Of a stretch of 64,000 bases of DNA, positions 1-64,000 are shown piece after piece. The position numbers and the translations under genes are program-made. Source of the stretch: Limimaricola sp. G21655-S1. GTDB taxonomy: Bacteria > Pseudomonadota > Alphaproteobacteria > Rhodobacterales > Rhodobacteraceae. The DNA lies in assembly GCF_027213785.1 (NCBI RefSeq), contig NZ_JAPWGO010000010.1, positions 62,001-126,000 of the forward strand. The letters are read 5' to 3'. A model generated the notes under the pieces. The model was not told where the DNA came from. It made no database searches and saw nothing but the letters and a program-made list of their open reading frames with translations. Each line of letters opens with the position of its first letter. The first letter of the stretch is position 1.

Positions 1-154
1 CGATCTGCCCATGCCATTGCCGCAGCCGAAAGTCGCGGTCGAAGCGCGCGATCTCTTCCGCGGGCAGCAGCCCGGGATAGGTTTCGGCCCAGCAGGTCAC
101 GTGCAGGTCGGCCAGTTCGGGCGCGTCGCTGGGTCGGGCGGGGCGGATCTCCAT
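1..154 (-). CDS. GNAT-family N-acetyltransferase, N-terminal fragment
   Basis: The reverse strand from an ATG at 154 stays open to the window edge and gives 51 residues that begin MEIRPARPSDAPELADLHV and continue with a CWAETYPGLLP stretch. This beginning (I-R-x-A-x-P-x-D, then L-A-x-L-H, then W-x-x-T-Y-x-G-L) is characteristic of small GNAT acetyltransferases that acetylate amino groups from acetyl-CoA. The acetyl-CoA binding motif lies outside the window, so the substrate cannot be judged. The gene is divergent from zapE with about 65 bases between the two starts, so the promoters of both must lie in or around that gap. Confidence 0.75.
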   Translation of the reverse strand, partial: MEIRPARPSDAPELADLHVTCWAETYPGLLPAEEIARFDRDFRLRQWHGQI

Positions 155-220
155 GGCCGCGACCCTCGCGCGCGCGGCGCCGCTTTGCAATGCGCCGGGC
201 GGCAGCTATGTCGCCATCCC

Positions 221-1294
221 ATGAGCATCGAAGACGCCTACCGCGCCCGCATCGAGCAGGGCGCGCTGAAACCCGACCCGGCGCAAGAAGCCGTGCTGCC
301 CGCGCTCGACCGCGTGGCCCGCGACCTCGCGCGCCAGCCCGAGCCGCAGCGCGGCGGCTGGTTCCGAAAGCCCAAACCCCCGGAGCCGGTGAAGGGGCTG
401 TACCTCTGGGGCGGGGTCGGGCGCGGCAAGTCGATGCTGATGGACCTGCTCTACGAGGAGATCGACCTGCCCAAGGCGCGCTGGCACTTCCACGCCTTCA
501 TGCAGCGGGTCCACGCCGACATGAACAAGGCCCGCGCGCAGGGCGTCGACGACGCCATCGCGCCGGTGGCCGAGGGGCTGGCGGGCGAGCTGCGGTTCCT
601 CGCCTTCGACGAGATGCAGATCACCGACATCACCGATGCGATGATCGTCGGTCGACTGTTCGAGAAGCTGTTCGAGCAGGGCGTCACCATCGTCACCACC
701 TCGAACCGGGTGCCGGACGACCTCTACAAGGACGGGCTGAACCGCCAGCTGTTCCTGCCGTTCATCGACAAGTTGAAGAAGCGGATGGAGGTGCTGGAAC
801 TGGAAAGCCCCGTCGATCATCGGCAGGGGCGGCTCAAGGGCTCGGAAAGCTGGATCATGCCCAATGATTCGAGCGCGCGCGCGAAGCTCGACGCGATCTG
901 GGCGGATCTGGCGGGCGCGCCGGGGGGCGAGCCGCTCGTCCTGCGCGTGTCAGGGCGCGAGGTGACCGTGCCGGAATACCGCAACGGCATCGCGCGGGCG
1001 GGATTTCACGAGCTGTGCGGCCGGCCTCTCGGCGCGGCCGACTACCTCGCGCTCGCCGAAGCGGTGAAGATGCTGATGATCGACGGCGTCCCTCGGCTGT
1101 CGCGCTCGAACTTCAACGAGGCGAAGCGATTCGTGACGCTGATCGACGCGCTCTACGAGGCGAAGACCCGGCTCGTGGCCTCGGCAGCGGCGGCGCCCGC
1201 CTATCTCTATGTCGAGGGCGAGGGCAGCTTCGAATTCGAACGCACCGCGAGCCGGCTCGAAGAAATGCAGGGCGAGGATTGGGGGCGCGTCTGA
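221..1294 (+). CDS. zapE: Cell division protein ZapE (AFG1-family ATPase)
   Basis: This 357-residue protein matches the ZapE/AFG1 family of P-loop ATPases, which act at the division site in bacteria. Walker A is GGVGRGKS at residues 64-71 and Walker B is LAFDE at 127-131. The segment after it, TSNRVPDDLY near 160-169, is the family's sensor region. An upstream ATG in the same frame at 11 would add 70 residues of unrelated, low-quality sequence that also overlaps the divergent acetyltransferase, so the ATG at 221 is taken as the start. The length agrees with alphaproteobacterial ZapE. The gene stands alone and faces the convergent hypothetical gene at 1546-2070. Confidence 0.92.
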   Translation: MSIEDAYRARIEQGALKPDPAQEAVLPALDRVARDLARQPEPQRGGWFRKPKPPEPVKGLYLWGGVGRGKSMLMDLLYEEIDLPKARWHFHAFMQRVHADMNKARAQGVDDAIAPVAEGLAGELRFLAFDEMQITDITDAMIVGRLFEKLFEQGVTIVTTSNRVPDDLYKDGLNRQLFLPFIDKLKKRMEVLELESPVDHRQGRLKGSESWIMPNDSSARAKLDAIWADLAGAPGGEPLVLRVSGREVTVPEYRNGIARAGFHELCGRPLGAADYLALAEAVKMLMIDGVPRLSRSNFNEAKRFVTLIDALYEAKTRLVASAAAAPAYLYVEGEGSFEFERTASRLEEMQGEDWGRV

Positions 1295-1302
1295 TGCAGT
1301 AT

Positions 1303-1331
1303 GAAGGGGGCCGTTTCCCCTGACCCCCTTC
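1303..1331 (+). terminator. Possible weak terminator after zapE
   Basis: Nine bases after the zapE stop there is an 8-bp inverted repeat, GAAGGGGG at 1303-1310 and CCCCCTTC at 1324-1331, with a 13-base loop. No T-run follows, so it may only slow transcription or protect the 3' end. The rest of the 1295-1545 gap shows nothing else I can name. Confidence 0.3.
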
Positions 1332-1545
1332 CTCACTGCCCGTAAACCTGCCAAAGTCTCGATCTTTCCTGCCGAGATCTTCGGTTCGTTCCCCTGCATT
1401 CAAAATCCTGAATTGACCGGGGCGGGTCAACCGAAGGGCGTAGTTTCGTAACGTCGTTAACTTTTTGCGGGATGATGATCGCGGCTCGCATATTGGCGCA
1501 AATCGGCAGGTTCGCTGTGCCATCCTTGGGCGCAATTGCCTGTAT

Positions 1546-2070
1546 TCATGGCAAAGCTGGCTCTCGCTGGCGCATAGACAGCACCATCGGCGCGTCGCAG
1601 TCGGGCGAGACCGGCGCGGTTGAGGCGATGAGCGGCGTCCACCATGGAATCGTCGATTCGGACACGAATCGGTTGTCGACGCAGATATCCTGCCCTGCAT
1701 TGCCGGCATTGAAGCCGAAGCCCGGATCGCCGCAATTCGCGACGCCGCCATCGGCGTTCCAGGCCTGGAACACGCCGATCCCCGGCATCGGAAAGCGCAT
1801 GTCGCGGGGGTCGAAGCTCAGCAGCCAAGTGGTCTCGGGCGTGAGCGCGTCGAGGCTCCAGCCGCCGATTCGCACGCCGCCTTGCCAGCCGGTGATCTCG
1901 AAATGGGTTAGATCGGATTCGATGACGCGCGCTGCCTGCAACAGGGCGTCCGGAAAGCGCATGGTGCCGGTCATGCTGTAGCCCGAGGCACCGCGCCAGC
2001 AGAAATGCAGCTCCACCCCCTGCGCGGGTCCGGCGGCCAGCGCCGCGAGAAGCGCTGGCCAAAGCTTCAT
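1546..2070 (-). CDS. Secreted conserved hypothetical protein
   Basis: The 174-residue product starts with a signal peptide of about 18 residues ([18 protein letters not shown]), so it is probably exported to the periplasm. The mature part contains four Cys (in FCWRG, NCGDPG, DICVD and PDCDA contexts), which could form two disulfides there. I do not recognise a named domain. Its ATG overlaps the folC stop as ATGA, so it is the third gene of accD-folC-hypothetical and is probably translationally coupled. That position is the main evidence that the reading frame is real; no function can be inferred from folate or fatty acid synthesis genes beside it. Confidence 0.7.
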   Translation of the reverse strand: MKLWPALLAALAAGPAQGVELHFCWRGASGYSMTGTMRFPDALLQAARVIESDLTHFEITGWQGGVRIGGWSLDALTPETTWLLSFDPRDMRFPMPGIGVFQAWNADGGVANCGDPGFGFNAGNAGQDICVDNRFVSESTIPWWTPLIASTAPVSPDCDAPMVLSMRQREPALP

Positions 2071-3344
2071 CCGTTGTCGCGCAACACGTGGCCCGCCAGG
2101 TAGAGCGAGCCGCAGATCAGGATGCGCGCGCCCGGTTCCCGCGCGGTGATGGCGCGGATCGCCGCGGCCACGTCATCGGCCTCTGCCACCTGTGCGAAAC
2201 CCGCCATGCGGGCGGCGGCGGCGGTCTCGGCGGCGGGAATGGTGTTGACCTCCCCGGGGATCGAGACCGCCTGAAGGCTTTGCGCCACCTCGGCCAAGGG
2301 GCGCAGATAGCCCGCGATATCCTTGGTGTTGAGCATGCCGCAGACGAGATGCGTCGCGCGCTCGGGCAGGTCGCGCAGCGTCCGTGCCAGCATCGTGCCC
2401 GCCGCCGGGTTGTGGCCGCCATCGAGCCACAGCTCGGCCGTCCCGGCGAGATCCACCAGCGGGCCGCGGCCCAGCTTCTGCATCCGGGCGGGCCACTGGG
2501 CGCGGGTCGCGGCCTCGCAGACAGCCTCGTCGCGGCCCAGCGCCCGCAGCGCCGCGATGGCGGTGCCTGCGTTCACCAGCTGATGCGGACCGCGCAGGGT
2601 GGGCAGCGGCAGGTCCAGAAGCCCGCGCTCGTCCTGGTAGATCAGGCGGCCGCGCTCGGTCGTGACATGCCAGTGCTGGCCATGCGCCAGAAGCGGCACG
2701 CCGAGCCGCGCGGCCTTGGCCTCGATCACCTCGAGCGCGGCCTCGTGCTGCGGGGCCACCACGCAGGGCACGCCGCGCTTGAGGATGCCGGCCTTCTCGC
2801 CCGCGATCTCTTCGAGCGTTTCGCCCAGATATTGCTGGTGGTCTAGATCGACGGGGGTGATGACGGTGAGCGCCGGACGCTCGACCACGTTGGTCGCGTC
2901 GAGGCGGCCGCCGAGGCCGGTCTCGAGCAGCGTCCACTCAGCCGGGTTCTCGGCAAAGGCCAGGAGCGCCGCCGCCGTGGTGATCTCGAAATAGGTGATC
3001 GGGTCGGGGCCGTTCGCCGCGTGGGTGCGGTCCAGCAGATCGGTCAGCGCCGGCTCGGAGATCAGCTCGCCCGCGAGTCGGATCCGTTCGTGAAACCGCG
3101 CCAGATGCGGCGAGGTATAGGCGTGGACGCGGTCGCCCGACGCCTCGAGCCCGGCGCGGATCATCGCCTGGGTCGAGCCCTTGCCGTTGGTCCCGGCGAG
3201 ATGGATCACCGGGGGCAGCCGCCGCTCGGGATGGTCCAGCGCCGCCAGCAGCCGCCACACCCGGTCGAGCGTCAGGTCGATGACCTTGGGGTGCAGCGTC
3301 ATCATCCGCGCGAGGATTGCGTCGGATCCGGGCGCGGCGCTCAT
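2067..3344 (-). CDS. folC: Folylpolyglutamate synthase / dihydrofolate synthase
   Basis: FolC adds glutamate to dihydropteroate and to folates in the cytoplasm, using ATP. The 425-residue protein has the Mur-ligase-type P-loop GTNGKGS at residues 51-57, preceded by VIHLA, and a Mur-ligase C-terminal domain. The reading frame stays open far upstream, through accD and ilvD, but the ATG at 3344 sits in an ATGA overlap with the accD stop and gives the expected length. Adjacent accD and folC is a common arrangement in proteobacteria. Expression should depend on the accD promoter. Confidence 0.95.
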
Positions 3345-4333
3345 TTCTTCGACGTCTCCGCCTTCTTGACGGGGGCGGGCTTTGCGGCCGGGGTTTCGAC
3401 CGGCTTGTCCTGCGCCGCCTCGGCATCCTTGGCCGCCGCCGGTTCCGGCGTGGCCGGGGCGGGCAGATCGCCCATCACGGCGGGCTCCAGCCCCATCAGC
3501 ATCCGGGTGATGCCGATCAGCTCCTCGCGCAGCTTGCCGCGCGCCGTCACCCGGTCCAGCATGCCGTGGTCGAGCAGGTACTCGGCGCGCTGGAATCCCT
3601 CGGGCAGCTTCTCGCGGATCGTCTGCTCGATCACGCGCGGACCTGCAAAGCAGATCAGCGCGTTCGGCTCGGCGATCTGCACGTCGCCCAGCATCGCGTA
3701 GGAGGCGGTGACGCCGCCGGTGGTCGGGTGCGTCAGCACCACGATATAGGGCAGCCCGGCTTCCTTGAGCATCTCCACCGCGACCGTGGTGCGCGGCATC
3801 TGCATCAGGCTGAGAATTCCCTCCTGCATGCGCGCGCCGCCGGCGGCGGAGAAGAGCACCAGCGGGCATTTCAGCTTCACCGCGCGTTCGGCCGCCGCGA
3901 TGATCGCGTTGCCGACATACATGCCCATCGACCCCGCCATGAAGGAGAAGTCCTGACCGGCAGCGACGATCTTGGTGCGGCCGATCTCGCCCTCGGCCAC
4001 CAGCATCGCCTCCTTCTCGGAGGTCTTGCGGCGGGCTTCCTTGATCCGGTCGACATATTTCTTCTGGTCGCGGAAGTTGAGCGGATCGGCGATCGGCTCG
4101 GGCACCTTCACCTCCGTGAAGACGCCGCCGTCGAACAGCGCCTTGAACCGGTCGCGTGGCGTGATCGCCATATGGTGTTCGCAGTTGGTGCAGACGTTGA
4201 GATTGTCCGCCAACTCGCGGTGGAACAGCATCGTCCCGCACTCGTCGCACTTGGTCCACAGGTTCTCGGGCACCTCGCGGCGCGAGAAGATCGAGTTGAT
4301 CCGCGGACGGACGTAGTTGGAAATCCAGTTCAT
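3341..4333 (-). CDS. accD: Acetyl-CoA carboxylase carboxyltransferase subunit beta
   Basis: AccD with AccA transfers carboxyl from biotin to acetyl-CoA, giving malonyl-CoA for fatty acid synthesis. The 330-residue protein opens [10 protein letters not shown], the usual start, although an in-frame ATG 60 bases upstream exists. A four-Cys zinc ribbon is present (C29, C32, C48, C51), followed by the carboxyltransferase core. Past about residue 285 there is a low-complexity Ala/Pro/Lys tail ending KKAETSKK, which is longer than in many AccD proteins and is probably disordered. It heads the accD-folC-hypothetical operon and is divergent from ilvD across 280 bases. Confidence 0.95.
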
Positions 4334-4550
4334 CTTGCAGCTCCGGGCGCGTCGGGTCGAGACGGAGATACGCCCCGCGACGTCGGAATGCAATTCGGCC
4401 CGCTGCCGCGTTACCGAAGCAGGGCTTGGCCCGGGAGGGGGTTTGCGGATCTGTCCCGAAAGCGCGGGCCGCTGGGGCCTTCGTTGCGGGTTTCGGGTGG
4501 AAAATGCGCGGATTGTGCCGCCTTGCCGCCTCGGGGAGGGTCATCGCGGC

Positions 4551-4578
4551 TTGCCGTTGCGGCGGGGCCTGTCTATCC
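4551..4578 (+). promoter_or_regulatory. Candidate ilvD promoter
   Basis: Within the 280-base accD/ilvD divergent gap, TTGCCG at 4551-4556 and TATCCC at about 4573-4578 are spaced by 16 bases and lie about 35 bases before the ilvD ATG. The match to the housekeeping consensus is only moderate. No leader peptide or attenuator rich in branched-chain codons is evident. Confidence 0.25.
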
Positions 4579-4613
4579 CTTGCCACCAGCCAACTCCGGG
4601 AAGGGACAGCCCC

Positions 4614-6343
<1,730 letters not shown>

Positions 6344-6347
<4 letters not shown>

Positions 6348-6973
6348 GACGGTTCGGCCTGCCTTGGCGGGCCGGAGCTGGCCGTCCGATCCGCACACCC
6401 TTCGGGGCGGCGGCGCGGGCGGCCTCGCCTTTGCGCCAGCCCGGCGCGGATTGGGCCTGGCGGCCCGGGCCGTGGGGCGGGGCGGTGGGTTCGACCGACC
6501 CGGTCGCGAACGCCACCGACCTCGGTTGCAATGTGCGGCTGTTCCACGATGCGGCGCAGGGAGAGGTCTGGCTTGATCGCGGCACGGACGATACCGGCGC
6601 GATGCATCCGCTGCAGCTTGGTCTCGACGGCTTCGACGGCGGTTTCCTCAGCCTTGCTATTGCCCTGCCCAAGGGCACACTGGCGGGGCTGGAGCGGCGC
6701 CATCTGCTGGGCCTCGACCTCGCATGGACAGCGCGGGACATGCCGCGCGCCTATGCCCGTCTCAACCTGAAGCAGGGGCCCAACAGCGAAACGCTGCTAC
6801 GCGATTTACCTCGGGACGGAGTGAGCGGCACCGAGTTCGATCTCTGGCCGCTCGGGATCGAGCCCGAGCGGGTGGATACGGGCTGGATCGACCTGATTTT
6901 CGAGGCACCGCTGCCGACGCGGATCGAGATCCGCGATCTGGTGGTGGCGCGCAGGCCCCGCGCCGGGCTCTGA
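6344..6973 (+). CDS. DUF6478 family protein
   Basis: I recognise this as the Rhodobacterales family DUF6478, function unknown. The recognisable parts are [31 protein letters not shown] and the C-terminal RRPRAGL. The frame has no ATG between the ilvD stop and the conserved part, but a GTG at 6344 overlaps the ilvD stop as GTGA and gives 209 residues. That is shorter than other family members I recall (about 250), which carry an N-terminal helical region missing here. The overlap implies co-translation with ilvD. No signal peptide or membrane segment is visible. A different frame in the same DNA (6364-6576) is a shadow. Confidence 0.75.
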
Positions 6974-6982
6974 GCCGCGAGG

Positions 6983-7015
6983 TTGACGCCGCGTCGATGG
7001 TGACGCGCGCGTCAA
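6983..7015. promoter_or_regulatory. Inverted repeat before fadH (operator or hairpin)
   Basis: TTGACGCCGCGTC at 6983-6995 and GACGCGCGCGTCAA at 7002-7015 are nearly perfect inverted copies with one unpaired base and a 6-base centre. The left arm contains a TTGACG hexamer that could also act as a -35 box. It lies 36 bases before the fadH ATG and 10 bases after the DUF6478 stop. It has no T-run, so a repressor operator for fadH is a fair reading; a weak terminator is the alternative. Confidence 0.4.
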
Positions 7016-7050
7016 GCGCCGCCAATCTCCGGCCACCAGGGAGGCCCGAC

Positions 7051-9066
7051 ATGTCCGCATATCCGACGCTGCTATCGCCGATCGACCTCGGGCCGCTCCG
7101 CCTGCCCAACCGGGTGATGATGGGCTCCATGCATACCGGGCTCGAGGAGACCGGCGACTGGGACCGAGTCGCGGCCTTCTACGCGGCCCGCGCCCGTGGT
7201 GGCGCGGGGCTGATGGTGACGGGCGGCATGGCGCCCAACCGCGAGGGCGGCGTCTATCCCGGCGCGGCCGGGCTCTTTAGCGAAGAGGACATCGCGAACC
7301 ACGCCCGGGTCACCGGTGCGGTTCACGAGGCGGGGGGGCGCATCGCCATGCAGATCCTGCATGCGGGCCGTTATGCCTATTCCAAGCACTGCGTCGCGCC
7401 GTCGGCGATCCGGGCCCCGATCAGCGCCTTTACCCCCAACGCGCTCGACGAGGCGGGGATCGAGAAGCAGATCGCCGACATAGCCACCGCCGCCGCCCGC
7501 TCGGTCGAGGCGGGCTATGACGGGGTCGAGGTGATGGGCTCGGAGGGCTATTTCCTCAACCAGTTCCTCGCGCCGCGCACCAATCGCCGCGAGGATCGCT
7601 GGGGCGGCAGTCTCGAGAACCGGATGCGCCTGCCGGTCGAGGTGGTGCGCCGGGTCCGCGCCGCGCTGGGCCCCGAAAAACTGCTGATTTACCGCATCTC
7701 GCTGATCGATCTGGTGCCGGAGGGGCAGGACTGGTCCGAGATCGTGGCTCTGGCCGATGCCGTGATCGAGGCGGGTGCCGACGTGCTCAACACCGGCATC
7801 GGCTGGCACGAGGCGCGGGTGCCAACCATCGTGACCTCCGTGCCGCGCGCCGCCTTCGCGCATCTGACCGCGAAGCTGCGCGCGGAGGTCGCGGTGCCGG
7901 TCATCGCCTCGAACCGGATCAACACGCCCGAGGTGGCCGAGACGATTCTCGCCGAGAGCCAGGCCGACATGATTTCCATGGCGCGCCCCTTCCTCGCCGA
8001 TCCGGATTTCGTCGCCAAGGCGGCGCGGGGCGATGCCGCGCGCATCGCGCCCTGCATCGCCTGCAATCAGGCCTGTCTCGATCACACCTTCTCGGGCAAG
8101 CTGTCGTCCTGCCTCGTCAATCCGCGCGCCTGCCACGAGACCGAGCTGGTGCTGGAGCCGGTCACGACCCCGCGCCGCATCGCGGTGGTCGGCGCCGGGC
8201 CGGCGGGCCTCTCGGCGGCGCTGGCCGCGACCGAGCGGGGGCACGCGGTGACGCTGTTCGACAGGGCGGAGCGGATCGGCGGCCAGCTGCATTACGCCGC
8301 CGCGATACCCGGCAAGGAGGAGTTCCGCGGCCTGATCGACTGGTTCGAGACGGAAGTGGCCGCCAGCGCGGTCGATCTGCGCCTCGGCCACGCGCCGAGT
8401 GCCGAGGAACTGGCTGACTTCGACGCGGTGATCGTCGCCACCGGCGTGCGACCGCGTGATCCGGGCATCCCCGGGCAGGAGAGGGACAAGGTGATCTCCT
8501 ATGTCGACCTGCTGTCGGGGCGGGTGCAGGCGGGGCCGCGAGTCGCCGTGGTCGGCGCGGGCGGCATCGGCTTCGACGTGGCCGAGTATCTGGTGACCGG
8601 GCACAGCACCACCATCGACCCGCCCGCCTGGCGCGCCGAATGGGGCGTGGCCGATCCCTCGGTCGCGCGCGGCGGCCTCGCCCCCGAGGGGCCGCGCCCC
8701 GACCCGGCGATCCGCAAGGTGACGCTGCTGCAGCGCAAGGCCGAGAAGCTGGGCAAGCGGCTCGGCAAGACCACCGGCTGGGTGCATCGCGCGGGCCTGC
8801 AGATGCGCGCCGTCGAGATGCTGGGCGGCGTGAGCTACGAGCGGATCGATGCGCAGGGGCTGCATGTCACCACCCCCGAGGGGCCGCGGCTGATCGAGGC
8901 CGACACCATCGTGCTCTGCGCGGGTCAGGAGAGCGAGCGGAGGCTGGCCGAAGCCCTGCGCGACAGTGGGGTGGAGGCGCATCTGATCGGCGGCGCGGAT
9001 GTCGCGGCCGAGCTCGATGCCAAGCGCGCGATCGATCAGGGCACGCGGCTCGCCGCCACGCTCTAG
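7051..9066 (+). CDS. fadH: 2,4-dienoyl-CoA reductase (NADPH)
   Basis: FadH reduces 2,4-dienoyl-CoA intermediates during oxidation of polyunsaturated fatty acids. The 671-residue length matches the E. coli enzyme (672). An old-yellow-enzyme barrel with FMN occupies about residues 1-330. The 4Fe-4S Cys follow at C335, C338, C342 and C354. Then come an FAD-binding GAGPAG at 381-386 and an NADPH-binding GAGGIG just after residue 500. The chosen ATG follows AGGGAGG; the longer open frame upstream is unrelated sequence. Oxidoreductases of this fold act on other enones too, so the dienoyl-CoA substrate is an assignment by family architecture. Confidence 0.88.
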   Translation: MSAYPTLLSPIDLGPLRLPNRVMMGSMHTGLEETGDWDRVAAFYAARARGGAGLMVTGGMAPNREGGVYPGAAGLFSEEDIANHARVTGAVHEAGGRIAMQILHAGRYAYSKHCVAPSAIRAPISAFTPNALDEAGIEKQIADIATAAARSVEAGYDGVEVMGSEGYFLNQFLAPRTNRREDRWGGSLENRMRLPVEVVRRVRAALGPEKLLIYRISLIDLVPEGQDWSEIVALADAVIEAGADVLNTGIGWHEARVPTIVTSVPRAAFAHLTAKLRAEVAVPVIASNRINTPEVAETILAESQADMISMARPFLADPDFVAKAARGDAARIAPCIACNQACLDHTFSGKLSSCLVNPRACHETELVLEPVTTPRRIAVVGAGPAGLSAALAATERGHAVTLFDRAERIGGQLHYAAAIPGKEEFRGLIDWFETEVAASAVDLRLGHAPSAEELADFDAVIVATGVRPRDPGIPGQERDKVISYVDLLSGRVQAGPRVAVVGAGGIGFDVAEYLVTGHSTTIDPPAWRAEWGVADPSVARGGLAPEGPRPDPAIRKVTLLQRKAEKLGKRLGKTTGWVHRAGLQMRAVEMLGGVSYERIDAQGLHVTTPEGPRLIEADTIVLCAGQESERRLAEALRDSGVEAHLIGGADVAAELDAKRAIDQGTRLAATL

Positions 9067-9187
9067 CTGTTTCCGCCTGCGCATCGGTCGCGCCCAAACC
9101 GCTATATTGTCAGGGCGCGGACCAATTCATGCCCGAATCCTCCCTCATCCATGAGGCCGACCGAAACGAACAGCGTGGAGAACGGCC

Positions 9188-10093
9188 ATGGACAGGCTGA
9201 CCGAGATGGAGGCCTTCGCCACCGTGGTGGACCAAGGCGGGTTCACCGATGCGGCACGCAAGATGGGCATCTCCAAGTCCGCGGTGTCCAAGCATGTCTC
9301 CTCGCTCGAGGCGCGGCTGGGCGCGCGGCTCTTGAACCGCACCACGCGACGCGTCTCTCCGACCGAGATCGGCCTGGCCTATTACGACCGCGCCCGGCGT
9401 GTGCTCAACGACGCGGGCGAGGCCGACGCGCTGGTCACCTCGATGCAATCCGCGCCCTCGGGCCTGCTGCGGATCTCGGTGGCCACCGATTTCGGGGTCA
9501 ATCACCTGAGCCCGGTGCTCGGCGATTTCCTTCAGGAATTTCCCGACATCACCGTCAACATGGTTCTCAACAACCGCTTCGTGGAGCTGATCTCCGAGGG
9601 TTTCGACATGGCGGTGCGGATCGGCGAGCTGGAGGACAGCACGCTGCGCGCCCGCAAGCTTACCGAGACCTCCAAGAAGATGATCGCCTCCCCCGCCTAT
9701 TTCGAGCGATATGGCCGCCCCGCGCGGATCGACGACCTGAACGAGCACAAGCTGCTCCATTACTCGAACGCCGCCAATGGCGCGGTGTGGAAGCTCACCG
9801 CCCCCTCCGGGGAAAAGCGGCAGGTGCGCACTGCGGGCTGGCTCACCGTCAATGACGGGCAATCGCTGCTCAATGCCTGCATTGGCGGGCTCGGCATCGC
9901 CTATCTGCCGTCCTTCCTCTACGCGGACGCGCTGCGAAAGGGTCTCGTGGAAGAGGCGATCCCGGACCTGCCGACCGAGACGCAGGGCATCTACGCGGTC
10001 TACCCGCCGGGTCGCTTCACCCAGCCCAAGGTCCGCGCCTTCATCGATTTCCTGGTCGAGGCCTTCGCCGAGAAGGGTCCCGACACCTGGTAG
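9188..10093 (+). CDS. LysR-family transcriptional regulator
   Basis: A 301-residue LysR regulator: the N-terminal winged helix covers about residues 1-60, with the recognition helix in SKSAVSKHVSSLE, and a periplasmic-binding-like effector domain occupies about 88-295. The sequence (DRLTEMEAFATVVDQGGF at the start, IRIGELEDSTL in the effector domain) resembles the CrgA/AaeR-like branch. A GGAG precedes the ATG at 9188. It follows fadH after 121 bases in the same direction and is not divergent from a target, so the regulated gene is unclear; fadH is only a guess. Confidence 0.9.
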   Translation: MDRLTEMEAFATVVDQGGFTDAARKMGISKSAVSKHVSSLEARLGARLLNRTTRRVSPTEIGLAYYDRARRVLNDAGEADALVTSMQSAPSGLLRISVATDFGVNHLSPVLGDFLQEFPDITVNMVLNNRFVELISEGFDMAVRIGELEDSTLRARKLTETSKKMIASPAYFERYGRPARIDDLNEHKLLHYSNAANGAVWKLTAPSGEKRQVRTAGWLTVNDGQSLLNACIGGLGIAYLPSFLYADALRKGLVEEAIPDLPTETQGIYAVYPPGRFTQPKVRAFIDFLVEAFAEKGPDTW

Positions 10094-10128
10094 CCCCGAA
10101 AGCGGACCTGCATCCCGCTTTCGACCTT

Positions 10129-10155
10129 GCGACCCCTTCGGGGGTCGCATTTTTT
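10129..10155 (+). terminator. Rho-independent terminator after the LysR gene
   Basis: GCGACCCC (10129-10136), a TTCG tetraloop and GGGGTCGC (10141-10148) are followed by A and then six T. It ends within the stop codon of the convergent efflux gene. A second hairpin (GAAAGCGG at 10098-10105 with CCGCTTTC at 10115-10122) lies just upstream, so two hairpins stand in tandem. Confidence 0.9.
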
Positions 10156-11096
10156 CATCCGTGGCCGATCGCGCAGGCGCCATCGCAGGCATGCGCCGCG
10201 CATTCCATCTCCAGCGTCACATGGCCGATGCCGTAGCGTTCCCCCAGGGCGCGCTTCACCCGCGCCTTGATCGCGTCGGCTTCGCCCCAGCGCCCTTGCG
10301 GCACCGCGACATGCGCATCGAGCGCGGGCGTGTTCTCCTGCATCTGCCACAGATGCACGTGGTGGACCGAGGCGACGCCGTCGATGCCGCGCAGGTGGTC
10401 GAGCACGGCCGCCGTGTCGAGATCAGGCGGCGCGCCGAGCATCAGGATGCGGATCACGCCGCCGATCTGCCCCAGCGACATCCACAGGATGTAGCCGGCG
10501 ATCGCCAGCGTCACCGCCGGATCGACCCAGACCCAGCCGAAGACCAGCACCGCGACGCCCGCCACGATCACCGCGACCGAGCCCAGCGCATCGGCGAGGT
10601 TGTGCGCGAAGGCGGCGCGGATGTTCACGCTGTCCCTGGACATCGCGTAGGTCAGGGCGGCGGTGACGAGATCGACAACCAGCGCCAGCCCGGCGACCCA
10701 GATCATGATCCAGCCGATGACCGGCTCGGGGGCGAAGATGCGCGCGATCGCCTCGTAGCCGAGATAGAGCCCGATCAGGATGAGCGTGGTGTAGTTGACC
10801 AGCGCCGCCACCACCTCGGCCCGGCCATAGCCGAAGGTCATCTCCGCATCCGCGGGACGCCGGGCGATGCGGCGGGCCGCAAGGGCGATGCCGAGCGAGA
10901 CCGCGTCCGAGAGGTTGTGCAGCGCGTCGGCGATCAGCGCGAGGCTGCCGGATACGAGACCGCCCACGATCTGCGCCAGCGTCAGCGCGAGGTTGACCGC
11001 GATCGCGCCGCCGACCCGCCAGTCGCCGGCCTCCGGGTCGATATGGTGGTGATGGTGGCCGTGACCGCCATGATGCTGGTGCGAATGTCCGGGCAT
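10155..11096 (-). CDS. Cation diffusion facilitator (zinc efflux type)
   Basis: This 313-residue inner membrane antiporter belongs to the CDF family, which exports Zn(II) and similar cations in exchange for protons. The N-terminus is a His-rich metal-binding stretch (10 His within the first 18 residues). Six membrane segments follow, with HxxxD pairs H60/D64 and H165/D169 as the transport site, the arrangement usual for zinc exporters. The C-terminal cytoplasmic domain ends with several His and Cys. The ATG at 11096 has GGAGG seven bases upstream; an earlier in-frame ATG at 11120 lacks this. It converges on the LysR gene and shares its terminator region. Confidence 0.9.
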   Translation of the reverse strand: MPGHSHQHHGGHGHHHHHIDPEAGDWRVGGAIAVNLALTLAQIVGGLVSGSLALIADALHNLSDAVSLGIALAARRIARRPADAEMTFGYGRAEVVAALVNYTTLILIGLYLGYEAIARIFAPEPVIGWIMIWVAGLALVVDLVTAALTYAMSRDSVNIRAAFAHNLADALGSVAVIVAGVAVLVFGWVWVDPAVTLAIAGYILWMSLGQIGGVIRILMLGAPPDLDTAAVLDHLRGIDGVASVHHVHLWQMQENTPALDAHVAVPQGRWGEADAIKARVKRALGERYGIGHVTLEMECAAHACDGACAIGHG

Positions 11097-11142
11097 GCCT
11101 GTCCTCCAACCATGATCCATGGAAGACCGTTGCGCCGCGAAT

Positions 11143-12060
11143 TCAACCCCCCGGGACCACCGCCTCGACCCGGCGATTGGCGGCGCGGCCCTCCGCCGTG
11201 GTGTTGGGCGCGCGCGGGGCGAGCCAGCCCGCCCCGTGGGCATCGAGCCGGGCGGGCGCGATGCCGGCCTCGGTGAGTCTGCGCCGCACCGCCTCGGCCC
11301 GTCGCCGCGACAGCGCGATATTGGCGTCGAGCGGACCGGTCATGTCGGTATGGCCCACCAGCACGAGGCGGCGCGACGGATCGGCGGCAAGCCACGCGGC
11401 CAGGGCGTCGAGCGCCGGGATTTCGGCCACGCGCAGCTCGGCGCTGCCGGGGGCGAAGTCGATGCCGTCCAGCACGACGTGCCCGTCGCGCATAAGTGCG
11501 CCGGGCAAGCCATCGGGCGCCGGAATGTCCGGGCGCGTGGCGGCCGGAGCGGTGACGGGCATGGCCTCGCCACCGGGCGTGACCGTGGCGAGTTGCAGGA
11601 ATGCGGAGGGGCCGGCGCGGCTCGCCAGCGCGCTCACGGCGACCGCGCCTGCGGGCTCGTCGCGCCGGGCCGAGAGGGCCCGGAACGCGCCGAGGTCGAC
11701 ATGCATCTCCGGCGGCGGCAGCACCTCGGTCCCATAGCGGAAATCGAAGCCGCCGCAGTCCTCCGCCGCGCAGTCGAGCAGGATCTCGAAGCCCGCGCGC
11801 TCCAGCGCCGCGCGGATCGGCGCGATGATTCGAGCCGGATCGGGAGCATCCGCGATGCGCCACGCCTCTATCCGCACGTCTCCCTGCAACTGCATGGCAG
11901 GGGGCGGCCCGTCGCGGGCGGGACCGGTTGGCAGGGCATAGGCATCGGCCTCGCGCAGGATCCCGGCCGTTCGGACCGCGCCGTCGGGAAGCGGCAGTTC
12001 CGGCGGCTGCGCCAAGGCGAGGCCGGGCCAGAGCAGGGCCAGTGGCAGCATCCGCCTCAT
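11143..12060 (-). CDS. OmpA-domain periplasmic protein
   Basis: The 305-residue protein has a signal peptide (MRRMLPLALLWPGLALA, cleaved near residue 18). Its C-terminal OmpA-like domain covers about residues 195-300, with GHTDMTGPLDANIALSRRR and the late NRRVE motif that bind peptidoglycan. There is no recognisable beta-barrel; the middle region contains a Cys pair (CAAEDC). Other proteins of this plan are soluble periplasmic or anchored to the wall. Its ATG overlaps the stop of the upstream GNAT gene (ATGA), making it the last gene of the cinA-like/GNAT/OmpA operon. A role in wall attachment is inference from the domain alone. Confidence 0.8.
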   Translation of the reverse strand: MRRMLPLALLWPGLALAQPPELPLPDGAVRTAGILREADAYALPTGPARDGPPPAMQLQGDVRIEAWRIADAPDPARIIAPIRAALERAGFEILLDCAAEDCGGFDFRYGTEVLPPPEMHVDLGAFRALSARRDEPAGAVAVSALASRAGPSAFLQLATVTPGGEAMPVTAPAATRPDIPAPDGLPGALMRDGHVVLDGIDFAPGSAELRVAEIPALDALAAWLAADPSRRLVLVGHTDMTGPLDANIALSRRRAEAVRRRLTEAGIAPARLDAHGAGWLAPRAPNTTAEGRAANRRVEAVVPGG

Positions 12061-12743
12061 GCGGCGGCGCGACGGTAGTGATAGCCGGTCAGTTCCGCAT
12101 AGCCGAGACCGGCATAGAGGGCACGGGCGGGGGCGTTGGCACGGGTCACCGCGAGGCAGAGGCTCTGCGCGCCGGCGGCGCGGGCCCAGCCCGCCGCCAT
12201 CGCCATCAGCGCCCGTCCCGCGCCACGCCGCCGCGCCGGTGCCGCGACCTCGAGCGCGTGCAGCATCGCGTGGCGTTCATGGCAGGCGACAAAGGCGCAG
12301 GCCTGCGCGGCCCACAGCACCGTCTTGGGCGCCGCCACCCGTTGCATCACGGCGATGCGCGACGGGCCGATGCCGCCAGCCTCCCAGATCGCGAGTTGCT
12401 CGGGGCGCGGCGGCCAGACGGCGCGGGGGCTGCCTGTCTCGAGCATGTCCAGTGGCGCGGCAAGGATCAGGGTCGGATCGACGATCCCGTATCCGCGCGC
12501 GTCCAGCACCGCGTCGAGATCGTCCTCGCCTTGGCGCAGCATGAAGAGCGGCGCGCGACCGGCCGCGCGCATCGCCGTCTCGGCGGCAATGACGTCGGCG
12601 GGTTGCCAGGGCCCTTCCGGCGTCGTGGCCGAAACCCGGCTGCCGCCGCCCGCGCCGTCGCGCAGCCGCATCGGCCCGAGATCGCGCGTGGCCGCGGCGG
12701 GCCATGTTGCGGCGAGCGTCGCGAAGCCCGCCTGCGGCGTCAC
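12057..12743 (-). CDS. GNAT-family N-acetyltransferase
   Basis: A 228-residue protein with a C-terminal GNAT fold. The acetyl-CoA motif is ARRRGAGRALM near 170-180, preceded by LHALEVAAP, and a final ARALYAGLGYAELTGYHYR segment is typical of the family. The N-terminal half is less conserved. It starts with GTG at 12743 overlapping the cinA-like stop (GTGA) and ends in an ATGA overlap with the OmpA-domain gene, so three genes are tightly coupled. The substrate is unknown; nothing in the two neighbours points to one. Confidence 0.85.
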   Translation of the reverse strand: MTPQAGFATLAATWPAAATRDLGPMRLRDGAGGGSRVSATTPEGPWQPADVIAAETAMRAAGRAPLFMLRQGEDDLDAVLDARGYGIVDPTLILAAPLDMLETGSPRAVWPPRPEQLAIWEAGGIGPSRIAVMQRVAAPKTVLWAAQACAFVACHERHAMLHALEVAAPARRRGAGRALMAMAAGWARAAGAQSLCLAVTRANAPARALYAGLGYAELTGYHYRRAAA

Positions 12744-13474
12744 GCTTCGAGCCAGCCGGAGAGCTGCACCAGTGCCGCCTCGATCTCGGCGCCGTCGCCG
12801 CCCCGGATCACGACATTGGTGCCGGAGACCCCGTTCTCGGTGAACGGGTAGGAGCCGATGGCCAGCGTCGGATGCGCGCGGGCAAGCTCGGAGAGCGGCT
12901 CGGCCACGTCGCCCTCGCCGCGCTCGACGCGCAGGGATTGCGACAGCACCGGACGGCCGCCGGGAATCGTCGGCAGGATCCCGGCCAGCATCGCCTCGAA
13001 GATGCGCGGCACGCCCGCCATGACATGAACGTTGCGCAGCGAGAATCCCGGCGCGGCGCTGACCGGGTTGTCGATCAGCGTGGCGCCGTCGGGAATGCGC
13101 GCCATGCGCAGCCGGGCGGCGTTCAGTTCGACCCCACGGGCCTCGTAATGCGCGGCGAGGATCGCGCGGGCGTCGTCGCGCACGCCGATCGGCGTCTGCA
13201 TCGCCGCGGCCACCGCCTCGGCGGTGATGTCGTCATGGGTCGGGCCGATGCCGCCCGAGGTGAACAGGTGGTCATGCGCGGCCGACAACTCGCGCACCGC
13301 CGCGACGATGGCGTCGTGGTCGTCAGAGATCACCCGCGCCTCGCGCAGGTCGATGCCGCGCAGCGTCAGTTCGCGCGCGAGATGGTTCATGTTGCTGTCG
13401 CGGGTCCGCCCCGAAAGGATCTCGTCGCCGATGACGAGCATGGCGGCGGTGGGGTTGCTGGTCCGTTCGGTCAT
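12740..13474 (-). CDS. CinA-like MoCF-domain protein
   Basis: This 244-residue protein is the molybdopterin-binding (MoCF) domain found at the N-terminus of CinA, here alone without the C-terminal nicotinamide nucleotide amidohydrolase domain. The motif GDEILSGRTRDSN lies at 16-28 and TSGGIGPTHDD at 72-82. Stand-alone proteins of this type are commonly labelled competence/damage-inducible protein A; in characterised CinA the domain is a pyrophosphatase acting on ADP-ribose or NAD-related substrates. It is the first gene of a three-gene operon and is divergent from map across about 119 bases. Confidence 0.85.
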   Translation of the reverse strand: MTERTSNPTAAMLVIGDEILSGRTRDSNMNHLARELTLRGIDLREARVISDDHDAIVAAVRELSAAHDHLFTSGGIGPTHDDITAEAVAAAMQTPIGVRDDARAILAAHYEARGVELNAARLRMARIPDGATLIDNPVSAAPGFSLRNVHVMAGVPRIFEAMLAGILPTIPGGRPVLSQSLRVERGEGDVAEPLSELARAHPTLAIGSYPFTENGVSGTNVVIRGGDGAEIEAALVQLSGWLEA

Positions 13475-13593
13475 TGGCGGGCTCCGTCTGTTGCCTCAAG
13501 GTATAGGGCAGGGGCGGGGCCATTTCCACGCGAGCGGGTGGATTCCCCCGGCCATAGGGCCTATTTCAAGGGCAAAGGGAAAGAGGTGACACA

Positions 13594-14421
13594 TTGGACG
13601 AGACCGCCGCTGACGAACGCAAGGGCCGCCTCACGCGCGACGGCATCCGCATCCATGATCTCGCGGATTTCGCGGGGATGAACCGGGCCGGGCGGCTTGC
13701 CGCCTCGATCCTCGACGACATCGCCGAGCATGTCGTCGTGGGCCAGCGCACCTCTGAGATCGACCGTCTCATCACCGACCTGATCAAGCAGGCCGGTGCC
13801 GAAAGCGCGACGATCGGCTACAAGGGCTACCAGCACGCCAGCTGCATCTCGGTCAACCACGTGGTCTGCCACGGAATTCCCGGCGACAAGAAGCTCAAGG
13901 ACGGCGACATCCTCAATGTCGATGTCACCGTCATCGTCGATGGCTGGTACGGCGATACCAGCCGGATGTACGTGGCGGGCAAGCTCGGGCGCAAGGCCGA
14001 GCGGCTGATTCAGGTTACCCATGACGCTCTGATGCGCGGCATCGAGGCCGCGAAGCCGGGCAACACCTTCGGCGATATCGGCCATGCGATCCAGTCCTAT
14101 GTCGAGGAGAATCGCATGTCGGTGGTGCGCGATTTCTGCGGCCACGGGCTGGGCCGGGTGTTCCACGCGCCGCCCAACGTGCTGCATTACGGCCGCCCCG
14201 GCACCGGGCCGGTGCTCGAGGAGGGCATGTTCTTCACCATCGAGCCGATGGTCAATCTGGGCCGCCCCGAGACCAAGGTGCTGGGCGACGACTGGACCGC
14301 CGTCACCCGCGACAAGTCGCTTTCGGCGCAGTTCGAGCATTCGATCGGCATCACCGCGCAGGGCAACGAGATCTTCACCCTGTCGCCGGCCGACCGGTTT
14401 CATCCCACCTGGGATATCTAG
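13594..14421 (+). CDS. map: Type I methionine aminopeptidase
   Basis: Map removes the initiator Met from new proteins. The 275-residue protein has the five metal ligands D110, D121, H184, E217 and E248, plus active-site H93. The start is a TTG at 13594: AAAGAGG lies about eight bases before it, and no ATG or GTG upstream fits. A slightly extended, charged N-terminus (about 20 residues) precedes the core. The last four bases overlap the convergent rsmD. Confidence 0.93.
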   Translation: MDETAADERKGRLTRDGIRIHDLADFAGMNRAGRLAASILDDIAEHVVVGQRTSEIDRLITDLIKQAGAESATIGYKGYQHASCISVNHVVCHGIPGDKKLKDGDILNVDVTVIVDGWYGDTSRMYVAGKLGRKAERLIQVTHDALMRGIEAAKPGNTFGDIGHAIQSYVEENRMSVVRDFCGHGLGRVFHAPPNVLHYGRPGTGPVLEEGMFFTIEPMVNLGRPETKVLGDDWTAVTRDKSLSAQFEHSIGITAQGNEIFTLSPADRFHPTWDI

Positions 14422-14975
14422 AGCCGCTCCAGCAGCGTGACATGGGTGTCGCCGTAGCGGCGCGTATCGAGGGGGGCGAACCCCTCGGGCGCGGGCTGCG
14501 GCGCGCTTTCCTCCCACACGATCAGCGCGCCGGCATCGATCCAGCCGCCCGAGAGGGCCGCAGCGAGGGCGCGCGCGCCGAGGCCCTTGCCATAGGGAGG
14601 ATCGAGAAAGACGAGCCCCGCCGGGGTATCGGTGGGGGGCAGGCGGGTGGCATCGCATTTCAGATGCGTCACCCGGTCCGCGACGCGCAGCTTGGCGACG
14701 TTCTCGCGGATCAGCCGCCCCGAGACGCGCCCGTCATCGACGAAGGTGACGTGGGACGCGCCGCGCGACAACGCCTCCAGCCCCAGCGCGCCGGTGCCGG
14801 CAAAGAGATCGAGCACGCGGGCCCCGGTGATCGGATCGCCGTAGCGGCCGCCCATCAGCGCGTTGAACAGGCTTTCGCGCACCCGGTCGGCGGTGGGGCG
14901 CAGATGCGCGCCCGCATCGCCCTTGCCGAGCGCGGCGAGGGCGGTGCCGCGATGGCTGCCGGCGATGATCCTCAT
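14418..14975 (-). CDS. rsmD: 16S rRNA (guanine-966 N2)-methyltransferase
   Basis: RsmD methylates G966 of 16S rRNA using S-adenosylmethionine. The 185-residue protein starts MRIIAGSHRG as usual, has the SAM-binding LDLFAGTG at 55-62 and the catalytic DPPY at 125-128. Its ATG overlaps the stop of the upstream FAD reductase gene (ATGA), so the two form an operon. The 3' end overlaps map by four bases on the other strand. Confidence 0.93.
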   Translation of the reverse strand: MRIIAGSHRGTALAALGKGDAGAHLRPTADRVRESLFNALMGGRYGDPITGARVLDLFAGTGALGLEALSRGASHVTFVDDGRVSGRLIRENVAKLRVADRVTHLKCDATRLPPTDTPAGLVFLDPPYGKGLGARALAAALSGGWIDAGALIVWEESAPQPAPEGFAPLDTRRYGDTHVTLLERL

Positions 14976-16183
14976 TTCAACAGCGCCTTCAGCTCGACAG
15001 CCGGGTCGGTGGCCCGCGCCGGGTCGGGCGACTTGCCCGCCTCGATCAGCCGCTTGCCGACCATGTAGGCGCGGCTGTCGTTCATCGCGTCCACAGCGAT
15101 GAGCCGATCACCCCGATAATACCAGTGCGAGCATTGCGCGGGGCTTTCGCCGGGCCGGACATGAACCGCGTCCCAGCCGGCGTTGAGCCCGGCGATCTGC
15201 AGCTTCACGTCGAACTGGTCCGACCAGAACCAGGGGCGGGGCCGGTATTCGACGCCGCGCCCCAGCATGTTCAGCGCCGCCGTCTCGGCCATGTCGATGG
15301 CGTTGCCGACGCTTTCCAGCCGGATGCGCATGTCGCCCCAGAGCAGCGAGGCGCAGTCGCCGGCGGCCCAGACATGTTCGTCCGAGGTCCGGCAATGGAT
15401 GTCGCAGCGAATGCCGTTCTCGACCGCGAGGCCCGCAGGCTCGGCCAGGGACGTGCCCGGCGCCACGCCGACGCCGATGACGGCAAAGTCGCAGGCGATC
15501 TCGGTCCCGTCGGTGAGCCGGGCGCCGGTCACGCGCGTCTTGCCCAGAAGCGTCTCGAGACCGCAGCTCTCGCGGATCTCGACGCCGTGGCGGCGATGCA
15601 GGTCGCGGAAATATCCGGCGGTCTCGGGCGCCGCCACGCGCTGCAGGATCCGCTCGGCCTGCTCGATCACCGTGACCTCGAGCCCGCGCTTGGCGGCCAC
15701 CGCCGCCGCTTCGAGCCCGATATAACCACCGCCGACGACGAGCAGGCGGCGCCCCTCGACCAGTTCCGGCGCCAGCCTGTCGGCATCGGCGAGATCGCGC
15801 ATGGTGAAGACGCCCGCGAGATCGCCGCCGATCGCGGCGGGCAGGCGGCGGGGATGCGCCCCGGTACACAGCGCCAGCCGGTCATAGGCGAGCGTTTCGC
15901 CATCCGAGAGCGTCACGCTGCGGGCGGTGGTGTCGAGCACCGTCGCCGTCGCCCCCAGCCGCAGATCGACGCCGTGTTCGCCGTACCAGCTTTCGGGACG
16001 CAGGAAGAGCCGCTCCTTCTGCATCTCGCCGAGCAGATAGGCCTTGGAGAGCGGCGGCCGCTGGTAGGGCGGCGCGGTCTCGGCGCCGACCAGCGTGATG
16101 CGGCCATCGAAGCCCTCGGCGCGCAGCTTGCCCACGAGGGCGGCACCGGCCTGTCCGGCCCCGATCACGACGAAATGGGACAT
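14972..16183 (-). CDS. Ferredoxin/rubredoxin reductase-type FAD oxidoreductase
   Basis: A 403-residue flavoprotein with the pyridine-nucleotide oxidoreductase fold. The FAD motif GAGQAG is at residues 8-13 and an NAD(P)H motif (VVGGGYIGLEAA) is near 150. The late AAGDCAS motif and a C-terminal reductase domain (FWSDQFDVKLQIAGL) are those of the ferredoxin reductases that serve oxygenases and P450s. There is no ferredoxin or oxygenase gene beside it, so its partner is unknown. The ATG at 16183 is preceded by AGGAGCG; the longer open frame upstream crosses the divergent peroxiredoxin gene and is not real. Confidence 0.85.
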   Translation of the reverse strand: MSHFVVIGAGQAGAALVGKLRAEGFDGRITLVGAETAPPYQRPPLSKAYLLGEMQKERLFLRPESWYGEHGVDLRLGATATVLDTTARSVTLSDGETLAYDRLALCTGAHPRRLPAAIGGDLAGVFTMRDLADADRLAPELVEGRRLLVVGGGYIGLEAAAVAAKRGLEVTVIEQAERILQRVAAPETAGYFRDLHRRHGVEIRESCGLETLLGKTRVTGARLTDGTEIACDFAVIGVGVAPGTSLAEPAGLAVENGIRCDIHCRTSDEHVWAAGDCASLLWGDMRIRLESVGNAIDMAETAALNMLGRGVEYRPRPWFWSDQFDVKLQIAGLNAGWDAVHVRPGESPAQCSHWYYRGDRLIAVDAMNDSRAYMVGKRLIEAGKSPDPARATDPAVELKALLK

Positions 16184-16261
16184 GGGCGCGCTCCTTCTTC
16201 CGCTGACCTGCGGCAACCTATATCGCTGGGACCTGACCGCAATCGCGAAAGGGAGAGAGGC

Positions 16262-16750
16262 ATGACGATCGGGCTGGGAGACAGGCTGCCGGGGGCGGAT
16301 CTGCTGCGGATGGGTCCGGATGGCCCGGAGAAGGTGAGGCTGGACGAGATCCTGAAGGGTCGCCGCGTCGTGATCTTCGGCCTGCCCGGCGCCTTTACGG
16401 GGACCTGCTCGACCGCGCATGTGCCGAGCTTCATCCGCTCGATGGAGGCGCTGAGGGCCAAGGGGATCGACGAGGTGCTGTGCATCTCCGTCAACGATCC
16501 CTTCGTGATGAAGGCCTGGGGCGAGGCCACCGGTGCCACGGCGGCGGGGATCACCTTGCTGGGCGATCCGGGCTGCGACTGGGTCTCGGCGATTGGCATG
16601 GAGTTCTCCAACCCCGATCGCGGCTTCATCCGCCGCTGCAAGCGGTTCGCCCTGATGGCCGAGGATGGGGTGGTCAAGGTCTGGCACCCCGAGGAGGGTA
16701 CCGGCACCTGCGACATCTCGGGTGGCGAGAGCATGGTCGAGGCGCTCTGA
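16262..16750 (+). CDS. Peroxiredoxin (Prx5/redoxin type)
   Basis: This 162-residue thiol peroxidase reduces hydrogen peroxide and organic peroxides. The peroxidatic Cys is C49 in PGAFTGTCS, the Prx5-subfamily motif, followed by VPSF. The start ATG at 16262 follows GGGAGAGAGG. The gene is divergent from the FAD reductase with 78 bases between them, which suggests shared redox regulation, although I see no OxyR-type site. Other Cys (GCDW, RCKR, GTCDIS) could act as resolving residues. Confidence 0.9.
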   Translation: MTIGLGDRLPGADLLRMGPDGPEKVRLDEILKGRRVVIFGLPGAFTGTCSTAHVPSFIRSMEALRAKGIDEVLCISVNDPFVMKAWGEATGATAAGITLLGDPGCDWVSAIGMEFSNPDRGFIRRCKRFALMAEDGVVKVWHPEEGTGTCDISGGESMVEAL

Positions 16751-16805
16751 TCCCTAATGGGAAAAGGCCTTCTTTCCTTGCGCTTCTTCGATACGCGTCC
16801 GGCAG

Positions 16806-16838
16806 CCCGCGCCTCGGGTCGGCTGGCCGAGGCGCGGG
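16806..16838. repeat. Perfect 12-bp inverted repeat between convergent genes
   Basis: CCCGCGCCTCGG (16806-16817) and CCGAGGCGCGGG (16827-16838) are perfect complements around a 9-base loop, in the 134-base gap between the convergent peroxiredoxin and phhB genes. A smaller GCCGCC/GGCGGC hairpin follows at 16839-16856. There is no T-run on either strand, so this may block read-through in both directions or be a dispersed palindromic element. No gene is evident in the gap. Confidence 0.55.
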
Positions 16839-16884
16839 GCCGCCCGAAACGGCGGCTCGCTTACGCTGCGCATGTGGGGGCCGC

Positions 16885-17168
16885 TCAGCCCTCCGCCAGC
16901 TTGTCCATCTTGGAAGCGAGCTTGGCGTCGAGTTCGGTCAGCCCGCCCGCGTCATGGGTGGTGAGCGTGACGGTCACGGTCCGGTAGACGTTGCTCCACT
17001 CGGGATGGTGGTTCAGCTTCTCGGCCCAGAGCGCGGCCCGGGTCATGAAGCCGAAGGCCTCGACGAAGTTCTTGAAGCGAAAGGTCTTGGTGACCGCGTC
17101 GCGATCCGGTTCCGGGGTCCAGCCCGCGGCCTTCAGCGTCTTGCGACCCGCCTCGTCGAGCGTCTCGG

Positions 17169-17172
<4 letters not shown>
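16885..17172 (-). CDS. phhB: 4a-hydroxytetrahydrobiopterin dehydratase (PCD/DCoH)
   Basis: A 95-residue pterin carbinolamine dehydratase, which regenerates dihydropterin after aromatic amino acid hydroxylation. The active-site His are H55 and H56 ([10 protein letters not shown]) and H73 (TTHD). No phenylalanine hydroxylase gene is in the window. Its ATG overlaps the stop of the FemAB-like gene (ATGA), so it is the last gene in that transcript. Family members also occur in molybdopterin contexts, so the physiological substrate is not certain. Confidence 0.92.
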
Positions 17173-18371
<1,199 letters not shown>

Positions 18372-18402
18372 GGCCGCAGAGTTGGCCCCCCGGGGCGTCG
18401 GG

Positions 18403-19179
18403 TCAAGCGGTGGCGGGCCCCGGAAGGTAGCCCTCGAAGGTCACGTTGTCGGCAATGCGCCGCGCCGCGGCCTCCTCCTCGGGGGAGCGGGTCGTCCAGC
18501 ACAGGATCTTCGCACCCTGCGCCTGCAGTTCGGCGACGCGCGGCCGGTCGAGATCGCGCACCTCGTGGCTGATGAAGCTGGCGCCGAGATTGTCGTAATC
18601 GGGGATCTCGCGCAGCCGCGCGGCGGTACGCGCCGGCAGGTCGGGCCAGTCCTCGGGCTCGAAGGCGCAGGTGACGAGCCCGCGCGGCAGGTCGGGGGCG
18701 AGGCGGGCCATCTCGGACACCGCGTGCGGGTTGAACGACATCACCGCGACGGGGCCCGCATAGCCTTCGAGCGCCCGGGCCACGGCAGGTTCGACCACGC
18801 CGACATTGGGGCCGAGCGTGTAGTCGTGATCCTTGATCTCGATCAGCAGCGGCACTTGGCCGGCAATGAGGTCGAGCACCTGTTCGAGGGTGGGGATGGT
18901 GTCGGCGCTGCCGATCAGCTGGAGCGCCTGCAGCGCCGCGGCATCGCGCGACGCGACCAGCCCGCGTTCGCGGGTCAGCCGGTCGAGCGCGGCATCGTGG
19001 ATCACCATGGCCGCGCCGTCATGCGAGGCGCGCACGTCGATCTCGATGCCATAGCCCGCCTCGATCGCGGCGCGGATCGCGCTCGCCGAGTTCTCGGGGC
19101 GCCCCGCGCCGTGAAAGGCGCGATGCGCGATGGGCCGGTCGAGAAAGCCCTGCGGCAGCGCCGGGGCGGTGCGGCTCAT
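18403..19179 (-). CDS. ugpQ: Glycerophosphodiester phosphodiesterase
   Basis: This 258-residue cytoplasmic GDPD hydrolyses glycerophosphodiesters to glycerol 3-phosphate and an alcohol. Catalytic and metal residues are visible: H19-R20, E29, E46-x-D48 and H61-D62, in the motifs IAHRAF, RPENS, EIDVR and VIHD. There is no signal peptide, which fits UgpQ rather than periplasmic GlpQ. Its ATG overlaps the RidA stop. No ugp transport genes are adjacent, so the symbol rests on the protein type alone. Confidence 0.88.
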   Translation of the reverse strand: MSRTAPALPQGFLDRPIAHRAFHGAGRPENSASAIRAAIEAGYGIEIDVRASHDGAAMVIHDAALDRLTRERGLVASRDAAALQALQLIGSADTIPTLEQVLDLIAGQVPLLIEIKDHDYTLGPNVGVVEPAVARALEGYAGPVAVMSFNPHAVSEMARLAPDLPRGLVTCAFEPEDWPDLPARTAARLREIPDYDNLGASFISHEVRDLDRPRVAELQAQGAKILCWTTRSPEEEAAARRIADNVTFEGYLPGPATA

Positions 19180-19646
19180 GCGAGGGCGAAGACGGCTTCG
19201 ACCTCGACCGCGACGCCGAGCGGCAGCGCGGCCACGCCGACGGCGGCGCGGGCATGGCGGCCGGCCTCGCCCAAGAGCTCGGCCATCAGGTCGGAGGCGC
19301 CGTTGATCACCTTGGGCTGCTCGGTGAAATCGGGGGTGCAGGCGACGAAGCCGGTCAGCTTCACCAGACGCGCGACGCGGTCGAGATCGCCGTCGCAGGC
19401 GGCGCGGGCCTGGGCCAGCAGGCTCAGCGCGCAGGCGCGGGCGGCCTTGGCGCCCTCTTCGGTGGTCATGTTGTCGCCGAGGCGGCCGGTGATGAGCCCG
19501 TCCGGTCCGGCCGAAATCTGGCCCGACACATGCAGCAGCCCGTCATGGATCACGAAGGGCTCGTAATTGGCCGCGGGCTTCGGCGCCTCGGGAAGCGCGA
19601 GCCCCATCTCGGCCAGTTTCGTGTCGATGTTCGCGGCGATGCCCAT
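19176..19646 (-). CDS. RidA family protein
   Basis: A 156-residue member of the Rid (YjgF/YER057c) family. RidA proper deaminates reactive enamines from PLP enzymes such as threonine dehydratase. The C-terminal signature HARAAVGVAALPLGVAVEVE contains the Arg (R133) that corresponds to the essential Arg of RidA. The protein is longer than classical RidA (about 128 residues), as in the YoaB-like subgroups. GGAGGG lies just before the ATG at 19646; the open frame continues upstream into HlyD without meaning. It overlaps the GDPD gene. Confidence 0.88.
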   Translation of the reverse strand: MGIAANIDTKLAEMGLALPEAPKPAANYEPFVIHDGLLHVSGQISAGPDGLITGRLGDNMTTEEGAKAARACALSLLAQARAACDGDLDRVARLVKLTGFVACTPDFTEQPKVINGASDLMAELLGEAGRHARAAVGVAALPLGVAVEVEAVFALA

Positions 19647-19711
19647 GATGTCCCTCCGGGTGTTTGGTCCGGCGCAAGCTAGCTCGCGCCGGACCCAAGG
19701 GCAACGTCGGC

Positions 19712-21034
19712 TCAGCCCTCGCGGAAGGCGCGGGCGAAGTAATCGGCCAGCGGCTTGACCAGATAGGCCAATGGCGTGCGGTCGCTGGTCCGGATGAAGG
19801 CCTCGACCGGCATGCCGGGGATCAGGGTCATGTCCTGGGGCAGCTTGTCCATCTCGCCCTCCGGCAACCGGATCTCGGCGCGGTAGTAGGAGATGGCCTG
19901 ACCCTCGTCCTGGAAGGCGTCGGCCGAGATCTGCACCACCTCGCCGGTCAGCTCCGGGGTGCGGCGCTGGTCGAAGGCGGGCAGGCGCAGGCTGACATCC
20001 TGGCCCAGAAACAGCTGGTCGATATCGGTGGGCTGCACCTGAGTGGCGATGACCAGCGGCCGGTCCTGCGGCACGATGTACATGATCGGCTCGGCGGCGC
20101 GGATCACCGATCGGGGGGTGAAGACCGTGAGGCCGTAGACGATGCCCCCGACCGGGGCGCGGATGTCGAGGCGGTCGAGCTGGGTGAGCAGCGCGCGGCG
20201 GCGGTTCGACAGTTCGATCTCGTTGAACTGCAGATCGCGCAGCTGGCTGATCGCCTCCTGTCGCCGGGTCGAGGCCAGCTTCAGGATCTCGATCTCGATC
20301 TCGGCGATGCGCCCACCGGCCTGCGCCGTCGAGGCCTTCAGCTCGCCTTCGCGTCCGAGCAGGTTGGCCTGCTCGCGCTGCAGCGCCAGCACCCGCTGGG
20401 CCTGGGCTAGGCCGCGATCGAGCAGGGATTGCTGGTCCGCCAGCTCCTTCTCGACGATCTCGAGCTGCTTGGCCACGGCGGTCTGCTGGGATTCGAGCCC
20501 GACGATCTGGTCGGCGATCTGCTCGCGCTGGCGGGCCAGCTGGTCGGCCTGCTGCTGCTCGCTTTCGAGTTGCGCCTCGATCAGCCGACGCTGACCCTCC
20601 ATCAGTTCGGGCGCGACCTCGTTGTCGGTCTCCAGAAGCAGAGGGTCGAAGTTCAGCTCCTGGGTGTTGTCGCGCTCGGCCTCGAGCCGGGCCCGGCGGG
20701 CCAGCACTTCGAGCAATTGGCCTTCGACAACGGCCAGTTCGCTGCGGATCTCCTCGGGGTCGAGCCGGATCAGCAGGTCGCCCGCCTCCACTTCGTCGCC
20801 CTCGTCGACGAGGATCTCCTCGACCACGCCGCCATCGGGATGCTGCACGACCTGCCGGTTCTGATCGACCTCGACCCGGCCCGACGCCACCACGGCCCCG
20901 GAGATCTGGCTCATCGCGGCCCAAGTGCCGAAGCCGCCGAGCAGCACGGCGAGGGCGAGAAAGCCCACGATCAAGGGCCGTGCCGCCGACCAGGCCGACG
21001 GGCCGCCCGCGGGAGAAAGGGGTTTGCGGTTCAC
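19712..21034 (-). CDS. Type I secretion periplasmic adaptor (HlyD/PrtE type)
   Basis: The 440-residue adaptor joins the inner membrane ABC exporter to a TolC-type channel. One membrane segment is near residues 20-42. A barrel-sandwich half ([18 protein letters not shown]) precedes a long Gln/Glu-rich coiled coil at about 110-290, and the second barrel half begins at [13 protein letters not shown]. The end is near [17 protein letters not shown], as in type I adaptors. It starts with GTG at 21034 overlapping the ABC gene stop. No tolC homologue or RTX substrate is adjacent. Confidence 0.93.
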
Positions 21035-22770
21035 GAGACGCCTCCGCCCTTGCCGCCGGAGGCAGCGATTTCACGATGATTCTGCACCATTTCGCGCAAC
21101 ACCTCATCCTTGGGGCCAAAGGCCCGCCGGCCGCCACCCTCGATCATCAGGATCAGATCGCATTCGGCGATCGCGGCGGGACGGTGCGCCATGATCAGCA
21201 CGCATTTCCCGGCCTCCTTGGCGTCGCGGATCGCCTGGTTCAGCGCGGTGCTGCCAGCGTTGTCGAGGTTGGAGTTCGGCTCGTCGAGCACCAGGAAGAC
21301 CGGGTCGCCATAGAGCGCGCGGGCCAGACCGATACGCTGGATCTGGCCGCCGGAGAGGCGGCCGCCCTTGGAGGAGACAGGGGTGTCGTAGCCATCCGGC
21401 AGCTTGAGGATCATTTCGTGCGCGGCCGCGGCCTTGGCGGCGCGCACCACCTCCGCGTCATCCGGGGTGCGCGACATCCGCGCGATGTTTTCCTTGATGG
21501 TGCCGTCGAACAGGGTGACCTGCTGCGGCAGGTAGCCCACATAGCTGCCCAGAACGTCGGGGTCGTACTGGTCGAGGCTGGCGCCATCGAGGCGGATCTT
21601 TCCGGCAGCGGGGCGCCACAGGCCGGTCACGGCGCGCGCCAGCGTCGATTTGCCGGCACCGGACGGGCCGATCACGCCGACCGCCTGACCCGGCTCCACG
21701 ACGAAGCTCACCATCCGCAACGCGGCCTGGCTCTCGCCGGGCGGCAGCACGGTGACCTGCTCGCAGGAGATGCGGGCTCGGGGGCGAGGCAGGGTGGTGC
21801 GAGGCTCTTCGGGACGAACCTCACCCAGCAGCACGGCGAGCCGGTGCCAGCCCTCGCGGGCGCGCTGGAACGAGGGCCACTGGTTGACGATCATCTCGAT
21901 CGGCGCCAGCGCGCGACCGAGCAGGATCGAACCCGCGATCATGGCGCCGGGGGTCATCTCGCCCTGCAGCACCAGATAGGCGCCGAGGCCCAGCATCGCG
22001 GATTGCAGCAAAAGCCGGAACGCCTTGATCACGGCGGAGAAGCCACCACCGGTATCGGTGGCGTCGATCGAGGCGGTCAGTGAGCGCGAACGCGCCTCGT
22101 TCCAGCGCCCGAAAGCGGCGCCGCGCATGCCCAGCGCCTGCACCATGTCGCTGTCCTGACGGATCTGGGTGCCGAGCTGTTCGGAACGGAAGGAGGTGGC
22201 GTTGGCCTCCTCCAACTGCTTGCGGGTCATCAGCTGGTTGGCGAGCGCCATCACGATCAGCACCGCTGCGCCTGCCAGACCGAGGAAGCCCAGAATCGGA
22301 TGGAAGATGAAGATGCCGAGGAAGAACAGCGGCGCGAATGGCAGATCGAAGCTGGCCATCAAGGCCGGCGACGCGATCAAGCGCTGGATCGATTCCAGAT
22401 CGCGCTGGGCGGTGGCGGCCTCGGCGCGGGCTTTCTGACCGGAACTGGCGCGCAACGCCGCGGAAAAGACGCGCTGGTCGAGCCGGGCCTGGAATCGCGC
22501 CGCGATCCGGTTCATCACCCGGCCGCGCACCATGTCCAGAAGCCCCATCATCGCGTAGAGGAACACCACCAGCACCGACAATGCCACCAAGGTCGCGACC
22601 GAGCGGGAACCCAATACCCGGTCATAGACGTTGAGCATGTAGAGCGGACCGGTCAACATCAGCACGTTGACGATCAGGCTGAAGATCGCCACGGCCCAGA
22701 ACAGCCATAGGCTCTGGTTGCGCGCAGCGCGGAGTTCTGCGGCGCCCACGGCGCCTGCATCATGTGTCAT
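21031..22770 (-). CDS. Type I secretion ABC permease/ATPase (PrtD type)
   Basis: A 579-residue half-transporter: a six-helix permease (about 1-300) fused to an ATPase. Walker A GPSGAGKS is at 368-375, followed by the LSGGQ signature in [17 protein letters not shown] and Walker B VFLVLDEP. It lacks the N-terminal C39-like domain of HlyB, which places it with the PrtD/AprD exporters of RTX proteases. The ATG at 22770 has GAGG upstream; the frame begins 27 codons earlier but with unlikely sequence. It heads the operon with the HlyD gene. Confidence 0.93.
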
Positions 22771-22930
22771 CTCGGCCTCATTTCCCCGTAGGTCCGCTAC
22801 GTCACCCTTAGTAGAGCAAACGCGGCAAGCTGGGTAGCATGTTGCGATCAAGGCTGCAGCGATTGTCTTGCAACGACTTCTGGACCTGCGGATTCTTGCC
22901 GCTAGCTTTCACTCCATGTCCGATGACTTC

Positions 22931-23608
22931 ATGAAAAACAGCCGCTGGATCGGTGGCTTGGCACTGGCGACGCTCTTGGCCGGCGGTGCGGCAGCCGCGC
23001 CCTATGACGGCACCTACCGGCTCAGCCGGGATGCCGATTGCACCAAGATAGGCGAGGAAGGCGGAGCGCTGCGGATCGCTGACGGTCTGTTCGAAGGGAT
23101 CGACAGCGAGTGCCGGATGACGCGCCCGGTCGATGTGGTCGACATGGATGCCACCCTCTACACGATGGAGTGCAGCGCAGGCGATACCCGATGGAGTGAG
23201 CGGGCGCTGCTGATGCGCGCGGCAGAGGATGACGGCCTGATCATGCTTTGGGACGGCTATGCCTTCCGCTACGAGCGCTGCACGGCCGAGGCGCAGGAGG
23301 CGCAGCAAACCGCTGAAACGGGCGCGGAGATCGAGGCGGAGGCCGAGGGCGGGGGCGACGGGTTGCCGCCACCCCGCGTGGTGCTGCCCGTGGTCGAACT
23401 GCCGCGGATCGAGTTGCCCAAGGTTGAAGTGCCGGCCGTCACAGCCTTGCCCGGACCGGCAGGGGGCGCGACCGCCCCCGAAGCCGGTGCCCCGCCCTCC
23501 GATGAGGACAAGGCGTCGCCCGAGGAAAACGGGGAAGAGGACGAAGGCGGGCCGGATGCCAGGGGCGGCACATCGGCCCGCGCCATCGGCGCGGGGGAGC
23601 CGAACTGA
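22931..23608 (+). CDS. Secreted Cys-rich protein with VELP-type repeats
   Basis: I do not recognise this 225-residue protein. A signal peptide covers residues 1-23 (KNSRWIGGLALATLLAGG). The mature domain to about residue 117 has four Cys (C37, C61, C81, C117) that could make two disulfides. Residues 149-170 contain pentapeptide-like repeats (VELPR, IELPK, VEVPA), and the tail is acidic and rich in Gly, Pro and Glu. An ATG at 22916 would add five residues with two Asp, unusual before a signal peptide, so 22931 is preferred; neither has a clear ribosome site. It is divergent from the type I exporter and converges on PBP1A with one base between the stops. Confidence 0.6.
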   Translation: MKNSRWIGGLALATLLAGGAAAAPYDGTYRLSRDADCTKIGEEGGALRIADGLFEGIDSECRMTRPVDVVDMDATLYTMECSAGDTRWSERALLMRAAEDDGLIMLWDGYAFRYERCTAEAQEAQQTAETGAEIEAEAEGGGDGLPPPRVVLPVVELPRIELPKVEVPAVTALPGPAGGATAPEAGAPPSDEDKASPEENGEEDEGGPDARGGTSARAIGAGEPN

Positions 23609-23609
23609 T

Positions 23610-25934
23610 CTAGTTCGTGGCCGCGCCGAGAATGTTGGTCAGCACGTCGAGAATCATCCGCTCGCGGCTACCGGAGGCCTCGCCCGTCGGCTGCGGCTGT
23701 GGTTGAGGCTGCTGCTGGCCCTCGGGCGTGCCGAGCATTTCCCTCAGCAGCCGATCTGTCTCGGGATCGCTGGCCTGCCCGTTCGAGGGCGAGACATTGC
23801 CGCTATCGGCGATGGCGCCGGTGGCCTGGCTGAGTTCGGGCACCCGCATCGGCAGCGGTTTCACCGGCTGGCCCTCGAGCACGCGGACCATGGTCTCGCG
23901 CCAGATCGTGGCGGGCAGGCCGCCGCCGGTGACGCCCGAAAGCGGTCGGTTGTCGTCATAGCCCATCCAGACGCCGGCGACGTAATCGCCCGCGAAACCC
24001 ACGAACCAGGCGTCACGCGCGCCTTGGGTGGTGCCGGTCTTGCCCGCGATCTCCCACCCGTCGATCTGGGCGCGGGACCCGGTGCCCTCGGCCACGACGC
24101 GGCTCATCATCCAGGTGAGCTTTTCGGCGGCGTCCTGGCTGATCACCCGTTCGCCGATGCCACCGCCAGTGCCCATTAAAGGCGTGTCGTCGCCCTTGAG
24201 CCGCAGTTCCACGAGGCCGTAGGGCGTCACCGACGAGCCGCCGTTGAGGATGCCCGCATAGGCTCCGGTCATCTCGAGAAGCGTGCTCTCCGACACGCCC
24301 AGCGCCAGCGCCGGTCCGGCGGCGAGGTCGCTGTCGATGCCGAACATCGAGGCCACCGTGCGCACGTTCTCGCGGCCGGCCTGCTCGGAAACCTTCACGG
24401 CCGGGATGTTGCGGCTCTCGGCCAGGGCCTCGGTCAGGGTGACCATGCCGTCATATTTGCGGTCGTAGTTCTCGGGCGACCACGACCCCGATCCGGGGAT
24501 GTTCATGGTCAACGGGCTGTCATCCACCAGATCGTAGGGCTGCATCCCGAGATCGAGCGCGGCGGCGTAGATGAACGGCTTGAAGGACGAACCGGTCTGG
24601 CGCAGCGCCTGCGTGGCGCGGTTGAAGGCGCCCGAGGCGCTGACGTTGCGGCCGCCGACCATGGCTCGTACCGCGCCGTCGGCGCTCATCACCACGATCG
24701 CGGCCTGCGCCTCGGAGCCGGGGCTGACCCGTTCCTCGAACACCTGCAGCAGCGCCTTTTCGGCGGCGGTCTGGATGCGCGGGTCGAGCGTGGTGCGGAT
24801 CACCACGTCCTCGGTGGTGTCGCGGGTGAAGAATTCGGGCCCGGTATCCATCACCCAGTCCGCGAAATAACCGCCCTGATCCTGCTGCGCGGTGGCCGAG
24901 AGCGTGGCGGGGTTGGCGCGGGCCGCCTCGGCCTCGGCGGCTGTGAGATAGCCCTGCTCCTGCATCAGCCCGACGATGACGTTGGCGCGGCTCTGACTGC
25001 GGCCGAGATTGTTGGTGGGGGCGTAGGTGGTGGGCGCCTTCAGAAGCCCCGCCAGCATCGCCGCCTCGGCCGGGTTCACCTGCGCGGCGGGCTTGCCGAA
25101 ATAGCGCTGCGAGGCGGCTTCGAAGCCGCGCGTGCCGGCGCCGAGATAGGCGCGGTTGAGGTAGATCGTCAGGATCTCCTCCTTGGTATAGCGCGCCTCC
25201 ATCGCCATCGCGTAGACCGCCTCCTGCACTTTGCGCCACAGCGTGGTGCGACGGCAGTCGGCCTCGTATTCGCTCTCGTTCTTCCAGACCTCCGGGTCGA
25301 AGGGCTTGCCGAGGCACAAGAGCTTCGCGGTCTGCTGGGTGATGGTCGAGCCACCATTGCCCGAGAGCGGGCCGCGCCCTTCGGAGAGGTTGATGCGGAC
25401 CGCCGAGGCGATGCCCTGCGGGTCGATGCCCGGATGCCACCAGAAGCGGCGATCCTCGGTCGCGACCACGGCGTTGCGCAGATGCTGGCTGATGGTGTCG
25501 GCGGTAACCATGCCGCCGAACTGGTCGCCGCGCCAGGCGAAGGTCGCGCCATCGCGGTCCAGCAGCGTCACCGATCCGCGGGCGCGGCCATCGACGAGGT
25601 TGGTGACCGGGGGCAGTTGCGCCGCGTAATAGGCGACGCCGAGACCCACCACGAGGCTCAGCGCCACGGCGACGCGCCAACCGATGCCCCAGATCACCCG
25701 CATCACGAAGCGTACGAGCCCCGACACCAGCGCCGAGAGCCAGCCCAGCGGGCCGCGCGGCCTCGCCTTGGCGGGCTTGGCGGCGCGACGGCGTGTCTTG
25801 GCGGCGGGCGTTGCGGGCTTTGCCGCGCCGGGCCTGTTGCCGCCGCCGCTTCCCTTGCCACCACCCTTGCCGCCGCCCGCGCCGTAGCGCCGCTCCGCAG
25901 TTAGGGGCGGTTTCCTGCCGTTGCTCGCGCTCAT
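23610..25934 (-). CDS. Penicillin-binding protein 1A (bifunctional)
   Basis: A 774-residue class A PBP that polymerises and cross-links peptidoglycan. The cytoplasmic N-terminus is unusually Gly/Lys/Arg/Ala-rich over about 60 residues, followed by a membrane anchor near 80-105. The glycosyltransferase catalytic Glu is E160 (VATEDRRFW), with GGSTITQQ following. The transpeptidase motifs are S449-x-x-K452, SRN and K632-TGTT. The C-terminus has a short Gln/Pro repeat. The ATG at 25934 is chosen because the frame upstream lies in the promoter region and lacks family sequence. It is divergent from glnK. Confidence 0.93.
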   Translation of the reverse strand: MSASNGRKPPLTAERRYGAGGGKGGGKGSGGGNRPGAAKPATPAAKTRRRAAKPAKARPRGPLGWLSALVSGLVRFVMRVIWGIGWRVAVALSLVVGLGVAYYAAQLPPVTNLVDGRARGSVTLLDRDGATFAWRGDQFGGMVTADTISQHLRNAVVATEDRRFWWHPGIDPQGIASAVRINLSEGRGPLSGNGGSTITQQTAKLLCLGKPFDPEVWKNESEYEADCRRTTLWRKVQEAVYAMAMEARYTKEEILTIYLNRAYLGAGTRGFEAASQRYFGKPAAQVNPAEAAMLAGLLKAPTTYAPTNNLGRSQSRANVIVGLMQEQGYLTAAEAEAARANPATLSATAQQDQGGYFADWVMDTGPEFFTRDTTEDVVIRTTLDPRIQTAAEKALLQVFEERVSPGSEAQAAIVVMSADGAVRAMVGGRNVSASGAFNRATQALRQTGSSFKPFIYAAALDLGMQPYDLVDDSPLTMNIPGSGSWSPENYDRKYDGMVTLTEALAESRNIPAVKVSEQAGRENVRTVASMFGIDSDLAAGPALALGVSESTLLEMTGAYAGILNGGSSVTPYGLVELRLKGDDTPLMGTGGGIGERVISQDAAEKLTWMMSRVVAEGTGSRAQIDGWEIAGKTGTTQGARDAWFVGFAGDYVAGVWMGYDDNRPLSGVTGGGLPATIWRETMVRVLEGQPVKPLPMRVPELSQATGAIADSGNVSPSNGQASDPETDRLLREMLGTPEGQQQPQPQPQPTGEASGSRERMILDVLTNILGAATN

Positions 25935-26055
25935 CTGCCGATGCCTGTCCGTTATGATTGGCGCCACCATAGCCGCATCGCAGCGGAATGTTGAGCAGCC
26001 CGGTTTTGCGATGTCGGCTTTTTTATGCCGCCCACGAATCGAGCAGTTATCCGCC

Positions 26056-26074
26056 ATTGTGCAAAAATTGTGCA
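26056..26074. promoter_or_regulatory. Direct repeat in the PBP1A/glnK divergent region
   Basis: ATTGTGCA occurs twice, at 26056-26063 and 26067-26074, 11 bases apart start to start (one helical turn). It lies about 105 bases before the glnK start and 120 before that of PBP1A. Downstream, CTTGCC and GGCAAG form a short inverted repeat at 26113-26129. The 245-base gap holds no gene. Nitrogen control by NtrC would be expected for glnK-amtB, but the spacing here is not the usual NtrC dyad. Confidence 0.4.
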
Positions 26075-26179
26075 TCCTGCCCGGTGCGGGGCATTTAACA
26101 GCCGCGCCGAAGCTTGCCCCCAAGGCAAGATGCGGGGCTGTTGAGGGCAGTCGAACCGAGACGCCACAAGGGGACCGAC

Positions 26180-26518
26180 GTGAAACTCATCATCGCAACG
26201 ATCAAGCCGTTCAAGCTCGAGGAGGTGCGCGAGGCGCTGACCTCGCAGGGCGTGCGCGGCATGATGGTGACCGAGATCAAGGGCTTCGGCTCCCAGTCCG
26301 GTCACACCGAGATCTATCGCGGCGCAGAATACGCCGTGAATTTCGTGCCGAAGGTCAAGCTCGAGATCGTGGTCCCCGAGGGGCTGGCCGAGCAGGTGGT
26401 GGCGACCATCGCCAGGACCGCCCGTACCGACAAGATCGGCGATGGCAAGATCTTCGTGCTGGACGTCGAGAGCGCGCTGCGCGTGCGCACCGGCGAAATC
26501 AACGACGACGCGCTCTGA
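26180..26518 (+). CDS. glnK: P-II nitrogen regulatory protein
   Basis: P-II reports 2-oxoglutarate and ATP/ADP levels and blocks AmtB when nitrogen is plentiful. Starting at the GTG at 26180 (GGGGA five bases before) the product is 112 residues, the canonical length. The uridylylated Tyr of the T-loop is Y51 (RGAEY), within the conserved Y46-R-G-A-E-Y51. The longer open frame from 26114 adds unlikely sequence. Linkage to amtB, 25 bases downstream, supports the name glnK rather than glnB. Confidence 0.93.
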   Translation: MKLIIATIKPFKLEEVREALTSQGVRGMMVTEIKGFGSQSGHTEIYRGAEYAVNFVPKVKLEIVVPEGLAEQVVATIARTARTDKIGDGKIFVLDVESALRVRTGEINDDAL

Positions 26519-26543
26519 GCCGACCCTCCCAGGAGACCAAGGA

Positions 26544-27923
26544 ATGACCAACTGGAAAACCCCGCTTCGCGGGCTTGCGCCGCTTGCCTGCCTGATGGCC
26601 GGCCCGGCCTTCGCACAGGAGGCGGCCGAGGCCGCCGAACCCGCCGCGATCGAGGCGGGCATCGCCGCCGCGACCGACACCGCCTTCATCCTCAACACGT
26701 TGCTGTTCCTGATCGGCGGCTTCCTCGTGTTCTGGATGGCGGCGGGCTTCGCCATGCTCGAAGCCGGCCTGGTGCGCTCCAAGAACGTCGCCATGCAGTG
26801 CATGAAGAACGTCGCGCTCTTCTCGCTCGCCGGGATCATGTACTACCTGATCGGCTACAACCTGATGTATCCGCTGGGCAACTGGTCGATCGGCTCGGAT
26901 GAGACCGGCGGCTATCTCGGCGCCTTCGGCGTCGCGGTGATGGAAGCGGTCGGCATCGGCCGTGACGCGGCCGACGACTACGGCTATGCCGCGACCTCGG
27001 GCGATTTCTTCTTCCAGCTGATGTTCGCGGCGACCACCGCCTCGATCGTCTCGGGCACCCTGGCCGAGCGTATCAAGCTCTGGCCCTTCCTGATCTTCAC
27101 CATCGTGCTGACCGGCCTGATCTACCCGATCCAGGCGAGCTGGAAATGGGGCGGCGGCTTCCTCGACAGCCAGTGGGGCTTCCTCGACTTCGCCGGCTCG
27201 ACCGTGGTGCACTCGGTCGGTGGCTGGGCGGCTCTGGCCGGCGCGCTGGTGCTGGGCGCCCGGGCGGGCAAGTTCAAGGATGGCCGCGTGATCCCGCTGC
27301 CGGGCTCGAACCTGGCGCTGGCGACGCTCGGCACCTTCATCCTGTGGATGGGCTGGTTCGGCTTCAACGGCGCCTCGCAGCTGGCGATGGGCACGGTGGG
27401 CGACGTGGCCGATATCGGCCGGATCTTCGCCAACACCAACGCCGCCGCGGCGGGCGGTGCGGTGGCCGCGCTGGTCTTCACGCAGCTGCTCTACAAGAAG
27501 CCCGACATCACCATGGTGCTGAACGGCGCGCTGGCGGGCCTCGTCTCGATCACCGCCGAACCGCTGACCCCCACGCTCGGCGCGGCGACGCTGATCGGCG
27601 CGGTGGGCGGCGTGATCGTGGTCTTCGCGGTGCCGATGCTCGACCGCATGAAGATCGACGACGTGGTCGGCGCGATCCCGGTGCACCTGTTCTGCGGCAT
27701 CTGGGGCACCATCGCGGTGCTGTTCACCAACCCCGACGCCACCCTGGCGGGCCAGATCGTCCCGATCGTCATCGTCGGTGTCTTCACCTTCGTGGTCAGC
27801 CTCGTGGTCTGGATGGTGCTCAAGGCCGTCATGGGCATCCGGGTCGGCGAAGAGGCCGAGGTCACCGGGCTCGACATGGCCGAGCTGGGCATGGAGGCCT
27901 ATCCCGACTTCACCCCGAGCTGA
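26544..27923 (+). CDS. amtB: Ammonium transporter
   Basis: A 459-residue inner membrane ammonium channel. A signal peptide of about 24 residues (ending PAFAQ) is followed by eleven membrane helices. The two pore His are H223 (VVHSVGGW) and H381 (IPVHLFCG). AGGAG precedes the ATG. The C-terminal GLDMAELGMEAYPDF segment is the family's cytoplasmic tail, which contacts P-II. The operon with glnK gives the usual P-II-gated uptake unit. Confidence 0.95.
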   Translation: MTNWKTPLRGLAPLACLMAGPAFAQEAAEAAEPAAIEAGIAAATDTAFILNTLLFLIGGFLVFWMAAGFAMLEAGLVRSKNVAMQCMKNVALFSLAGIMYYLIGYNLMYPLGNWSIGSDETGGYLGAFGVAVMEAVGIGRDAADDYGYAATSGDFFFQLMFAATTASIVSGTLAERIKLWPFLIFTIVLTGLIYPIQASWKWGGGFLDSQWGFLDFAGSTVVHSVGGWAALAGALVLGARAGKFKDGRVIPLPGSNLALATLGTFILWMGWFGFNGASQLAMGTVGDVADIGRIFANTNAAAAGGAVAALVFTQLLYKKPDITMVLNGALAGLVSITAEPLTPTLGAATLIGAVGGVIVVFAVPMLDRMKIDDVVGAIPVHLFCGIWGTIAVLFTNPDATLAGQIVPIVIVGVFTFVVSLVVWMVLKAVMGIRVGEEAEVTGLDMAELGMEAYPDFTPS

Positions 27924-27996
27924 CCTCCCCCGGGGGCCCGAGGTGGACAGGGCCCGGACGCCTCGGCGTCCGGGCCGCCTGCAAGGAGAAGCCAAA

Positions 27997-28024
27997 GGAA
28001 AAGGCGCCCCGCGGGGCGCCTTTT
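27997..28024. terminator. Bidirectional terminator, amtB and the DUF3618 operon
   Basis: AAGGCGCCCC (28001-28010), GC, then GGGGCGCCTT with further T forms a perfect stem preceded by GGAAAA. It therefore has T-runs on both strands and can serve amtB on the plus strand and the minus-strand gene ending at 28048. Confidence 0.9.
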
Positions 28025-28047
28025 CACGTCTTGGAGGGAGGCCGCGC

Positions 28048-29151
28048 TCAGTGGCCGCCGGCCTTCTGGCGGGCCTTCTCCGCCTCGGCCTGGGCGCTGG
28101 CGCCCACATCCTTCTTCTGGGCTTCGGACTTCGCGGTATCGGCCACGTGCTCGGCCGCCTCGCGGGCCCGGCCCTGCACGTCGGTCGCGGCGTCCTTGAG
28201 GTCCTCCTGCACGGTACGGGCCAGACCTTCGGCCTGCTGGCGCGCATCCTCGGCGGTGGCCTTCGCCACGTCGGTCAGGCGCGCCCGCTCTTCTTCGTAG
28301 ACGCGATAGGCCTCGTCCATCAGGTCGTCACGATAGGCGCCGAAGGCCTCGTCCTCGCGCTGGGTGCGCGGCAGCATCGCTGCCACGGCGGCACCCGCCG
28401 CCATCGCCAGAAGACCGCCGAGGAGCGGCTGCTGGTCGTAGAGACTGGCGGCGCGGTCGCGTCCCTGACGGGCGTAGTACTCGGCCTTCACCTGCGCCTC
28501 GTAGGCCCGGGTGCGCGCCGCGATCACGCGCTTCTTGCCCTCTTCGGACATGCCATGCGTGCCGTCGGCGATGCGCTCGCGCAGGCTGCGGGCCGAGGCG
28601 CCCATCGAGGCACCACGGGCGCGGGCGCGCTCGCGATACTTGCCGATCCGGCCCTTGGCGCCGCCCATCGCGCCGCTGACGCGATCGCGCAGGGCGCCGC
28701 CGCGCGAGCGGGGCTCGTGCCACGGCGAATCGCCGTGATCCTCGGGCGTCGCGTGCACAGGGCCGCGCGGCTCGTCCATCTTGTCGGTGCCGTATTTGCG
28801 CGACAGGTAGGGATCGGCGCCGAGGCGGCCGGAGCGGGCATAGTCGCGCTGGCCGCGATAATCGACCTCGCCGGCATAGCGCTCGTCCTCATGGCTGCCG
28901 CGGGCATTGGAGACCGCGAGCCATGCGAGGCCCGCGCCCACCAGCGCGATCGGCACCGGGTTGCGCTGCACGGTGGTCGAGATGGTCCGGCCGATATCGG
29001 AGGCGTTGTCGGTCACGCTGTCGGTCACGGAGCGCAGGATCCCGTCGAGCGACAGGCGCTCCTGCAGGTCGTCGATCGTGCGCTGCAATTCCGAGCGCTC
29101 GGTCTCGATCTCGCGCTCGATCTCTTCGGGGGAACGGGTCTGGTCAGTCAT
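28048..29151 (-). CDS. DUF3618-domain membrane-associated protein
   Basis: A 367-residue protein with the DUF3618 motif at the start: RSPEEIEREIETERSELQRTI, then a helical stretch to residue 60 and a membrane segment (VPIALVGAGLAWLAVS near 66-82). A basic, low-complexity middle (RERARARGASMG) is followed by a second hydrophobic patch (LLGGLLAMAAGAAVAAMLP) and a long Glu/Ala/Gln coiled coil to the end. These features fit a peripheral or bitopic inner membrane protein. Its function is unknown. It overlaps the holin-X-like gene by eight bases and is the last of three coupled genes. Confidence 0.8.
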   Translation of the reverse strand: MTDQTRSPEEIEREIETERSELQRTIDDLQERLSLDGILRSVTDSVTDNASDIGRTISTTVQRNPVPIALVGAGLAWLAVSNARGSHEDERYAGEVDYRGQRDYARSGRLGADPYLSRKYGTDKMDEPRGPVHATPEDHGDSPWHEPRSRGGALRDRVSGAMGGAKGRIGKYRERARARGASMGASARSLRERIADGTHGMSEEGKKRVIAARTRAYEAQVKAEYYARQGRDRAASLYDQQPLLGGLLAMAAGAAVAAMLPRTQREDEAFGAYRDDLMDEAYRVYEEERARLTDVAKATAEDARQQAEGLARTVQEDLKDAATDVQGRAREAAEHVADTAKSEAQKKDVGASAQAEAEKARQKAGGH

Positions 29152-29578
29152 TGATGGCTCCTTTGACGGCAGCGGCATCGCGGCGGATGCTCTCGGCGCT
29201 GCGCTTTGGTGCGTTGGTCACGGCTTTCACACGGTTGATGCCCACCTTCACGAGGATCGCGGCGATCACGAGGATCACGCCGCCGACGATCAGCGAGGAC
29301 CAACCCGCGCCGAGGCCGGTTTCGGCCAGCCAGGCCACGAAGGCGGCGGCCAGCACGTTCAACGCGGTCAGGCTCAGGATCACCGCGGCGACGATGAGGC
29401 CGATTCCCATGCCGGCACGGCTCACCGCGCGCGACATCTCGGCGCGGGCCAGATCGACCTCCTTGCGCACGAGGCCGCTCACATGGTTCAGCGCCTCCGA
29501 CAGCAGCGACGCGGTGCTCTTGCTCTCGACCCGGTGCACGGTCCCGGGGGTGTCGTGGTGCGGATCTGTTTGGGTCAT
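29144..29578 (-). CDS. Holin-X/DUF1469-like membrane protein
   Basis: This 144-residue protein has an amphipathic N-terminal part (LVRKEVDLARAEM, typical of the phage_holin_3_6/YqjE-like family) and two membrane helices (about 55-82 and 90-112), then a basic tail. The name holin is by similarity only; such proteins sit in stress-induced YqjC-D-E-type operons. Its ATG overlaps the upstream stop (ATGA), and its own stop overlaps the DUF3618 start, so all three must be made together. Confidence 0.82.
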   Translation of the reverse strand: MTQTDPHHDTPGTVHRVESKSTASLLSEALNHVSGLVRKEVDLARAEMSRAVSRAGMGIGLIVAAVILSLTALNVLAAAFVAWLAETGLGAGWSSLIVGGVILVIAAILVKVGINRVKAVTNAPKRSAESIRRDAAAVKGAIND

Positions 29579-30423
29579 TTCTTTACCGCTCCCGTTGTAC
29601 CAGGCTGCGGCGCGCCGGGGATCTCGGGCTTTTCATCGGGCTTGTCGATGCCGCCGACCGAGCCGGTGGATCCGGTAGCGCTGGAACCCTTCGACGCGGT
29701 GGACCCGGTCGGACCCGTCGAGCCGGTCGAGGACGAGGTCCCGGCGGTGCCGGTCGTGGCGCCGGTGCTGGCGGTTCCGGTCGTGCCGGCGGTGCCCGTC
29801 GCAGCCGGACGCGCCGTGCTCTGCGTGGTGCCGGTGGGCGCGGGACGCGGCGCGGCGCTGGTGGTGGGCGACGAGGTCGGCACCGGGCGCGAGACCCGAT
29901 CGTCATCATCGTAATCATTGGGCGTCACATCGGGCGAATAGCGGTCATCCCGGCCATAGTCGCCGCTCGCGCCGTAGCTGCCGATGCGGTGATCGTCATG
30001 CCGGGCCGACGCCTTCATGAAGCGGGCCGCGACGAAGCCGAGCAGCGCCGCGCCACCGAGAAATGCGGCTTGGTTGCGGCGCGCGAAATCATTGACCGCA
30101 TAGGCCATCTCGTCGAGTTCCATGTCGCGGATGCCGTCGGCGGTATCGGCCACGGTATCGGCGAGCTTGGCGAAGACGCGCTCCTGCGGCGAGCCATCAT
30201 GCAGGTCGTCGGCGGCCTTGCGCAGCGCCGCCGCGATCTTCGACGTCTCGTTCGCGGCTTCGTTCTTGTATTCGCGCCCGTAATCATAGGCGCGGGTCTT
30301 GGCTTCATCGGCCATCTCGCGCGCCCGCTCGCGGGCGGTATCGGCGAATTCGGCCGCGCCGCTCTTGGCGTCGGCGGCCGCCCGTTTCGCCTTCTGGTCC
30401 ATCGTCTCGCCAGTGTTGGCCAT
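29575..30423 (-). CDS. YqjD-like stress protein with Ser/Thr/Gly tail
   Basis: The 282-residue product has an N-terminal charged helical region (about 1-115) that resembles apolipoprotein/late-embryogenesis-type and YqjD proteins: KSGAAEFADTARERAREMAD. A single hydrophobic segment (AAFLGGAALLGFVAARF) follows near 120-136, then an Asp-rich stretch. The last 90 residues are almost only Thr, Gly, Ser, Ala and Pro (TGTAGTTGTA-like units), unusual for a chromosomal gene and probably unstructured. AAGGAGGT lies before the ATG at 30423. First gene of the three-gene unit. Function unknown; ribosome or membrane stress is inference from YqjD. Confidence 0.75.
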   Translation of the reverse strand: MANTGETMDQKAKRAAADAKSGAAEFADTARERAREMADEAKTRAYDYGREYKNEAANETSKIAAALRKAADDLHDGSPQERVFAKLADTVADTADGIRDMELDEMAYAVNDFARRNQAAFLGGAALLGFVAARFMKASARHDDHRIGSYGASGDYGRDDRYSPDVTPNDYDDDDRVSRPVPTSSPTTSAAPRPAPTGTTQSTARPAATGTAGTTGTASTGATTGTAGTSSSTGSTGPTGSTASKGSSATGSTGSVGGIDKPDEKPEIPGAPQPGTTGAVKK

Positions 30424-30577
30424 GTCGACCTCCTTGGGTTTGCTTGAGCGGGTTCCGAAGCGTGGCCTCGGACCCGTTTCGCTGGCAGAACCACCGGGCG
30501 GGATCAAAAGTTTCGCGGATTCGTGAGGAAGTGGCGGATTCCGCCATTCCCCTGCCACGCAGGGCGGAAACGCGAAA

Positions 30578-30597
30578 CGCCGCCCCGAGGGGCGGCG
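30578..30597 (-). terminator. Terminator after the aminotransferase gene
   Basis: CGCCGCCC and GGGCGGCG pair around a CGAG loop. On the minus strand the stem is followed by TTTCGCGTTT, while the plus side has no T-run, so it ends the aminotransferase-sulfurtransferase transcript. The rest of the 204-base gap 30424-30627 holds the promoter of the minus-strand stress operon; I see no gene. Confidence 0.7.
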
Positions 30598-30627
30598 TCC
30601 GGTAACGTACAGAGAAGCGGTGGCGCC

Positions 30628-31812
30628 TCAGACGCCGACGTCGATGATCGCCTGCGCGAGCACCGGGATGGTGCGGTCGTTGAGACCGGCGATGTTCATG
30701 CGGCTGTCGCCGACCATGTAGATGCCGTGATCGTCGCGCAGCCGCGCCACCTGCTCGGGCGCGGCGCCGAGACGCGAGAACATGCCGCGATGCTGGGCCA
30801 GAAAGTCGAAGCGATCCGAGTTCGACAGGCGCTTGAGCTCGGAGGCGAGCGCCTCGCGCAGCCGCAGCATGCCGGTGCGCACCTCCTCGAGCTCGGCCTG
30901 CCAGTCGGCGCGCAGCTCGGCATCGGTGAGGATCGTGGTGACCACCCGCGCGCCGTGATCGGGCGGGAAGGAATAGTTCTGCCGGTTCAGATAGGCCAGC
31001 GTGCCTTGCGCCTTCCGGGTCTGCGGCACGTCGCGGCCGATCGCCATCAGGATGCCGGTACGCTCGCGGTAGATGCCGAAGTTCTTCGAGCAGCTCGCGG
31101 CGATGATCACCTCGTCGAGCGCGCCCGCGATCAGCCGGGTGGCCGCCGCGTCGGCGTCGAGACCGTCGCCGAAGCCCTGATAGGCGAGGTCGATCATCGG
31201 CACGAGGTGGCGCGCCTTGAGCGTCGCCACGATCTCGTCCCACTGCTCGGGGCTGGGATTGGCGCCGGTCGGGTTGTGGCAGCAGCCATGCAGCAGCACC
31301 ACGTCGCCGGGCTGCGCCTCGGCCAGATCGGCCATCATGCCGGCCATGTCGACCGAGCGGGTCTCGCTGTCGAAATAGCGGTAGTTGCGGGTCTTGGCAT
31401 CGAGATGCTTGAGGATCGACAGGTGGTTCGGCCAAGTCGGATCGGAAACCCAGATCGTGGCTTCGGGCGCGGCCATGCCGATCATCTCGAAGGCCTGACG
31501 CACCGCGCCGGTGCCGCCCGGGGTCGCCACGGCGGCGACGCGGTCGCGCGGCAGCGTGTCGCCGAGCACCAGTTCGATCATCGCGTCGGCGAAGGCCGGA
31601 TCGCCCGCGAGCGCGGTATAGCTCTTGGTCTCCTGGGTCTCGAGCAGCCGCGCCTCGGCGGTCTTGACCGCGCGCATGATGGGGGTGCGGCCCTCGGCGT
31701 CCTTGTAGACGCCGACGCCGAGATCGATCTTGTCGTCGCGCGGATCGGCCTTGTAGGCGCTCATCAGCGCCAGGATCTTGTCGGCCGGCTGGTCGGTCAG
31801 GTGCTCGAACAT
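30628..31812 (-). CDS. Aromatic/aspartate aminotransferase (class I)
   Basis: A 394-residue PLP enzyme of the aspartate/tyrosine aminotransferase family. The Schiff-base Lys is K243 (SCSKNFGIY), with N180 (HNPTG), D208 (PMIDLAYQG) and R251 completing the cofactor site. The C-terminal DSRMNIAGL contains the substrate-carboxylate Arg. It resembles the TyrB/AspC subgroup, so both dicarboxylic and aromatic amino acids may be substrates; which dominates cannot be told from sequence. It starts two bases after the sulfurtransferase stop, so the two are co-transcribed. Confidence 0.9.
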   Translation of the reverse strand: MFEHLTDQPADKILALMSAYKADPRDDKIDLGVGVYKDAEGRTPIMRAVKTAEARLLETQETKSYTALAGDPAFADAMIELVLGDTLPRDRVAAVATPGGTGAVRQAFEMIGMAAPEATIWVSDPTWPNHLSILKHLDAKTRNYRYFDSETRSVDMAGMMADLAEAQPGDVVLLHGCCHNPTGANPSPEQWDEIVATLKARHLVPMIDLAYQGFGDGLDADAAATRLIAGALDEVIIAASCSKNFGIYRERTGILMAIGRDVPQTRKAQGTLAYLNRQNYSFPPDHGARVVTTILTDAELRADWQAELEEVRTGMLRLREALASELKRLSNSDRFDFLAQHRGMFSRLGAAPEQVARLRDDHGIYMVGDSRMNIAGLNDRTIPVLAQAIIDVGV

Positions 31813-31814
31813 GT

Positions 31815-32696
31815 CTATCCTTCGAGGTTGTCTTTGGCGGGGCCGGTTTCCACCGGCAGGTCGGGGTACATGCCCCATTCGGACCAGGAGCCATCATAGA
31901 GCTGGTGGTCGGTCTTGCCGATGCGCTCGAGCGCCAGCGACAGCACCGCCGCCGTCACGCCGGAGCCGCAACTGGTGATCACCGGGCGGTCGAGATCGAC
32001 GCCCGCCTGCGCGAACGCGGCGCGGATGCCCGCCTCGTCCTTCATGGTGCCGTCGGGGCGCAGCAATTCGCGGAAGAACAGGTTGCGCGACCCGGGGATG
32101 TGACCCGCGCGCAGCCCGGCGCGGGGCTCGGGCGCGCTGCCCTCGAACCGGGCCGAGGCACGGGCGTCGACGATGACATGGCTGCCGAGCTTCACGGCAC
32201 GGGCCACCTCGGTGGCGTCGACCACCATGTCGCGGCGCGGATTCACCGTCAGGTGCCGGTCGCGCAGCGGCGTGGCCTCGGCGGTAAGCGGCCGGCCCTC
32301 GGCGCGCCATTTCGGCAGCCCGCCATCGAGCACCGCCACCTCTTCCTTGCCCATCAGCCTGAACAGCCAGCGCACCCGCGCCGCCGAGAACAGCCCGGCG
32401 CCGTCATAGACCACGATCCGGTGGCCGTCGCCCACGCCCATGGCGCGCAGCTTCGAGACGAATTTCTCGGGCGGCGGCGCCATGTGGGGCAGGCCGCTGC
32501 GGTGGTCCGAGATGTCGTCGATGTCGAAGAAACGGGCGCCGGGGATATGCGCCTGGCGGTATTCGGCGCGGCCATCGCGCCCGGTGTCGGGCAGATACCA
32601 CGACGCGTCGAGAATCCGCAGGTCCGGGTCCTTCAGCCGCTCGGCCAGCCAGCGGGTGGAGACGAGCGTGCGGGGATCGTCGGCGGTCTCGGGCAT
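31815..32696 (-). CDS. sseA: 3-mercaptopyruvate sulfurtransferase
   Basis: This 293-residue protein has two rhodanese domains. The catalytic Cys is C243 in CGSGVTA, the loop typical of mercaptopyruvate sulfurtransferases rather than thiosulfate sulfurtransferases. R182 and R191, before the active-site domain, are in the expected places for substrate binding. With the aminotransferase immediately downstream, a route from cysteine to mercaptopyruvate and then to persulfide is plausible, but that link is inference. Confidence 0.92.
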   Translation of the reverse strand: MPETADDPRTLVSTRWLAERLKDPDLRILDASWYLPDTGRDGRAEYRQAHIPGARFFDIDDISDHRSGLPHMAPPPEKFVSKLRAMGVGDGHRIVVYDGAGLFSAARVRWLFRLMGKEEVAVLDGGLPKWRAEGRPLTAEATPLRDRHLTVNPRRDMVVDATEVARAVKLGSHVIVDARASARFEGSAPEPRAGLRAGHIPGSRNLFFRELLRPDGTMKDEAGIRAAFAQAGVDLDRPVITSCGSGVTAAVLSLALERIGKTDHQLYDGSWSEWGMYPDLPVETGPAKDNLEG

Positions 32697-32761
32697 GCGT
32701 TACCTCGGGTCGGGGCGCTCGGGCGGAGCAGTAGCCCCCCGGCCCGCCGGGTGCAAGCCGC

Positions 32762-33238
32762 TCAGGCCCCTTCGCGCAGCAGCCGTTGCTTCTGGCGACC
32801 CCAGTCGCGCTTGGCCTCGGTGGCGCGCTTGTCATGCAGCTTCTTGCCCTTGGCGATGGCGATCTTCAACTTCACCAGCCCGCGATCGTTGAAATACATC
32901 ACCAGCGGCACGATGGTCATGCCCTCGCGCTGGGTGGCGTTCCACAGCCGCACCAGCTCCTTCTGCTTGACCAGGAGCTTGCGCTTGCGCCGTTCCTCGT
33001 GGCCGAAGGTGCGGCCCGCGTCATAGGGCGCGATATAGGCGTTGGTGAGCCACAGTTCGCCATCCTCGACGGCGGCATAGCTCTCGGCGATGTTGGACTG
33101 GCCGGTGCGCAGGCTCTTGACCTCGGACCCCATCAGCATGATCCCGCATTCGAGATCGCTCTCGATCGCGTAGTCGTAGCGGGCCCGCCGGTTCTCGGCG
33201 ATCACCTTGTAGTTCTTGTTCTGCTCTTTCTTGGCCAT
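32762..33238 (-). CDS. smpB: SsrA-binding protein
   Basis: SmpB carries tmRNA to stalled ribosomes. The 158-residue protein has [23 protein letters not shown]-type start, GSEVKSLR, and the C-terminal helix [14 protein letters not shown]. The order dapA then smpB on the same strand (reverse here) is the usual alphaproteobacterial arrangement. The ssrA gene itself is not in the window. Fifty-five-odd bases separate it from sseA. Confidence 0.95.
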
Positions 33239-33346
33239 GCGCCCGATCTAGGGATGCGGGGCGCGCAAGTCCAGCACCGCCCCTCCGGTTCATCTTTCTT
33301 CAATTACGCATGGCGCCCGGCCAGCCCCCCGCGGGGCCGGTTCGGT

Positions 33347-34222
33347 TCAGTGCCCGATCAGCCCGGCATGGCGCAGCGCGTCCTTGATCGCCAGACGCGT
33401 GCCTTCGAGCGGCGTGGTCAGCGGCGAGCGCACCTCGTCGCGGCACAAGCCGAGCACGCTCATCGCGTATTTCGCGCCCGCCACGCCCGGCTCCATGAAG
33501 ATCGCCTCGTGCAGCGGCATCAGCCGGTCCAAGAGGTCGAGCGCGGTGTCGTAGCGGCCCCGGAGCGTCGCATCCTGGAACTCGGCGCAGAGCCGCGGCG
33601 CGACGTTGGCGGTGACCGAGATGCAGCCCCGGCCGCCATGGGCGTTGAAGCCCAGCGCGGTCGCGTCCTCGCCCGAGAGCTGCAGGAAATCGGCGCCGCA
33701 ATGGATCCGTTGCTTCGGCACCCGGCTCAGATCGCCGGTCGCGTCCTTGACGCCGATGATCATCGGGTGGCGGGCCAGTTCGCCCATGGTGGTGGGCGTC
33801 ATGTCGACAACCGAGCGGCCGGGGATGTTGTAGATGACGATCGGCAGGCCGCACTCGGCGGCGGCCATGAAATGCGCCACCAGCCCGCGTTGCGTCGGCT
33901 TGTTGTAATAGGGCGTGACCACGAGGGCGGCATCGGCGCCCGCGGCCTTGGCCGCCTCGACCAGCCGCACGGTTTCGGTCGTGTTGTTCGAGCCGGCGCC
34001 GGCGATCACGGGGATTCGGCCAGCGGCGGTCTTGACCACGGTCTCGACGACGAGGTCGTGCTCCTCATGGGTCAGGGTCGGGCTCTCGCCGGTGGTGCCG
34101 ACGGGTACGAGGCCGTTGCTGCCCTCCGCGATGTGCCATTCGACCAGTTTCTTCAGCGTCTCGAGGTCCACCTGGCCATCTGCGAAGGGTGTGACGAGGG
34201 CCGGGAGCGATCCCTTGAACAT
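33347..34222 (-). CDS. dapA: 4-hydroxy-tetrahydrodipicolinate synthase
   Basis: DapA condenses pyruvate with aspartate semialdehyde, the first step toward diaminopimelate and lysine. The 291-residue protein has Schiff-base K159 (IIGVKDATG), Y131 (YNIPGR) and T43-T44 (VGTTGE). The ATG at 34222 begins [13 protein letters not shown], the classic start; the frame extends 22 codons upstream without support. It precedes smpB on the minus strand and is divergent from the lytic transglycosylase, so both of these wall-related genes start from the same 147-base gap. Confidence 0.95.
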
Positions 34223-34369
34223 GTGAGGCGTCCTGAGTCCGGGGGGTAAAATCGCGCGGACCCTAGACGGCTTTCCGCGGCTTGCCAAGTTTGTGAGTTG
34301 CGCCTTAACCCGGTACCCTTAGGTTGACGGTCCATGCCGAGAGACACGGAAATCCCGGAGCAGCCACGC

Positions 34370-36481
34370 ATGACGACACCCATCCGATTCTCCACCGCCC
34401 TCGCCACCGTTCTGGCGTTCTGGGCCCCCGCGCTGCCGGCCAAGGCCGATATCGAGGCCGCGCTCGATGCGGCCGAGCGTCGCGACTGGACCCAGGCCCG
34501 GGCGCTGGCGGCGCCGCTGGGCGATGTGGCGCTCGATCTTGTGACCTGGGAACGACTGCAGGCCGGGCAGGGCGCCTGGGAGGATTACGTCGCCTTCGTC
34601 GCGGCGCATCCCGACTGGCCGCGGCTCGAGCAGATCCGCGCCGAGGGCGAGCGCGACATGCCCAAGGGCCTGCCGCCCGAACAGGTGATCGCCTGGTTCG
34701 GCGACAACGCGCCCGAAACCGGCGAGGGGGCCGTGCGCCTGGCCGAGGCGCTGATGGCCCAAGGCAAGGTGGATGCCGCGCGCGAGATGCTGGTCGAGAG
34801 CTGGCTGACGCTGGGGCTCGACGGTACCGGTCATGCCGCGATGGTCGAGGCCTTCGGCGACATCCTCGCGCCGCATCACGCCGACCGGGTCGATGCGATG
34901 CTCTGGCGCTGGCGCATCACCGATGCGCAGCGGCTGTTCGACACGCTGTCCGCCGATGAACGACGCGTCGCCGAGGCGCGCGTGGCGCTGATTCGCGACC
35001 GCAGCGCGGCGCAGATGCTGGGCCGGGTGCCCGAGCGGCTGCGCGACACGCCCGGCATCGCCAATGCCCGGTTCAACCGATTCGCGGACAAGGGCGACTA
35101 CACCGAGGCGCTGGAGATCATCGAGCGCCATACCGGCAGCGAGGAGGCGCTCGGCGATCCGTTCCGCTGGGCCTCGTGGCGCGCGACGCTGGCGCGCTGG
35201 CTGATGCGGCAGGGCGAGGCCGAGCGGGCCTACAAGCTCGCCAGCCAGCACTTCCTCACCGAGGGCAGCTTCTACGCCGATCTCGAATGGCTTTCGGGCT
35301 ATATCGCGCTGACCTATCTCGACGATCCCGCCAAGGCGCTGGAGCATTTCCAGCACCTCGAGAGCGACGTCGAAAGCCCGATCTCGCTGGCTCGGGCCGG
35401 CTACTGGCAGGGCCGGGCGCGCGAGGCCCGGGGTGCCTATGACCAGGCGGCTCTCGATTATGCGCGCGCGGCGCTGCACCAGACCGCCTTCTATGGGCTG
35501 CTGGCCGCCGAAAAGCTCGGCCTGTCGCTCGATCCGGCGCTCACCGGTCACGAGCCGGTGGCCGACTGGCGCCAGGGCGCGTTCCTCAAGGATGACCGCA
35601 CCCAGGCCGTGGCCTTCCTGCTCGACGCCGGGCAGTATGGCGACGCGCTGCGCTTCGTCGTGGAACTGGGCCGCTCGCTCGACCGCGAGGGCATCGCGCA
35701 GCTCGGGCGGATGCTGATGGAGCGCGACGAGACGCATCTGGCGCTGACGCTGGGCAAGGCCGCGGCCTACAGGCAGATCGTCATCCCCGAGATCTATTTC
35801 CCGCTGCACGCCCTCGCCGAGACCGAGCTGCCGGTGGCACCCGAGCTGGCGATGTCGATCGCCCGCCGCGAGAGCGAGTTCAACATCGGCGTCGGCAGCC
35901 CGGTGGGCGCGCTGGGGCTGATGCAGCTGATGCCCGCCACCGCCGAAGAGGTCGCGGGCTGGCTCGGCCTGCCCTATTCGCGCTCCAAGCTGACCACAGA
36001 CTGGCGCTACAACGCCAAGCTCGGCTCGCGCTACCTCGCCTATCTCGAGGAGACCTTCGGCCAGAGCCCGGTGATGATCTCTGCCGGCTACAATGCCGGT
36101 GCCTCGCGACCGCGCACATGGATGGCCGAGCGCGGCGATCCGCGGATCGGGCAGGCCGACGTCGTCGACTGGATCGAGCACATCCCCTTCACCGAGACCC
36201 GCAACTACGTGATGCGGGTGAGCGAATCGATCCCGGTCTACCGGGCGCGGCTGACCGGCGAGACCGGACCGGTGAACTTCACGGACATCCTGAACGGCAA
36301 GCCGCCCTTCGTGCGGCCGCAGGCGCGCGACGCCGACACGGTTATCGCCGCGACCGAACCCGCGCCGGTGCCGCCCGCCGTCGAGGTCACGCCGGAAGGG
36401 CGCGCCTCGTCGATGTCGCTGTCGATCCTCGCGCCAATGTCGATCGGCGGCATGCGGCCGCCGCAGCGCCCGGTGGAGTGA
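34370..36481 (+). CDS. Soluble lytic murein transglycosylase (Slt70 type)
   Basis: A 703-residue periplasmic enzyme that cleaves glycan strands with formation of anhydromuramic ends. A signal peptide (about 1-22, ending PAKAD) is followed by a long alpha-superhelical region with TPR-like repeats, then the SLT domain. The catalytic Glu is E501 (ARRESEFN), with GALGLMQLMP after it and AGYNAG near 578. The ATG at 34370 has GGAG upstream; 34334 would put 12 charged residues before the signal peptide. It converges on the EamA transporter with one base between stops. Confidence 0.92.
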   Translation: MTTPIRFSTALATVLAFWAPALPAKADIEAALDAAERRDWTQARALAAPLGDVALDLVTWERLQAGQGAWEDYVAFVAAHPDWPRLEQIRAEGERDMPKGLPPEQVIAWFGDNAPETGEGAVRLAEALMAQGKVDAAREMLVESWLTLGLDGTGHAAMVEAFGDILAPHHADRVDAMLWRWRITDAQRLFDTLSADERRVAEARVALIRDRSAAQMLGRVPERLRDTPGIANARFNRFADKGDYTEALEIIERHTGSEEALGDPFRWASWRATLARWLMRQGEAERAYKLASQHFLTEGSFYADLEWLSGYIALTYLDDPAKALEHFQHLESDVESPISLARAGYWQGRAREARGAYDQAALDYARAALHQTAFYGLLAAEKLGLSLDPALTGHEPVADWRQGAFLKDDRTQAVAFLLDAGQYGDALRFVVELGRSLDREGIAQLGRMLMERDETHLALTLGKAAAYRQIVIPEIYFPLHALAETELPVAPELAMSIARRESEFNIGVGSPVGALGLMQLMPATAEEVAGWLGLPYSRSKLTTDWRYNAKLGSRYLAYLEETFGQSPVMISAGYNAGASRPRTWMAERGDPRIGQADVVDWIEHIPFTETRNYVMRVSESIPVYRARLTGETGPVNFTDILNGKPPFVRPQARDADTVIAATEPAPVPPAVEVTPEGRASSMSLSILAPMSIGGMRPPQRPVE

Positions 36482-36482
36482 T

Positions 36483-37349
36483 CTAGGCCGCCTTGCGGTG
36501 GGTGCGGATCAGCGTGAACACGCCCGCGCCCACCACGATCGCGGCGCCCAACGCCACGTTGGGCGCAAGCGTCTCGCCAAAGGCCAAGAGCCCCAGCGAC
36601 GCCGCGAAGGGCAACTGCAGATAGGCGAAGGGCTGCACCGCGCCGGCCTCGGCCACCTCGTAGGTCTTGATCAGCAGGAAATGCCCGCCCGCGCCGGTCA
36701 CGCACAAAAGCGCCATCACGGCCCAGTCCCAGCCCTGCATCGGCTCCCAGCTGGGCAGGCCGATGACGGTCATCAGCACGGCCCCGGTCACGCCGGTCCA
36801 GAAAAAGCTCGTCGCCGCCGCGTCGCGCCGCGCGACGTAGCGGGTGAGCAGCCCGTAGAGCGCGAACATCACCGCCGCCACCAGCGGGAACAGGGCCGCC
36901 GGCGCGAAGACCCCGAGACCGGGCTGCAGGATCACCAGCACGCCGACGAAACCGATGCCGATGGCGGCCCAGCGCCGCCAGCCGACGCTTTCGCCCAGCA
37001 CCGGCCCCGACAGCGCCGCGATCAGCAGCGGGTAGACCGCGAAGATCGCGTGGCTCTCGACCAGACCGAGATGCACGAAACCGATCACCATGACGCAGAT
37101 TTCGCCCGCAAGCAGCAGCCCGCGCCCGATCTGCAGGAGCGGCTGCGACGTGCTCGCGGCAGCGCGGATCGAGCCCTTCTGCCGCCGCGCGATGGCGATG
37201 ACGAAGGCGGCGAAGAACCAGTAGCGGATCATCACCACCATGAAGACGCTGTAATGCTCAGCCAGATAGCGCGAGATCCCGTCCTGCATCGCGAAGACGA
37301 AGGTGGTGATCGTCATCAGCAGGATGCCGAGGCGGTTGTCGTTGCGCAT
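36483..37349 (-). CDS. EamA/DMT-family permease
   Basis: A 288-residue inner membrane transporter with ten helices in two EamA repeats (about 5-140 and 150-280). The second repeat begins MFALYGLLTRYVARRD. DMT members carry many metabolites and the substrate cannot be inferred. Its ATG overlaps the mnmD stop by one base (TGATG), so it follows mnmD in one operon. A basic start (MRNDNRLG) precedes the first helix. Confidence 0.88.
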   Translation of the reverse strand: MRNDNRLGILLMTITTFVFAMQDGISRYLAEHYSVFMVVMIRYWFFAAFVIAIARRQKGSIRAAASTSQPLLQIGRGLLLAGEICVMVIGFVHLGLVESHAIFAVYPLLIAALSGPVLGESVGWRRWAAIGIGFVGVLVILQPGLGVFAPAALFPLVAAVMFALYGLLTRYVARRDAAATSFFWTGVTGAVLMTVIGLPSWEPMQGWDWAVMALLCVTGAGGHFLLIKTYEVAEAGAVQPFAYLQLPFAASLGLLAFGETLAPNVALGAAIVVGAGVFTLIRTHRKAA

Positions 37350-38026
37350 CAGGCGGGCTTTCTGGCGATGGTCATGTGGCGCTTGCGCCCGTAGCCCGGC
37401 GCCCGCTCGACCTCGAGCCCGGCCGCCGCCAGCGCCCGGCGCACATGGCCCGCGGCGGTATAGCTGGCCAGCGTGCCGCCCGGGGCGGTATGCGACGCCA
37501 CCTCGGCCAGGAGCGCCTCGCCCCAAAGCTCGGGGTTCTTGGCGGGGGCGAAGCCGTCGAGAAACCAGGCATCGGCGCGGCCCTCGTGTCGCGGCAGCGT
37601 CTCGCGCGCGTCGCCCACGTCGATTTCGAGCGTGACCGCCTCCCCGAAGCGATGCGGACCCGGTCCGCTCTCCAGCGCCGCGACGAGCCGATCGGCGCGC
37701 GCCTCGAGGGCCGGGAAGGCGGTCAGGGCCCGGGCGGTGTCGGCGGGCGACATCGGAAAGGCCTCGAAGCTGGTGAAACGCAGCGTGCCGCGCCCGCCCG
37801 CCATCTCCCACGCCTCCCATGCGGTGAGGAAGTTGAGCCCGGTGCCGAAGCCGGTCTCCATGATCCGGAAATCGCCGCCGAAGCGCTCCGGCAGGCCATT
37901 GCCCGCCAGAAAGACGTGGCGGGTCTCGGCGAGCCCGTCATGGATCGAGAAATAGGGATCGTCGAAACGGGTCGAGACCGGCACCCGGTCGTCCCGCCAG
38001 TCGATCTCCGCCCGCTGGTCGTTCAT
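37349..38026 (-). CDS. mnmD: tRNA 5-methylaminomethyl-2-thiouridine methyltransferase
   Basis: MnmD is the methyltransferase half of MnmC and makes the last step to mnm5s2U34 in tRNAs for Lys, Glu and Gln. The 225-residue protein has the SAM motif ETGFGTGLNF (57-66) and, later, DAWFLDGFAPAKNPELW. The DAO-type oxidoreductase fused to it in E. coli MnmC is absent; a possible counterpart is encoded divergently 48 bases away. The ATG at 38026 (MNDQRAEIDW) is the sensible start; the frame upstream crosses the divergent gene. Confidence 0.9.
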   Translation of the reverse strand: MNDQRAEIDWRDDRVPVSTRFDDPYFSIHDGLAETRHVFLAGNGLPERFGGDFRIMETGFGTGLNFLTAWEAWEMAGGRGTLRFTSFEAFPMSPADTARALTAFPALEARADRLVAALESGPGPHRFGEAVTLEIDVGDARETLPRHEGRADAWFLDGFAPAKNPELWGEALLAEVASHTAPGGTLASYTAAGHVRRALAAAGLEVERAPGYGRKRHMTIARKPA

Positions 38027-38074
38027 GCGCGTCTGCCCTAGGTTGCGGCCTCGTGATGACGGGGGCGGTTGGCG

Positions 38075-39121
38075 ATGGCAAGCGTGGATCTGACGGTGAT
38101 GGGCGCCGGGGCCTGGGGGCTCGCGGTCGCGGTGGCCTGCGCCCGGCGCGGCGCGCATGTACGGGTGATCGATCCCCACGGCCCGGCGGCGGGCGCCTCC
38201 GGTGGCATCGTCGGCGCGCTGGCCCCGCATGTGCCGGAGCAATGGAACGAGAAGAAGGCGTTCCAGCTGGAGGCGCTCCTGATGGCCGAGGATTACTGGG
38301 CCGACATCGCCCGGCTGTCCGGCGCCGATCCCGGTTATGCCCGCACCGGTCGGCTGCAACCGCTGGCCGATGCGGCGGCGGTGGCGCGGGCCGAGGAGCG
38401 GGCGCGCGGCGCCGATGATCTGTGGCAGGGCCGAGCGGAATGGCGCGTGATCGCGGCGCCGGGGGGCGACTGGACGCCCGCCAGCCCCTCGGGGCGGCTG
38501 GTGCATGACACGCTCACCGCGCGGCTGCATCCGCGCCATGCGACGCTGGCGCTGGCGCGCGCGCTCGAGGTGCTGGGCGGCGAGATCACGCGCGACGGTC
38601 TGCCCGAGGGGCCGGTGATCTGGGCCACCGGCGTTGCCGGACTCGAGGAGATATCGGCACTGGCGGGCAAGGCGGCGGGGACCGGCGTGAAGGGGCAGGC
38701 GGCGCTGTTGCGGCCGCGTGGTTTCGATGCGAGCGACGCGCCGCAGATCTTTGCCGACGGGCTGCACGCGGTGCCGCATGCCGATGGCACGGTAGGGATC
38801 GGCTCGACCTCGGAGCGCGACTACGACGACGGCGCCGCCACCGATGCGCAGCTCGACGCGCTGGTGGCGCGGGCGCGCGGGCTCTGCCCGGCGCTGGCCG
38901 AGGCCGAGGTGGTGGAGCGCTGGGCCGGGGTCCGGCCGCGGACCCGCTCCCGCGCGCCGATGCTGGGCCCGCATCCGTTTCGCGAGAACGCCTTCATCGC
39001 CAATGGCGGGTTCAAGATCGGCTTCGGCCTCGCGCCGCTGGTGGGCGAGGTCCTGGCCGATCTGGTGCTGGAAGGCACCGACCGCATTCCCGAGGGCTTC
39101 CGCCCCGAGGCGAGCCTCTGA
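38075..39121 (+). CDS. DAO-family FAD oxidoreductase, MnmC1-like candidate
   Basis: This 348-residue protein has a Rossmann FAD motif GAGAWG (10-15) and the GASGGIVGAL segment (40-49) seen in the DAO superfamily, and the usual C-terminal FAD part (GGFKIGFGLAPLVGEVLADL). GASGNRQGAL at this place is characteristic of the MnmC oxidoreductase domain, and the divergent neighbour is MnmD. So it may convert cmnm5U to nm5U for MnmD. Other DAO members such as glycine oxidase (ThiO) or D-amino acid dehydrogenases remain possible. The ATG at 38075 follows GGGGGCGG; a TTG two codons before is less likely. Confidence 0.7.
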   Translation: MASVDLTVMGAGAWGLAVAVACARRGAHVRVIDPHGPAAGASGGIVGALAPHVPEQWNEKKAFQLEALLMAEDYWADIARLSGADPGYARTGRLQPLADAAAVARAEERARGADDLWQGRAEWRVIAAPGGDWTPASPSGRLVHDTLTARLHPRHATLALARALEVLGGEITRDGLPEGPVIWATGVAGLEEISALAGKAAGTGVKGQAALLRPRGFDASDAPQIFADGLHAVPHADGTVGIGSTSERDYDDGAATDAQLDALVARARGLCPALAEAEVVERWAGVRPRTRSRAPMLGPHPFRENAFIANGGFKIGFGLAPLVGEVLADLVLEGTDRIPEGFRPEASL

Positions 39122-39194
39122 CCGACCGATCCGCGCCACCTTGCCCGCCAGCCTCGGGGCGGTCATGTTCGGCCCCGCAACGGGGGAGGCGATG

Positions 39195-40820
39195 ATGCGG
39201 CACGGCGGACGGATTCTGGTGGAGCAGCTTTCGAGGCTGGGGGTCGAGCGGGTGTTCTCGGTGCCGGGCGAAAGCTTTCTCGCCGTGCTCGACGGGCTGC
39301 ATGACGGCGCCATCGCCAACGTGGTCTGCCGCCACGAGGGCGGGGCGGCGATGATGGCCGAGGCGCATGGCAAACTGACTGGCCGGCCCGGCGTCGCCTT
39401 CGTCACGCGCGGCCCCGGCGCCACCAACGCCTCTGCCGGGGTGCATGTGGCGCGGCAGGACAGCACGCCGATGGTGCTCTTCGTGGGGCAGATCGCGCGG
39501 AGCGACCGCGACCGCGAGGCGTTCCAGGAGGTGGATTACCGCGCCATGTTCGGCGGCCTCGCCAAATGGGTGGCCGAGATCGACGACACCGCGCGCATTC
39601 CCGAATATGTCGGTCGCGCCTTCGAAGTTGCGATGTCGGGCCGCCCCGGCCCGGTGGTGCTGGCGCTGCCCGAGGACGTGCTCTCGGGACATGCGGAGAC
39701 ACCGGATCTCGGACCCGCGCCGGAGCGGCTGGCGCCCGATCTCTCGGGGGCGGCGGGGCGGATCATGGCGCGACTGGCCCGGGCCGAACGCCCGCTCGTG
39801 GTGGTGGGCGGGCCGCATTGGTCGCAGGCCGCCGCCGCCGATCTGGCCCGCTTCGCCGAAAACCAGGGCCTGCCCGTGGCGGCGGGGTTCCGGCGGCAGG
39901 ACTACATGGACAACCGCCATTCCCACTATGCCGGGGATCTGAATGTCGGGGTGAATCCGAGGCTCGCCGAGCGCGTCCGCACGGCCGACGCCATTCTCGC
40001 GATCGGTACGCGACTGGGGGATATCGAGACGCAGGGCTATACGCTGCTCAGCCCCGCGGGCGACGACAAGACGCTGATCCATGTCCACTCCGATCCGGAC
40101 GAGATCGGCCGGGTCTGGCGGCCGGGTCTGGCGGCCGTGGCCCCGGCGCCCGCGATGATCTCGGCGCTGGCCGCGCTCGATCCCTGCGGCGCCGACTGGT
40201 CCGGCTGGACCCGGAACGCGCGCGCGGATTACGAGGGCTGGCTCGCGCCGAAGGAGACCCCCGGCGCGGTGAAGCTGGAACGGGTCATCGGCTGGCTTTC
40301 GGAGAACCTGCCCGAGGACGCGATCCTGACCAACGGTGCCGGCAACTACGCGGGCTGGCTGCACCGCTATTTCCGGTTCAAGGGATTCCGGACCCAGCTC
40401 GCACCGACGTCGGGCTCGATGGGATACGGCTTTCCGGCGGCGATCGCGGCGGCGCTGGCGCATCCGGGGCGCGCGGTGGTCTGCCTCGCGGGCGATGGCT
40501 GCTTCCAGATGACGCTGAACGAGATGTCGACGGCGCTGCAGCATGGCGCGGCGCCGGTCGTGATCGTCGTCAACAACGGCCGCTATGGCACCATCCGCAT
40601 GCATCAGGAGCGGCATTTCCCCGGCCGCGTCTCCGGCACGGCGCTGGCCAATCCCGATTTCGCGGAGTTCGCGCGGGCCTATGGCGGGCATGGCGAAGTG
40701 GTGGAGCGGGACGCCGATTTCCCGGCGGCCTTCGAGCGGGCGCGCGAGAGCAGGCGTCCGGCGGTGATCGAGCTGCGGGTCGATCCGGCGGCGCTCTCGA
40801 CCGGGCAGGTGCTGGATTGA
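39195..40820 (+). CDS. Thiamine diphosphate-dependent enzyme (acetolactate synthase-like)
   Basis: A 541-residue ThDP enzyme with the acetohydroxyacid synthase/benzoylformate decarboxylase plan. The glutamate that activates ThDP is E48 (CRHEGGAA), and the Mg-ThDP motif begins GDG at 433-435, with VVNN some 25 residues later. Three domains (PYR, central, PP) are present. No small regulatory subunit is nearby and the sequence is not IlvB-like, so the reaction is undetermined. Start choice: ATGs at 39165, 39192 and 39195 are in frame; GGAGG five bases before 39195 favours it. Confidence 0.8.
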   Translation: MRHGGRILVEQLSRLGVERVFSVPGESFLAVLDGLHDGAIANVVCRHEGGAAMMAEAHGKLTGRPGVAFVTRGPGATNASAGVHVARQDSTPMVLFVGQIARSDRDREAFQEVDYRAMFGGLAKWVAEIDDTARIPEYVGRAFEVAMSGRPGPVVLALPEDVLSGHAETPDLGPAPERLAPDLSGAAGRIMARLARAERPLVVVGGPHWSQAAAADLARFAENQGLPVAAGFRRQDYMDNRHSHYAGDLNVGVNPRLAERVRTADAILAIGTRLGDIETQGYTLLSPAGDDKTLIHVHSDPDEIGRVWRPGLAAVAPAPAMISALAALDPCGADWSGWTRNARADYEGWLAPKETPGAVKLERVIGWLSENLPEDAILTNGAGNYAGWLHRYFRFKGFRTQLAPTSGSMGYGFPAAIAAALAHPGRAVVCLAGDGCFQMTLNEMSTALQHGAAPVVIVVNNGRYGTIRMHQERHFPGRVSGTALANPDFAEFARAYGGHGEVVERDADFPAAFERARESRRPAVIELRVDPAALSTGQVLD

Positions 40821-40871
40821 AGCTGATTCGGGCTTGGTACGGCGGCGCACGAAATGCGAACCACCAACAAC

Positions 40872-40902
40872 TTGCGGTTCAATTGCAATACCCCGACATA
40901 TA
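40872..40902 (+). promoter_or_regulatory. Candidate promoter very close to the HWE kinase start
   Basis: TTGCGG at 40872-40877 and a CATATA or ACATAT hexamer at 40896-40902 have about 18-19 bases between them. Initiation about seven bases on would fall at the ATG (40910), giving an mRNA with little or no leader. CCGAC and GTCGG (40893-40897 and 40904-40908) make a small hairpin across the same place. Confidence 0.3.
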
Positions 40903-40909
40903 GGTCGGA

Positions 40910-42325
40910 ATGATGAGTAGCGAGAGACCGACAGCGGGAATGGAAGACGTAACGGATCTGACAGCTGGCGCTGATCATCTGCGGCTGGTGCTGGCCGTGG
41001 GCGAAATCGGTGTCTGGGATCTCGACGTGACGACCGGCAAGGCCTGGCGCAGCCTGCGTCACGATCAGATCTTCGGCTACGACAAGCAGCTTCCGTCTTG
41101 GAGCTACGAGGATTTCCTGTCCCATGTGGTGGAGGAAGACCGGGCCCGGGTCGACGAGGCCTATGGCACGGCGCTGGCCGAAAAGCGCAACTGGTCCTTC
41201 GACTGCCGGATCCTGCGCGCCGACGGCAAGCTGCGCTGGATCGCCGCCCATGGCCGCCACGTGGTCGATCCGCATAACGGGCACGAGCGGATCATCGGCC
41301 ATGTCCTCGACATCACCGAGAGCAAGGAAGCCGAGGAGCGGCTGCGTCTCGTTACCTCCGAGCTGAACCACCGCACCCGCAACATGCTGTCGGTGCTGCA
41401 GGGCATGGTGCGGATGTCGGCGCGGCGCGCGAGCAGCGTGGCCGATCTCGAACGCAGCCTGCTGGGCCGGATGGAGGCGCTGTCGCGCAGCCACGCGCTG
41501 ACGGTGCAGCTGTCGGAAAGCGCGCTCAGGATCTGGGACGTGATCAACAGCGCCGTTTCGCCCTTCGCGCCCGAGCCGGATCGTTTTTCGGTCAGCGGCG
41601 CCACCGACGCGACGCTGGCGCCGAAGATCGCCGAGAGCCTGTCGCTGGCGCTCTATGAGCTGACCACCAACGCGATCAAGTACGGCGCGCTCAGCACCGG
41701 CGAGGGGCGGGTGTCGGTCAATGTCTCGCGGCTCGCACCGGGGCGGGCACAGGTCGTCTGGCGCGAAACCGGCGGGCCGCGCGTCTCGCCGCCGGCGCAA
41801 AGGGGGTTCGGTTCGACCCTGCTGCGCTCGATCCTGCGCGCCGAGGAAGGCGAGGTGCGGATCGATTTCGCCGAGACGGGCGTGGTCTGCGTCATCGAAT
41901 TGCCGGTGGGCCACGACGTCGCCGAGAGCGAACGGGCGACCCATGGCGAAGGACAGCTCGACGGTCGCCGGGTGATGGTGGTCGAGGACGAGTTCCTGAT
42001 CGCGATCTCGCTCGAAATGGCGCTGGGCGAACAGGGGGCGCTGGTCGAGGGGCCCTATACCCGGCTTGACGAGGCGCAAAAGGCGGTGTCGAGCCGGCCC
42101 GATGCGGCGGTGCTCGACGTCCGGCTCGGCTCGGAATCGAGCCTGCCACTGGCGCGCGATCTCGCGGGCCTGGGGGTGCCGCTGCTGTTCGTCACCGGCA
42201 ATGTCGATGGCGAGGAGCTCAAGCAGGAGTTCCCCGAGGCCCAGGTTCTGTCCAAGCCGGTGAGCGAGGACCGGGTGGTGGCCGAGCTGAAGCGGCTGAT
42301 CGAACGCCGCTCCGTGGCGCGCTAG
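40910..42325 (+). CDS. PAS-HWE histidine kinase with receiver domain
   Basis: A 471-residue soluble hybrid kinase. A PAS sensor covers about 24-140. The HWE kinase domain follows, with phospho-acceptor H154 (ELNHRTRNM), the N-box ELTTNAIKYGAL (N254) and the diagnostic W284-x-E286. A receiver domain occupies about 354-465 with E359/D360, phospho-acceptor D403, T429 and K449. There is no membrane segment or partner regulator gene, so it is an orphan. HWE kinases in alphaproteobacteria often serve light or general stress signalling; the PAS domain shows no flavin-binding LOV motif (no NCRFLQ). Confidence 0.9.
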   Translation: MMSSERPTAGMEDVTDLTAGADHLRLVLAVGEIGVWDLDVTTGKAWRSLRHDQIFGYDKQLPSWSYEDFLSHVVEEDRARVDEAYGTALAEKRNWSFDCRILRADGKLRWIAAHGRHVVDPHNGHERIIGHVLDITESKEAEERLRLVTSELNHRTRNMLSVLQGMVRMSARRASSVADLERSLLGRMEALSRSHALTVQLSESALRIWDVINSAVSPFAPEPDRFSVSGATDATLAPKIAESLSLALYELTTNAIKYGALSTGEGRVSVNVSRLAPGRAQVVWRETGGPRVSPPAQRGFGSTLLRSILRAEEGEVRIDFAETGVVCVIELPVGHDVAESERATHGEGQLDGRRVMVVEDEFLIAISLEMALGEQGALVEGPYTRLDEAQKAVSSRPDAAVLDVRLGSESSLPLARDLAGLGVPLLFVTGNVDGEELKQEFPEAQVLSKPVSEDRVVAELKRLIERRSVAR

Positions 42326-42930
42326 AACTCGACGCCGATCTGCGCCTTGATGCCCGAGCGGAACGGGTGCTTCACCAGTTCCATCTCGGTCACCAGGTCC
42401 GCGGCCTCGATCAGGTCCTCATGCGCGTTGCGCCCGGTGAGCACGACATGGGTCATGCGCGGCTTTTCCTCGCGCAGGAAGGTCACGACCTCCTTGATGT
42501 CGAGATATTCGTAGCGCAGCGCGATGTTGATCTCGTCGAGCAGCACCATGCGGTTTTCCGGGTCGCGGATCAGCTCCTTGGCCTTTTCCCAGGCCGCCTG
42601 CGCCATCTCGGTGTCGCGGGTGCGGTCCTGCGTCTCCCAGGTGAAGCCCTCGCCCATGGTGTGGAACTGGCAGACATCCGAGAAGCGCTCGAGGATCAGG
42701 TCGCGCTCGCCGGTGGACATGCCGCCCTTGATGAACTGCACCACGGCGCATTGCATCTCGTGCGCGATGCAGCGGAAGATCATCCCGAAGGCGGCCGAAG
42801 ACTTGCCCTTGCCCTTGCCGGTATGGACGATGATCAGGCCCTTCTCGTCGGTCTTGGTGGCCATGATCTTGTCGCGCGCGGCCTTCTTCTTGGCCATCTT
42901 CATCGCGTGGCGGTCGGTGTCGTCGGTCAT
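42322..42930 (-). CDS. cobO: Cob(I)yrinic acid a,c-diamide adenosyltransferase
   Basis: CobO transfers the adenosyl group from ATP to cob(I)yrinate diamide. The 202-residue protein has a basic N-terminus, then the P-loop TGKGKGKSSAA, and VLLDEIN as Walker B. The ATG at 42930 has GGAG seven bases before it; a GTG directly upstream is less favoured. It is 57 bases downstream of lrgB and probably the last gene of the cobN transcript. It overlaps the convergent kinase by four bases. Confidence 0.95.
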   Translation of the reverse strand: MTDDTDRHAMKMAKKKAARDKIMATKTDEKGLIIVHTGKGKGKSSAAFGMIFRCIAHEMQCAVVQFIKGGMSTGERDLILERFSDVCQFHTMGEGFTWETQDRTRDTEMAQAAWEKAKELIRDPENRMVLLDEINIALRYEYLDIKEVVTFLREEKPRMTHVVLTGRNAHEDLIEAADLVTEMELVKHPFRSGIKAQIGVEF

Positions 42931-42987
42931 CACATGGCTCCTCTTCGGGGCGACAGACTGCGCCAGAGCCGGTCGCTCCGCAACCCG

Positions 42988-43725
42988 TCAGCCGGTCAGC
43001 CAGGCGACCAGCCAGGGCGCGAGCAGCGGCGCGATCAACGCCGTCAGCAGCGCGTTCAGCCCCATGCCTATGCCCGCGAAGGCGCCCGCCGTCTCGTTGA
43101 CCTGGAACGCCCGCGCGGTGCCGATGCCATGCGCCGCCACGCCCACGGCGAGGCCGCGCGCGCGCCAGTCGCGGATCCGGAACAGGTTCAAGAGCGGCGT
43201 CGCGACGACGGCACCGGTGATGCCGGTGATGATCACCAGCACCGCCGTCAGGTTCGGCGCGCCGCCGATCGTCTCGGACACGCCGAGCGCCACGGGTGCC
43301 GTCACCGATTTCGGCGCCAGCGAAAGCAGCGTCTCGCCCCTGAGCCCGAAGGCCGCGCCGATGGCCACCGCCGTGACCAGCGCGGTGACCGAACCCGCCG
43401 CCAGTGCTGCCAGCATCGGCCAGAAGGCCGAGCGGATGAGCCTGAGATTGGCATAAAGGGGCACGGCCAGCGCGACGGTTGCGGGGCCGAGCATGAAATG
43501 CACGAACTGCGCGCCCTCGAAATAGCTCTGATAGGGCGTGCCGGTGACACGCAGCAGCAGCGCCAGAAGCGCCACTGCGACCAGCACCGGGTTCACCAGC
43601 GGCCTGCGCCCGGCGCGGCGGAACGCCAGATCGCCCAAGCCATAGGCCACCAGCGTCGCGGTCAGCCACAACAGCGGGTCCTGGCGCAGATAGGTCCAGA
43701 TTTCGGTGGGATCGGCAGGGGTCAT
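42988..43725 (-). CDS. lrgB: LrgB family membrane protein
   Basis: A 245-residue protein with about seven to nine membrane helices. LrgB motifs are seen: SVTAPVA in the middle, GAPNLTAVLVIITGITGA and GVAAHGIGTARA. LrgA/LrgB were described as holin-like regulators of murein hydrolases; homologues transport pyruvate or glycolate. Its ATG overlaps the lrgA stop. Its place between cobN and cobO is unusual. Confidence 0.92.
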   Translation of the reverse strand: MTPADPTEIWTYLRQDPLLWLTATLVAYGLGDLAFRRAGRRPLVNPVLVAVALLALLLRVTGTPYQSYFEGAQFVHFMLGPATVALAVPLYANLRLIRSAFWPMLAALAAGSVTALVTAVAIGAAFGLRGETLLSLAPKSVTAPVALGVSETIGGAPNLTAVLVIITGITGAVVATPLLNLFRIRDWRARGLAVGVAAHGIGTARAFQVNETAGAFAGIGMGLNALLTALIAPLLAPWLVAWLTG

Positions 43726-44072
43726 TCCGAGGCCCCGCTGAGCCGCGCCACGGCGAGGAACACGTAGACGCCTGCGAGGATCGCCGCGACGGTCGAGAGC
43801 AGTAGCGCCGCGATCAGCGCCACGCCGTCGCGGCCCAGCGTGTCGAGATGCCCGACCACGCCGACACCGGCCGGCACGAACAGCAGCGACAAATGCGCGA
43901 GCAGCGCCGAGGTCGTCGGGGCGATCCGCTCGGCCAGAGCGGGGCGCAGGATCAGCGCCGCGAAGAGCAGCGCCATGCCGATCACCGGGCCGGGCACGGG
44001 CAGGCCGAGGCCCCTTGCCGCGATCTCGCCCGCGAGTTGGCAGGCAAGCAGGACGACGAGATTGACGATCAT
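43722..44072 (-). CDS. lrgA: LrgA/CidA family membrane protein
   Basis: A 116-residue protein with four membrane helices and the CidA/LrgA signature PVPGPVIGMALLFAALI, then HLSLLFVPAGVGVV. The ATG at 44072 overlaps the stop of the nucleotidyltransferase gene (ATGA), and the stop overlaps lrgB. The longer open frame from 44177 lies inside the upstream gene. Confidence 0.92.
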   Translation of the reverse strand: MIVNLVVLLACQLAGEIAARGLGLPVPGPVIGMALLFAALILRPALAERIAPTTSALLAHLSLLFVPAGVGVVGHLDTLGRDGVALIAALLLSTVAAILAGVYVFLAVARLSGASE

Positions 44073-44713
44073 GTGGCCTCCGGGCGGCTTGGGCGGCTCT
44101 CGGTCTGGAGCGGGGATGCGGGATGTCGAGCTTGCGGGGTCTCCGGCCATGGCTCGATCGTCAGCTCGGGCCAGCATGCCTTCTGCCGTGTCGCCTTGGC
44201 CTCGTGCGTCGCGCGGTTCGGCAGGATCGGGTTCGGCACGACCCGCATCGCGAAGACGTCTTCGAGGCCATGGGGCGCATAGATGTCGAAGCCGTCATCG
44301 GGGCGCAGCCGCATGCCGACGCAATGCGTGCGCGTCGCGAAGTGGTCGATCCCTTCGCGGCTCGACGCGTAATCCGGGCAGGCATGGCCGAAGCGTTCGC
44401 GGTACCACAGCGGCACCCGTGCCTGGTTGCGGATCTCGACCGGCGGCGCGGGGGCGAAAAACGGCGCGGTGCGGCGGATCACGCGGTCCTCGGCCGCCCA
44501 GCTCGTGTCGGGGTCGAAATAGAACAGGTCGATATCCTTGACCCCATGCAGCGCCGGCCGCCCGGTGAGCGCGTTCCACACCGCGCCGTAGAGCGCGCCA
44601 GAGACGATCCACCAATCGGGCAGGTCGAGCGCGCGCGCCGCACGGAATGCGGCCATGAGCTCCGGCGTGGCGCGGATGATCTCGACCAGTCGTTCCCGAA
44701 GCGCCTCGCTCAC
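44069..44713 (-). CDS. Nucleotidyltransferase-like protein (NTP_transf_6 type)
   Basis: This 214-residue protein looks like the stand-alone nucleotidyltransferase family PF06042. The metal-binding D60-x-D62 (GVKDIDLFYFD) follows the SGALYGAVWN segment, which replaces the usual GS motif. It starts with GTG at 44713 that overlaps the cobN stop (GTGA), and its stop overlaps lrgA. Its substrate is unknown. The nearest cobalamin nucleotidyl steps (GTP or adenosylation) belong to other folds, so I do not assign it one. Confidence 0.78.
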   Translation of the reverse strand: MSEALRERLVEIIRATPELMAAFRAARALDLPDWWIVSGALYGAVWNALTGRPALHGVKDIDLFYFDPDTSWAAEDRVIRRTAPFFAPAPPVEIRNQARVPLWYRERFGHACPDYASSREGIDHFATRTHCVGMRLRPDDGFDIYAPHGLEDVFAMRVVPNPILPNRATHEAKATRQKACWPELTIEPWPETPQARHPASPLQTESRPSRPEAT

Positions 44714-47700
44714 CGCAGCGCCTCGATCCGGGCGCGGGCCGAGTTCGAGCGCGGCTGCCACAGCCCGCGGTCGATCGCCTCCTGCAGCCGCTCGGCGATC
44801 TCCCTGAGCGCTGGCGGGTTGTGCTCGGCGACGAAGTCGCGCGTGTCCTCGTCGGCCAGCACCGCCTCCTCCACGAGGTCGAAATGGTGGTTCTTCACCG
44901 CCCGCGTGGTGGCGGCGAAGGCGAAGAGGTAGTCGACCGTCGCCGCGATTTCGAAGGCACCCTTGTAGCCGTGGCGCTTCACGCCATCGATCCATTTCGG
45001 GTTCACCACGCGGCTTCGCACGACGCGGGCGATCTCTTCGTCGAGGCTGCGGATGACCGGGCGCTCGGGACGCGAATGGTCATTGTGATAGATCGGACGC
45101 TCGCGGCCCTGAAGGCTCGCGACGGCCGCCGCCGCGCCGCCCTCGAACTGGTAGTAATCGTCCGAATCGAGGATGTCGTGCTCGCGGTTGTCCTGGTTCT
45201 GCACGATGGCCTCGACCTGTCCGAGCCTTGCGGCGAACCCGTCGCGGTCGGCCGTGCCCTCCTGTCCCGCGCCATAGGCATAGCCGCCCCAATCGAGATA
45301 GGCGGCGCCGAGATCGGCGCGCTCAGACCAGATCCGCTCGTCGATCAGGGCCTGAAGGCCGGCCCCGTAAGCGCCGGGCTTCGATCCATAGACCCGTGCG
45401 GCGGACCCGCCCGCGCGCACCCTCGCTGCCGCCGGGTTGGTCTCCTCGGGCTCGTCGAGCGCCTGCACGGCGCGGGCTGCGCTGTCGACCAGGGCCACCA
45501 GCTGCGGGAAGGCGTCGCGGAAGAAGCCCGAGATGCGCAAGGTCACGTCGACGCGGGGCCGTCCCAGCACCCCCTCGGGCAGCACCTCGAAGCCGGTGAC
45601 GCGGCGATTGGCGCTGTCCCATATCGGCTTCACGCCCATCAGGGCCAGCGCCTGCGCGATGTCGTCGCCGCCCGTGCGCATGTTGGCGGTGCCCCATGCG
45701 GTGACCAGCATGCTGCGCGGCCAGTCGCCATGGTCCTGCAGGTGTTTTTCGATCAGGAGGTTCGCCGATTTCCAGCCCAGCGCCCAAGCCGTGGGCGTCG
45801 GAACTGCGCGCGCGTCGACGGAGAAGAAGTTGCGCCCCGTCGGCAGCACGTCGGGTCGCCCGCGCGTCGGGGCGCCCGACGGGCCGGGCGCCACGGCGCG
45901 GCCATCGAGACCGGTGAGCAGGCCCGCACCCTCGGCCGGGCCGCAGGCGGCGATGGCGGGGCGGAGCTTCGTCTCGATCTCTCCCAGCACGGCGGCGGAG
46001 GCGGGGCCGGGGGCAGGGGCCCTGCCGTCGAGCAGGCGCTGGCACAGCTCCTCCAGCCGCTCCACCGTGTCGCCCGCGCTGCGCCACTTGCCCTCGCCCG
46101 AGAGCGCGTCGGGGCGCGGGCCGGTCCAGCTCGCCGTCATGTCGCAGTCGAGCGGGTCGAAGCCCAAGCATAGATCATCGGCCAACGCGCGCAGGATCGA
46201 GGCCGCGCCCGTGCCGCGCGGTACCCTTGCCAAGGCGATGGCGAGGTCGCGTTCCTGCCGTCCCTCGGGGCTTTGCCCGAACACGTGCAGCCCGTCGCGG
46301 ATCTGCGCCTCCTTCAGCTCGCACAGCCACGCGTCGAGCTTGGCGAGATCGGTGTCGGCCTGTCCCGAGAACCCGGCATCCGAGGCCAAGCCGGTGGTCT
46401 CGGCGAGGCTCAGAATCTCGCGGCGCAGATGGGTGATGCGGCGCGGATCGACGCCCGCGGCCTCGTAATATTCGTCCACCAGCGCTTCGAGATCGCGCAA
46501 GGGACCGTAGTTTTCGGCGCGGGTCAGAGGCGGGGTCAGGTGATCGATCACCACCGCCTGCGCGCGCCGCTTGGCCTGCGTGCCCTCGCCGGGATCGTTG
46601 ACGATGAACGGGTAGAGGTGCGGGGTCGCGCCGAGCGCGATCTCGGGCCAGCAGGTCTCCGACAGCGCCACCGCCTTGCCCGGCAGCCATTCGAGATTGC
46701 CGTGCTTGCCCATATGCACCACCGCGTCCGCGCCCCAGTGATGGCGCAGCCAGAAATGGAAGGCGAGGTAGTGGTGGGGCGGGACGAGATCGGGCGAGTG
46801 GTAGGTCTCGGTCGGGTCGATGTTGTAGCCCCGCGCGGGCTGCAGCCCGACCACCGCATTGCCGAACCGGTGCAGCGACAGGGCGAAGCCGCGCCCGGGC
46901 CCGCCGTCGGAATTGCGTATTTGGGGAGAGATGAAAGGATCGTCGCCCGGCGGCCCCCAACGGTCGAGGATCTGCTGCTTTGCAGCCCAGGGGAGTTCCG
47001 CGAAATGGCGCTCGTACTCTTCGAGCGGCAGCACCTCGCCGCCGTCGCGCGTCGCGCGGTCCGTCAGCCAGTTGGTCGGGCCCGCCATCAGCCGGTCCAT
47101 CAGCGCCTGCGCGTCCTCGGGCGTGTCCTCGACCGCATAACCTGCCCCCTGCATCAGCCGCAGCGCATGCACCGTGGCGGCGGGGGTGTCGAGACCGACG
47201 CCGTTGGCCAGCCGTCCGTCCTTGTTGGGGTAGTTGGCCAGCACCAGCGCCACCTTGCGATCGCAGGCGGGCGTGGCGCGCAGCCTTGCCCAGGCTGCTG
47301 CCAGCGCGGCCACGAAAGTGATCCGGTCCGCGCGGGGCTGGTAGGTGGCGACGCGGCATTGGGTCGCCTCGTCGAAGAAGGCCTCGCCCTTGAAGCCGAT
47401 GGCGCGGCTCAGGATCCGTCCGTCTACCTCCGGCAGTGCCACGTTCATCGCGATGTCGCGCGCCGAGAGACCGGTCAGCCCTTCTTCCCAGACCTCCTCG
47501 CTGCTGGCCGAGAGCACGATCTGGAACACCGGGGCCTCGTTGGCCGCCGGGGTGGCGAGCGGGTTGGGGGCCGAGGCGTCGCCCGCGCTCGCGCCTCCGG
47601 TCGCGAAAGAGGTGGCGTTGAGGATCACCGAGGGCGGCGCGGCCTCCATCAGCCCGGTCAGCGTGTCGCGCGAGACCGGGTCCTTGAGGGATGCCACGAA

Positions 47701-48405
47701 GACCGGCATCGGGTTCAGCCCGGCCCGCAGCAGGGCCCGCACCAGCCGGTCGATCGGCGCCAGCTGCGCGCCTTGCAGCAGCGCCCGGTAGAATACGACC
47801 GGCACGACCGGGGCATCTACGGCCCAGGCCTCGCGCAGCCGGTCGAGATCGGCGATGCCGAGGCCGGGCCAGTAGAGACCGGCGCGCAGCAGCGGGCGGG
47901 CGGCCTGTGGCGGCTCGGTGCCGTCGAGCATGTGCTTCGCATGGGCGAGGAATGCGGTCGCATTCTCGGGGCCGCCCTCGACGAGGTAGGACCACAGCGC
48001 GTCGTAATCCGCAGGCTTGACGGTCGACAGTTCGCGCAGCTCCGGGTCCGGCTTGTCGTCGCCGGGCAGGGCGGCGAAGGGCACGCCCGCCTCGGCCAGC
48101 CGGGCCGCGTATTGCACCAGCCCGTATTTCCAGTAGCCTGCGCCGCCCAGCACGCGCGCCACGACGAGGCGCGATCTCGTCGCGCAGTCGTCGAGATGCA
48201 GGTCCACCGACATCGGGTGCTGCAGATGCATCAGGCTCGCCAGCCGCAGATCGGGCGCGTCGGGCATCGAGGCCCGCGCCGCGCTCAGCGCGGCGAGCTC
48301 GGTGTCGGCGGCGGAGATGACGACGAGGTCGCCGGGCGTCTGGCCGAGATCGACGGCCTCGGTGCCGTCGGAGACGGTGCCCGGCGTGGCGGCGAGAAGA
48401 TGCAT
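44710..48405 (-). CDS. cobN: Cobaltochelatase subunit CobN
   Basis: CobN is the large subunit of the ATP-dependent aerobic cobaltochelatase, which inserts cobalt into hydrogenobyrinic acid a,c-diamide together with CobS and CobT. The 1231-residue protein shows the MgCoChl domain throughout, e.g. GKHGNLEWLPGK and GTANMRTGGDDIAQAL. CobS/CobT are not in the window. Because CobN resembles ChlH/BchH, a magnesium role was considered, but the cob neighbours argue for cobalt. The following gene overlaps its stop. Confidence 0.95.
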   Translation of the reverse strand: MHLLAATPGTVSDGTEAVDLGQTPGDLVVISAADTELAALSAARASMPDAPDLRLASLMHLQHPMSVDLHLDDCATRSRLVVARVLGGAGYWKYGLVQYAARLAEAGVPFAALPGDDKPDPELRELSTVKPADYDALWSYLVEGGPENATAFLAHAKHMLDGTEPPQAARPLLRAGLYWPGLGIADLDRLREAWAVDAPVVPVVFYRALLQGAQLAPIDRLVRALLRAGLNPMPVFVASLKDPVSRDTLTGLMEAAPPSVILNATSFATGGASAGDASAPNPLATPAANEAPVFQIVLSASSEEVWEEGLTGLSARDIAMNVALPEVDGRILSRAIGFKGEAFFDEATQCRVATYQPRADRITFVAALAAAWARLRATPACDRKVALVLANYPNKDGRLANGVGLDTPAATVHALRLMQGAGYAVEDTPEDAQALMDRLMAGPTNWLTDRATRDGGEVLPLEEYERHFAELPWAAKQQILDRWGPPGDDPFISPQIRNSDGGPGRGFALSLHRFGNAVVGLQPARGYNIDPTETYHSPDLVPPHHYLAFHFWLRHHWGADAVVHMGKHGNLEWLPGKAVALSETCWPEIALGATPHLYPFIVNDPGEGTQAKRRAQAVVIDHLTPPLTRAENYGPLRDLEALVDEYYEAAGVDPRRITHLRREILSLAETTGLASDAGFSGQADTDLAKLDAWLCELKEAQIRDGLHVFGQSPEGRQERDLAIALARVPRGTGAASILRALADDLCLGFDPLDCDMTASWTGPRPDALSGEGKWRSAGDTVERLEELCQRLLDGRAPAPGPASAAVLGEIETKLRPAIAACGPAEGAGLLTGLDGRAVAPGPSGAPTRGRPDVLPTGRNFFSVDARAVPTPTAWALGWKSANLLIEKHLQDHGDWPRSMLVTAWGTANMRTGGDDIAQALALMGVKPIWDSANRRVTGFEVLPEGVLGRPRVDVTLRISGFFRDAFPQLVALVDSAARAVQALDEPEETNPAAARVRAGGSAARVYGSKPGAYGAGLQALIDERIWSERADLGAAYLDWGGYAYGAGQEGTADRDGFAARLGQVEAIVQNQDNREHDILDSDDYYQFEGGAAAAVASLQGRERPIYHNDHSRPERPVIRSLDEEIARVVRSRVVNPKWIDGVKRHGYKGAFEIAATVDYLFAFAATTRAVKNHHFDLVEEAVLADEDTRDFVAEHNPPALREIAERLQEAIDRGLWQPRSNSARARIEALR

Positions 48406-48483
48406 GGCGGCCCTTTCGTGAACGCTTGCGAAGCCCCGCGCGTTGGGGCAGGGAACGGCACCCCCCAGTTACAGGAGCGGATG

Positions 48484-48666
48484 ATGGATTACAGCAAGTC
48501 GGGCGGGCCTCGTCAGGGCCGCAACGCGCCCAAGCACCGCGAGCACAACGAGCGCGGTACCGAGAAGACCCCCTATGACAAGCGCGACGACAAGGCCGAC
48601 CTGCTCAAGCGCATGAAGGAGGCGGCGAAGAAGGCCGCCGGGAAGGCGCCCGAGCCCAAGGGCTGA
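48484..48666 (+). CDS. Small basic conserved protein
   Basis: A 60-residue protein (starts MDYSKSGGPRQGRN, ends APEPKG) that is very hydrophilic: Lys, Arg, Glu and Gly-rich, with a KADLLKRMKEAAKKAAGK helix at the end. I recall similar short proteins in Rhodobacteraceae, function unknown. AGGAG lies six bases before the ATG at 48484; an ATG one codon earlier is possible. It is transcribed divergently from cobN and convergently with the GNAT gene (two bases between the ends). Confidence 0.65.
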   Translation: MDYSKSGGPRQGRNAPKHREHNERGTEKTPYDKRDDKADLLKRMKEAAKKAAGKAPEPKG

Positions 48667-48668
48667 GG

Positions 48669-49121
48669 TCACAGCCGCTTCTCCATGAAGACGCTCGACC
48701 CGTTCTCAGCGTAATCGCCGAACGGGCCCCGCACGGCGAAGCCGTGCCTTGCATAGAGACGATGGGCGGCGGCCAGCCTGTCGCCCGTCTCAAGCCGGAT
48801 GAGCGGCAGCGCCTCGTCGCGCGCCGTCCGCTCCAGCCGGTCGAGGAGCAAGGTGCCCACGCCGCGACCTCGCGCCGCCTCGGCCACGAAAATCGATTTC
48901 AGCTCGCCATAGCCCGGTTTCACGTGAAGCGCGCCGCAGCCCAACGGCGCGTCGTCCTCGTAGGCCGCGAAGAAGCGGATATCGGCGGCGTCGAGCGCCT
49001 CGATCGGCAGGAAGTGGTTTTCCTCGGGCGGGTAGAGAGAACGCATCAGCGCCTGGCTCGCCTCGACCAGCGCGCGCGGACCGGGATCGGTCGCGCGCGC
49101 CCGTTTCACGGTGACGCTCAC
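48669..49121 (-). CDS. GNAT-family N-acetyltransferase
   Basis: A 150-residue single-domain acetyltransferase. The acetyl-CoA motif is ARGRGVGTLLL near 84-94, preceded by GELKSIFV. It starts with a GTG at 49121 overlapping the cobW stop (GTGA) and is therefore in the cbtB-cbtA-cobW transcript. Nothing links it to cobalamin chemistry; many small GNATs ride in operons. Confidence 0.88.
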   Translation of the reverse strand: MSVTVKRARATDPGPRALVEASQALMRSLYPPEENHFLPIEALDAADIRFFAAYEDDAPLGCGALHVKPGYGELKSIFVAEAARGRGVGTLLLDRLERTARDEALPLIRLETGDRLAAAHRLYARHGFAVRGPFGDYAENGSSVFMEKRL

Positions 49122-50182
49122 GCCGCCAGCGCGGCCTCGATCGCCGCGCGGTCGAGCCCCGCCTCGCCGATCACCACCAGCCGGGTCTCGCGGGGGTCGG
49201 CACCGAAGGGACGGTCGAAATGGGTGTCGACGCGCGGACCCACCGCCTGCAGCGTCAGCCGCATCGGCTTGCCCGTCACCGCGACGAAACCCTTGAGCCG
49301 CAGGATGTCATGCGCGCGGATCACCTCGGCGACCTGCGCGGCAAAGGCCTTCGGATCGGTTACCTCGGGCCGCGTCACCACGAAGCTCTCGAACTCGTCA
49401 TGGCCGTGATGGTGCGCGGCGTCGTGGTGATCGTCGTCGTGATCATGGTGGTGATGCACCTCGTGGCGCGCCTCCATGTCGGCCTCGGCCGCGGCCCCCT
49501 GTCCGAGCAGCACCTCGACGGGCAGCGCGCCCATCGCCGCGCGCACCACCTGCACGCCGGTGCGGGCCTCGGATTTGAGCTTCGCGGCCAGCGCCTCGGC
49601 TTCCTCCGCGCCCAGGAGGTCGGTCTTGTTGACGACGATCATGTCGGCGGCGGCGATCTGGTCCTCGAACAGCTCCGACAGCGGCGTCTCGTGGTCGAGC
49701 CCGTCATCGGCGGCGCGCTGGACGTCGATCGCGGCGATGTCGTGGGCAAAGCGGCCCTCGGCCACCGCCTTGCCGTCGACCACGGTGACGACGCCGTCGA
49801 CGGTCACTCGGGTCGAGATGCCGGGCCAGTTGAAGGCGCGGATCAGCGGCTGCGGCAGCGCGAGGCCGGAGGTTTCGATCACGATGTGGTCGACCGGCTC
49901 GTCGCGGTCGAGGAGCTTTTCCATGGTCGGGATGAAGTCGTCCGCCACGGTGCAGCAGATGCAGCCATTCGACAGCTCGACCACGTCCTCGTCGCGGCAG
50001 CTCTCGATGCCGCAGCCCTTGAGGATGCCACCATCGACGCCGAGATCGCCGAATTCGTTGATCACGAGCGCGATGCGCTTTCCGCGCGCGTTCTCGAGCA
50101 GGTGACGGATCAGCGTGGTCTTTCCGGCGCCGAGAAAGCCGGTGACGACGGTGGCGGGGATCTTTGCGGGCATCGGGGTCAT
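49118..50182 (-). CDS. cobW: CobW metallochaperone GTPase
   Basis: CobW delivers cobalt for cobalamin synthesis using GTP. The 354-residue protein has the P-loop GFLGAGKT (15-22), the metal site CxCC (NGCICC, near 72-75), NKTDLL and a strongly His/Asp-rich loop near 235-263. The C-terminal domain (LRLKGFVAV) is typical. ATGs at 50182 and 50173 are both possible. It is separated from cbtA by the opposite-strand DUF1636 gene but is the next same-strand gene, consistent with its part in the riboswitch-controlled unit. Confidence 0.93.
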   Translation of the reverse strand: MTPMPAKIPATVVTGFLGAGKTTLIRHLLENARGKRIALVINEFGDLGVDGGILKGCGIESCRDEDVVELSNGCICCTVADDFIPTMEKLLDRDEPVDHIVIETSGLALPQPLIRAFNWPGISTRVTVDGVVTVVDGKAVAEGRFAHDIAAIDVQRAADDGLDHETPLSELFEDQIAAADMIVVNKTDLLGAEEAEALAAKLKSEARTGVQVVRAAMGALPVEVLLGQGAAAEADMEARHEVHHHHDHDDDHHDAAHHHGHDEFESFVVTRPEVTDPKAFAAQVAEVIRAHDILRLKGFVAVTGKPMRLTLQAVGPRVDTHFDRPFGADPRETRLVVIGEAGLDRAAIEAALAA

Positions 50183-50218
50183 CCGTTACTGGTCGGTGCC
50201 AAAGCACCGGGGGTGGAA

Positions 50219-50548
50219 ATGGACTGCATCACGATCTGCGCGACCTGCGCTGCGCCGGGGCAGGCGCCACGTGGCGCGGCGCTGGCCGAGGCGGTGGCCG
50301 AGGGTCTGCGCGAGGGCTGCGTGCTGCGCCTCGTCGATTGTCTCAATCTGTGCCATTCGCCCGTAGCCCTGTCGATCCGGGGGGCGGGCAAGACGGCCTA
50401 TCTCTTCTCCGGGGTGGACCCGGCCACGCAAGCGGCCGAGATCCGTGTTCTTGCCGATCTCTATGCCGAGGCGCCCGGCGGCGACATCACCGATGCGCGG
50501 CCGCTGGGCGGGCTCAGGCACCGGCTGGTGGGGCGCATCCCGGGCTAG
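50219..50548 (+). CDS. DUF1636 protein, cob-linked copy A
   Basis: A 109-residue DUF1636 protein with the Cys pattern C7-x2-C10 ... C41-x3-C45 (CATC and CLNLC), which resembles the thioredoxin-like 2Fe-2S ferredoxin family. GGGGGTGG lies before the ATG at 50219. It lies on the plus strand inside an otherwise minus-strand set, its end overlapping cbtA by four bases and its start 36 bases from that of cobW (divergent). It is shorter than copy B at 59553-59936. Its role is not known; a redox or cobalt function in cobalamin synthesis is inference from position. Confidence 0.85.
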   Translation: MDCITICATCAAPGQAPRGAALAEAVAEGLREGCVLRLVDCLNLCHSPVALSIRGAGKTAYLFSGVDPATQAAEIRVLADLYAEAPGGDITDARPLGGLRHRLVGRIPG

Positions 50549-51222
50549 GCCTCGCGCGACCAGATCCAGCCGGCGGCGAGGCCGAGGAACGCCCAGGCAG
50601 CGGCCGAGACCCCGAGCGCGCGCGCCGAGAACATGGCGGCCAGCTCCGGTGCGGCGCTGCCGAAGTAGCGGTCGAGATGCGGCGCGCCGATCAGATGCGG
50701 CGCGGCGATGAGCGCCACCCCGCCAGCGAGCCAGGCGGGGCCGCGACCGAAGGCCATCAGCGCGAGGCCCAGCGCGGTTGCGATCACGCAGAAGGCCCAC
50801 CAGGTCTGGCGCTCGCCGATCTCGGCGGCAAAGGTGCCCGGCAGTTCCGGCGGCAGCCCGAAGGCCGGTGCCAGCGACAGCGCCACGAATCCGCCGAGCC
50901 CCCACAACAGCCCGCGCCGCGCATCCACCTCGACGCCGCGCCGGGCCGCGAGCGCGAAGCCCGCCGCCAGCACGAAGCCGAAGCCGATCCAGCCGATGAT
51001 GTTGATGGCGAGCGTGCCCATATGGCGCCCCATGGCGTCGCCCAGCGGCGGCGCCCCGGCATCCGAGCCGATATGCCCATCCGTGAAATGCGCCCGCGCG
51101 CCGGACTCGTAGAGCTCGGCTTCCATCAGGAGGGGCACGACGAACCACAGCTGCAGGAGTGCGGCGAACACGCCTGCGGCCAGGCCGGCGAACAATGCGC
51201 TGGCCCCGATCTGTTTCAGCAT
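50545..51222 (-). CDS. cbtA: Cobalt transporter subunit CbtA
   Basis: A 225-residue membrane protein with five to six helices, the predicted cobalt permease CbtA that occurs with CbtB under cobalamin riboswitches in alphaproteobacteria. His residues lie near the first periplasmic loop (HFTDGH, GRHMG). The ATG at 51222 begins MLKQIGASALFAG; the open frame extends 20 codons upstream and overlaps cbtB, which is unlikely. It follows cbtB by 10 bases. Confidence 0.9.
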   Translation of the reverse strand: MLKQIGASALFAGLAAGVFAALLQLWFVVPLLMEAELYESGARAHFTDGHIGSDAGAPPLGDAMGRHMGTLAINIIGWIGFGFVLAAGFALAARRGVEVDARRGLLWGLGGFVALSLAPAFGLPPELPGTFAAEIGERQTWWAFCVIATALGLALMAFGRGPAWLAGGVALIAAPHLIGAPHLDRYFGSAAPELAAMFSARALGVSAAAWAFLGLAAGWIWSREA

Positions 51223-51232
51223 GATCGTGCGA

Positions 51233-51403
51233 TCAGTGGCAGGGAAAGCCGGTGGCGTGACGCGAATCATGGGCCACGTCATGCATGCCGCCGGCGTGGC
51301 TGAAGCCCGCGGCGAAGATCAGCCCGAGGCCGAACACGGCGGCGAAGGCGATGGTGGCGATCTCGAAAAGCGCGCCCGAGGAGGCGATGGTCTTGGTCGT
51401 CAT
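51233..51403 (-). CDS. cbtB: Cobalt transporter subunit CbtB
   Basis: CbtB is a 56-residue protein with one membrane helix (IATIAFAAVFGLGLIFAAG) and a His-rich C-terminus (HAGGMHDVAHDSRH, ending CH) that probably binds cobalt. AGGAG lies seven bases before the ATG at 51403. The frame extends upstream through the riboswitch and should be ignored there. It is the first gene after the riboswitch. Confidence 0.92.
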   Translation of the reverse strand: MTTKTIASSGALFEIATIAFAAVFGLGLIFAAGFSHAGGMHDVAHDSRHATGFPCH

Positions 51404-51449
51404 GTCAGTTCTCCTGTCCCGTCCACCCGACGGGGTCCTGGGTTTCATC

Positions 51450-51650
51450 GCGCAGGGCCGGTCTCCTGGCTCGCGGGTCGTGGCATCCCTCCACCTTCCC
51501 GGGATCTCTCCCAGTGGTTTCGAAGGGGCGCTCACCGCTTACAGTCGCGGGGGCGGCTGCGGCCGGGGGCCTCCTGACTGGATCGGCCCCTTCCGCATTC
51601 CCGATTTCCTCCCCTCGGGCGCTTCGCGCCGCATCGGGGAACCTTGCACC
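51450..51650 (-). promoter_or_regulatory. Cobalamin riboswitch upstream of cbtB
   Basis: On the minus strand the leader reads GTGCA (P1, 51649-51645), GGTTCC, then GCGGAA, CCCCCGCGACTGTAAGCGG, ACCACTGGG, GGGAAGG, and the B12 box GAGCCAGGAGACC (51472-51460), closing with TGCGC. These are the hallmark blocks of the AdoCbl riboswitch in their correct order. A short hairpin (CCCGTC/GACGGG at 51418-51434) lies between it and the cbtB ribosome site, with no T-run, so control is probably at translation. When cobalamin binds, cbtB and the genes after it should be off. Confidence 0.95.
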
Positions 51651-51653
51651 TTC

Positions 51654-51683
51654 GTTCTGCGCTGTCGCACCGCCCCGCGTCAA
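51654..51683 (-). promoter_or_regulatory. Promoter for the riboswitch transcript
   Basis: On the minus strand TTGACG (51683-51678) and CAGAAC (51659-51654) are 18 bases apart. Initiation about seven bases on would fall at 51647-51650, exactly the start of the riboswitch P1 helix, which supports the assignment despite the imperfect -10 box. Confidence 0.45.
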
Positions 51684-51760
51684 GCGCCAAGCCTTGGTCG
51701 AACGGCTCGGCCGTTGCGGGCGAAACGCGGCGGAACCCCGCGCGCAAAGGGCCGCGCGCG

Positions 51761-51790
51761 TTGACTTCGCGCCCCCCTTTCCCGCATAGG
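51761..51790 (+). promoter_or_regulatory. Candidate smc promoter
   Basis: TTGACT (51761-51766) and CATAGG (51785-51790) with 18 bases between them lie 35 bases before the smc ATG. With the riboswitch promoter, it makes a divergent pair in the 421-base gap 51404-51824, which otherwise holds only the riboswitch. Confidence 0.4.
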
Positions 51791-51824
51791 CGCGCGACCA
51801 CGAGCGCGAACGAGGGCGGCTTTC

Positions 51825-54800
51825 ATGCGATTCTCCCGGCTGCGGCTGAACGGCTTCAAGAGCTTCGTCGACCCGACCGATCTGGTGATCGATGACGGGC
51901 TGACCGGCGTGGTCGGGCCCAATGGCTGCGGCAAGTCGAACCTGCTGGAGGCGCTGCGCTGGGTGATGGGCGAGAACCGCCCCACCGCGATGCGCGGCGG
52001 CGGCATGGAGGACGTGATCTTCGCTGGCGCCGCGACCCGTCCCGCTCGCAACCACGCCGAGGTGACGCTCTCCATCGACAATGGCGAACGGCTCGCGCCC
52101 GCGGCCTTCAACGATTCCGACACGCTGGAGATCGTGCGCCGCATCACCCGCGATCTCGGCTCGGCCTACCGGCTCAACGGCAAGGAAGTCCGCGCCCGCG
52201 ACGTGCAGATGCTCTTCGCCGACGCCTCGACCGGCTCGCAATCGCCCGCCCTCGTGCGGCAGGGCCAGATCTCCGAGCTGATCAACGCCAAGCCGACCGC
52301 GCGTCGCCGTATCCTCGAAGAGGCGGCGGGCATCTCCGGGCTGTACCAGCGCCGCCACGAGGCCGAGCTGAAGCTGCGCGGGGCCGAGCAGAACCTGTCC
52401 CGCGTCGACGACGTGGTCGAAAGCCAGGCGGCGCAGCTCGCGACGCTGGCGCGGCAGGCCCGCACGGCGGCGCGCTACCGCGAGATCGGCACGGCGCTGC
52501 GCGCGGCCGAGGGCCTGCTGTTGTGGCTGCGCTGGAACGCCTCCGAAACGATGCGCCGCGCCGCCGAGGAAGAACTGCGCGAGATGGCGCAGGCCGCGGC
52601 CCGGGCCGACGGGCTCGCTGCCCGCGCGGTCGAGGCGCGCGCCGCCGCCGAGGCCGCGTTGCCGCCCCTGCGCGAGGAGGCGACGATCGCCGCTGCCGTG
52701 CTGAACCGCCAGGAGGCCGAGCGGGATCGGCTGCTCGATCAGGAAAAGCGGGCGCGGGGGGCGATCCGGGCCCTTGGCGCGCGGATCGAACAGCTCGACC
52801 GCGACATGGAGCGCGAAAGCGTGCTCGACCGCGACGCGGGCGAGACGATGCGCGCGCTCGAGGCCGAGGCGGCGGAGCTGGCACAGGCCGGGCAGGGGCA
52901 CGAGGCGCGGCTGGCGCAGGTCGAGGCGGTGGCCCGCGAGGCGGGCGAGATCCTGTCCGAGGCAGAGCACGCCCAAGGCCAGCGCACCGAGGACACCGCC
53001 CGGCTCGCGGCGCGGCATCAATCGGCGCAGCGTCTGGTGGCGGAGGCCCGGACCCGCATCGCCAAGAGCGCCGAGGCGGCGACGCAGGCGAAGGCCCAGC
53101 TCGACGCCGCAGGCACCGCCGCGTCACAGGCCGAAACCGTGCTGGCCGCGGCCGTCGAGGCCGAGACGCAGGCGAAGGTCGCGGCCGAGGCCGCCGAGGC
53201 CGATCTGGCCCGGGCCGAGACGGAGCGCGCGCAGGCGCAATCCGACGAGGCCGAGGCGCGGGCCGCCCGCGCCGGCGTCGAGGGCGAGGCCAAGGCGCTG
53301 CGCGCCGAGGTCGCCGGTCTGGCGCGCCTGGTCGAGCGCAGCGACGACAAGGGCCAGCAGCTTCTCGACCTGCTGAGGGTCGAACCGGGCTTCGAAAAGG
53401 CGCTGGGCGCGGCGCTGGGCGACGAGTTGAAGGCTCCCGTGGTCGATGCGCGCGGCACGACCGGCTGGGCCGAGCTGCCCGGTTACGACGCCGAACAGCC
53501 GCTGCCCGAGGACGCCGAGCCTTTGGCGGGCCTCGTCCATGCACCGGGATTGTTGGGGCGCCGGCTGGCGCAGGTCGGCGTGGTCGCGCGGGATCGGGGC
53601 GCGGCGCTGCAGGGCCGCCTGAAGCCCGGCCAGCGCCTGGTCAGCCGCGAGGGCGATCTGTGGCGCTGGGACGGCTACCGCGCCGGGGCCGAGGACGCGC
53701 CCTCGGCGGCGGCGCTGCGGCTGGAGCAGATGAACCGGCTCGCGGCGCTTCGCGGCGAGCTGGAGGTGATCGAGGCCAAGCTGGAAGAGCTGACCGAGCG
53801 CCATGCCGATGCGGCGGCCGCGCTGGAGCGCGCGAAGGAGGTCGATGCCCGCGCCCGCGGCGCCCGCCGCGCGGCCGAGACGGCGCTTTCCGAGGCCGCG
53901 CGCGCGCTCAGCCGCGCCGAGGGCGAGAAGGGCCGTGCCCAGACCCGCCGCGATGCCGCGAGCGAAGCGATGGGCCGGCACGAGGCCGAGGGCCGCGCCG
54001 GACGCGAGGCGCTGGTCGAGGCCGAGGCCGGGCTGCGCGATCTCGATGATCTCGACGCGGCGCGCGATGCCGTGGAACAGGGCCGCCAACTGGTCGAGGC
54101 GGCGCGGATCACCATGATCACCCGCCGCTCCGAAGCCGACGAGATCCGCCGCAACGGCGAGGCCCGGGCGCGGCGCGCCGAAGCGGTGGCGCGCGAGCTC
54201 GAAGGCTGGCGCGAGCGCGCCGAGACCGCGCGGGGCCGGGTCGGCGAGTTGACCGCGCGCCGCAGCGAGACCGAGGCGGAGCTGGAGCGCGCCCGCGAGC
54301 GGCCCGAGGCGATCTTTGCCGAGCGGCGCACGCTGGATGCGGGCATTGCCGAGGCCGAGGCGCGGCGCGACGCCGCCGCCGAGGCGCTGCGCACGGCCGA
54401 GGGCGCGCTTTCGGATGCGCAGGCCGCCGAACGCGCCGCCGAGCGCGCCGCCTCCGAGGCACGCGAGCGTCGCGCCGCCTCCGAGGCGCGCGCCGAGGCC
54501 GCCCGCGCCGCCGCGACCCAGGCGGCGGAACGGATCGAGGAGACGCTGGAGACCACGCCCGAGGCGCTGTTCGAAACGCTGGAGATCGGTGCGCTGGCGC
54601 CGCCGCCCACCGAGGAGGTCGAGGCCAAGGTCGCGCAGCTGCGCCGTCAGCGCGACGCGCTGGGCTCGGTCAACCTGCGCGCCGAGGAGGATGCCGAGGC
54701 GATCCGCACCGAGCATGACGGCCTCGTCGCCGAGAAGGCCGATCTCGAAGAGGCGATCCGCACGCTGCGTCAGGGCATCGGCAGCCTCAACCGCGAGGGG

Positions 54801-55280
54801 CGCGAGCGGCTGCTCGCCGCCTTCTCACAGGTCAACGAGAACTTCGGCACGCTGTTCACGCATCTGTTCGGCGGCGGCGAGGCGCGGCTGACCCTGGTCG
54901 AGAGCGACGACCCGCTCGAAGCCGGGCTCGAGATCCTGTGCCAGCCGCCGGGCAAGAAGCTCTCGGTGCTGTCGCTGCTGTCGGGCGGCGAACAGACCTT
55001 GACCGCGCTGGCGCTGATCTTCGCGGTGTTCCTCGCCAACCCGGCACCGATCTGCGTGCTCGACGAGGTCGACGCGCCGCTCGACGACGCCAACGTCACC
55101 CGGTTCTGCGACCTGCTCGACGAGATGACCCGCCGCACCGACACCCGTTTCCTGATCATCACCCACCACGCGGTGACGATGGCGCGGATGGACCGGCTCT
55201 ACGGAGTCACCATGGGCGAGCAGGGCGTGAGCCAGCTCGTGTCGGTGGATCTGCGCAAGGCAGAGCAGATGGTCGCCTGA
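51825..55280 (+). CDS. smc: Chromosome segregation protein SMC
   Basis: SMC with ScpA and ScpB compacts and separates chromosomes. The 1151-residue protein has Walker A GPNGCGKS (31-38), two very Ala/Glu/Arg-rich coiled coils, a hinge near 510-600 and the C-terminal signature LSGGEQ (1052-1057) with VLDEVDAPLDD (Walker B). It is a little short of usual length. The coiled-coil region is so biased that long shadow frames lie opposite. The ATG at 51825 (MRFSRLRLNGFKSF) is canonical. A hairpin GTTGCTTC/GAAGCAAC follows at 55284-55305 without T-run. scpA/scpB are not here. Confidence 0.95.
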   Translation: MRFSRLRLNGFKSFVDPTDLVIDDGLTGVVGPNGCGKSNLLEALRWVMGENRPTAMRGGGMEDVIFAGAATRPARNHAEVTLSIDNGERLAPAAFNDSDTLEIVRRITRDLGSAYRLNGKEVRARDVQMLFADASTGSQSPALVRQGQISELINAKPTARRRILEEAAGISGLYQRRHEAELKLRGAEQNLSRVDDVVESQAAQLATLARQARTAARYREIGTALRAAEGLLLWLRWNASETMRRAAEEELREMAQAAARADGLAARAVEARAAAEAALPPLREEATIAAAVLNRQEAERDRLLDQEKRARGAIRALGARIEQLDRDMERESVLDRDAGETMRALEAEAAELAQAGQGHEARLAQVEAVAREAGEILSEAEHAQGQRTEDTARLAARHQSAQRLVAEARTRIAKSAEAATQAKAQLDAAGTAASQAETVLAAAVEAETQAKVAAEAAEADLARAETERAQAQSDEAEARAARAGVEGEAKALRAEVAGLARLVERSDDKGQQLLDLLRVEPGFEKALGAALGDELKAPVVDARGTTGWAELPGYDAEQPLPEDAEPLAGLVHAPGLLGRRLAQVGVVARDRGAALQGRLKPGQRLVSREGDLWRWDGYRAGAEDAPSAAALRLEQMNRLAALRGELEVIEAKLEELTERHADAAAALERAKEVDARARGARRAAETALSEAARALSRAEGEKGRAQTRRDAASEAMGRHEAEGRAGREALVEAEAGLRDLDDLDAARDAVEQGRQLVEAARITMITRRSEADEIRRNGEARARRAEAVARELEGWRERAETARGRVGELTARRSETEAELERARERPEAIFAERRTLDAGIAEAEARRDAAAEALRTAEGALSDAQAAERAAERAASEARERRAASEARAEAARAAATQAAERIEETLETTPEALFETLEIGALAPPPTEEVEAKVAQLRRQRDALGSVNLRAEEDAEAIRTEHDGLVAEKADLEEAIRTLRQGIGSLNREGRERLLAAFSQVNENFGTLFTHLFGGGEARLTLVESDDPLEAGLEILCQPPGKKLSVLSLLSGGEQTLTALALIFAVFLANPAPICVLDEVDAPLDDANVTRFCDLLDEMTRRTDTRFLIITHHAVTMARMDRLYGVTMGEQGVSQLVSVDLRKAEQMVA

Positions 55281-55370
55281 CAGGTTGCTTCGGCGACGAA
55301 GCAACTCGTGATTGAAGAACCAAACGAGAACACTTGAGATAATTCGCCGTATTTGGCAAGACTTCCTCCT

Positions 55371-55397
55371 GCCGCGACACTTCGCGGCGAGGGGAGG
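55371..55397 (+). promoter_or_regulatory. Hairpin that could occlude the ribosome site of the micro-ORF
   Basis: GCCGCGA (55371-55377) and TCGCGGC (55382-55388) pair around CACT. The bases outside the stem, TCCTCC (55364-55369) and GGGGAGG (55391-55397), can also pair, and the second is the only ribosome binding site for the 29-codon frame at 55407. The leader before it contains an AT-rich GATAAT (55338-55343). I infer translation control by this structure. Confidence 0.45.
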
Positions 55398-55406
55398 TGA
55401 TATGCA

Positions 55407-55496
55407 TTGACCGAAGCCAGCTACCGTAAGTGGATGGTGGTCGTCGCAGTGGCAACGCTGGTGCTGACTGCCGTCCGTCTCTGGGTCGGGAGGTAA
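55407..55496 (+). CDS. Possible 29-residue membrane micropeptide
   Basis: A TTG at 55407 opens a 29-codon frame: MTEASYRKWM, then a hydrophobic helix of about 18 residues (VVVAVATLVLTAVRLWVG) and a terminal Arg. GGGGAGGTGAT lies 6-16 bases before the TTG, a very strong ribosome site. The nearer ATG (55402) gives only two codons. Such length, one helix and occluded ribosome site are features of type I toxin or membrane micropeptides, but no homologue is known to me and no antisense RNA is identified. It fills part of the 340-base gap between smc and the glutaredoxin fusion. Confidence 0.4.
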   Translation: MTEASYRKWMVVVAVATLVLTAVRLWVGR

Positions 55497-55512
55497 TCCC
55501 GGCAAAGAGAAA

Positions 55513-55538
55513 CCCCGCAGAGCGGCAACTCTGCGGGG
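55513..55538 (-). terminator. Terminator after the glutaredoxin-MauE gene
   Basis: CCCCGCAGAG and CTCTGCGGGG form a perfect 10-bp stem around a 6-base loop. On the minus strand it is followed by TTTCTCTTT, so it ends the minus-strand gene that stops at 55621, about 80 bases upstream on that strand. It may also stop the micro-ORF transcript on the plus strand, where no T-run follows. Confidence 0.75.
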
Positions 55539-55620
55539 CCCTGATCAGGGATGAGACATCATCGACCGATCGCTACCGTATGGCCGATATAATGTGCATC
55601 GACTGCGGAATTGTAAAGGC

Positions 55621-56358
55621 TCAGAGCAGCAGCCCGACCAGCATCCACAGGCCCATCCCGGCCATCATCACGTTCTCGGTGAGCGAGATGAACCCCAGGG
55701 GCACGTTGCTGTCGCCGCCGACGCAGGCGCACTTCAGCTCGCGCTTGTCGATCCAGACGGCCTTGATCACCGAGATCGCGCCGACCGTGCCGATGAACAG
55801 CGCCAGCGGCGCCGAGAACCAGGTCAGCAGCAGCGCCGTCATCAATACCCCTGCGATCCCCTCGGCCCAAGGATAGACATAGGCATAGGGCACCCAGCGC
55901 TGCGCCAGCAGGTCGTAATTGAGAAACCCGTTGGTGAAACTCTCCACGTCACGCAGCTTCTGCAGCGCCAGCAGGCACATCGAGATCGAGATGAACCAGC
56001 CGATGGTCTGCCACGCGAAGAAGCTGCCAAGCGCCACCCATGTCACCGCGATGGCGAGCGCCAGCCCCATGCCGAAGATCGCGATCACCGGTTGGTAGGT
56101 CGTGCCCTCGGGCTTGGCGGGCTTCATGTCGAAATGCGCACGCAGATCGTCATAGCCACCGATGCGTTCGCCATCGATGAAGGCTTGAGGCGTCGTCTTC
56201 ACGTTGTGCTCGCGCAGGAAGGCGTCGGTTGCCTCACGCGTGGTCAGTTCGTGATCCTCGACTTCGTATCCCTTTGATTTCAGAAGGTGCAGGGATTTCT
56301 GCCCGAAGGGGCAGTGATGCTTGGGCATCGACATGCGGTAGAGTTGGGCCTGGGCCAT
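55621..56358 (-). CDS. Glutaredoxin-MauE/DoxX-like membrane fusion protein
   Basis: The 245-residue protein starts with a glutaredoxin-like domain (about 1-78): C16 in HCPFG (a single-Cys active site), TTPQAFIDG with the cis-Pro, and GGYDDL. Five or so membrane helices follow (about 90-245) with ending C210-x-C212 (KCACVGG ... PLGFISLTEN), the signature of MauE/DoxX-type redox membrane proteins. Such proteins handle disulfide or thiol transfer, MauE in methylamine dehydrogenase maturation. No mau genes are here. The partner and direction of electron flow are unknown. Confidence 0.85.
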   Translation of the reverse strand: MAQAQLYRMSMPKHHCPFGQKSLHLLKSKGYEVEDHELTTREATDAFLREHNVKTTPQAFIDGERIGGYDDLRAHFDMKPAKPEGTTYQPVIAIFGMGLALAIAVTWVALGSFFAWQTIGWFISISMCLLALQKLRDVESFTNGFLNYDLLAQRWVPYAYVYPWAEGIAGVLMTALLLTWFSAPLALFIGTVGAISVIKAVWIDKRELKCACVGGDSNVPLGFISLTENVMMAGMGLWMLVGLLL

Positions 56359-56359
56359 C

Positions 56360-56394
56360 GCGGGGGCTCCCCTTCGTTGGAGACTTGCCCCCGC
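56360..56394 (-). promoter_or_regulatory. Leader hairpin over the glutaredoxin-MauE ribosome site
   Basis: GCGGGGGC (56360-56367) and GCCCCCGC (56387-56394) pair immediately before the ATG at 56358. The minus-strand ribosome site GGGGAG lies within the hairpin and can pair with CTCC inside. GC content alone makes such structures common here, so this is a weak call. Confidence 0.35.
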
Positions 56395-56439
56395 AACGCC
56401 CTTCCCGCGCTGGAAGGTTCCCGGGCGGTCCTTCGTGTC

Positions 56440-57642
56440 TCAGAGCGCCTCGAGCAGCGCCGGGGTCGGCCAGGCATCGGCCGGCAGGCCCAGCCGCTGC
56501 TGTTCGGCCTGCACCGCCTGCCGGGTCATCTCGCCCAGAATGCCGTCGGCGCCGCCCACGTCGTAGCCCCGCGCCTGCAGCTTTTCCTGCAACCGGACCA
56601 TCTGCTCGCCCGAAAGGCCGGGGGCCGGGTTGCCCGCGTCATAGACAGGTGCGCCCTCGAGCTGGTTGGCGAAATAGGCGGCGGTGGTGACGTAGACGAG
56701 GCTCTGGTTCCATTCGAAATAGACCCGAAAGTTCGGGTAGGCGAGGAAGGCGGGCCCGTCCTTGCCCATCGGCAGCAGCACCGAGGCCGGCAGATCGGCG
56801 GCGCCGAGATCGCCATCGCGCGCCGAAACGCCGAGCGCCTGCCACTCCGAGACGGGCCGCTGCGTATCGAGCCCGGTCTGGCTCCAGTCGAGGTTCTCGG
56901 GTACGGTGACCTCCTGCAGCCAAGGCTCACCCGCGCGCCAGCCGAGGCTCGAGAGCATCTTGCCGCCCGACAGCAGCGCGTCGCGGGCCGAGCCCTTGAG
57001 ATCGACGCGGCCATCGCCGTCGCCATCCATGCCGTTCTCGATGATATCCTCGGGCAGCATCTGCACCTGACCGATCTCGCCCGCCCAGGCGCCGGTGGTC
57101 GAGGCGGGGTCGATGCCGCCCTGCGCGTAGAGTTCCACGGCGGCGAGGAGCTGCGGGCGGAACAGTTCCGGGCGGCGGCAGTCATGCGCCAGCGTCGCCA
57201 GCGCGTTGACCGTGTTGAAGTCGCCCTGCACCGCGCCGTAATCGGTCTCGAAGGCCCAGAAGGCCAGCAGCACGCCACGCGGCACGCCGTATTCGACCTC
57301 GATCCGGTCGAAGGTCGAATCGTATTTCTCGGCGTTGGCGCGGCCATTGGCGATGCGGTTCTCCGAGATCAGCCGGCGCGAGAAGTCGATGAAATCGCGC
57401 TGGAACACGCCTTGCGCGCGGTCGGCCTGCAGCACCGACTGGTCGGGGCGCACGCCCGAGAAGAAGGTGTTCACCGTATCGGGCGCATGGCCCATCGCGG
57501 CGGCCTCGGCCTTCACCCCCTCGACCCAAGCACCGAAATCGCCGCCGCAGGGCGGCTTGGGGCCGGTGGCCTCCTGGGCCTGCGCGACGGCGGGCAGGGC
57601 CGCGAGGATCAGCGGGGCGGCGAGACGGGCGGTATGACGCAT
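56440..57642 (-). CDS. Membrane-bound-type lytic transglycosylase (MltB/SltB family)
   Basis: A 400-residue periplasmic enzyme. A signal peptide (1-23, ending AQAQ) has no lipobox. The catalytic Glu is E132 (FETDYG), and an EF-hand-like loop D206-G-D208-G-D210-G-R-V-D214 matches the calcium site known in E. coli Slt35. A peptidoglycan-binding domain (PG_binding_1) covers about 338-396. The ATG at 57642 fits the signal peptide; the frame upstream lies within cobD's end. It is 64 bases after cobD and could be read with it. Confidence 0.92.
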   Translation of the reverse strand: MRHTARLAAPLILAALPAVAQAQEATGPKPPCGGDFGAWVEGVKAEAAAMGHAPDTVNTFFSGVRPDQSVLQADRAQGVFQRDFIDFSRRLISENRIANGRANAEKYDSTFDRIEVEYGVPRGVLLAFWAFETDYGAVQGDFNTVNALATLAHDCRRPELFRPQLLAAVELYAQGGIDPASTTGAWAGEIGQVQMLPEDIIENGMDGDGDGRVDLKGSARDALLSGGKMLSSLGWRAGEPWLQEVTVPENLDWSQTGLDTQRPVSEWQALGVSARDGDLGAADLPASVLLPMGKDGPAFLAYPNFRVYFEWNQSLVYVTTAAYFANQLEGAPVYDAGNPAPGLSGEQMVRLQEKLQARGYDVGGADGILGEMTRQAVQAEQQRLGLPADAWPTPALLEAL

Positions 57643-57706
57643 GGGTGTTTGTCCTGACAATTGCGGGTCGCGGCGGAGCGTGACAGCGGCCACCGGCGGG
57701 GGCAAC

Positions 57707-58612
57707 TCACGTCCACGCCAGCACGATCACCACGCAAAGTCCCGCCGCCCATGCCTTCCACAGCATGGCGCAGGCAGCCTCGACCGCCGCCGCGCCGATC
57801 TCGCGCAGGCCTTGCGGATGGACCCAGGGAAAGTCCTGCATCCGGCCGTGATAGGCGCGCGGGCCCGACAGCGCCACGCCCAGTGCGCGCGCCATCGCCG
57901 CCTCGGGCCAGCCGGCATTGGGCGAACGGTGCAGCCGGGCATCGGCCGCGACCTCGCGCCAGGGGCCGGGGCGCCCCGAGACCAGCCAGATCAGCAGCGC
58001 GGTCAGGCGCGCGGGGATCCAGTTCATCACGTCGTCGAGCCGGGCCGAGGCCCAGCCGAAGCCCTCGTGGCGCGGCGTGCGGTAGCCGATCATCGAATCG
58101 GCTGTGTTGACGATCTTGTAGATCAGCAGCCCCGGCAGCCCGCCGATCAGGAACCAGAAGGCCGGGGCGGTAACGCCGTCGGAGAGGTTTTCGGCGGCGC
58201 TCTCGATCGCAGCGCGGGCGGCGGCCGCCTCGTCCATCGCCGCCGTGTCGCGCCCGACGATCATCGAAACCGCGCGGCGCCCCTCGGCGAGCGATTGCCG
58301 TAGGCCGGTGGCCACGGCGCGAACGTGATCGACGAGGCTGCGCTGCGCGAGCAGGATCGCCGTGACGAGGATCTCGGCAAAGGGGCCGGGCAGGGCGGCC
58401 AGCGCCTCGCCCAGCGAATAGGCGCCGAACACCAGCGCCGCGCAGGTCAGCGCGCCGCGCCCGCGCGCGGGGCCGCCGGTGTTGAGGCTGCGATCGAACC
58501 AGCCGACCACCCGCCCCATCAGCACCGCCGGGTGCGGCACCCGGCTCCAGACCTCCTCGGGTTCGCCGAATACCGCGTCGAGTGCCATGGCGATCAGCAG
58601 CCAGAAGCTCAC
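57707..58612 (-). CDS. cobD: Adenosylcobinamide-phosphate synthase (CobD/CbiB)
   Basis: CobD/CbiB attaches the aminopropanol phosphate arm to adenosylcobyric acid. The 301-residue integral membrane protein has its typical motifs: [34 protein letters not shown] and [18 protein letters not shown]. It starts with GTG at 58612 overlapping the cobC stop. The in-frame ATG further downstream would remove the conserved start [17 protein letters not shown]. Confidence 0.92.
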
Positions 58613-59556
58613 AGCGCGGCCTCGATCTGCCCCCAGCGATCGGGGGCGGGCAGGCCGAGCCGCAGATGCGTGGCCGACCACGGGAAGATCCGGCTCCAGA
58701 CATGGCCGTGGGCCAGCCGTTCCTGCCAGGCCGCCGCGTCCTCCACCTCGTAGAGGCGGAACAGGTCGGTGCCCCCTGCGACGCTCGCGCCGCGGGCGGT
58801 CATCATCGCGTCGAGCCGCGCCGCGTCCGACCTCAGCCGTTCGCGTGTCGTCCGGGCCCAGCCCTGATCCTCGAGCGCCCGCGCCCCGATGGCCAGCGCC
58901 GGTCCGGAGACGGGCCAGGGCCCGAGGCTCTCGGCCAGCGCCTCGATCAGCCCGGGCTCGGCGATGGCGAAGCCGAGGCGCAGCCCGGCGAGACCCCAGA
59001 ACTTGCCGAAGCTCTTGAGCACCACCGTGCCGGGGCGCCCCGCAAGGGCGACGAGAGACGCGTCGGGGCGGATGTCGCAGAAGCTTTCGTCGATCACGGC
59101 GAAACCGGCGGTGATCTCCGAGGCCTGCCAGATCCGGCCGTCGGGATTGTTGGGGTGCACCGCCACCTGTGCCTTGGCCGAGCGGGTGGTGATCTTCCAG
59201 CCGGCGGCGGCAAAGGCCGCCTCGTGCTCGTTGTAGGTGGGACCCGGGATGCGCACCGCACCGGTCGGCGCGAGGCGCGGCAGCCGCGCGATCAGCGCCG
59301 AGGCCCCGGGCGCGGCAAGGATCGCGGCGCCTTCCGGCACCCGCCAGAACCGGCGCGCGGCGGCGACCAGCCGGTCCTGCGCGGCCCGGTCCGGCAGCGC
59401 GGTCCAGGCGTCGAAGGGCAGGGCGCCGACCGGGTAGGGCACCGGGTTGATGCCGGTCGAGAGGTCGAGCCAGCCCTCGCGCGTACCGCCATGCCGAGCG
59501 ATCGCCGCGTCGAGGCCGCCGCCATGATCGCGGCTCGCCAGGGTCGCCTCGCTCAT
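58609..59556 (-). CDS. cobC: Threonine-phosphate decarboxylase CobC
   Basis: CobC decarboxylates threonine phosphate to aminopropanol phosphate for the cobalamin side arm. The 315-residue PLP enzyme has K185 ([15 protein letters not shown]), N137, D156 (VIDESF) and R193. The N-terminal HGG (residues 22-24) and LDLSTGINP are the family signature. Its ATG overlaps the DUF1636 stop and its stop overlaps cobD, so DUF1636-cobC-cobD is a coupled trio. Confidence 0.93.
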
Positions 59557-59936
59557 TCGGTGTCCGGCAGCGGCGGGTGGCGGGTCACGAAATGCCCCTT
59601 CACCGCCTGCGGCCATGTCCTGTAGGGCACCTGGCCCGTCGCGCTCTCGCCATGCAGCACCGCCCAGTCGACGATCCCGCGCGCGGCTTCTTCGGAAACC
59701 TCGAACCGGCCCAGCGTGTAGTTCAGCTTGCCCGCCGCCTGCACCGCGACGTTGCAGCCCTGCTGGCAGCCCATCAGGCAGGAGGTGCGGCGTGTGCGCA
59801 CCGGCAGGCCCTCGGCCGCCTGCTCGACGAGGCTGGCGAGGCGTTCGCCATCGGTCGCGCCGGAGGTCTCGTCCCAGCCCTCGCGCTTGCAGGTGTCGCA
59901 GATGGTGATCCAGGTGGTGGGGCTTTGCGTGCTCAT
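59553..59936 (-). CDS. DUF1636 protein, cob-linked copy B
   Basis: A 127-residue DUF1636 protein with Cys at C13-x2-C16 (CDTC) and C53-x3-C57-x3-C61 (CLMGCQQGC), then a [16 protein letters not shown] segment. It looks like a thioredoxin-like 2Fe-2S ferredoxin. It leads the coupled trio with cobC and cobD, so a role in cobalamin synthesis is likely by position, but no reaction is known. It is longer than copy A and has one extra Cys. Confidence 0.87.
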
Positions 59937-59955
59937 GGCCGTGGTTCAAACCGAA

Positions 59956-59988
59956 AACCGCCCCGTCCACAAGCGGAACGGGGCGGTT
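59956..59988 (-). terminator. Terminator after glutathionyl-hydroquinone reductase
   Basis: AACCGCCCCGT and ACGGGGCGGTT pair over 11 bp with an 11-base loop. On the minus strand, TTTTCGGTTT follows. It ends the 60016-61014 gene and lies inside the promoter region of the DUF1636-cobC-cobD operon. Confidence 0.8.
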
Positions 59989-60015
59989 GCAGGGTCCGAG
60001 GCCAAGGCGCGATGC

Positions 60016-61014
60016 TCAGGCGGCGTCGCGCGCGCCGATCTCGTCGCGCCCATGCGGCGCCATCAGGTCGAGATCCGGCCCGATCGGCACGATGCGATGC
60101 GGGTTAATCGTCTCGTGGCTGTAATGGTAGTGATGCGTGATATGGTCGAAATGCACCGTCGGGGCGACGCCGGGCCATTGGTAGAGTTCCCGCGTGTAGC
60201 CCCACAGGTTCGGGTATTCGACGAGCTTGACGCGGTTGCACTTGAAATGCCCGTGATAGACCGTGTCGAAGCGGATCAGCGTGGTGAACAGTCGCCAATC
60301 GGCCTCGGTGATCCGATCCCCCATGAGATAGCGGTTCTCGGACAGCCGCGCCTCGAGCCAGTCGAGGCTGCCGAACAGCTCGCCCACCGCCTCGTCATAG
60401 GCCTCCTGCGAGGTGGCGAAGCCCGCCTTGTACACGCCGTTATTGACCGTGTGATAGACGCGCTCGTTGACCTCCTCGATGCCGTCGCGCAGCGCCTCCG
60501 GCCAGTAATCGTCGCGATTGCCGGTGATCTCGTCGAAGGCACCGTTCAGCATGCGGATGATCTCGGCGCTCTCGTTCGAGACGATGGTGTCGCGCTGCTT
60601 GTCCCACAACACCGGCACCGTGACCCGACCGGAGATCTTCGGGTCGGCACGGAGATAGATGTCGCGCAGGAAGGGCAGGCCGAACAGGCGGTCGCCGGTG
60701 GCGCCGTCGAAATCGGTGCGGAATTCCCAGCCATCCGACAGCATTTCGGGGTGCACGATGCTGACGTCGATATGCGCCTCGAGCCCCTTCAGGGCGCGGA
60801 AGATCAGGGCCCGATGCGCCCAGGGGCAGGCGTAGGAGACATACAGGTGATAACGGCCGGATTCGGCTTCGAAACCGCCCTCGCCCGTGGGGCCGGGGCG
60901 GCCATCGGGCGTGATCCAGTTGCGGAACTTGGTGGTGGTGCGTTCGAATTTGCCGCCGGTCGATTTCGTGTCGTACCAGACATCCTGCCATTCGCCGTTC
61001 TGCAAGCGTCCCAT
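60016..61014 (-). CDS. Glutathionyl-hydroquinone reductase (Xi-class GST)
   Basis: A 332-residue Xi-class glutathione transferase that reduces glutathionyl-hydroquinones with glutathione. The catalytic Cys is C63 in YACPWAHR, and GHFKCN and YLRDLY-like sequences (PNLWGYTRELYQ) are the family hallmarks. The ATG at 61014 is canonical (MGRLQNGEW); the frame extends 11 codons upstream. It stands alone and is divergent from the SDR gene. Confidence 0.93.
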   Translation of the reverse strand: MGRLQNGEWQDVWYDTKSTGGKFERTTTKFRNWITPDGRPGPTGEGGFEAESGRYHLYVSYACPWAHRALIFRALKGLEAHIDVSIVHPEMLSDGWEFRTDFDGATGDRLFGLPFLRDIYLRADPKISGRVTVPVLWDKQRDTIVSNESAEIIRMLNGAFDEITGNRDDYWPEALRDGIEEVNERVYHTVNNGVYKAGFATSQEAYDEAVGELFGSLDWLEARLSENRYLMGDRITEADWRLFTTLIRFDTVYHGHFKCNRVKLVEYPNLWGYTRELYQWPGVAPTVHFDHITHHYHYSHETINPHRIVPIGPDLDLMAPHGRDEIGARDAA

Positions 61015-61191
61015 GATCGCTCCTCGGTTGCTGCGGATCGCCCACATCTAGGGTTGAATGTGGCGTCGCGTCAGCCTCGTGCACGAACAGCTGATGTGCG
61101 GTGTGGGGCCGGAACCGGGGCCAGAGGCCGCCGGAACCGCCATGCGGCGGCCCGGTTGTCTTGGCGATCATAGGATAGGAGGGCAGGGCAG

Positions 61192-61929
61192 GTGCGGGAC
61201 TGGCAAGGCAAGCGGTATTGGCTGATCGGCGCGAGCGAGGGGCTCGGGCGCGAGCTTGCCTTCTGCCTGAGCCGGTCGGGCGTGGAACTTGTCTTGAGCG
61301 CGCGCGGGCGCGATCGGCTTGAGACGCTCGCGGCGGCGCTGCCGGGCCGTGCCACGGTGCTGCCGCTCGACGTCACCGATGCCAAGGCGGTGCAGGCGGC
61401 CGCGTCGGATGCGGGCGAGATCGAAGGGGTGGCCTGCCTCGTGGGAACCCGCTGGCCGATGAGCGCGCGGGACTGGGACGAGGCCCGGCTCGAGGAGATG
61501 GCGGCGGTCAACTATCTGGGCCCCGCCCGGATCGTCGGCGCCGTGCTGCCGGGGATGCTGTCGCGGGGGCGCGGCCACGTCGTGCTGACCGGGGCGCTGA
61601 GCGGGTTCCGTGGATTGCCCCGTTCGGTCGGCTACGGCGCTTCCAAGGCGGCGGTGATGCATCTGGCCGAGTCGCTGCATCACGATCTGAGGGGCAGCGG
61701 TGTCGAGGTTCAGCTCGTCAACCCGGGCGCGATGCGCACCCGTCTGGGCGAGCGTTCGGACGCGTCCTCTCCCTTCGCCATGGAGCCCGCCCGTGCGGCG
61801 CGCGAGGTGTTCGAGCATATGAGCTCGGACCGGTTTAAGATGAACTTCCCCTATGGCACCTCCCTGCTGATGCGCAGCGCTCAGTTCCTGCCCGACTGGG
61901 CCTATTTCCGTCTTTATGGGCAGCGCTGA
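61192..61929 (+). CDS. Short-chain dehydrogenase/reductase
   Basis: A 245-residue classical SDR with cofactor loop GASEGLG (13-19), N107, S137, Y148 and K152. It starts with GTG at 61192; GGAGGG lies upstream at about 61178. The substrate is unknown. The C-terminal YGTSLLMRSAQFLPDWAYF is like that in SDRs labelled after fatty-acid or cyclase genes, which are not here. Confidence 0.88.
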   Translation: MRDWQGKRYWLIGASEGLGRELAFCLSRSGVELVLSARGRDRLETLAAALPGRATVLPLDVTDAKAVQAAASDAGEIEGVACLVGTRWPMSARDWDEARLEEMAAVNYLGPARIVGAVLPGMLSRGRGHVVLTGALSGFRGLPRSVGYGASKAAVMHLAESLHHDLRGSGVEVQLVNPGAMRTRLGERSDASSPFAMEPARAAREVFEHMSSDRFKMNFPYGTSLLMRSAQFLPDWAYFRLYGQR

Positions 61930-62014
61930 CCCAATGCGGATGGCTGTGAGTGGCCAATTTGCAACAGCCTCACATCGCCCGAGGCTGTGCTGCATTCCGT
62001 AACGTTAATTGTGT

Positions 62015-62042
62015 TTGACCCTGCGTCGGGCCGGTTCATATT
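62015..62042 (+). promoter_or_regulatory. Promoter of the DUF481-like gene
   Basis: TTGACC (62015-62020) and CATATT (62037-62042) have 16 bases between them. The leader to the ATG at 62205 is about 155 bases and holds several short out-of-frame starts. The rest of the 275-base gap (61930-62204) contains nothing I recognise. Confidence 0.45.
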
Positions 62043-62204
62043 CCGGAGCGAAGGGGGCGGAACGATGTCGTGTTGCAAAAATGCCCCTCTCGTGTGCCTT
62101 CGGTTGCAGGAGGGGATCGGATTTGCGAAGGCCGCGTTCAGCGACCATGGAACCCGCAACGGACCCGGTCACAGGCCGGCCTCTGGAACCGAAAGGACAA
62201 TGAA

Positions 62205-63053
62205 ATGACTGCTACCTACAAACTGCTGATGGCCTCGACCATCCTCGGCCTGATGGGCACCGCCGCCGCTGCCCAGAACTTCGACGACGTCAACAGCCCG
62301 GTCTTCAGCACCGAGAACCAGCTCGACGACACGCTCGAGGATCTCGACGAGGACATCGAAGACGACTTCGAAGTTGAAAACCCGACCTTCGGCAACGAAG
62401 GCCGTGAGCTCGGCTTCACCGGCTCGATCTCGGCCCGCGGCACCGCCACCAGCGGCAACGACGACACCGCCACCCTCGGCCTCGGCGCCCGCTTCGGTTT
62501 CTTCGACGGCGTCAACGGCCACGAGGTCAAGCTGAGCTACTCCTACTTCGACGCCGAAGAGGAAGAGGACGACCTGAACCGTCTGCTCGCCGGCTACGAC
62601 TACACCCGCGACTTCTCGGACACCTTCTACGGTTTCGGCACCGCTGTCGTCGCCTATGACGAGGACGACACCTTCGAAACCGACGCCTTCGTCGGCGTTG
62701 GCGTCGGCTACCGCGTGTTCAACACCCCCGACGTGCAGTGGTCGATCCAGGCCGGTCCGGGCTACCGCTACCTCGAGACCGCCGAGGGCGAAGAGATCGA
62801 CGAGGCCGCGCTGTCCGTGTCGTCGAACTACTTCAACCGGATCTCGCCGGACCTGTTCATCACCAACGACACCGACGTGATCGCCTCCGACGCCGACACC
62901 TATGTCACCAACGATCTGGGCGTCACCGTCGCGATGAACAACGCGCTCGCGATGCGCACCAACCTGTTCACCGAGTACCGCACCGACCCGGCGCCCGGTG
63001 ACGATGACACCGACAACACCCTCGGCGTGTCGATCGTCTATTCGTTCAACTGA
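62205..63053 (+). CDS. DUF481-like outer membrane protein
   Basis: The 282-residue product has a signal peptide (1-23, ending AAAAQ), a very acidic linker (DDTLEDLDEDIEDDFEVE) and then alternating beta-strands ending in VSIVYSFN, an outer membrane barrel end with terminal aromatic region. The GFTGSISARGTATSGN start of the barrel fits DUF481 proteins. Acidic residues dominate the whole protein, as in marine and halophilic species. The ATG at 62205 has AAAGGA eight bases before it. It has its own promoter and terminator and is probably abundantly made. Confidence 0.78.
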   Translation: MTATYKLLMASTILGLMGTAAAAQNFDDVNSPVFSTENQLDDTLEDLDEDIEDDFEVENPTFGNEGRELGFTGSISARGTATSGNDDTATLGLGARFGFFDGVNGHEVKLSYSYFDAEEEEDDLNRLLAGYDYTRDFSDTFYGFGTAVVAYDEDDTFETDAFVGVGVGYRVFNTPDVQWSIQAGPGYRYLETAEGEEIDEAALSVSSNYFNRISPDLFITNDTDVIASDADTYVTNDLGVTVAMNNALAMRTNLFTEYRTDPAPGDDDTDNTLGVSIVYSFN

Positions 63054-63079
63054 TCTCCCTCGATCGGTTGCATTCCGGG

Positions 63080-63109
63080 AAGGGAGGCGGGGAAACCCGT
63101 CTCCCTTTT
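63080..63109 (+). terminator. Terminator after the DUF481-like gene
   Basis: GGGAGGCGGG (63082-63091) and CCCGTCTCCC (63096-63105) pair around GAAA with one G-T pair, extended by AA/TT, and are followed by TTTT. Confidence 0.88.
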
Positions 63110-63212
63110 CCGTGTCGGGCTCACTTTCCGACCCACCACCACGAAGTTGCTATTTGATGACGCGGCCCGGTCGGGCCAGTCTGGCCGCGCGGACGAACAA
63201 GGAGGATCCCCG

Positions 63213-64000
63213 ATGCGCCATCTGTTGACGAGCACCGCGCTCATGTTCTGGGCCGGCGCGGCGCTGGCGCAGGATGCGGCGCTGCTTCTGGGGACCGAGC
63301 GCTACGAGACGCTGGGACGGCTGTCGCGCGGGACCGAGATCATCGAGGCCGCCGACGAGCTGCGCGGCTTGGGTTTCGAGGTCTTCGCGCTGCCCAATGG
63401 CCGGGCCGGAAGCACCGCCGAGATCGCCCGCGACTGGCTCGAACGGGTGCCGGAGGCGAACCGGCTGGTTGTCGCGCTCTCGGGTCGCTTCGCCACGGAT
63501 GGCGCGCGCAGCTGGTTCCTCACCGCCGAAGCCGAGGGGCCGGGGCTCTTGAACCCCGGCGCCGCGGCGCTGCCGGTCGAGGGGGTGTTGCGGGCGCTGG
63601 CCGAGGCGCCGGGGCGGTCGCTGCTGCTGATCGCGGTCGAGCCGGACGGCTCCAACTCCTTCGACCCATGGGTCGGCGAGGGGCTGGGCGCGCTGGAGAT
63701 TCCGCAGGGTGTCACGGTGCTGACCGGCAGTCCCCGCGCGGTGGCGCGGTTCATGCAAGGCCCGCTGGCCGAGCCGCGCGGCGATCTCAGTGTCGCGATC
63801 CGCGAGGCCGAGGATCTGGAGGCGCAGGGTTACCTGCCGCGCGCCCGCATCTTCATGCCCGAACGGCCCGAAACGCCCACGGCTGCCACGCCGGAGGCCG
63901 ATCCCGCGGCCGAGGCGGCCCTGTGGCGCGGCACGGTTGCGCTGGGCACGATCGAGGCCTATCGCGACTACCTCGCGCGCTACCCGCGCGGCGCCAATGC
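63213..64000 (+). CDS. Caspase-like secreted protein without catalytic residues, partial
   Basis: The frame runs from an ATG at 63213 (GGAGG nine bases before) past the window end, 262 codons seen. A signal peptide covers about 1-19 (MRHLLTSTALMFWAGAALA). Residues 22-140 fit a caspase-like (C14) fold: ALLLGTERYETL, ADELRGLGFEVFALPNG, and RLVVALSGRF where catalytic caspases have SGH. The Cys motif (normally DAC) is replaced by VEPDGS. So both catalytic residues appear missing. A C-terminal repeat-like region (ALWRGTVALGTIEAYRDYLARYP) starts near 240. Probably a periplasmic pseudo-enzyme; function unknown. Confidence 0.7.
   Translation, partial: MRHLLTSTALMFWAGAALAQDAALLLGTERYETLGRLSRGTEIIEAADELRGLGFEVFALPNGRAGSTAEIARDWLERVPEANRLVVALSGRFATDGARSWFLTAEAEGPGLLNPGAAALPVEGVLRALAEAPGRSLLLIAVEPDGSNSFDPWVGEGLGALEIPQGVTVLTGSPRAVARFMQGPLAEPRGDLSVAIREAEDLEAQGYLPRARIFMPERPETPTAATPEADPAAEAALWRGTVALGTIEAYRDYLARYPRGAN

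Follow-up and report, generated by a model that had tools for sequence, protein, structure and literature searches.

The classical thioredoxin-like [2Fe-2S] ferredoxins, such as those of Aquifex (PDB 1m2a/1f37) and Azotobacter (FeSI, 5abr), are single-domain proteins in which the first cysteine pair is widely spaced. Their second pair, C-x3-C, also occurs in NuoE-type domains and in the two DUF1636 proteins studied here, which we call D1 and D2. Unlike the classical proteins, D1 and D2 have a C-x2-C as their first pair. As modeled, they share a fold with the classical ferredoxins (Z ~8-11) and with NuoE-type domains (Z ~6-8), and the classical sequences match the profile of our family alignment A1 weakly (E 0.17 for 5abr and 0.34 for 1f37). 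The nearest solved homologue is 9jn8, the R. capsulatus thioredoxin-like ferredoxin 'ORF378', released 2025-02-19, which has the same C-x2-C / C-x3-C motif and belongs to the same family by sequence (E 4.5e-34 with the A1 profile and 1.4e-8 with D2). We draw this comparison from the title of the PDB entry and its sequence only, having found no paper on it in the literature searched. The protein is 65% identical to one copy in our set (L046) versus 31% to D2 and 30% to D1, and its eight best matches among the proteins we collected are all linked to cobW-cobN, with D1 and D2 in other clades. CobW itself is a GTPase metallochaperone (COG0523) of another Pfam family than DUF1636; it shares operons, together with cobaltochelatase CobN, with the cobW-cobN-linked DUF1636 copies, and it flanks D1.

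We analyzed a stretch of 64,000 nucleotides from Limimaricola sp. G21655-S1, referred to below as the window. D1 (109 aa, + strand, 50219..50548) has four cysteines in its motif (C7-x2-C10, 30 residues, C41-x3-C45), and D2 (127 aa, − strand, 59553..59936) has five (C13-x2-C16, 36 residues, C53-x3-C57, then C61), confirming the positions, lengths, and paired pattern reported in the initial annotation. Both exceed the Pfam PF07845 (DUF1636) cut-off of 31.6 bits (56.7 for D1 and 86.5 for D2), and they are the only two copies in their genome as assembled. Against NCBIfam NF041613, the model for Azotobacter-type 2Fe-2S ferredoxins, D2 scored 17.5 bits versus a cut-off of 195, and D1 gave no match.

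D1 runs antisense between cbtA (50545..51222, −; PF09490, 141 bits, over cut-off; TIGR02458, 186 bits, cut-off 182.9) and the GTPase gene cobW (49118..50182, −; TIGR02475, 509.7 bits, cut-off 332.1). The starts of D1 and cobW are 36 nt apart, and the stops of D1 and cbtA overlap in CTAG. Together with cbtB (51233..51403, −, 56 aa; PF09489, 60.6 bits, cut-off 27), cbtA encodes a proposed cobalt transporter headed by a cobalamin riboswitch (51439..51661, −; Rfam RF00174, 90.5 bits, cut-off 31.5), to which our own model R1, built in part from this same sequence, gave 132.9 bits. Beyond cobW follow a GNAT acetyltransferase gene that is a conserved neighbor (48669..49121, −; PF00583, 66.7 bits, cut-off 20.7), the long form of the cobaltochelatase subunit gene cobN (44710..48405, −; TIGR02257, 1606 bits), and cobO, encoding corrinoid adenosyltransferase (42322..42933, −; TIGR00708, 222.7 bits at G000:C11:104325-104849). 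The initial annotation was right that D1 lies beside cbtA and cobW, but D1 is not a member of that operon, since cbtB, cbtA, cobW, and cobN are all on the − strand and D1 is antisense inside the riboswitch-headed unit. Neither D1 nor D2 has an RF00174 riboswitch directly upstream on its own strand, the window's sole one opposing D1, and no sigma-70 promoter or terminator was found near D1 by consensus. Among three Limimaricola relatives, silent change exceeds replacement change in both genes (dN/dS 0.26-0.45 for D1 and 0.06-0.23 for D2); a chance antisense frame is therefore ruled out for D1, as it is by the Pfam score and the conserved cysteines. The stop of D2 overlaps the start of cobC in ATGA (58609..59556, −; PF00155 over cut-off; TIGR01140, 284.7 bits, just under 290.55), and cobD of the CbiB family follows (57707..58612, −; PF03186, 311.8 bits, over cut-off; TIGR00380, 190.5 bits, cut-off 165.9), in agreement with the proposed coupling of D2 to cobC-cobD.

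AlphaFold2 models of D1 (pLDDT 94.2, pTM 0.87) and D2 (pLDDT 91.0, pTM 0.86) both have 9jn8 as their top PDB match, at Z 17.1 (rmsd 1.9 over 107) and Z 17.8 (rmsd 1.9 over 114), respectively. Next come the Aquifex [2Fe-2S] ferredoxins (for 1m2a, Z 10.8 and 2.5 over 87 with D1; Z 9.6 and 3.4 over 92 with D2); the comparison covers Foldseek's own matches only, and a fold missing from it carries no meaning. By these models, the thioredoxin-like ferredoxin fold suggested in the initial annotation is right, but its description of these proteins as undescribed is not. A 2015 paper had already proposed this fold for DUF1636 and remarked on altered or shifted cysteines (PMC4520260), a 2026 database paper assigns the family to electron transport and Fe-S biogenesis (PMC12828279), and the homologue 9jn8 is in the PDB.

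Both cysteine pairs are present in all 38 rows of a selected alignment and in 69 of the 70 DUF1636 proteins collected, the exception being an 82-aa frame from locus L046, which starts after the first pair and was excluded from A1. The set of 70 is without the L011 gene, which has no open frame under the limits of our script, and without five class-sample matches below the Pfam cut-off. Most members of the family have a fifth cysteine (by eye, 31 of 38 rows; by script, 60 of 69 proteins), with D1 among the nine proteins that have none, so the evidence does not support reading a special role from the extra cysteine of the longer copy. In viral contigs, ten pattern matches turned up, none of them a relative.

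We see about an even chance that D1 and D2 belong to the B12/cobalt regulon as [2Fe-2S] electron carriers whose partners differ from clade to clade. Each would be a single-domain carrier with a thioredoxin-like ferredoxin fold, most likely holding one [2Fe-2S] cluster on the four cysteines of the C-x2-C and C-x3-C pairs, and would donate electrons to some step in the handling of corrinoids or cobalt. We infer both the cluster type and this transfer. During the assembly and salvage of B12, low-potential electrons reach cobalt by routes that are known only in part, and DUF1636 provides named candidates for them. The label "domain of unknown function" also gives way to a fold and a regulon.

The link with cobalamin and cobalt genes is strong, though not universal. 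Within 2 kb of the 62 alphaproteobacterial DUF1636 genes, we found a cob/cbt, cobW, or btuC/F gene in 36 cases, versus one of 40 random regions; the controls were drawn by length from 21 long contigs, so a few genomes dominate them. By class, core cob/cbt genes accompany 27 of the 62 (one of 40 controls), cobW 21 (no control), and btuC/F nine (no control). For 24 of the 62, no cob, cobW, or btuC/F gene lies within 5 kb on the stretch examined. Several of the loci studied are truncated by contig ends.

Across the family, in 21 of 70 cases the DUF1636 gene comes first after a cobalamin riboswitch, starting 79-168 nt downstream of it, and some of these genes sit beside transporters and not cob genes. 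For another eight, such a riboswitch lies farther upstream, at 1.0-5.6 kb, in the same orientation, while 38 of the 70, D2 included, have none within the distances tested, and none was found in the 40 control regions. This frequent place behind a B12 riboswitch, combined with the ferredoxin-like fold of the models, leads us to regard the proteins as probable electron carriers in cobalt/B12 handling. A more ambitious version, which we put forward as a speculation with a minor share of the probability, is that DUF1636 proteins are dedicated "B12 ferredoxins," induced at low B12, that would give physiological electrons to cobalt and corrinoid chemistry, one clade for each step (import, cobalt insertion, and salvage with adenosylation). 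In Rhodobacteraceae, full-length transcription of the cbtBA-cobW import operon at low B12 would then oppose antisense expression of D1. A riboswitch-wired family of small ferredoxins whose subfamilies track cobalt import, cobalt insertion, and corrinoid salvage would make the question of how electrons reach cobalt testable gene by gene.

The same four cysteines might instead bind Co(II) or Zn(II) and pass metal between CbtA, CobW, and CobN, using a ferredoxin fold without a cluster. The neighborhoods lend themselves to such a cobalt handler: besides CbtA and CobW, they include a ZnuA-like protein, a Fur/Zur-family regulator with a COG0523-type GTPase, and family-5 solute-binding proteins, and among the matches listed a short CobN is present in all 17 class-sample genomes with a cobW-cobN-linked copy. 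We nevertheless consider metal handling unlikely. 9jn8 was deposited as a ferredoxin, the D2 clade is associated with cobC/cobD and with corrinoid uptake, processes that involve no movement of free cobalt, and two groups (L051 and L005) have an nrdAB-DUF1636 arrangement with a riboswitch upstream. Judged by its nrdAB genes, the reductase would be of class I and hold no corrinoid, and in that case an electron carrier fits better there than a cobalt binder.

The tree, for which L094 was trimmed to 130 residues because its frame continues into the next gene, places the two window proteins in different old subfamilies. D1 falls in a nine-row clade (support 96/92) in which eight rows are next to cbtA (five window-type loci, plus three that came from independent draws), and D2 in a fourteen-row clade (99/98) linked to cobC and btu genes. 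The next gene on the same strand was cobC (76) or cobD (4) in all 80 D2-type loci inspected, which are the best 80 of at least 585 and, as close kin, not independent. The two clades with their different contexts favor the separate roles suggested by the initial annotation; the extra cysteine, one of the features on which it based them, does not. Under the electron-carrier reading, many members of the family are part of the B12/cobalt regulon, and the family has divided into clades that differ in their partner genes. The clade of D1 accompanies the cobalt importer CbtAB, and the role we favor for D1 is a redox step connected with the entry of cobalt. The clade of D2 contains copies associated with corrinoid uptake and with late assembly (btuCD, cobP, cobC, and cobD), and the likeliest role of D2 would be to reduce corrinoid cobalt around adenosylation or salvage. 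Other copies accompany cobW-cobN or btuDFC-like importers. The Co(II) to Co(I) reduction serves as an example only and is unproven as the DUF1636 step.

That reduction was the example offered in the initial annotation. In this version DUF1636 would be the reductant, or the ferredoxin of the reductant, acting immediately before CobO on cobyrinic acid a,c-diamide or cobinamide. It would suit the D2-clade copies in corrinoid-salvage clusters, in two genomes (G031 and G191; loci L050 and L060) that have cobP/cobC/cobQ and CobO and no cobB match or cobJ over the cut-off, and the 13 of 18 cobW-cobN-linked loci (by hand count) in which cobO is a divergent neighbor 0.4-1.9 kb away. Yet the D1 clade accompanies a cobalt importer and not CobO, and the flavoenzyme CobR is already described for Co(II) to Co(I) corrinoid reduction (PMC7242693). 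With six of nine cobB-less carriers also having no CobO match of the TIGR00708 family (PduO-type transferases lay outside the search), we hold this placement to be rather improbable.

Among the genomes of the class sample, cobB is over the cut-off in 44 of 55 DUF1636 carriers versus 61 of 234 others (Fisher 1.8e-13, phylogeny ignored). The nine carriers without cobB even as a partial match, three of which have a CobO match, all lack cobJ over the cut-off, so that DUF1636 is not specific to corrin-ring synthesis, and the earlier restriction to the aerobic pathway is ruled out. A general requirement for DUF1636 in B12 synthesis is ruled out as well, as the family is absent from 61 of 105 genomes with cobB.

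Another candidate recipient of electrons is the oxygen-dependent precorrin-3B synthase, CobG or CobZ. Within cobB genomes, DUF1636 occurs in 22 of 28 with cobG over the cut-off versus 22 of 77 without, cobG comes next after DUF1636-cobW-cobN in 16 of the 18 loci with that arrangement (a contig end truncates each of the remaining two), and the Limimaricola genome itself encodes CobZ (609.5 bits). We still judge this donor role very unlikely, given that DUF1636 is retained by genomes that lack ring synthesis and also occurs alongside btu, cbt, or nrdAB genes where cobG is absent.

Finally, carriage of the family varies with the form of CobN. Among the matches listed, DUF1636 is present in 21 of 24 genomes with a short CobN, 27 of 85 with a long one, and seven of 180 with neither; these lists were sorted by hand and include three below-cut-off genomes (G078, G228, and G073). 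Another sorting classed one short-CobN frame (L082) as long owing to its over-long start. We also considered whether the short CobN works with another motor subunit; CobT is present in 49 of the 50 genomes examined, and we dropped the idea.

The window encodes two proteins of the four-Cys family DUF1636 (Pfam PF07845): D1, of 109 residues (positions 50219-50548, + strand), and D2, of 127 residues (59553-59936, - strand). Translation confirmed the lengths and the C-x2-C and C-x3-C pairs reported in the initial annotation, and both proteins exceeded the PF07845 cut-off in a Pfam profile search. They are the only copies found in the assembled genome of Limimaricola sp. G21655-S1, and a comparison among three Limimaricola relatives revealed purifying selection on each. 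The pair is real and well conserved, and the nearest named D2 relative among the matches listed is from Limimaricola soesokkakensis (98%). Of 70 DUF1636 proteins collected, 69 have both Cys pairs. Because 60 of the 69 carry a further Cys after the motif, which D1 lacks, the initial reading of an extra Cys as a peculiarity of the longer copy is reversed.

The suggested likeness to thioredoxin-like ferredoxins held up. Confident structure models of D1 and D2 matched PDB entry 9jn8 (Z 17.1 and 17.8, respectively), a homologue titled “Crystal structure of a thioredoxin-like ferredoxin of Rhodobacter capsulatus” (molecule “ORF378”), followed by Aquifex and Azotobacter ferredoxins, NuoE, and domains of bifurcating enzymes. 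The proteins are thus predicted to share the fold of 9jn8, but this was already known and the family is not undescribed: a 2015 study took the Aquifex thioredoxin-like [2Fe-2S] ferredoxin as its template to model DUF1636 (PMC4520260), and 9jn8 itself is in the PDB.

Our best new evidence concerns regulation, namely a link to cobalamin riboswitches; along with a split of clades by context and the antisense placement of D1, it is what this analysis adds. Rfam identified such riboswitches at 23 of 31 hand-chosen loci, directly before the DUF1636 gene in 11 of the same 31. A model built from 28 riboswitches found at DUF1636 loci detected 40 in 67 loci and had no match in 40 control regions. The DUF1636 gene is the first gene, 79-168 nt behind a riboswitch on the same strand, in 21 of 70 cases, and 11 of these leading riboswitches lay outside the model-building set. 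Another eight genes have a same-strand riboswitch farther upstream, at 1.0-5.6 kb (not necessarily on the same transcript), three, including D1, have one on the opposite strand only, and for 38 no cobalamin riboswitch was found at these distances and strands. In 20 hand-chosen carrier genomes with 68 riboswitches, a comparison by hand placed 13 of them in front of a DUF1636 gene. A literature search for COG5469, presumably the COG number of the family, gave no paper; the passages found for DUF1636 made no mention of riboswitches, and those on B12, cobalt or riboswitches dealt with other genes.

The 21 riboswitch-first loci comprise 13 cobW-cobN loci, one cobT-cobC locus, four with btuDFC-like importers, one that has a COG0523-type GTPase 1.1 kb away (L063), one short contig (L058), and one with a family-5 importer (L062). 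At this last locus (6597-9000), the gene after the riboswitch and DUF1636 encodes a family-5 (NikA/peptide-type) solute-binding protein, which exceeded the PF00496 cut-off while NikA models stayed below theirs; its position suggests cobalt or a corrinoid as the substrate of this importer.

The co-occurrence with cob genes expected from the initial annotation was found across genomes. DUF1636 exceeded the cut-off in 55 of 289 evenly drawn alphaproteobacterial genomes, with cobB in 44 of these 55 vs 61 of the 234 others. Core cob/cbt genes, cobW or btuC/F lay within 2 kb of 36 of 62 copies, vs 1 of 40 random 20-kb regions. Since 24 of the 62 had none of these genes within 5 kb in the stretch examined, the link, though strong, does not hold for every copy. 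All 54 genomes over the cut-off in a phylum draw of 299 came from the window's own class, and a plasmid collection added one betaproteobacterium and one cyanobacterium.

D2 overlaps cobC by ATGA, as described, with cobD following. The operon is conserved: the next same-strand gene was cobC (76) or cobD (4) at each of 80 loci, the best of at least 585 and close kin of one another. D1 does lie beside cbtA and cobW, but on the opposite strand. A riboswitch (51439-51661, - strand) leads cbtB, cbtA, cobW, an acetyltransferase gene and cobN (names from profile matches), all on the - strand, and D1 sits antisense within the cbtB-cbtA-cobW part (50183-51661). It occupies the 362-nt cbtA-cobW gap, head to head with the cobW start 36 nt away and sharing CTAG between its own stop and that of cbtA.

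Twelve named loci extend to both cbtA and cobW. D1 is present in eight of them, always antisense, and the cbtA and cobW matches there lie 366-881 nt apart; the eight include L177, entered from its neighbourhood listing, where a scripted frame search gave no start. The other four lack D1, and their matches are nearly contiguous (11-92 nt); D1 is thus optional. All 17 riboswitches found in the 20 sources searched share their strand with cbtBA or cobW, and because D1 is antisense, the import operon may oppose it. The acetyltransferase gene, of the GNAT type (48669-49121), stands between cobW and cobN here and in many named loci. Between it and cobN, a Lys-rich, charged 60-residue frame (48484-48666, + strand) runs antisense to the operon, with no match in a Pfam search.

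In a DUF1636 tree of 135 columns with many unresolved forks, D1 fell in a nine-row clade (96/92), eight rows of which are beside cbtA; five of these eight come from the window or from loci selected to correspond to it. The clade that contains D2 has fourteen rows (99/98); its other members are found in btuCD-cobP and btuCD-cobC salvage clusters, in a cobT-cobC cluster, at two more btuCD loci and next to uvrC (a neighbour confirmed in one case), and some are unlinked. The cobW-cobN-linked copies occupy more than one group. D1 and D2 thus belong to old, separate subfamilies, and the proposal of separate roles is borne out as far as clades and contexts go.

The initial annotation suggested that these proteins could be a redox partner in aerobic cobalamin synthesis or a cobalt handler. 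A role solely in ring synthesis is disfavoured because 9 of the 55 carrier genomes lack cobB and have no cobJ over the cut-off. CobO occurs in three of these nine genomes (G031, G191 and G060), which would suit reduction before adenosylation; the other six had no CobO match. Among cobB genomes, DUF1636 favours those with cobG (22 of 28, vs 22 of 77 without), and all 17 genomes with a cobW-cobN-linked copy, sorted from the matches listed, have a short CobN; shared descent may lie behind both associations. In one alphaproteobacterium and one cyanobacterium, a riboswitch lies upstream of nrdAB grouped with DUF1636, which suggests that DUF1636 serves a reductase that uses no corrinoid. In E. coli, a ferredoxin gene lies beside nrdAB, and by this analogy an electron-carrier role would fit best. 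Metal handling is a possible alternative, given neighbours such as a ZnuA-like protein, a Fur/Zur-family regulator with a COG0523-type GTPase, and family-5 solute-binding proteins.

Several pathway observations accompany these results. G031 and G191 (loci L050 and L060) encode CobN (>1600 bits) and CobO without a cobB match or cobJ over the cut-off, perhaps keeping the cobaltochelatase without corrin-ring synthesis for use on imported metal-free corrinoids. The short CobN (G018, G131, G034 and others) lacks about 80 residues, roughly 736-812 of the window's CobN (44710-48405), and goes with DUF1636-cobW-cobN-cobG clusters. The window's own genome has cbiD beside cobB, plus CobZ, CobN and CobT (G000:C77:82635-85861 and G000:C99:66673-68037), which by gene content would make its pathway enzymes a mixed set.
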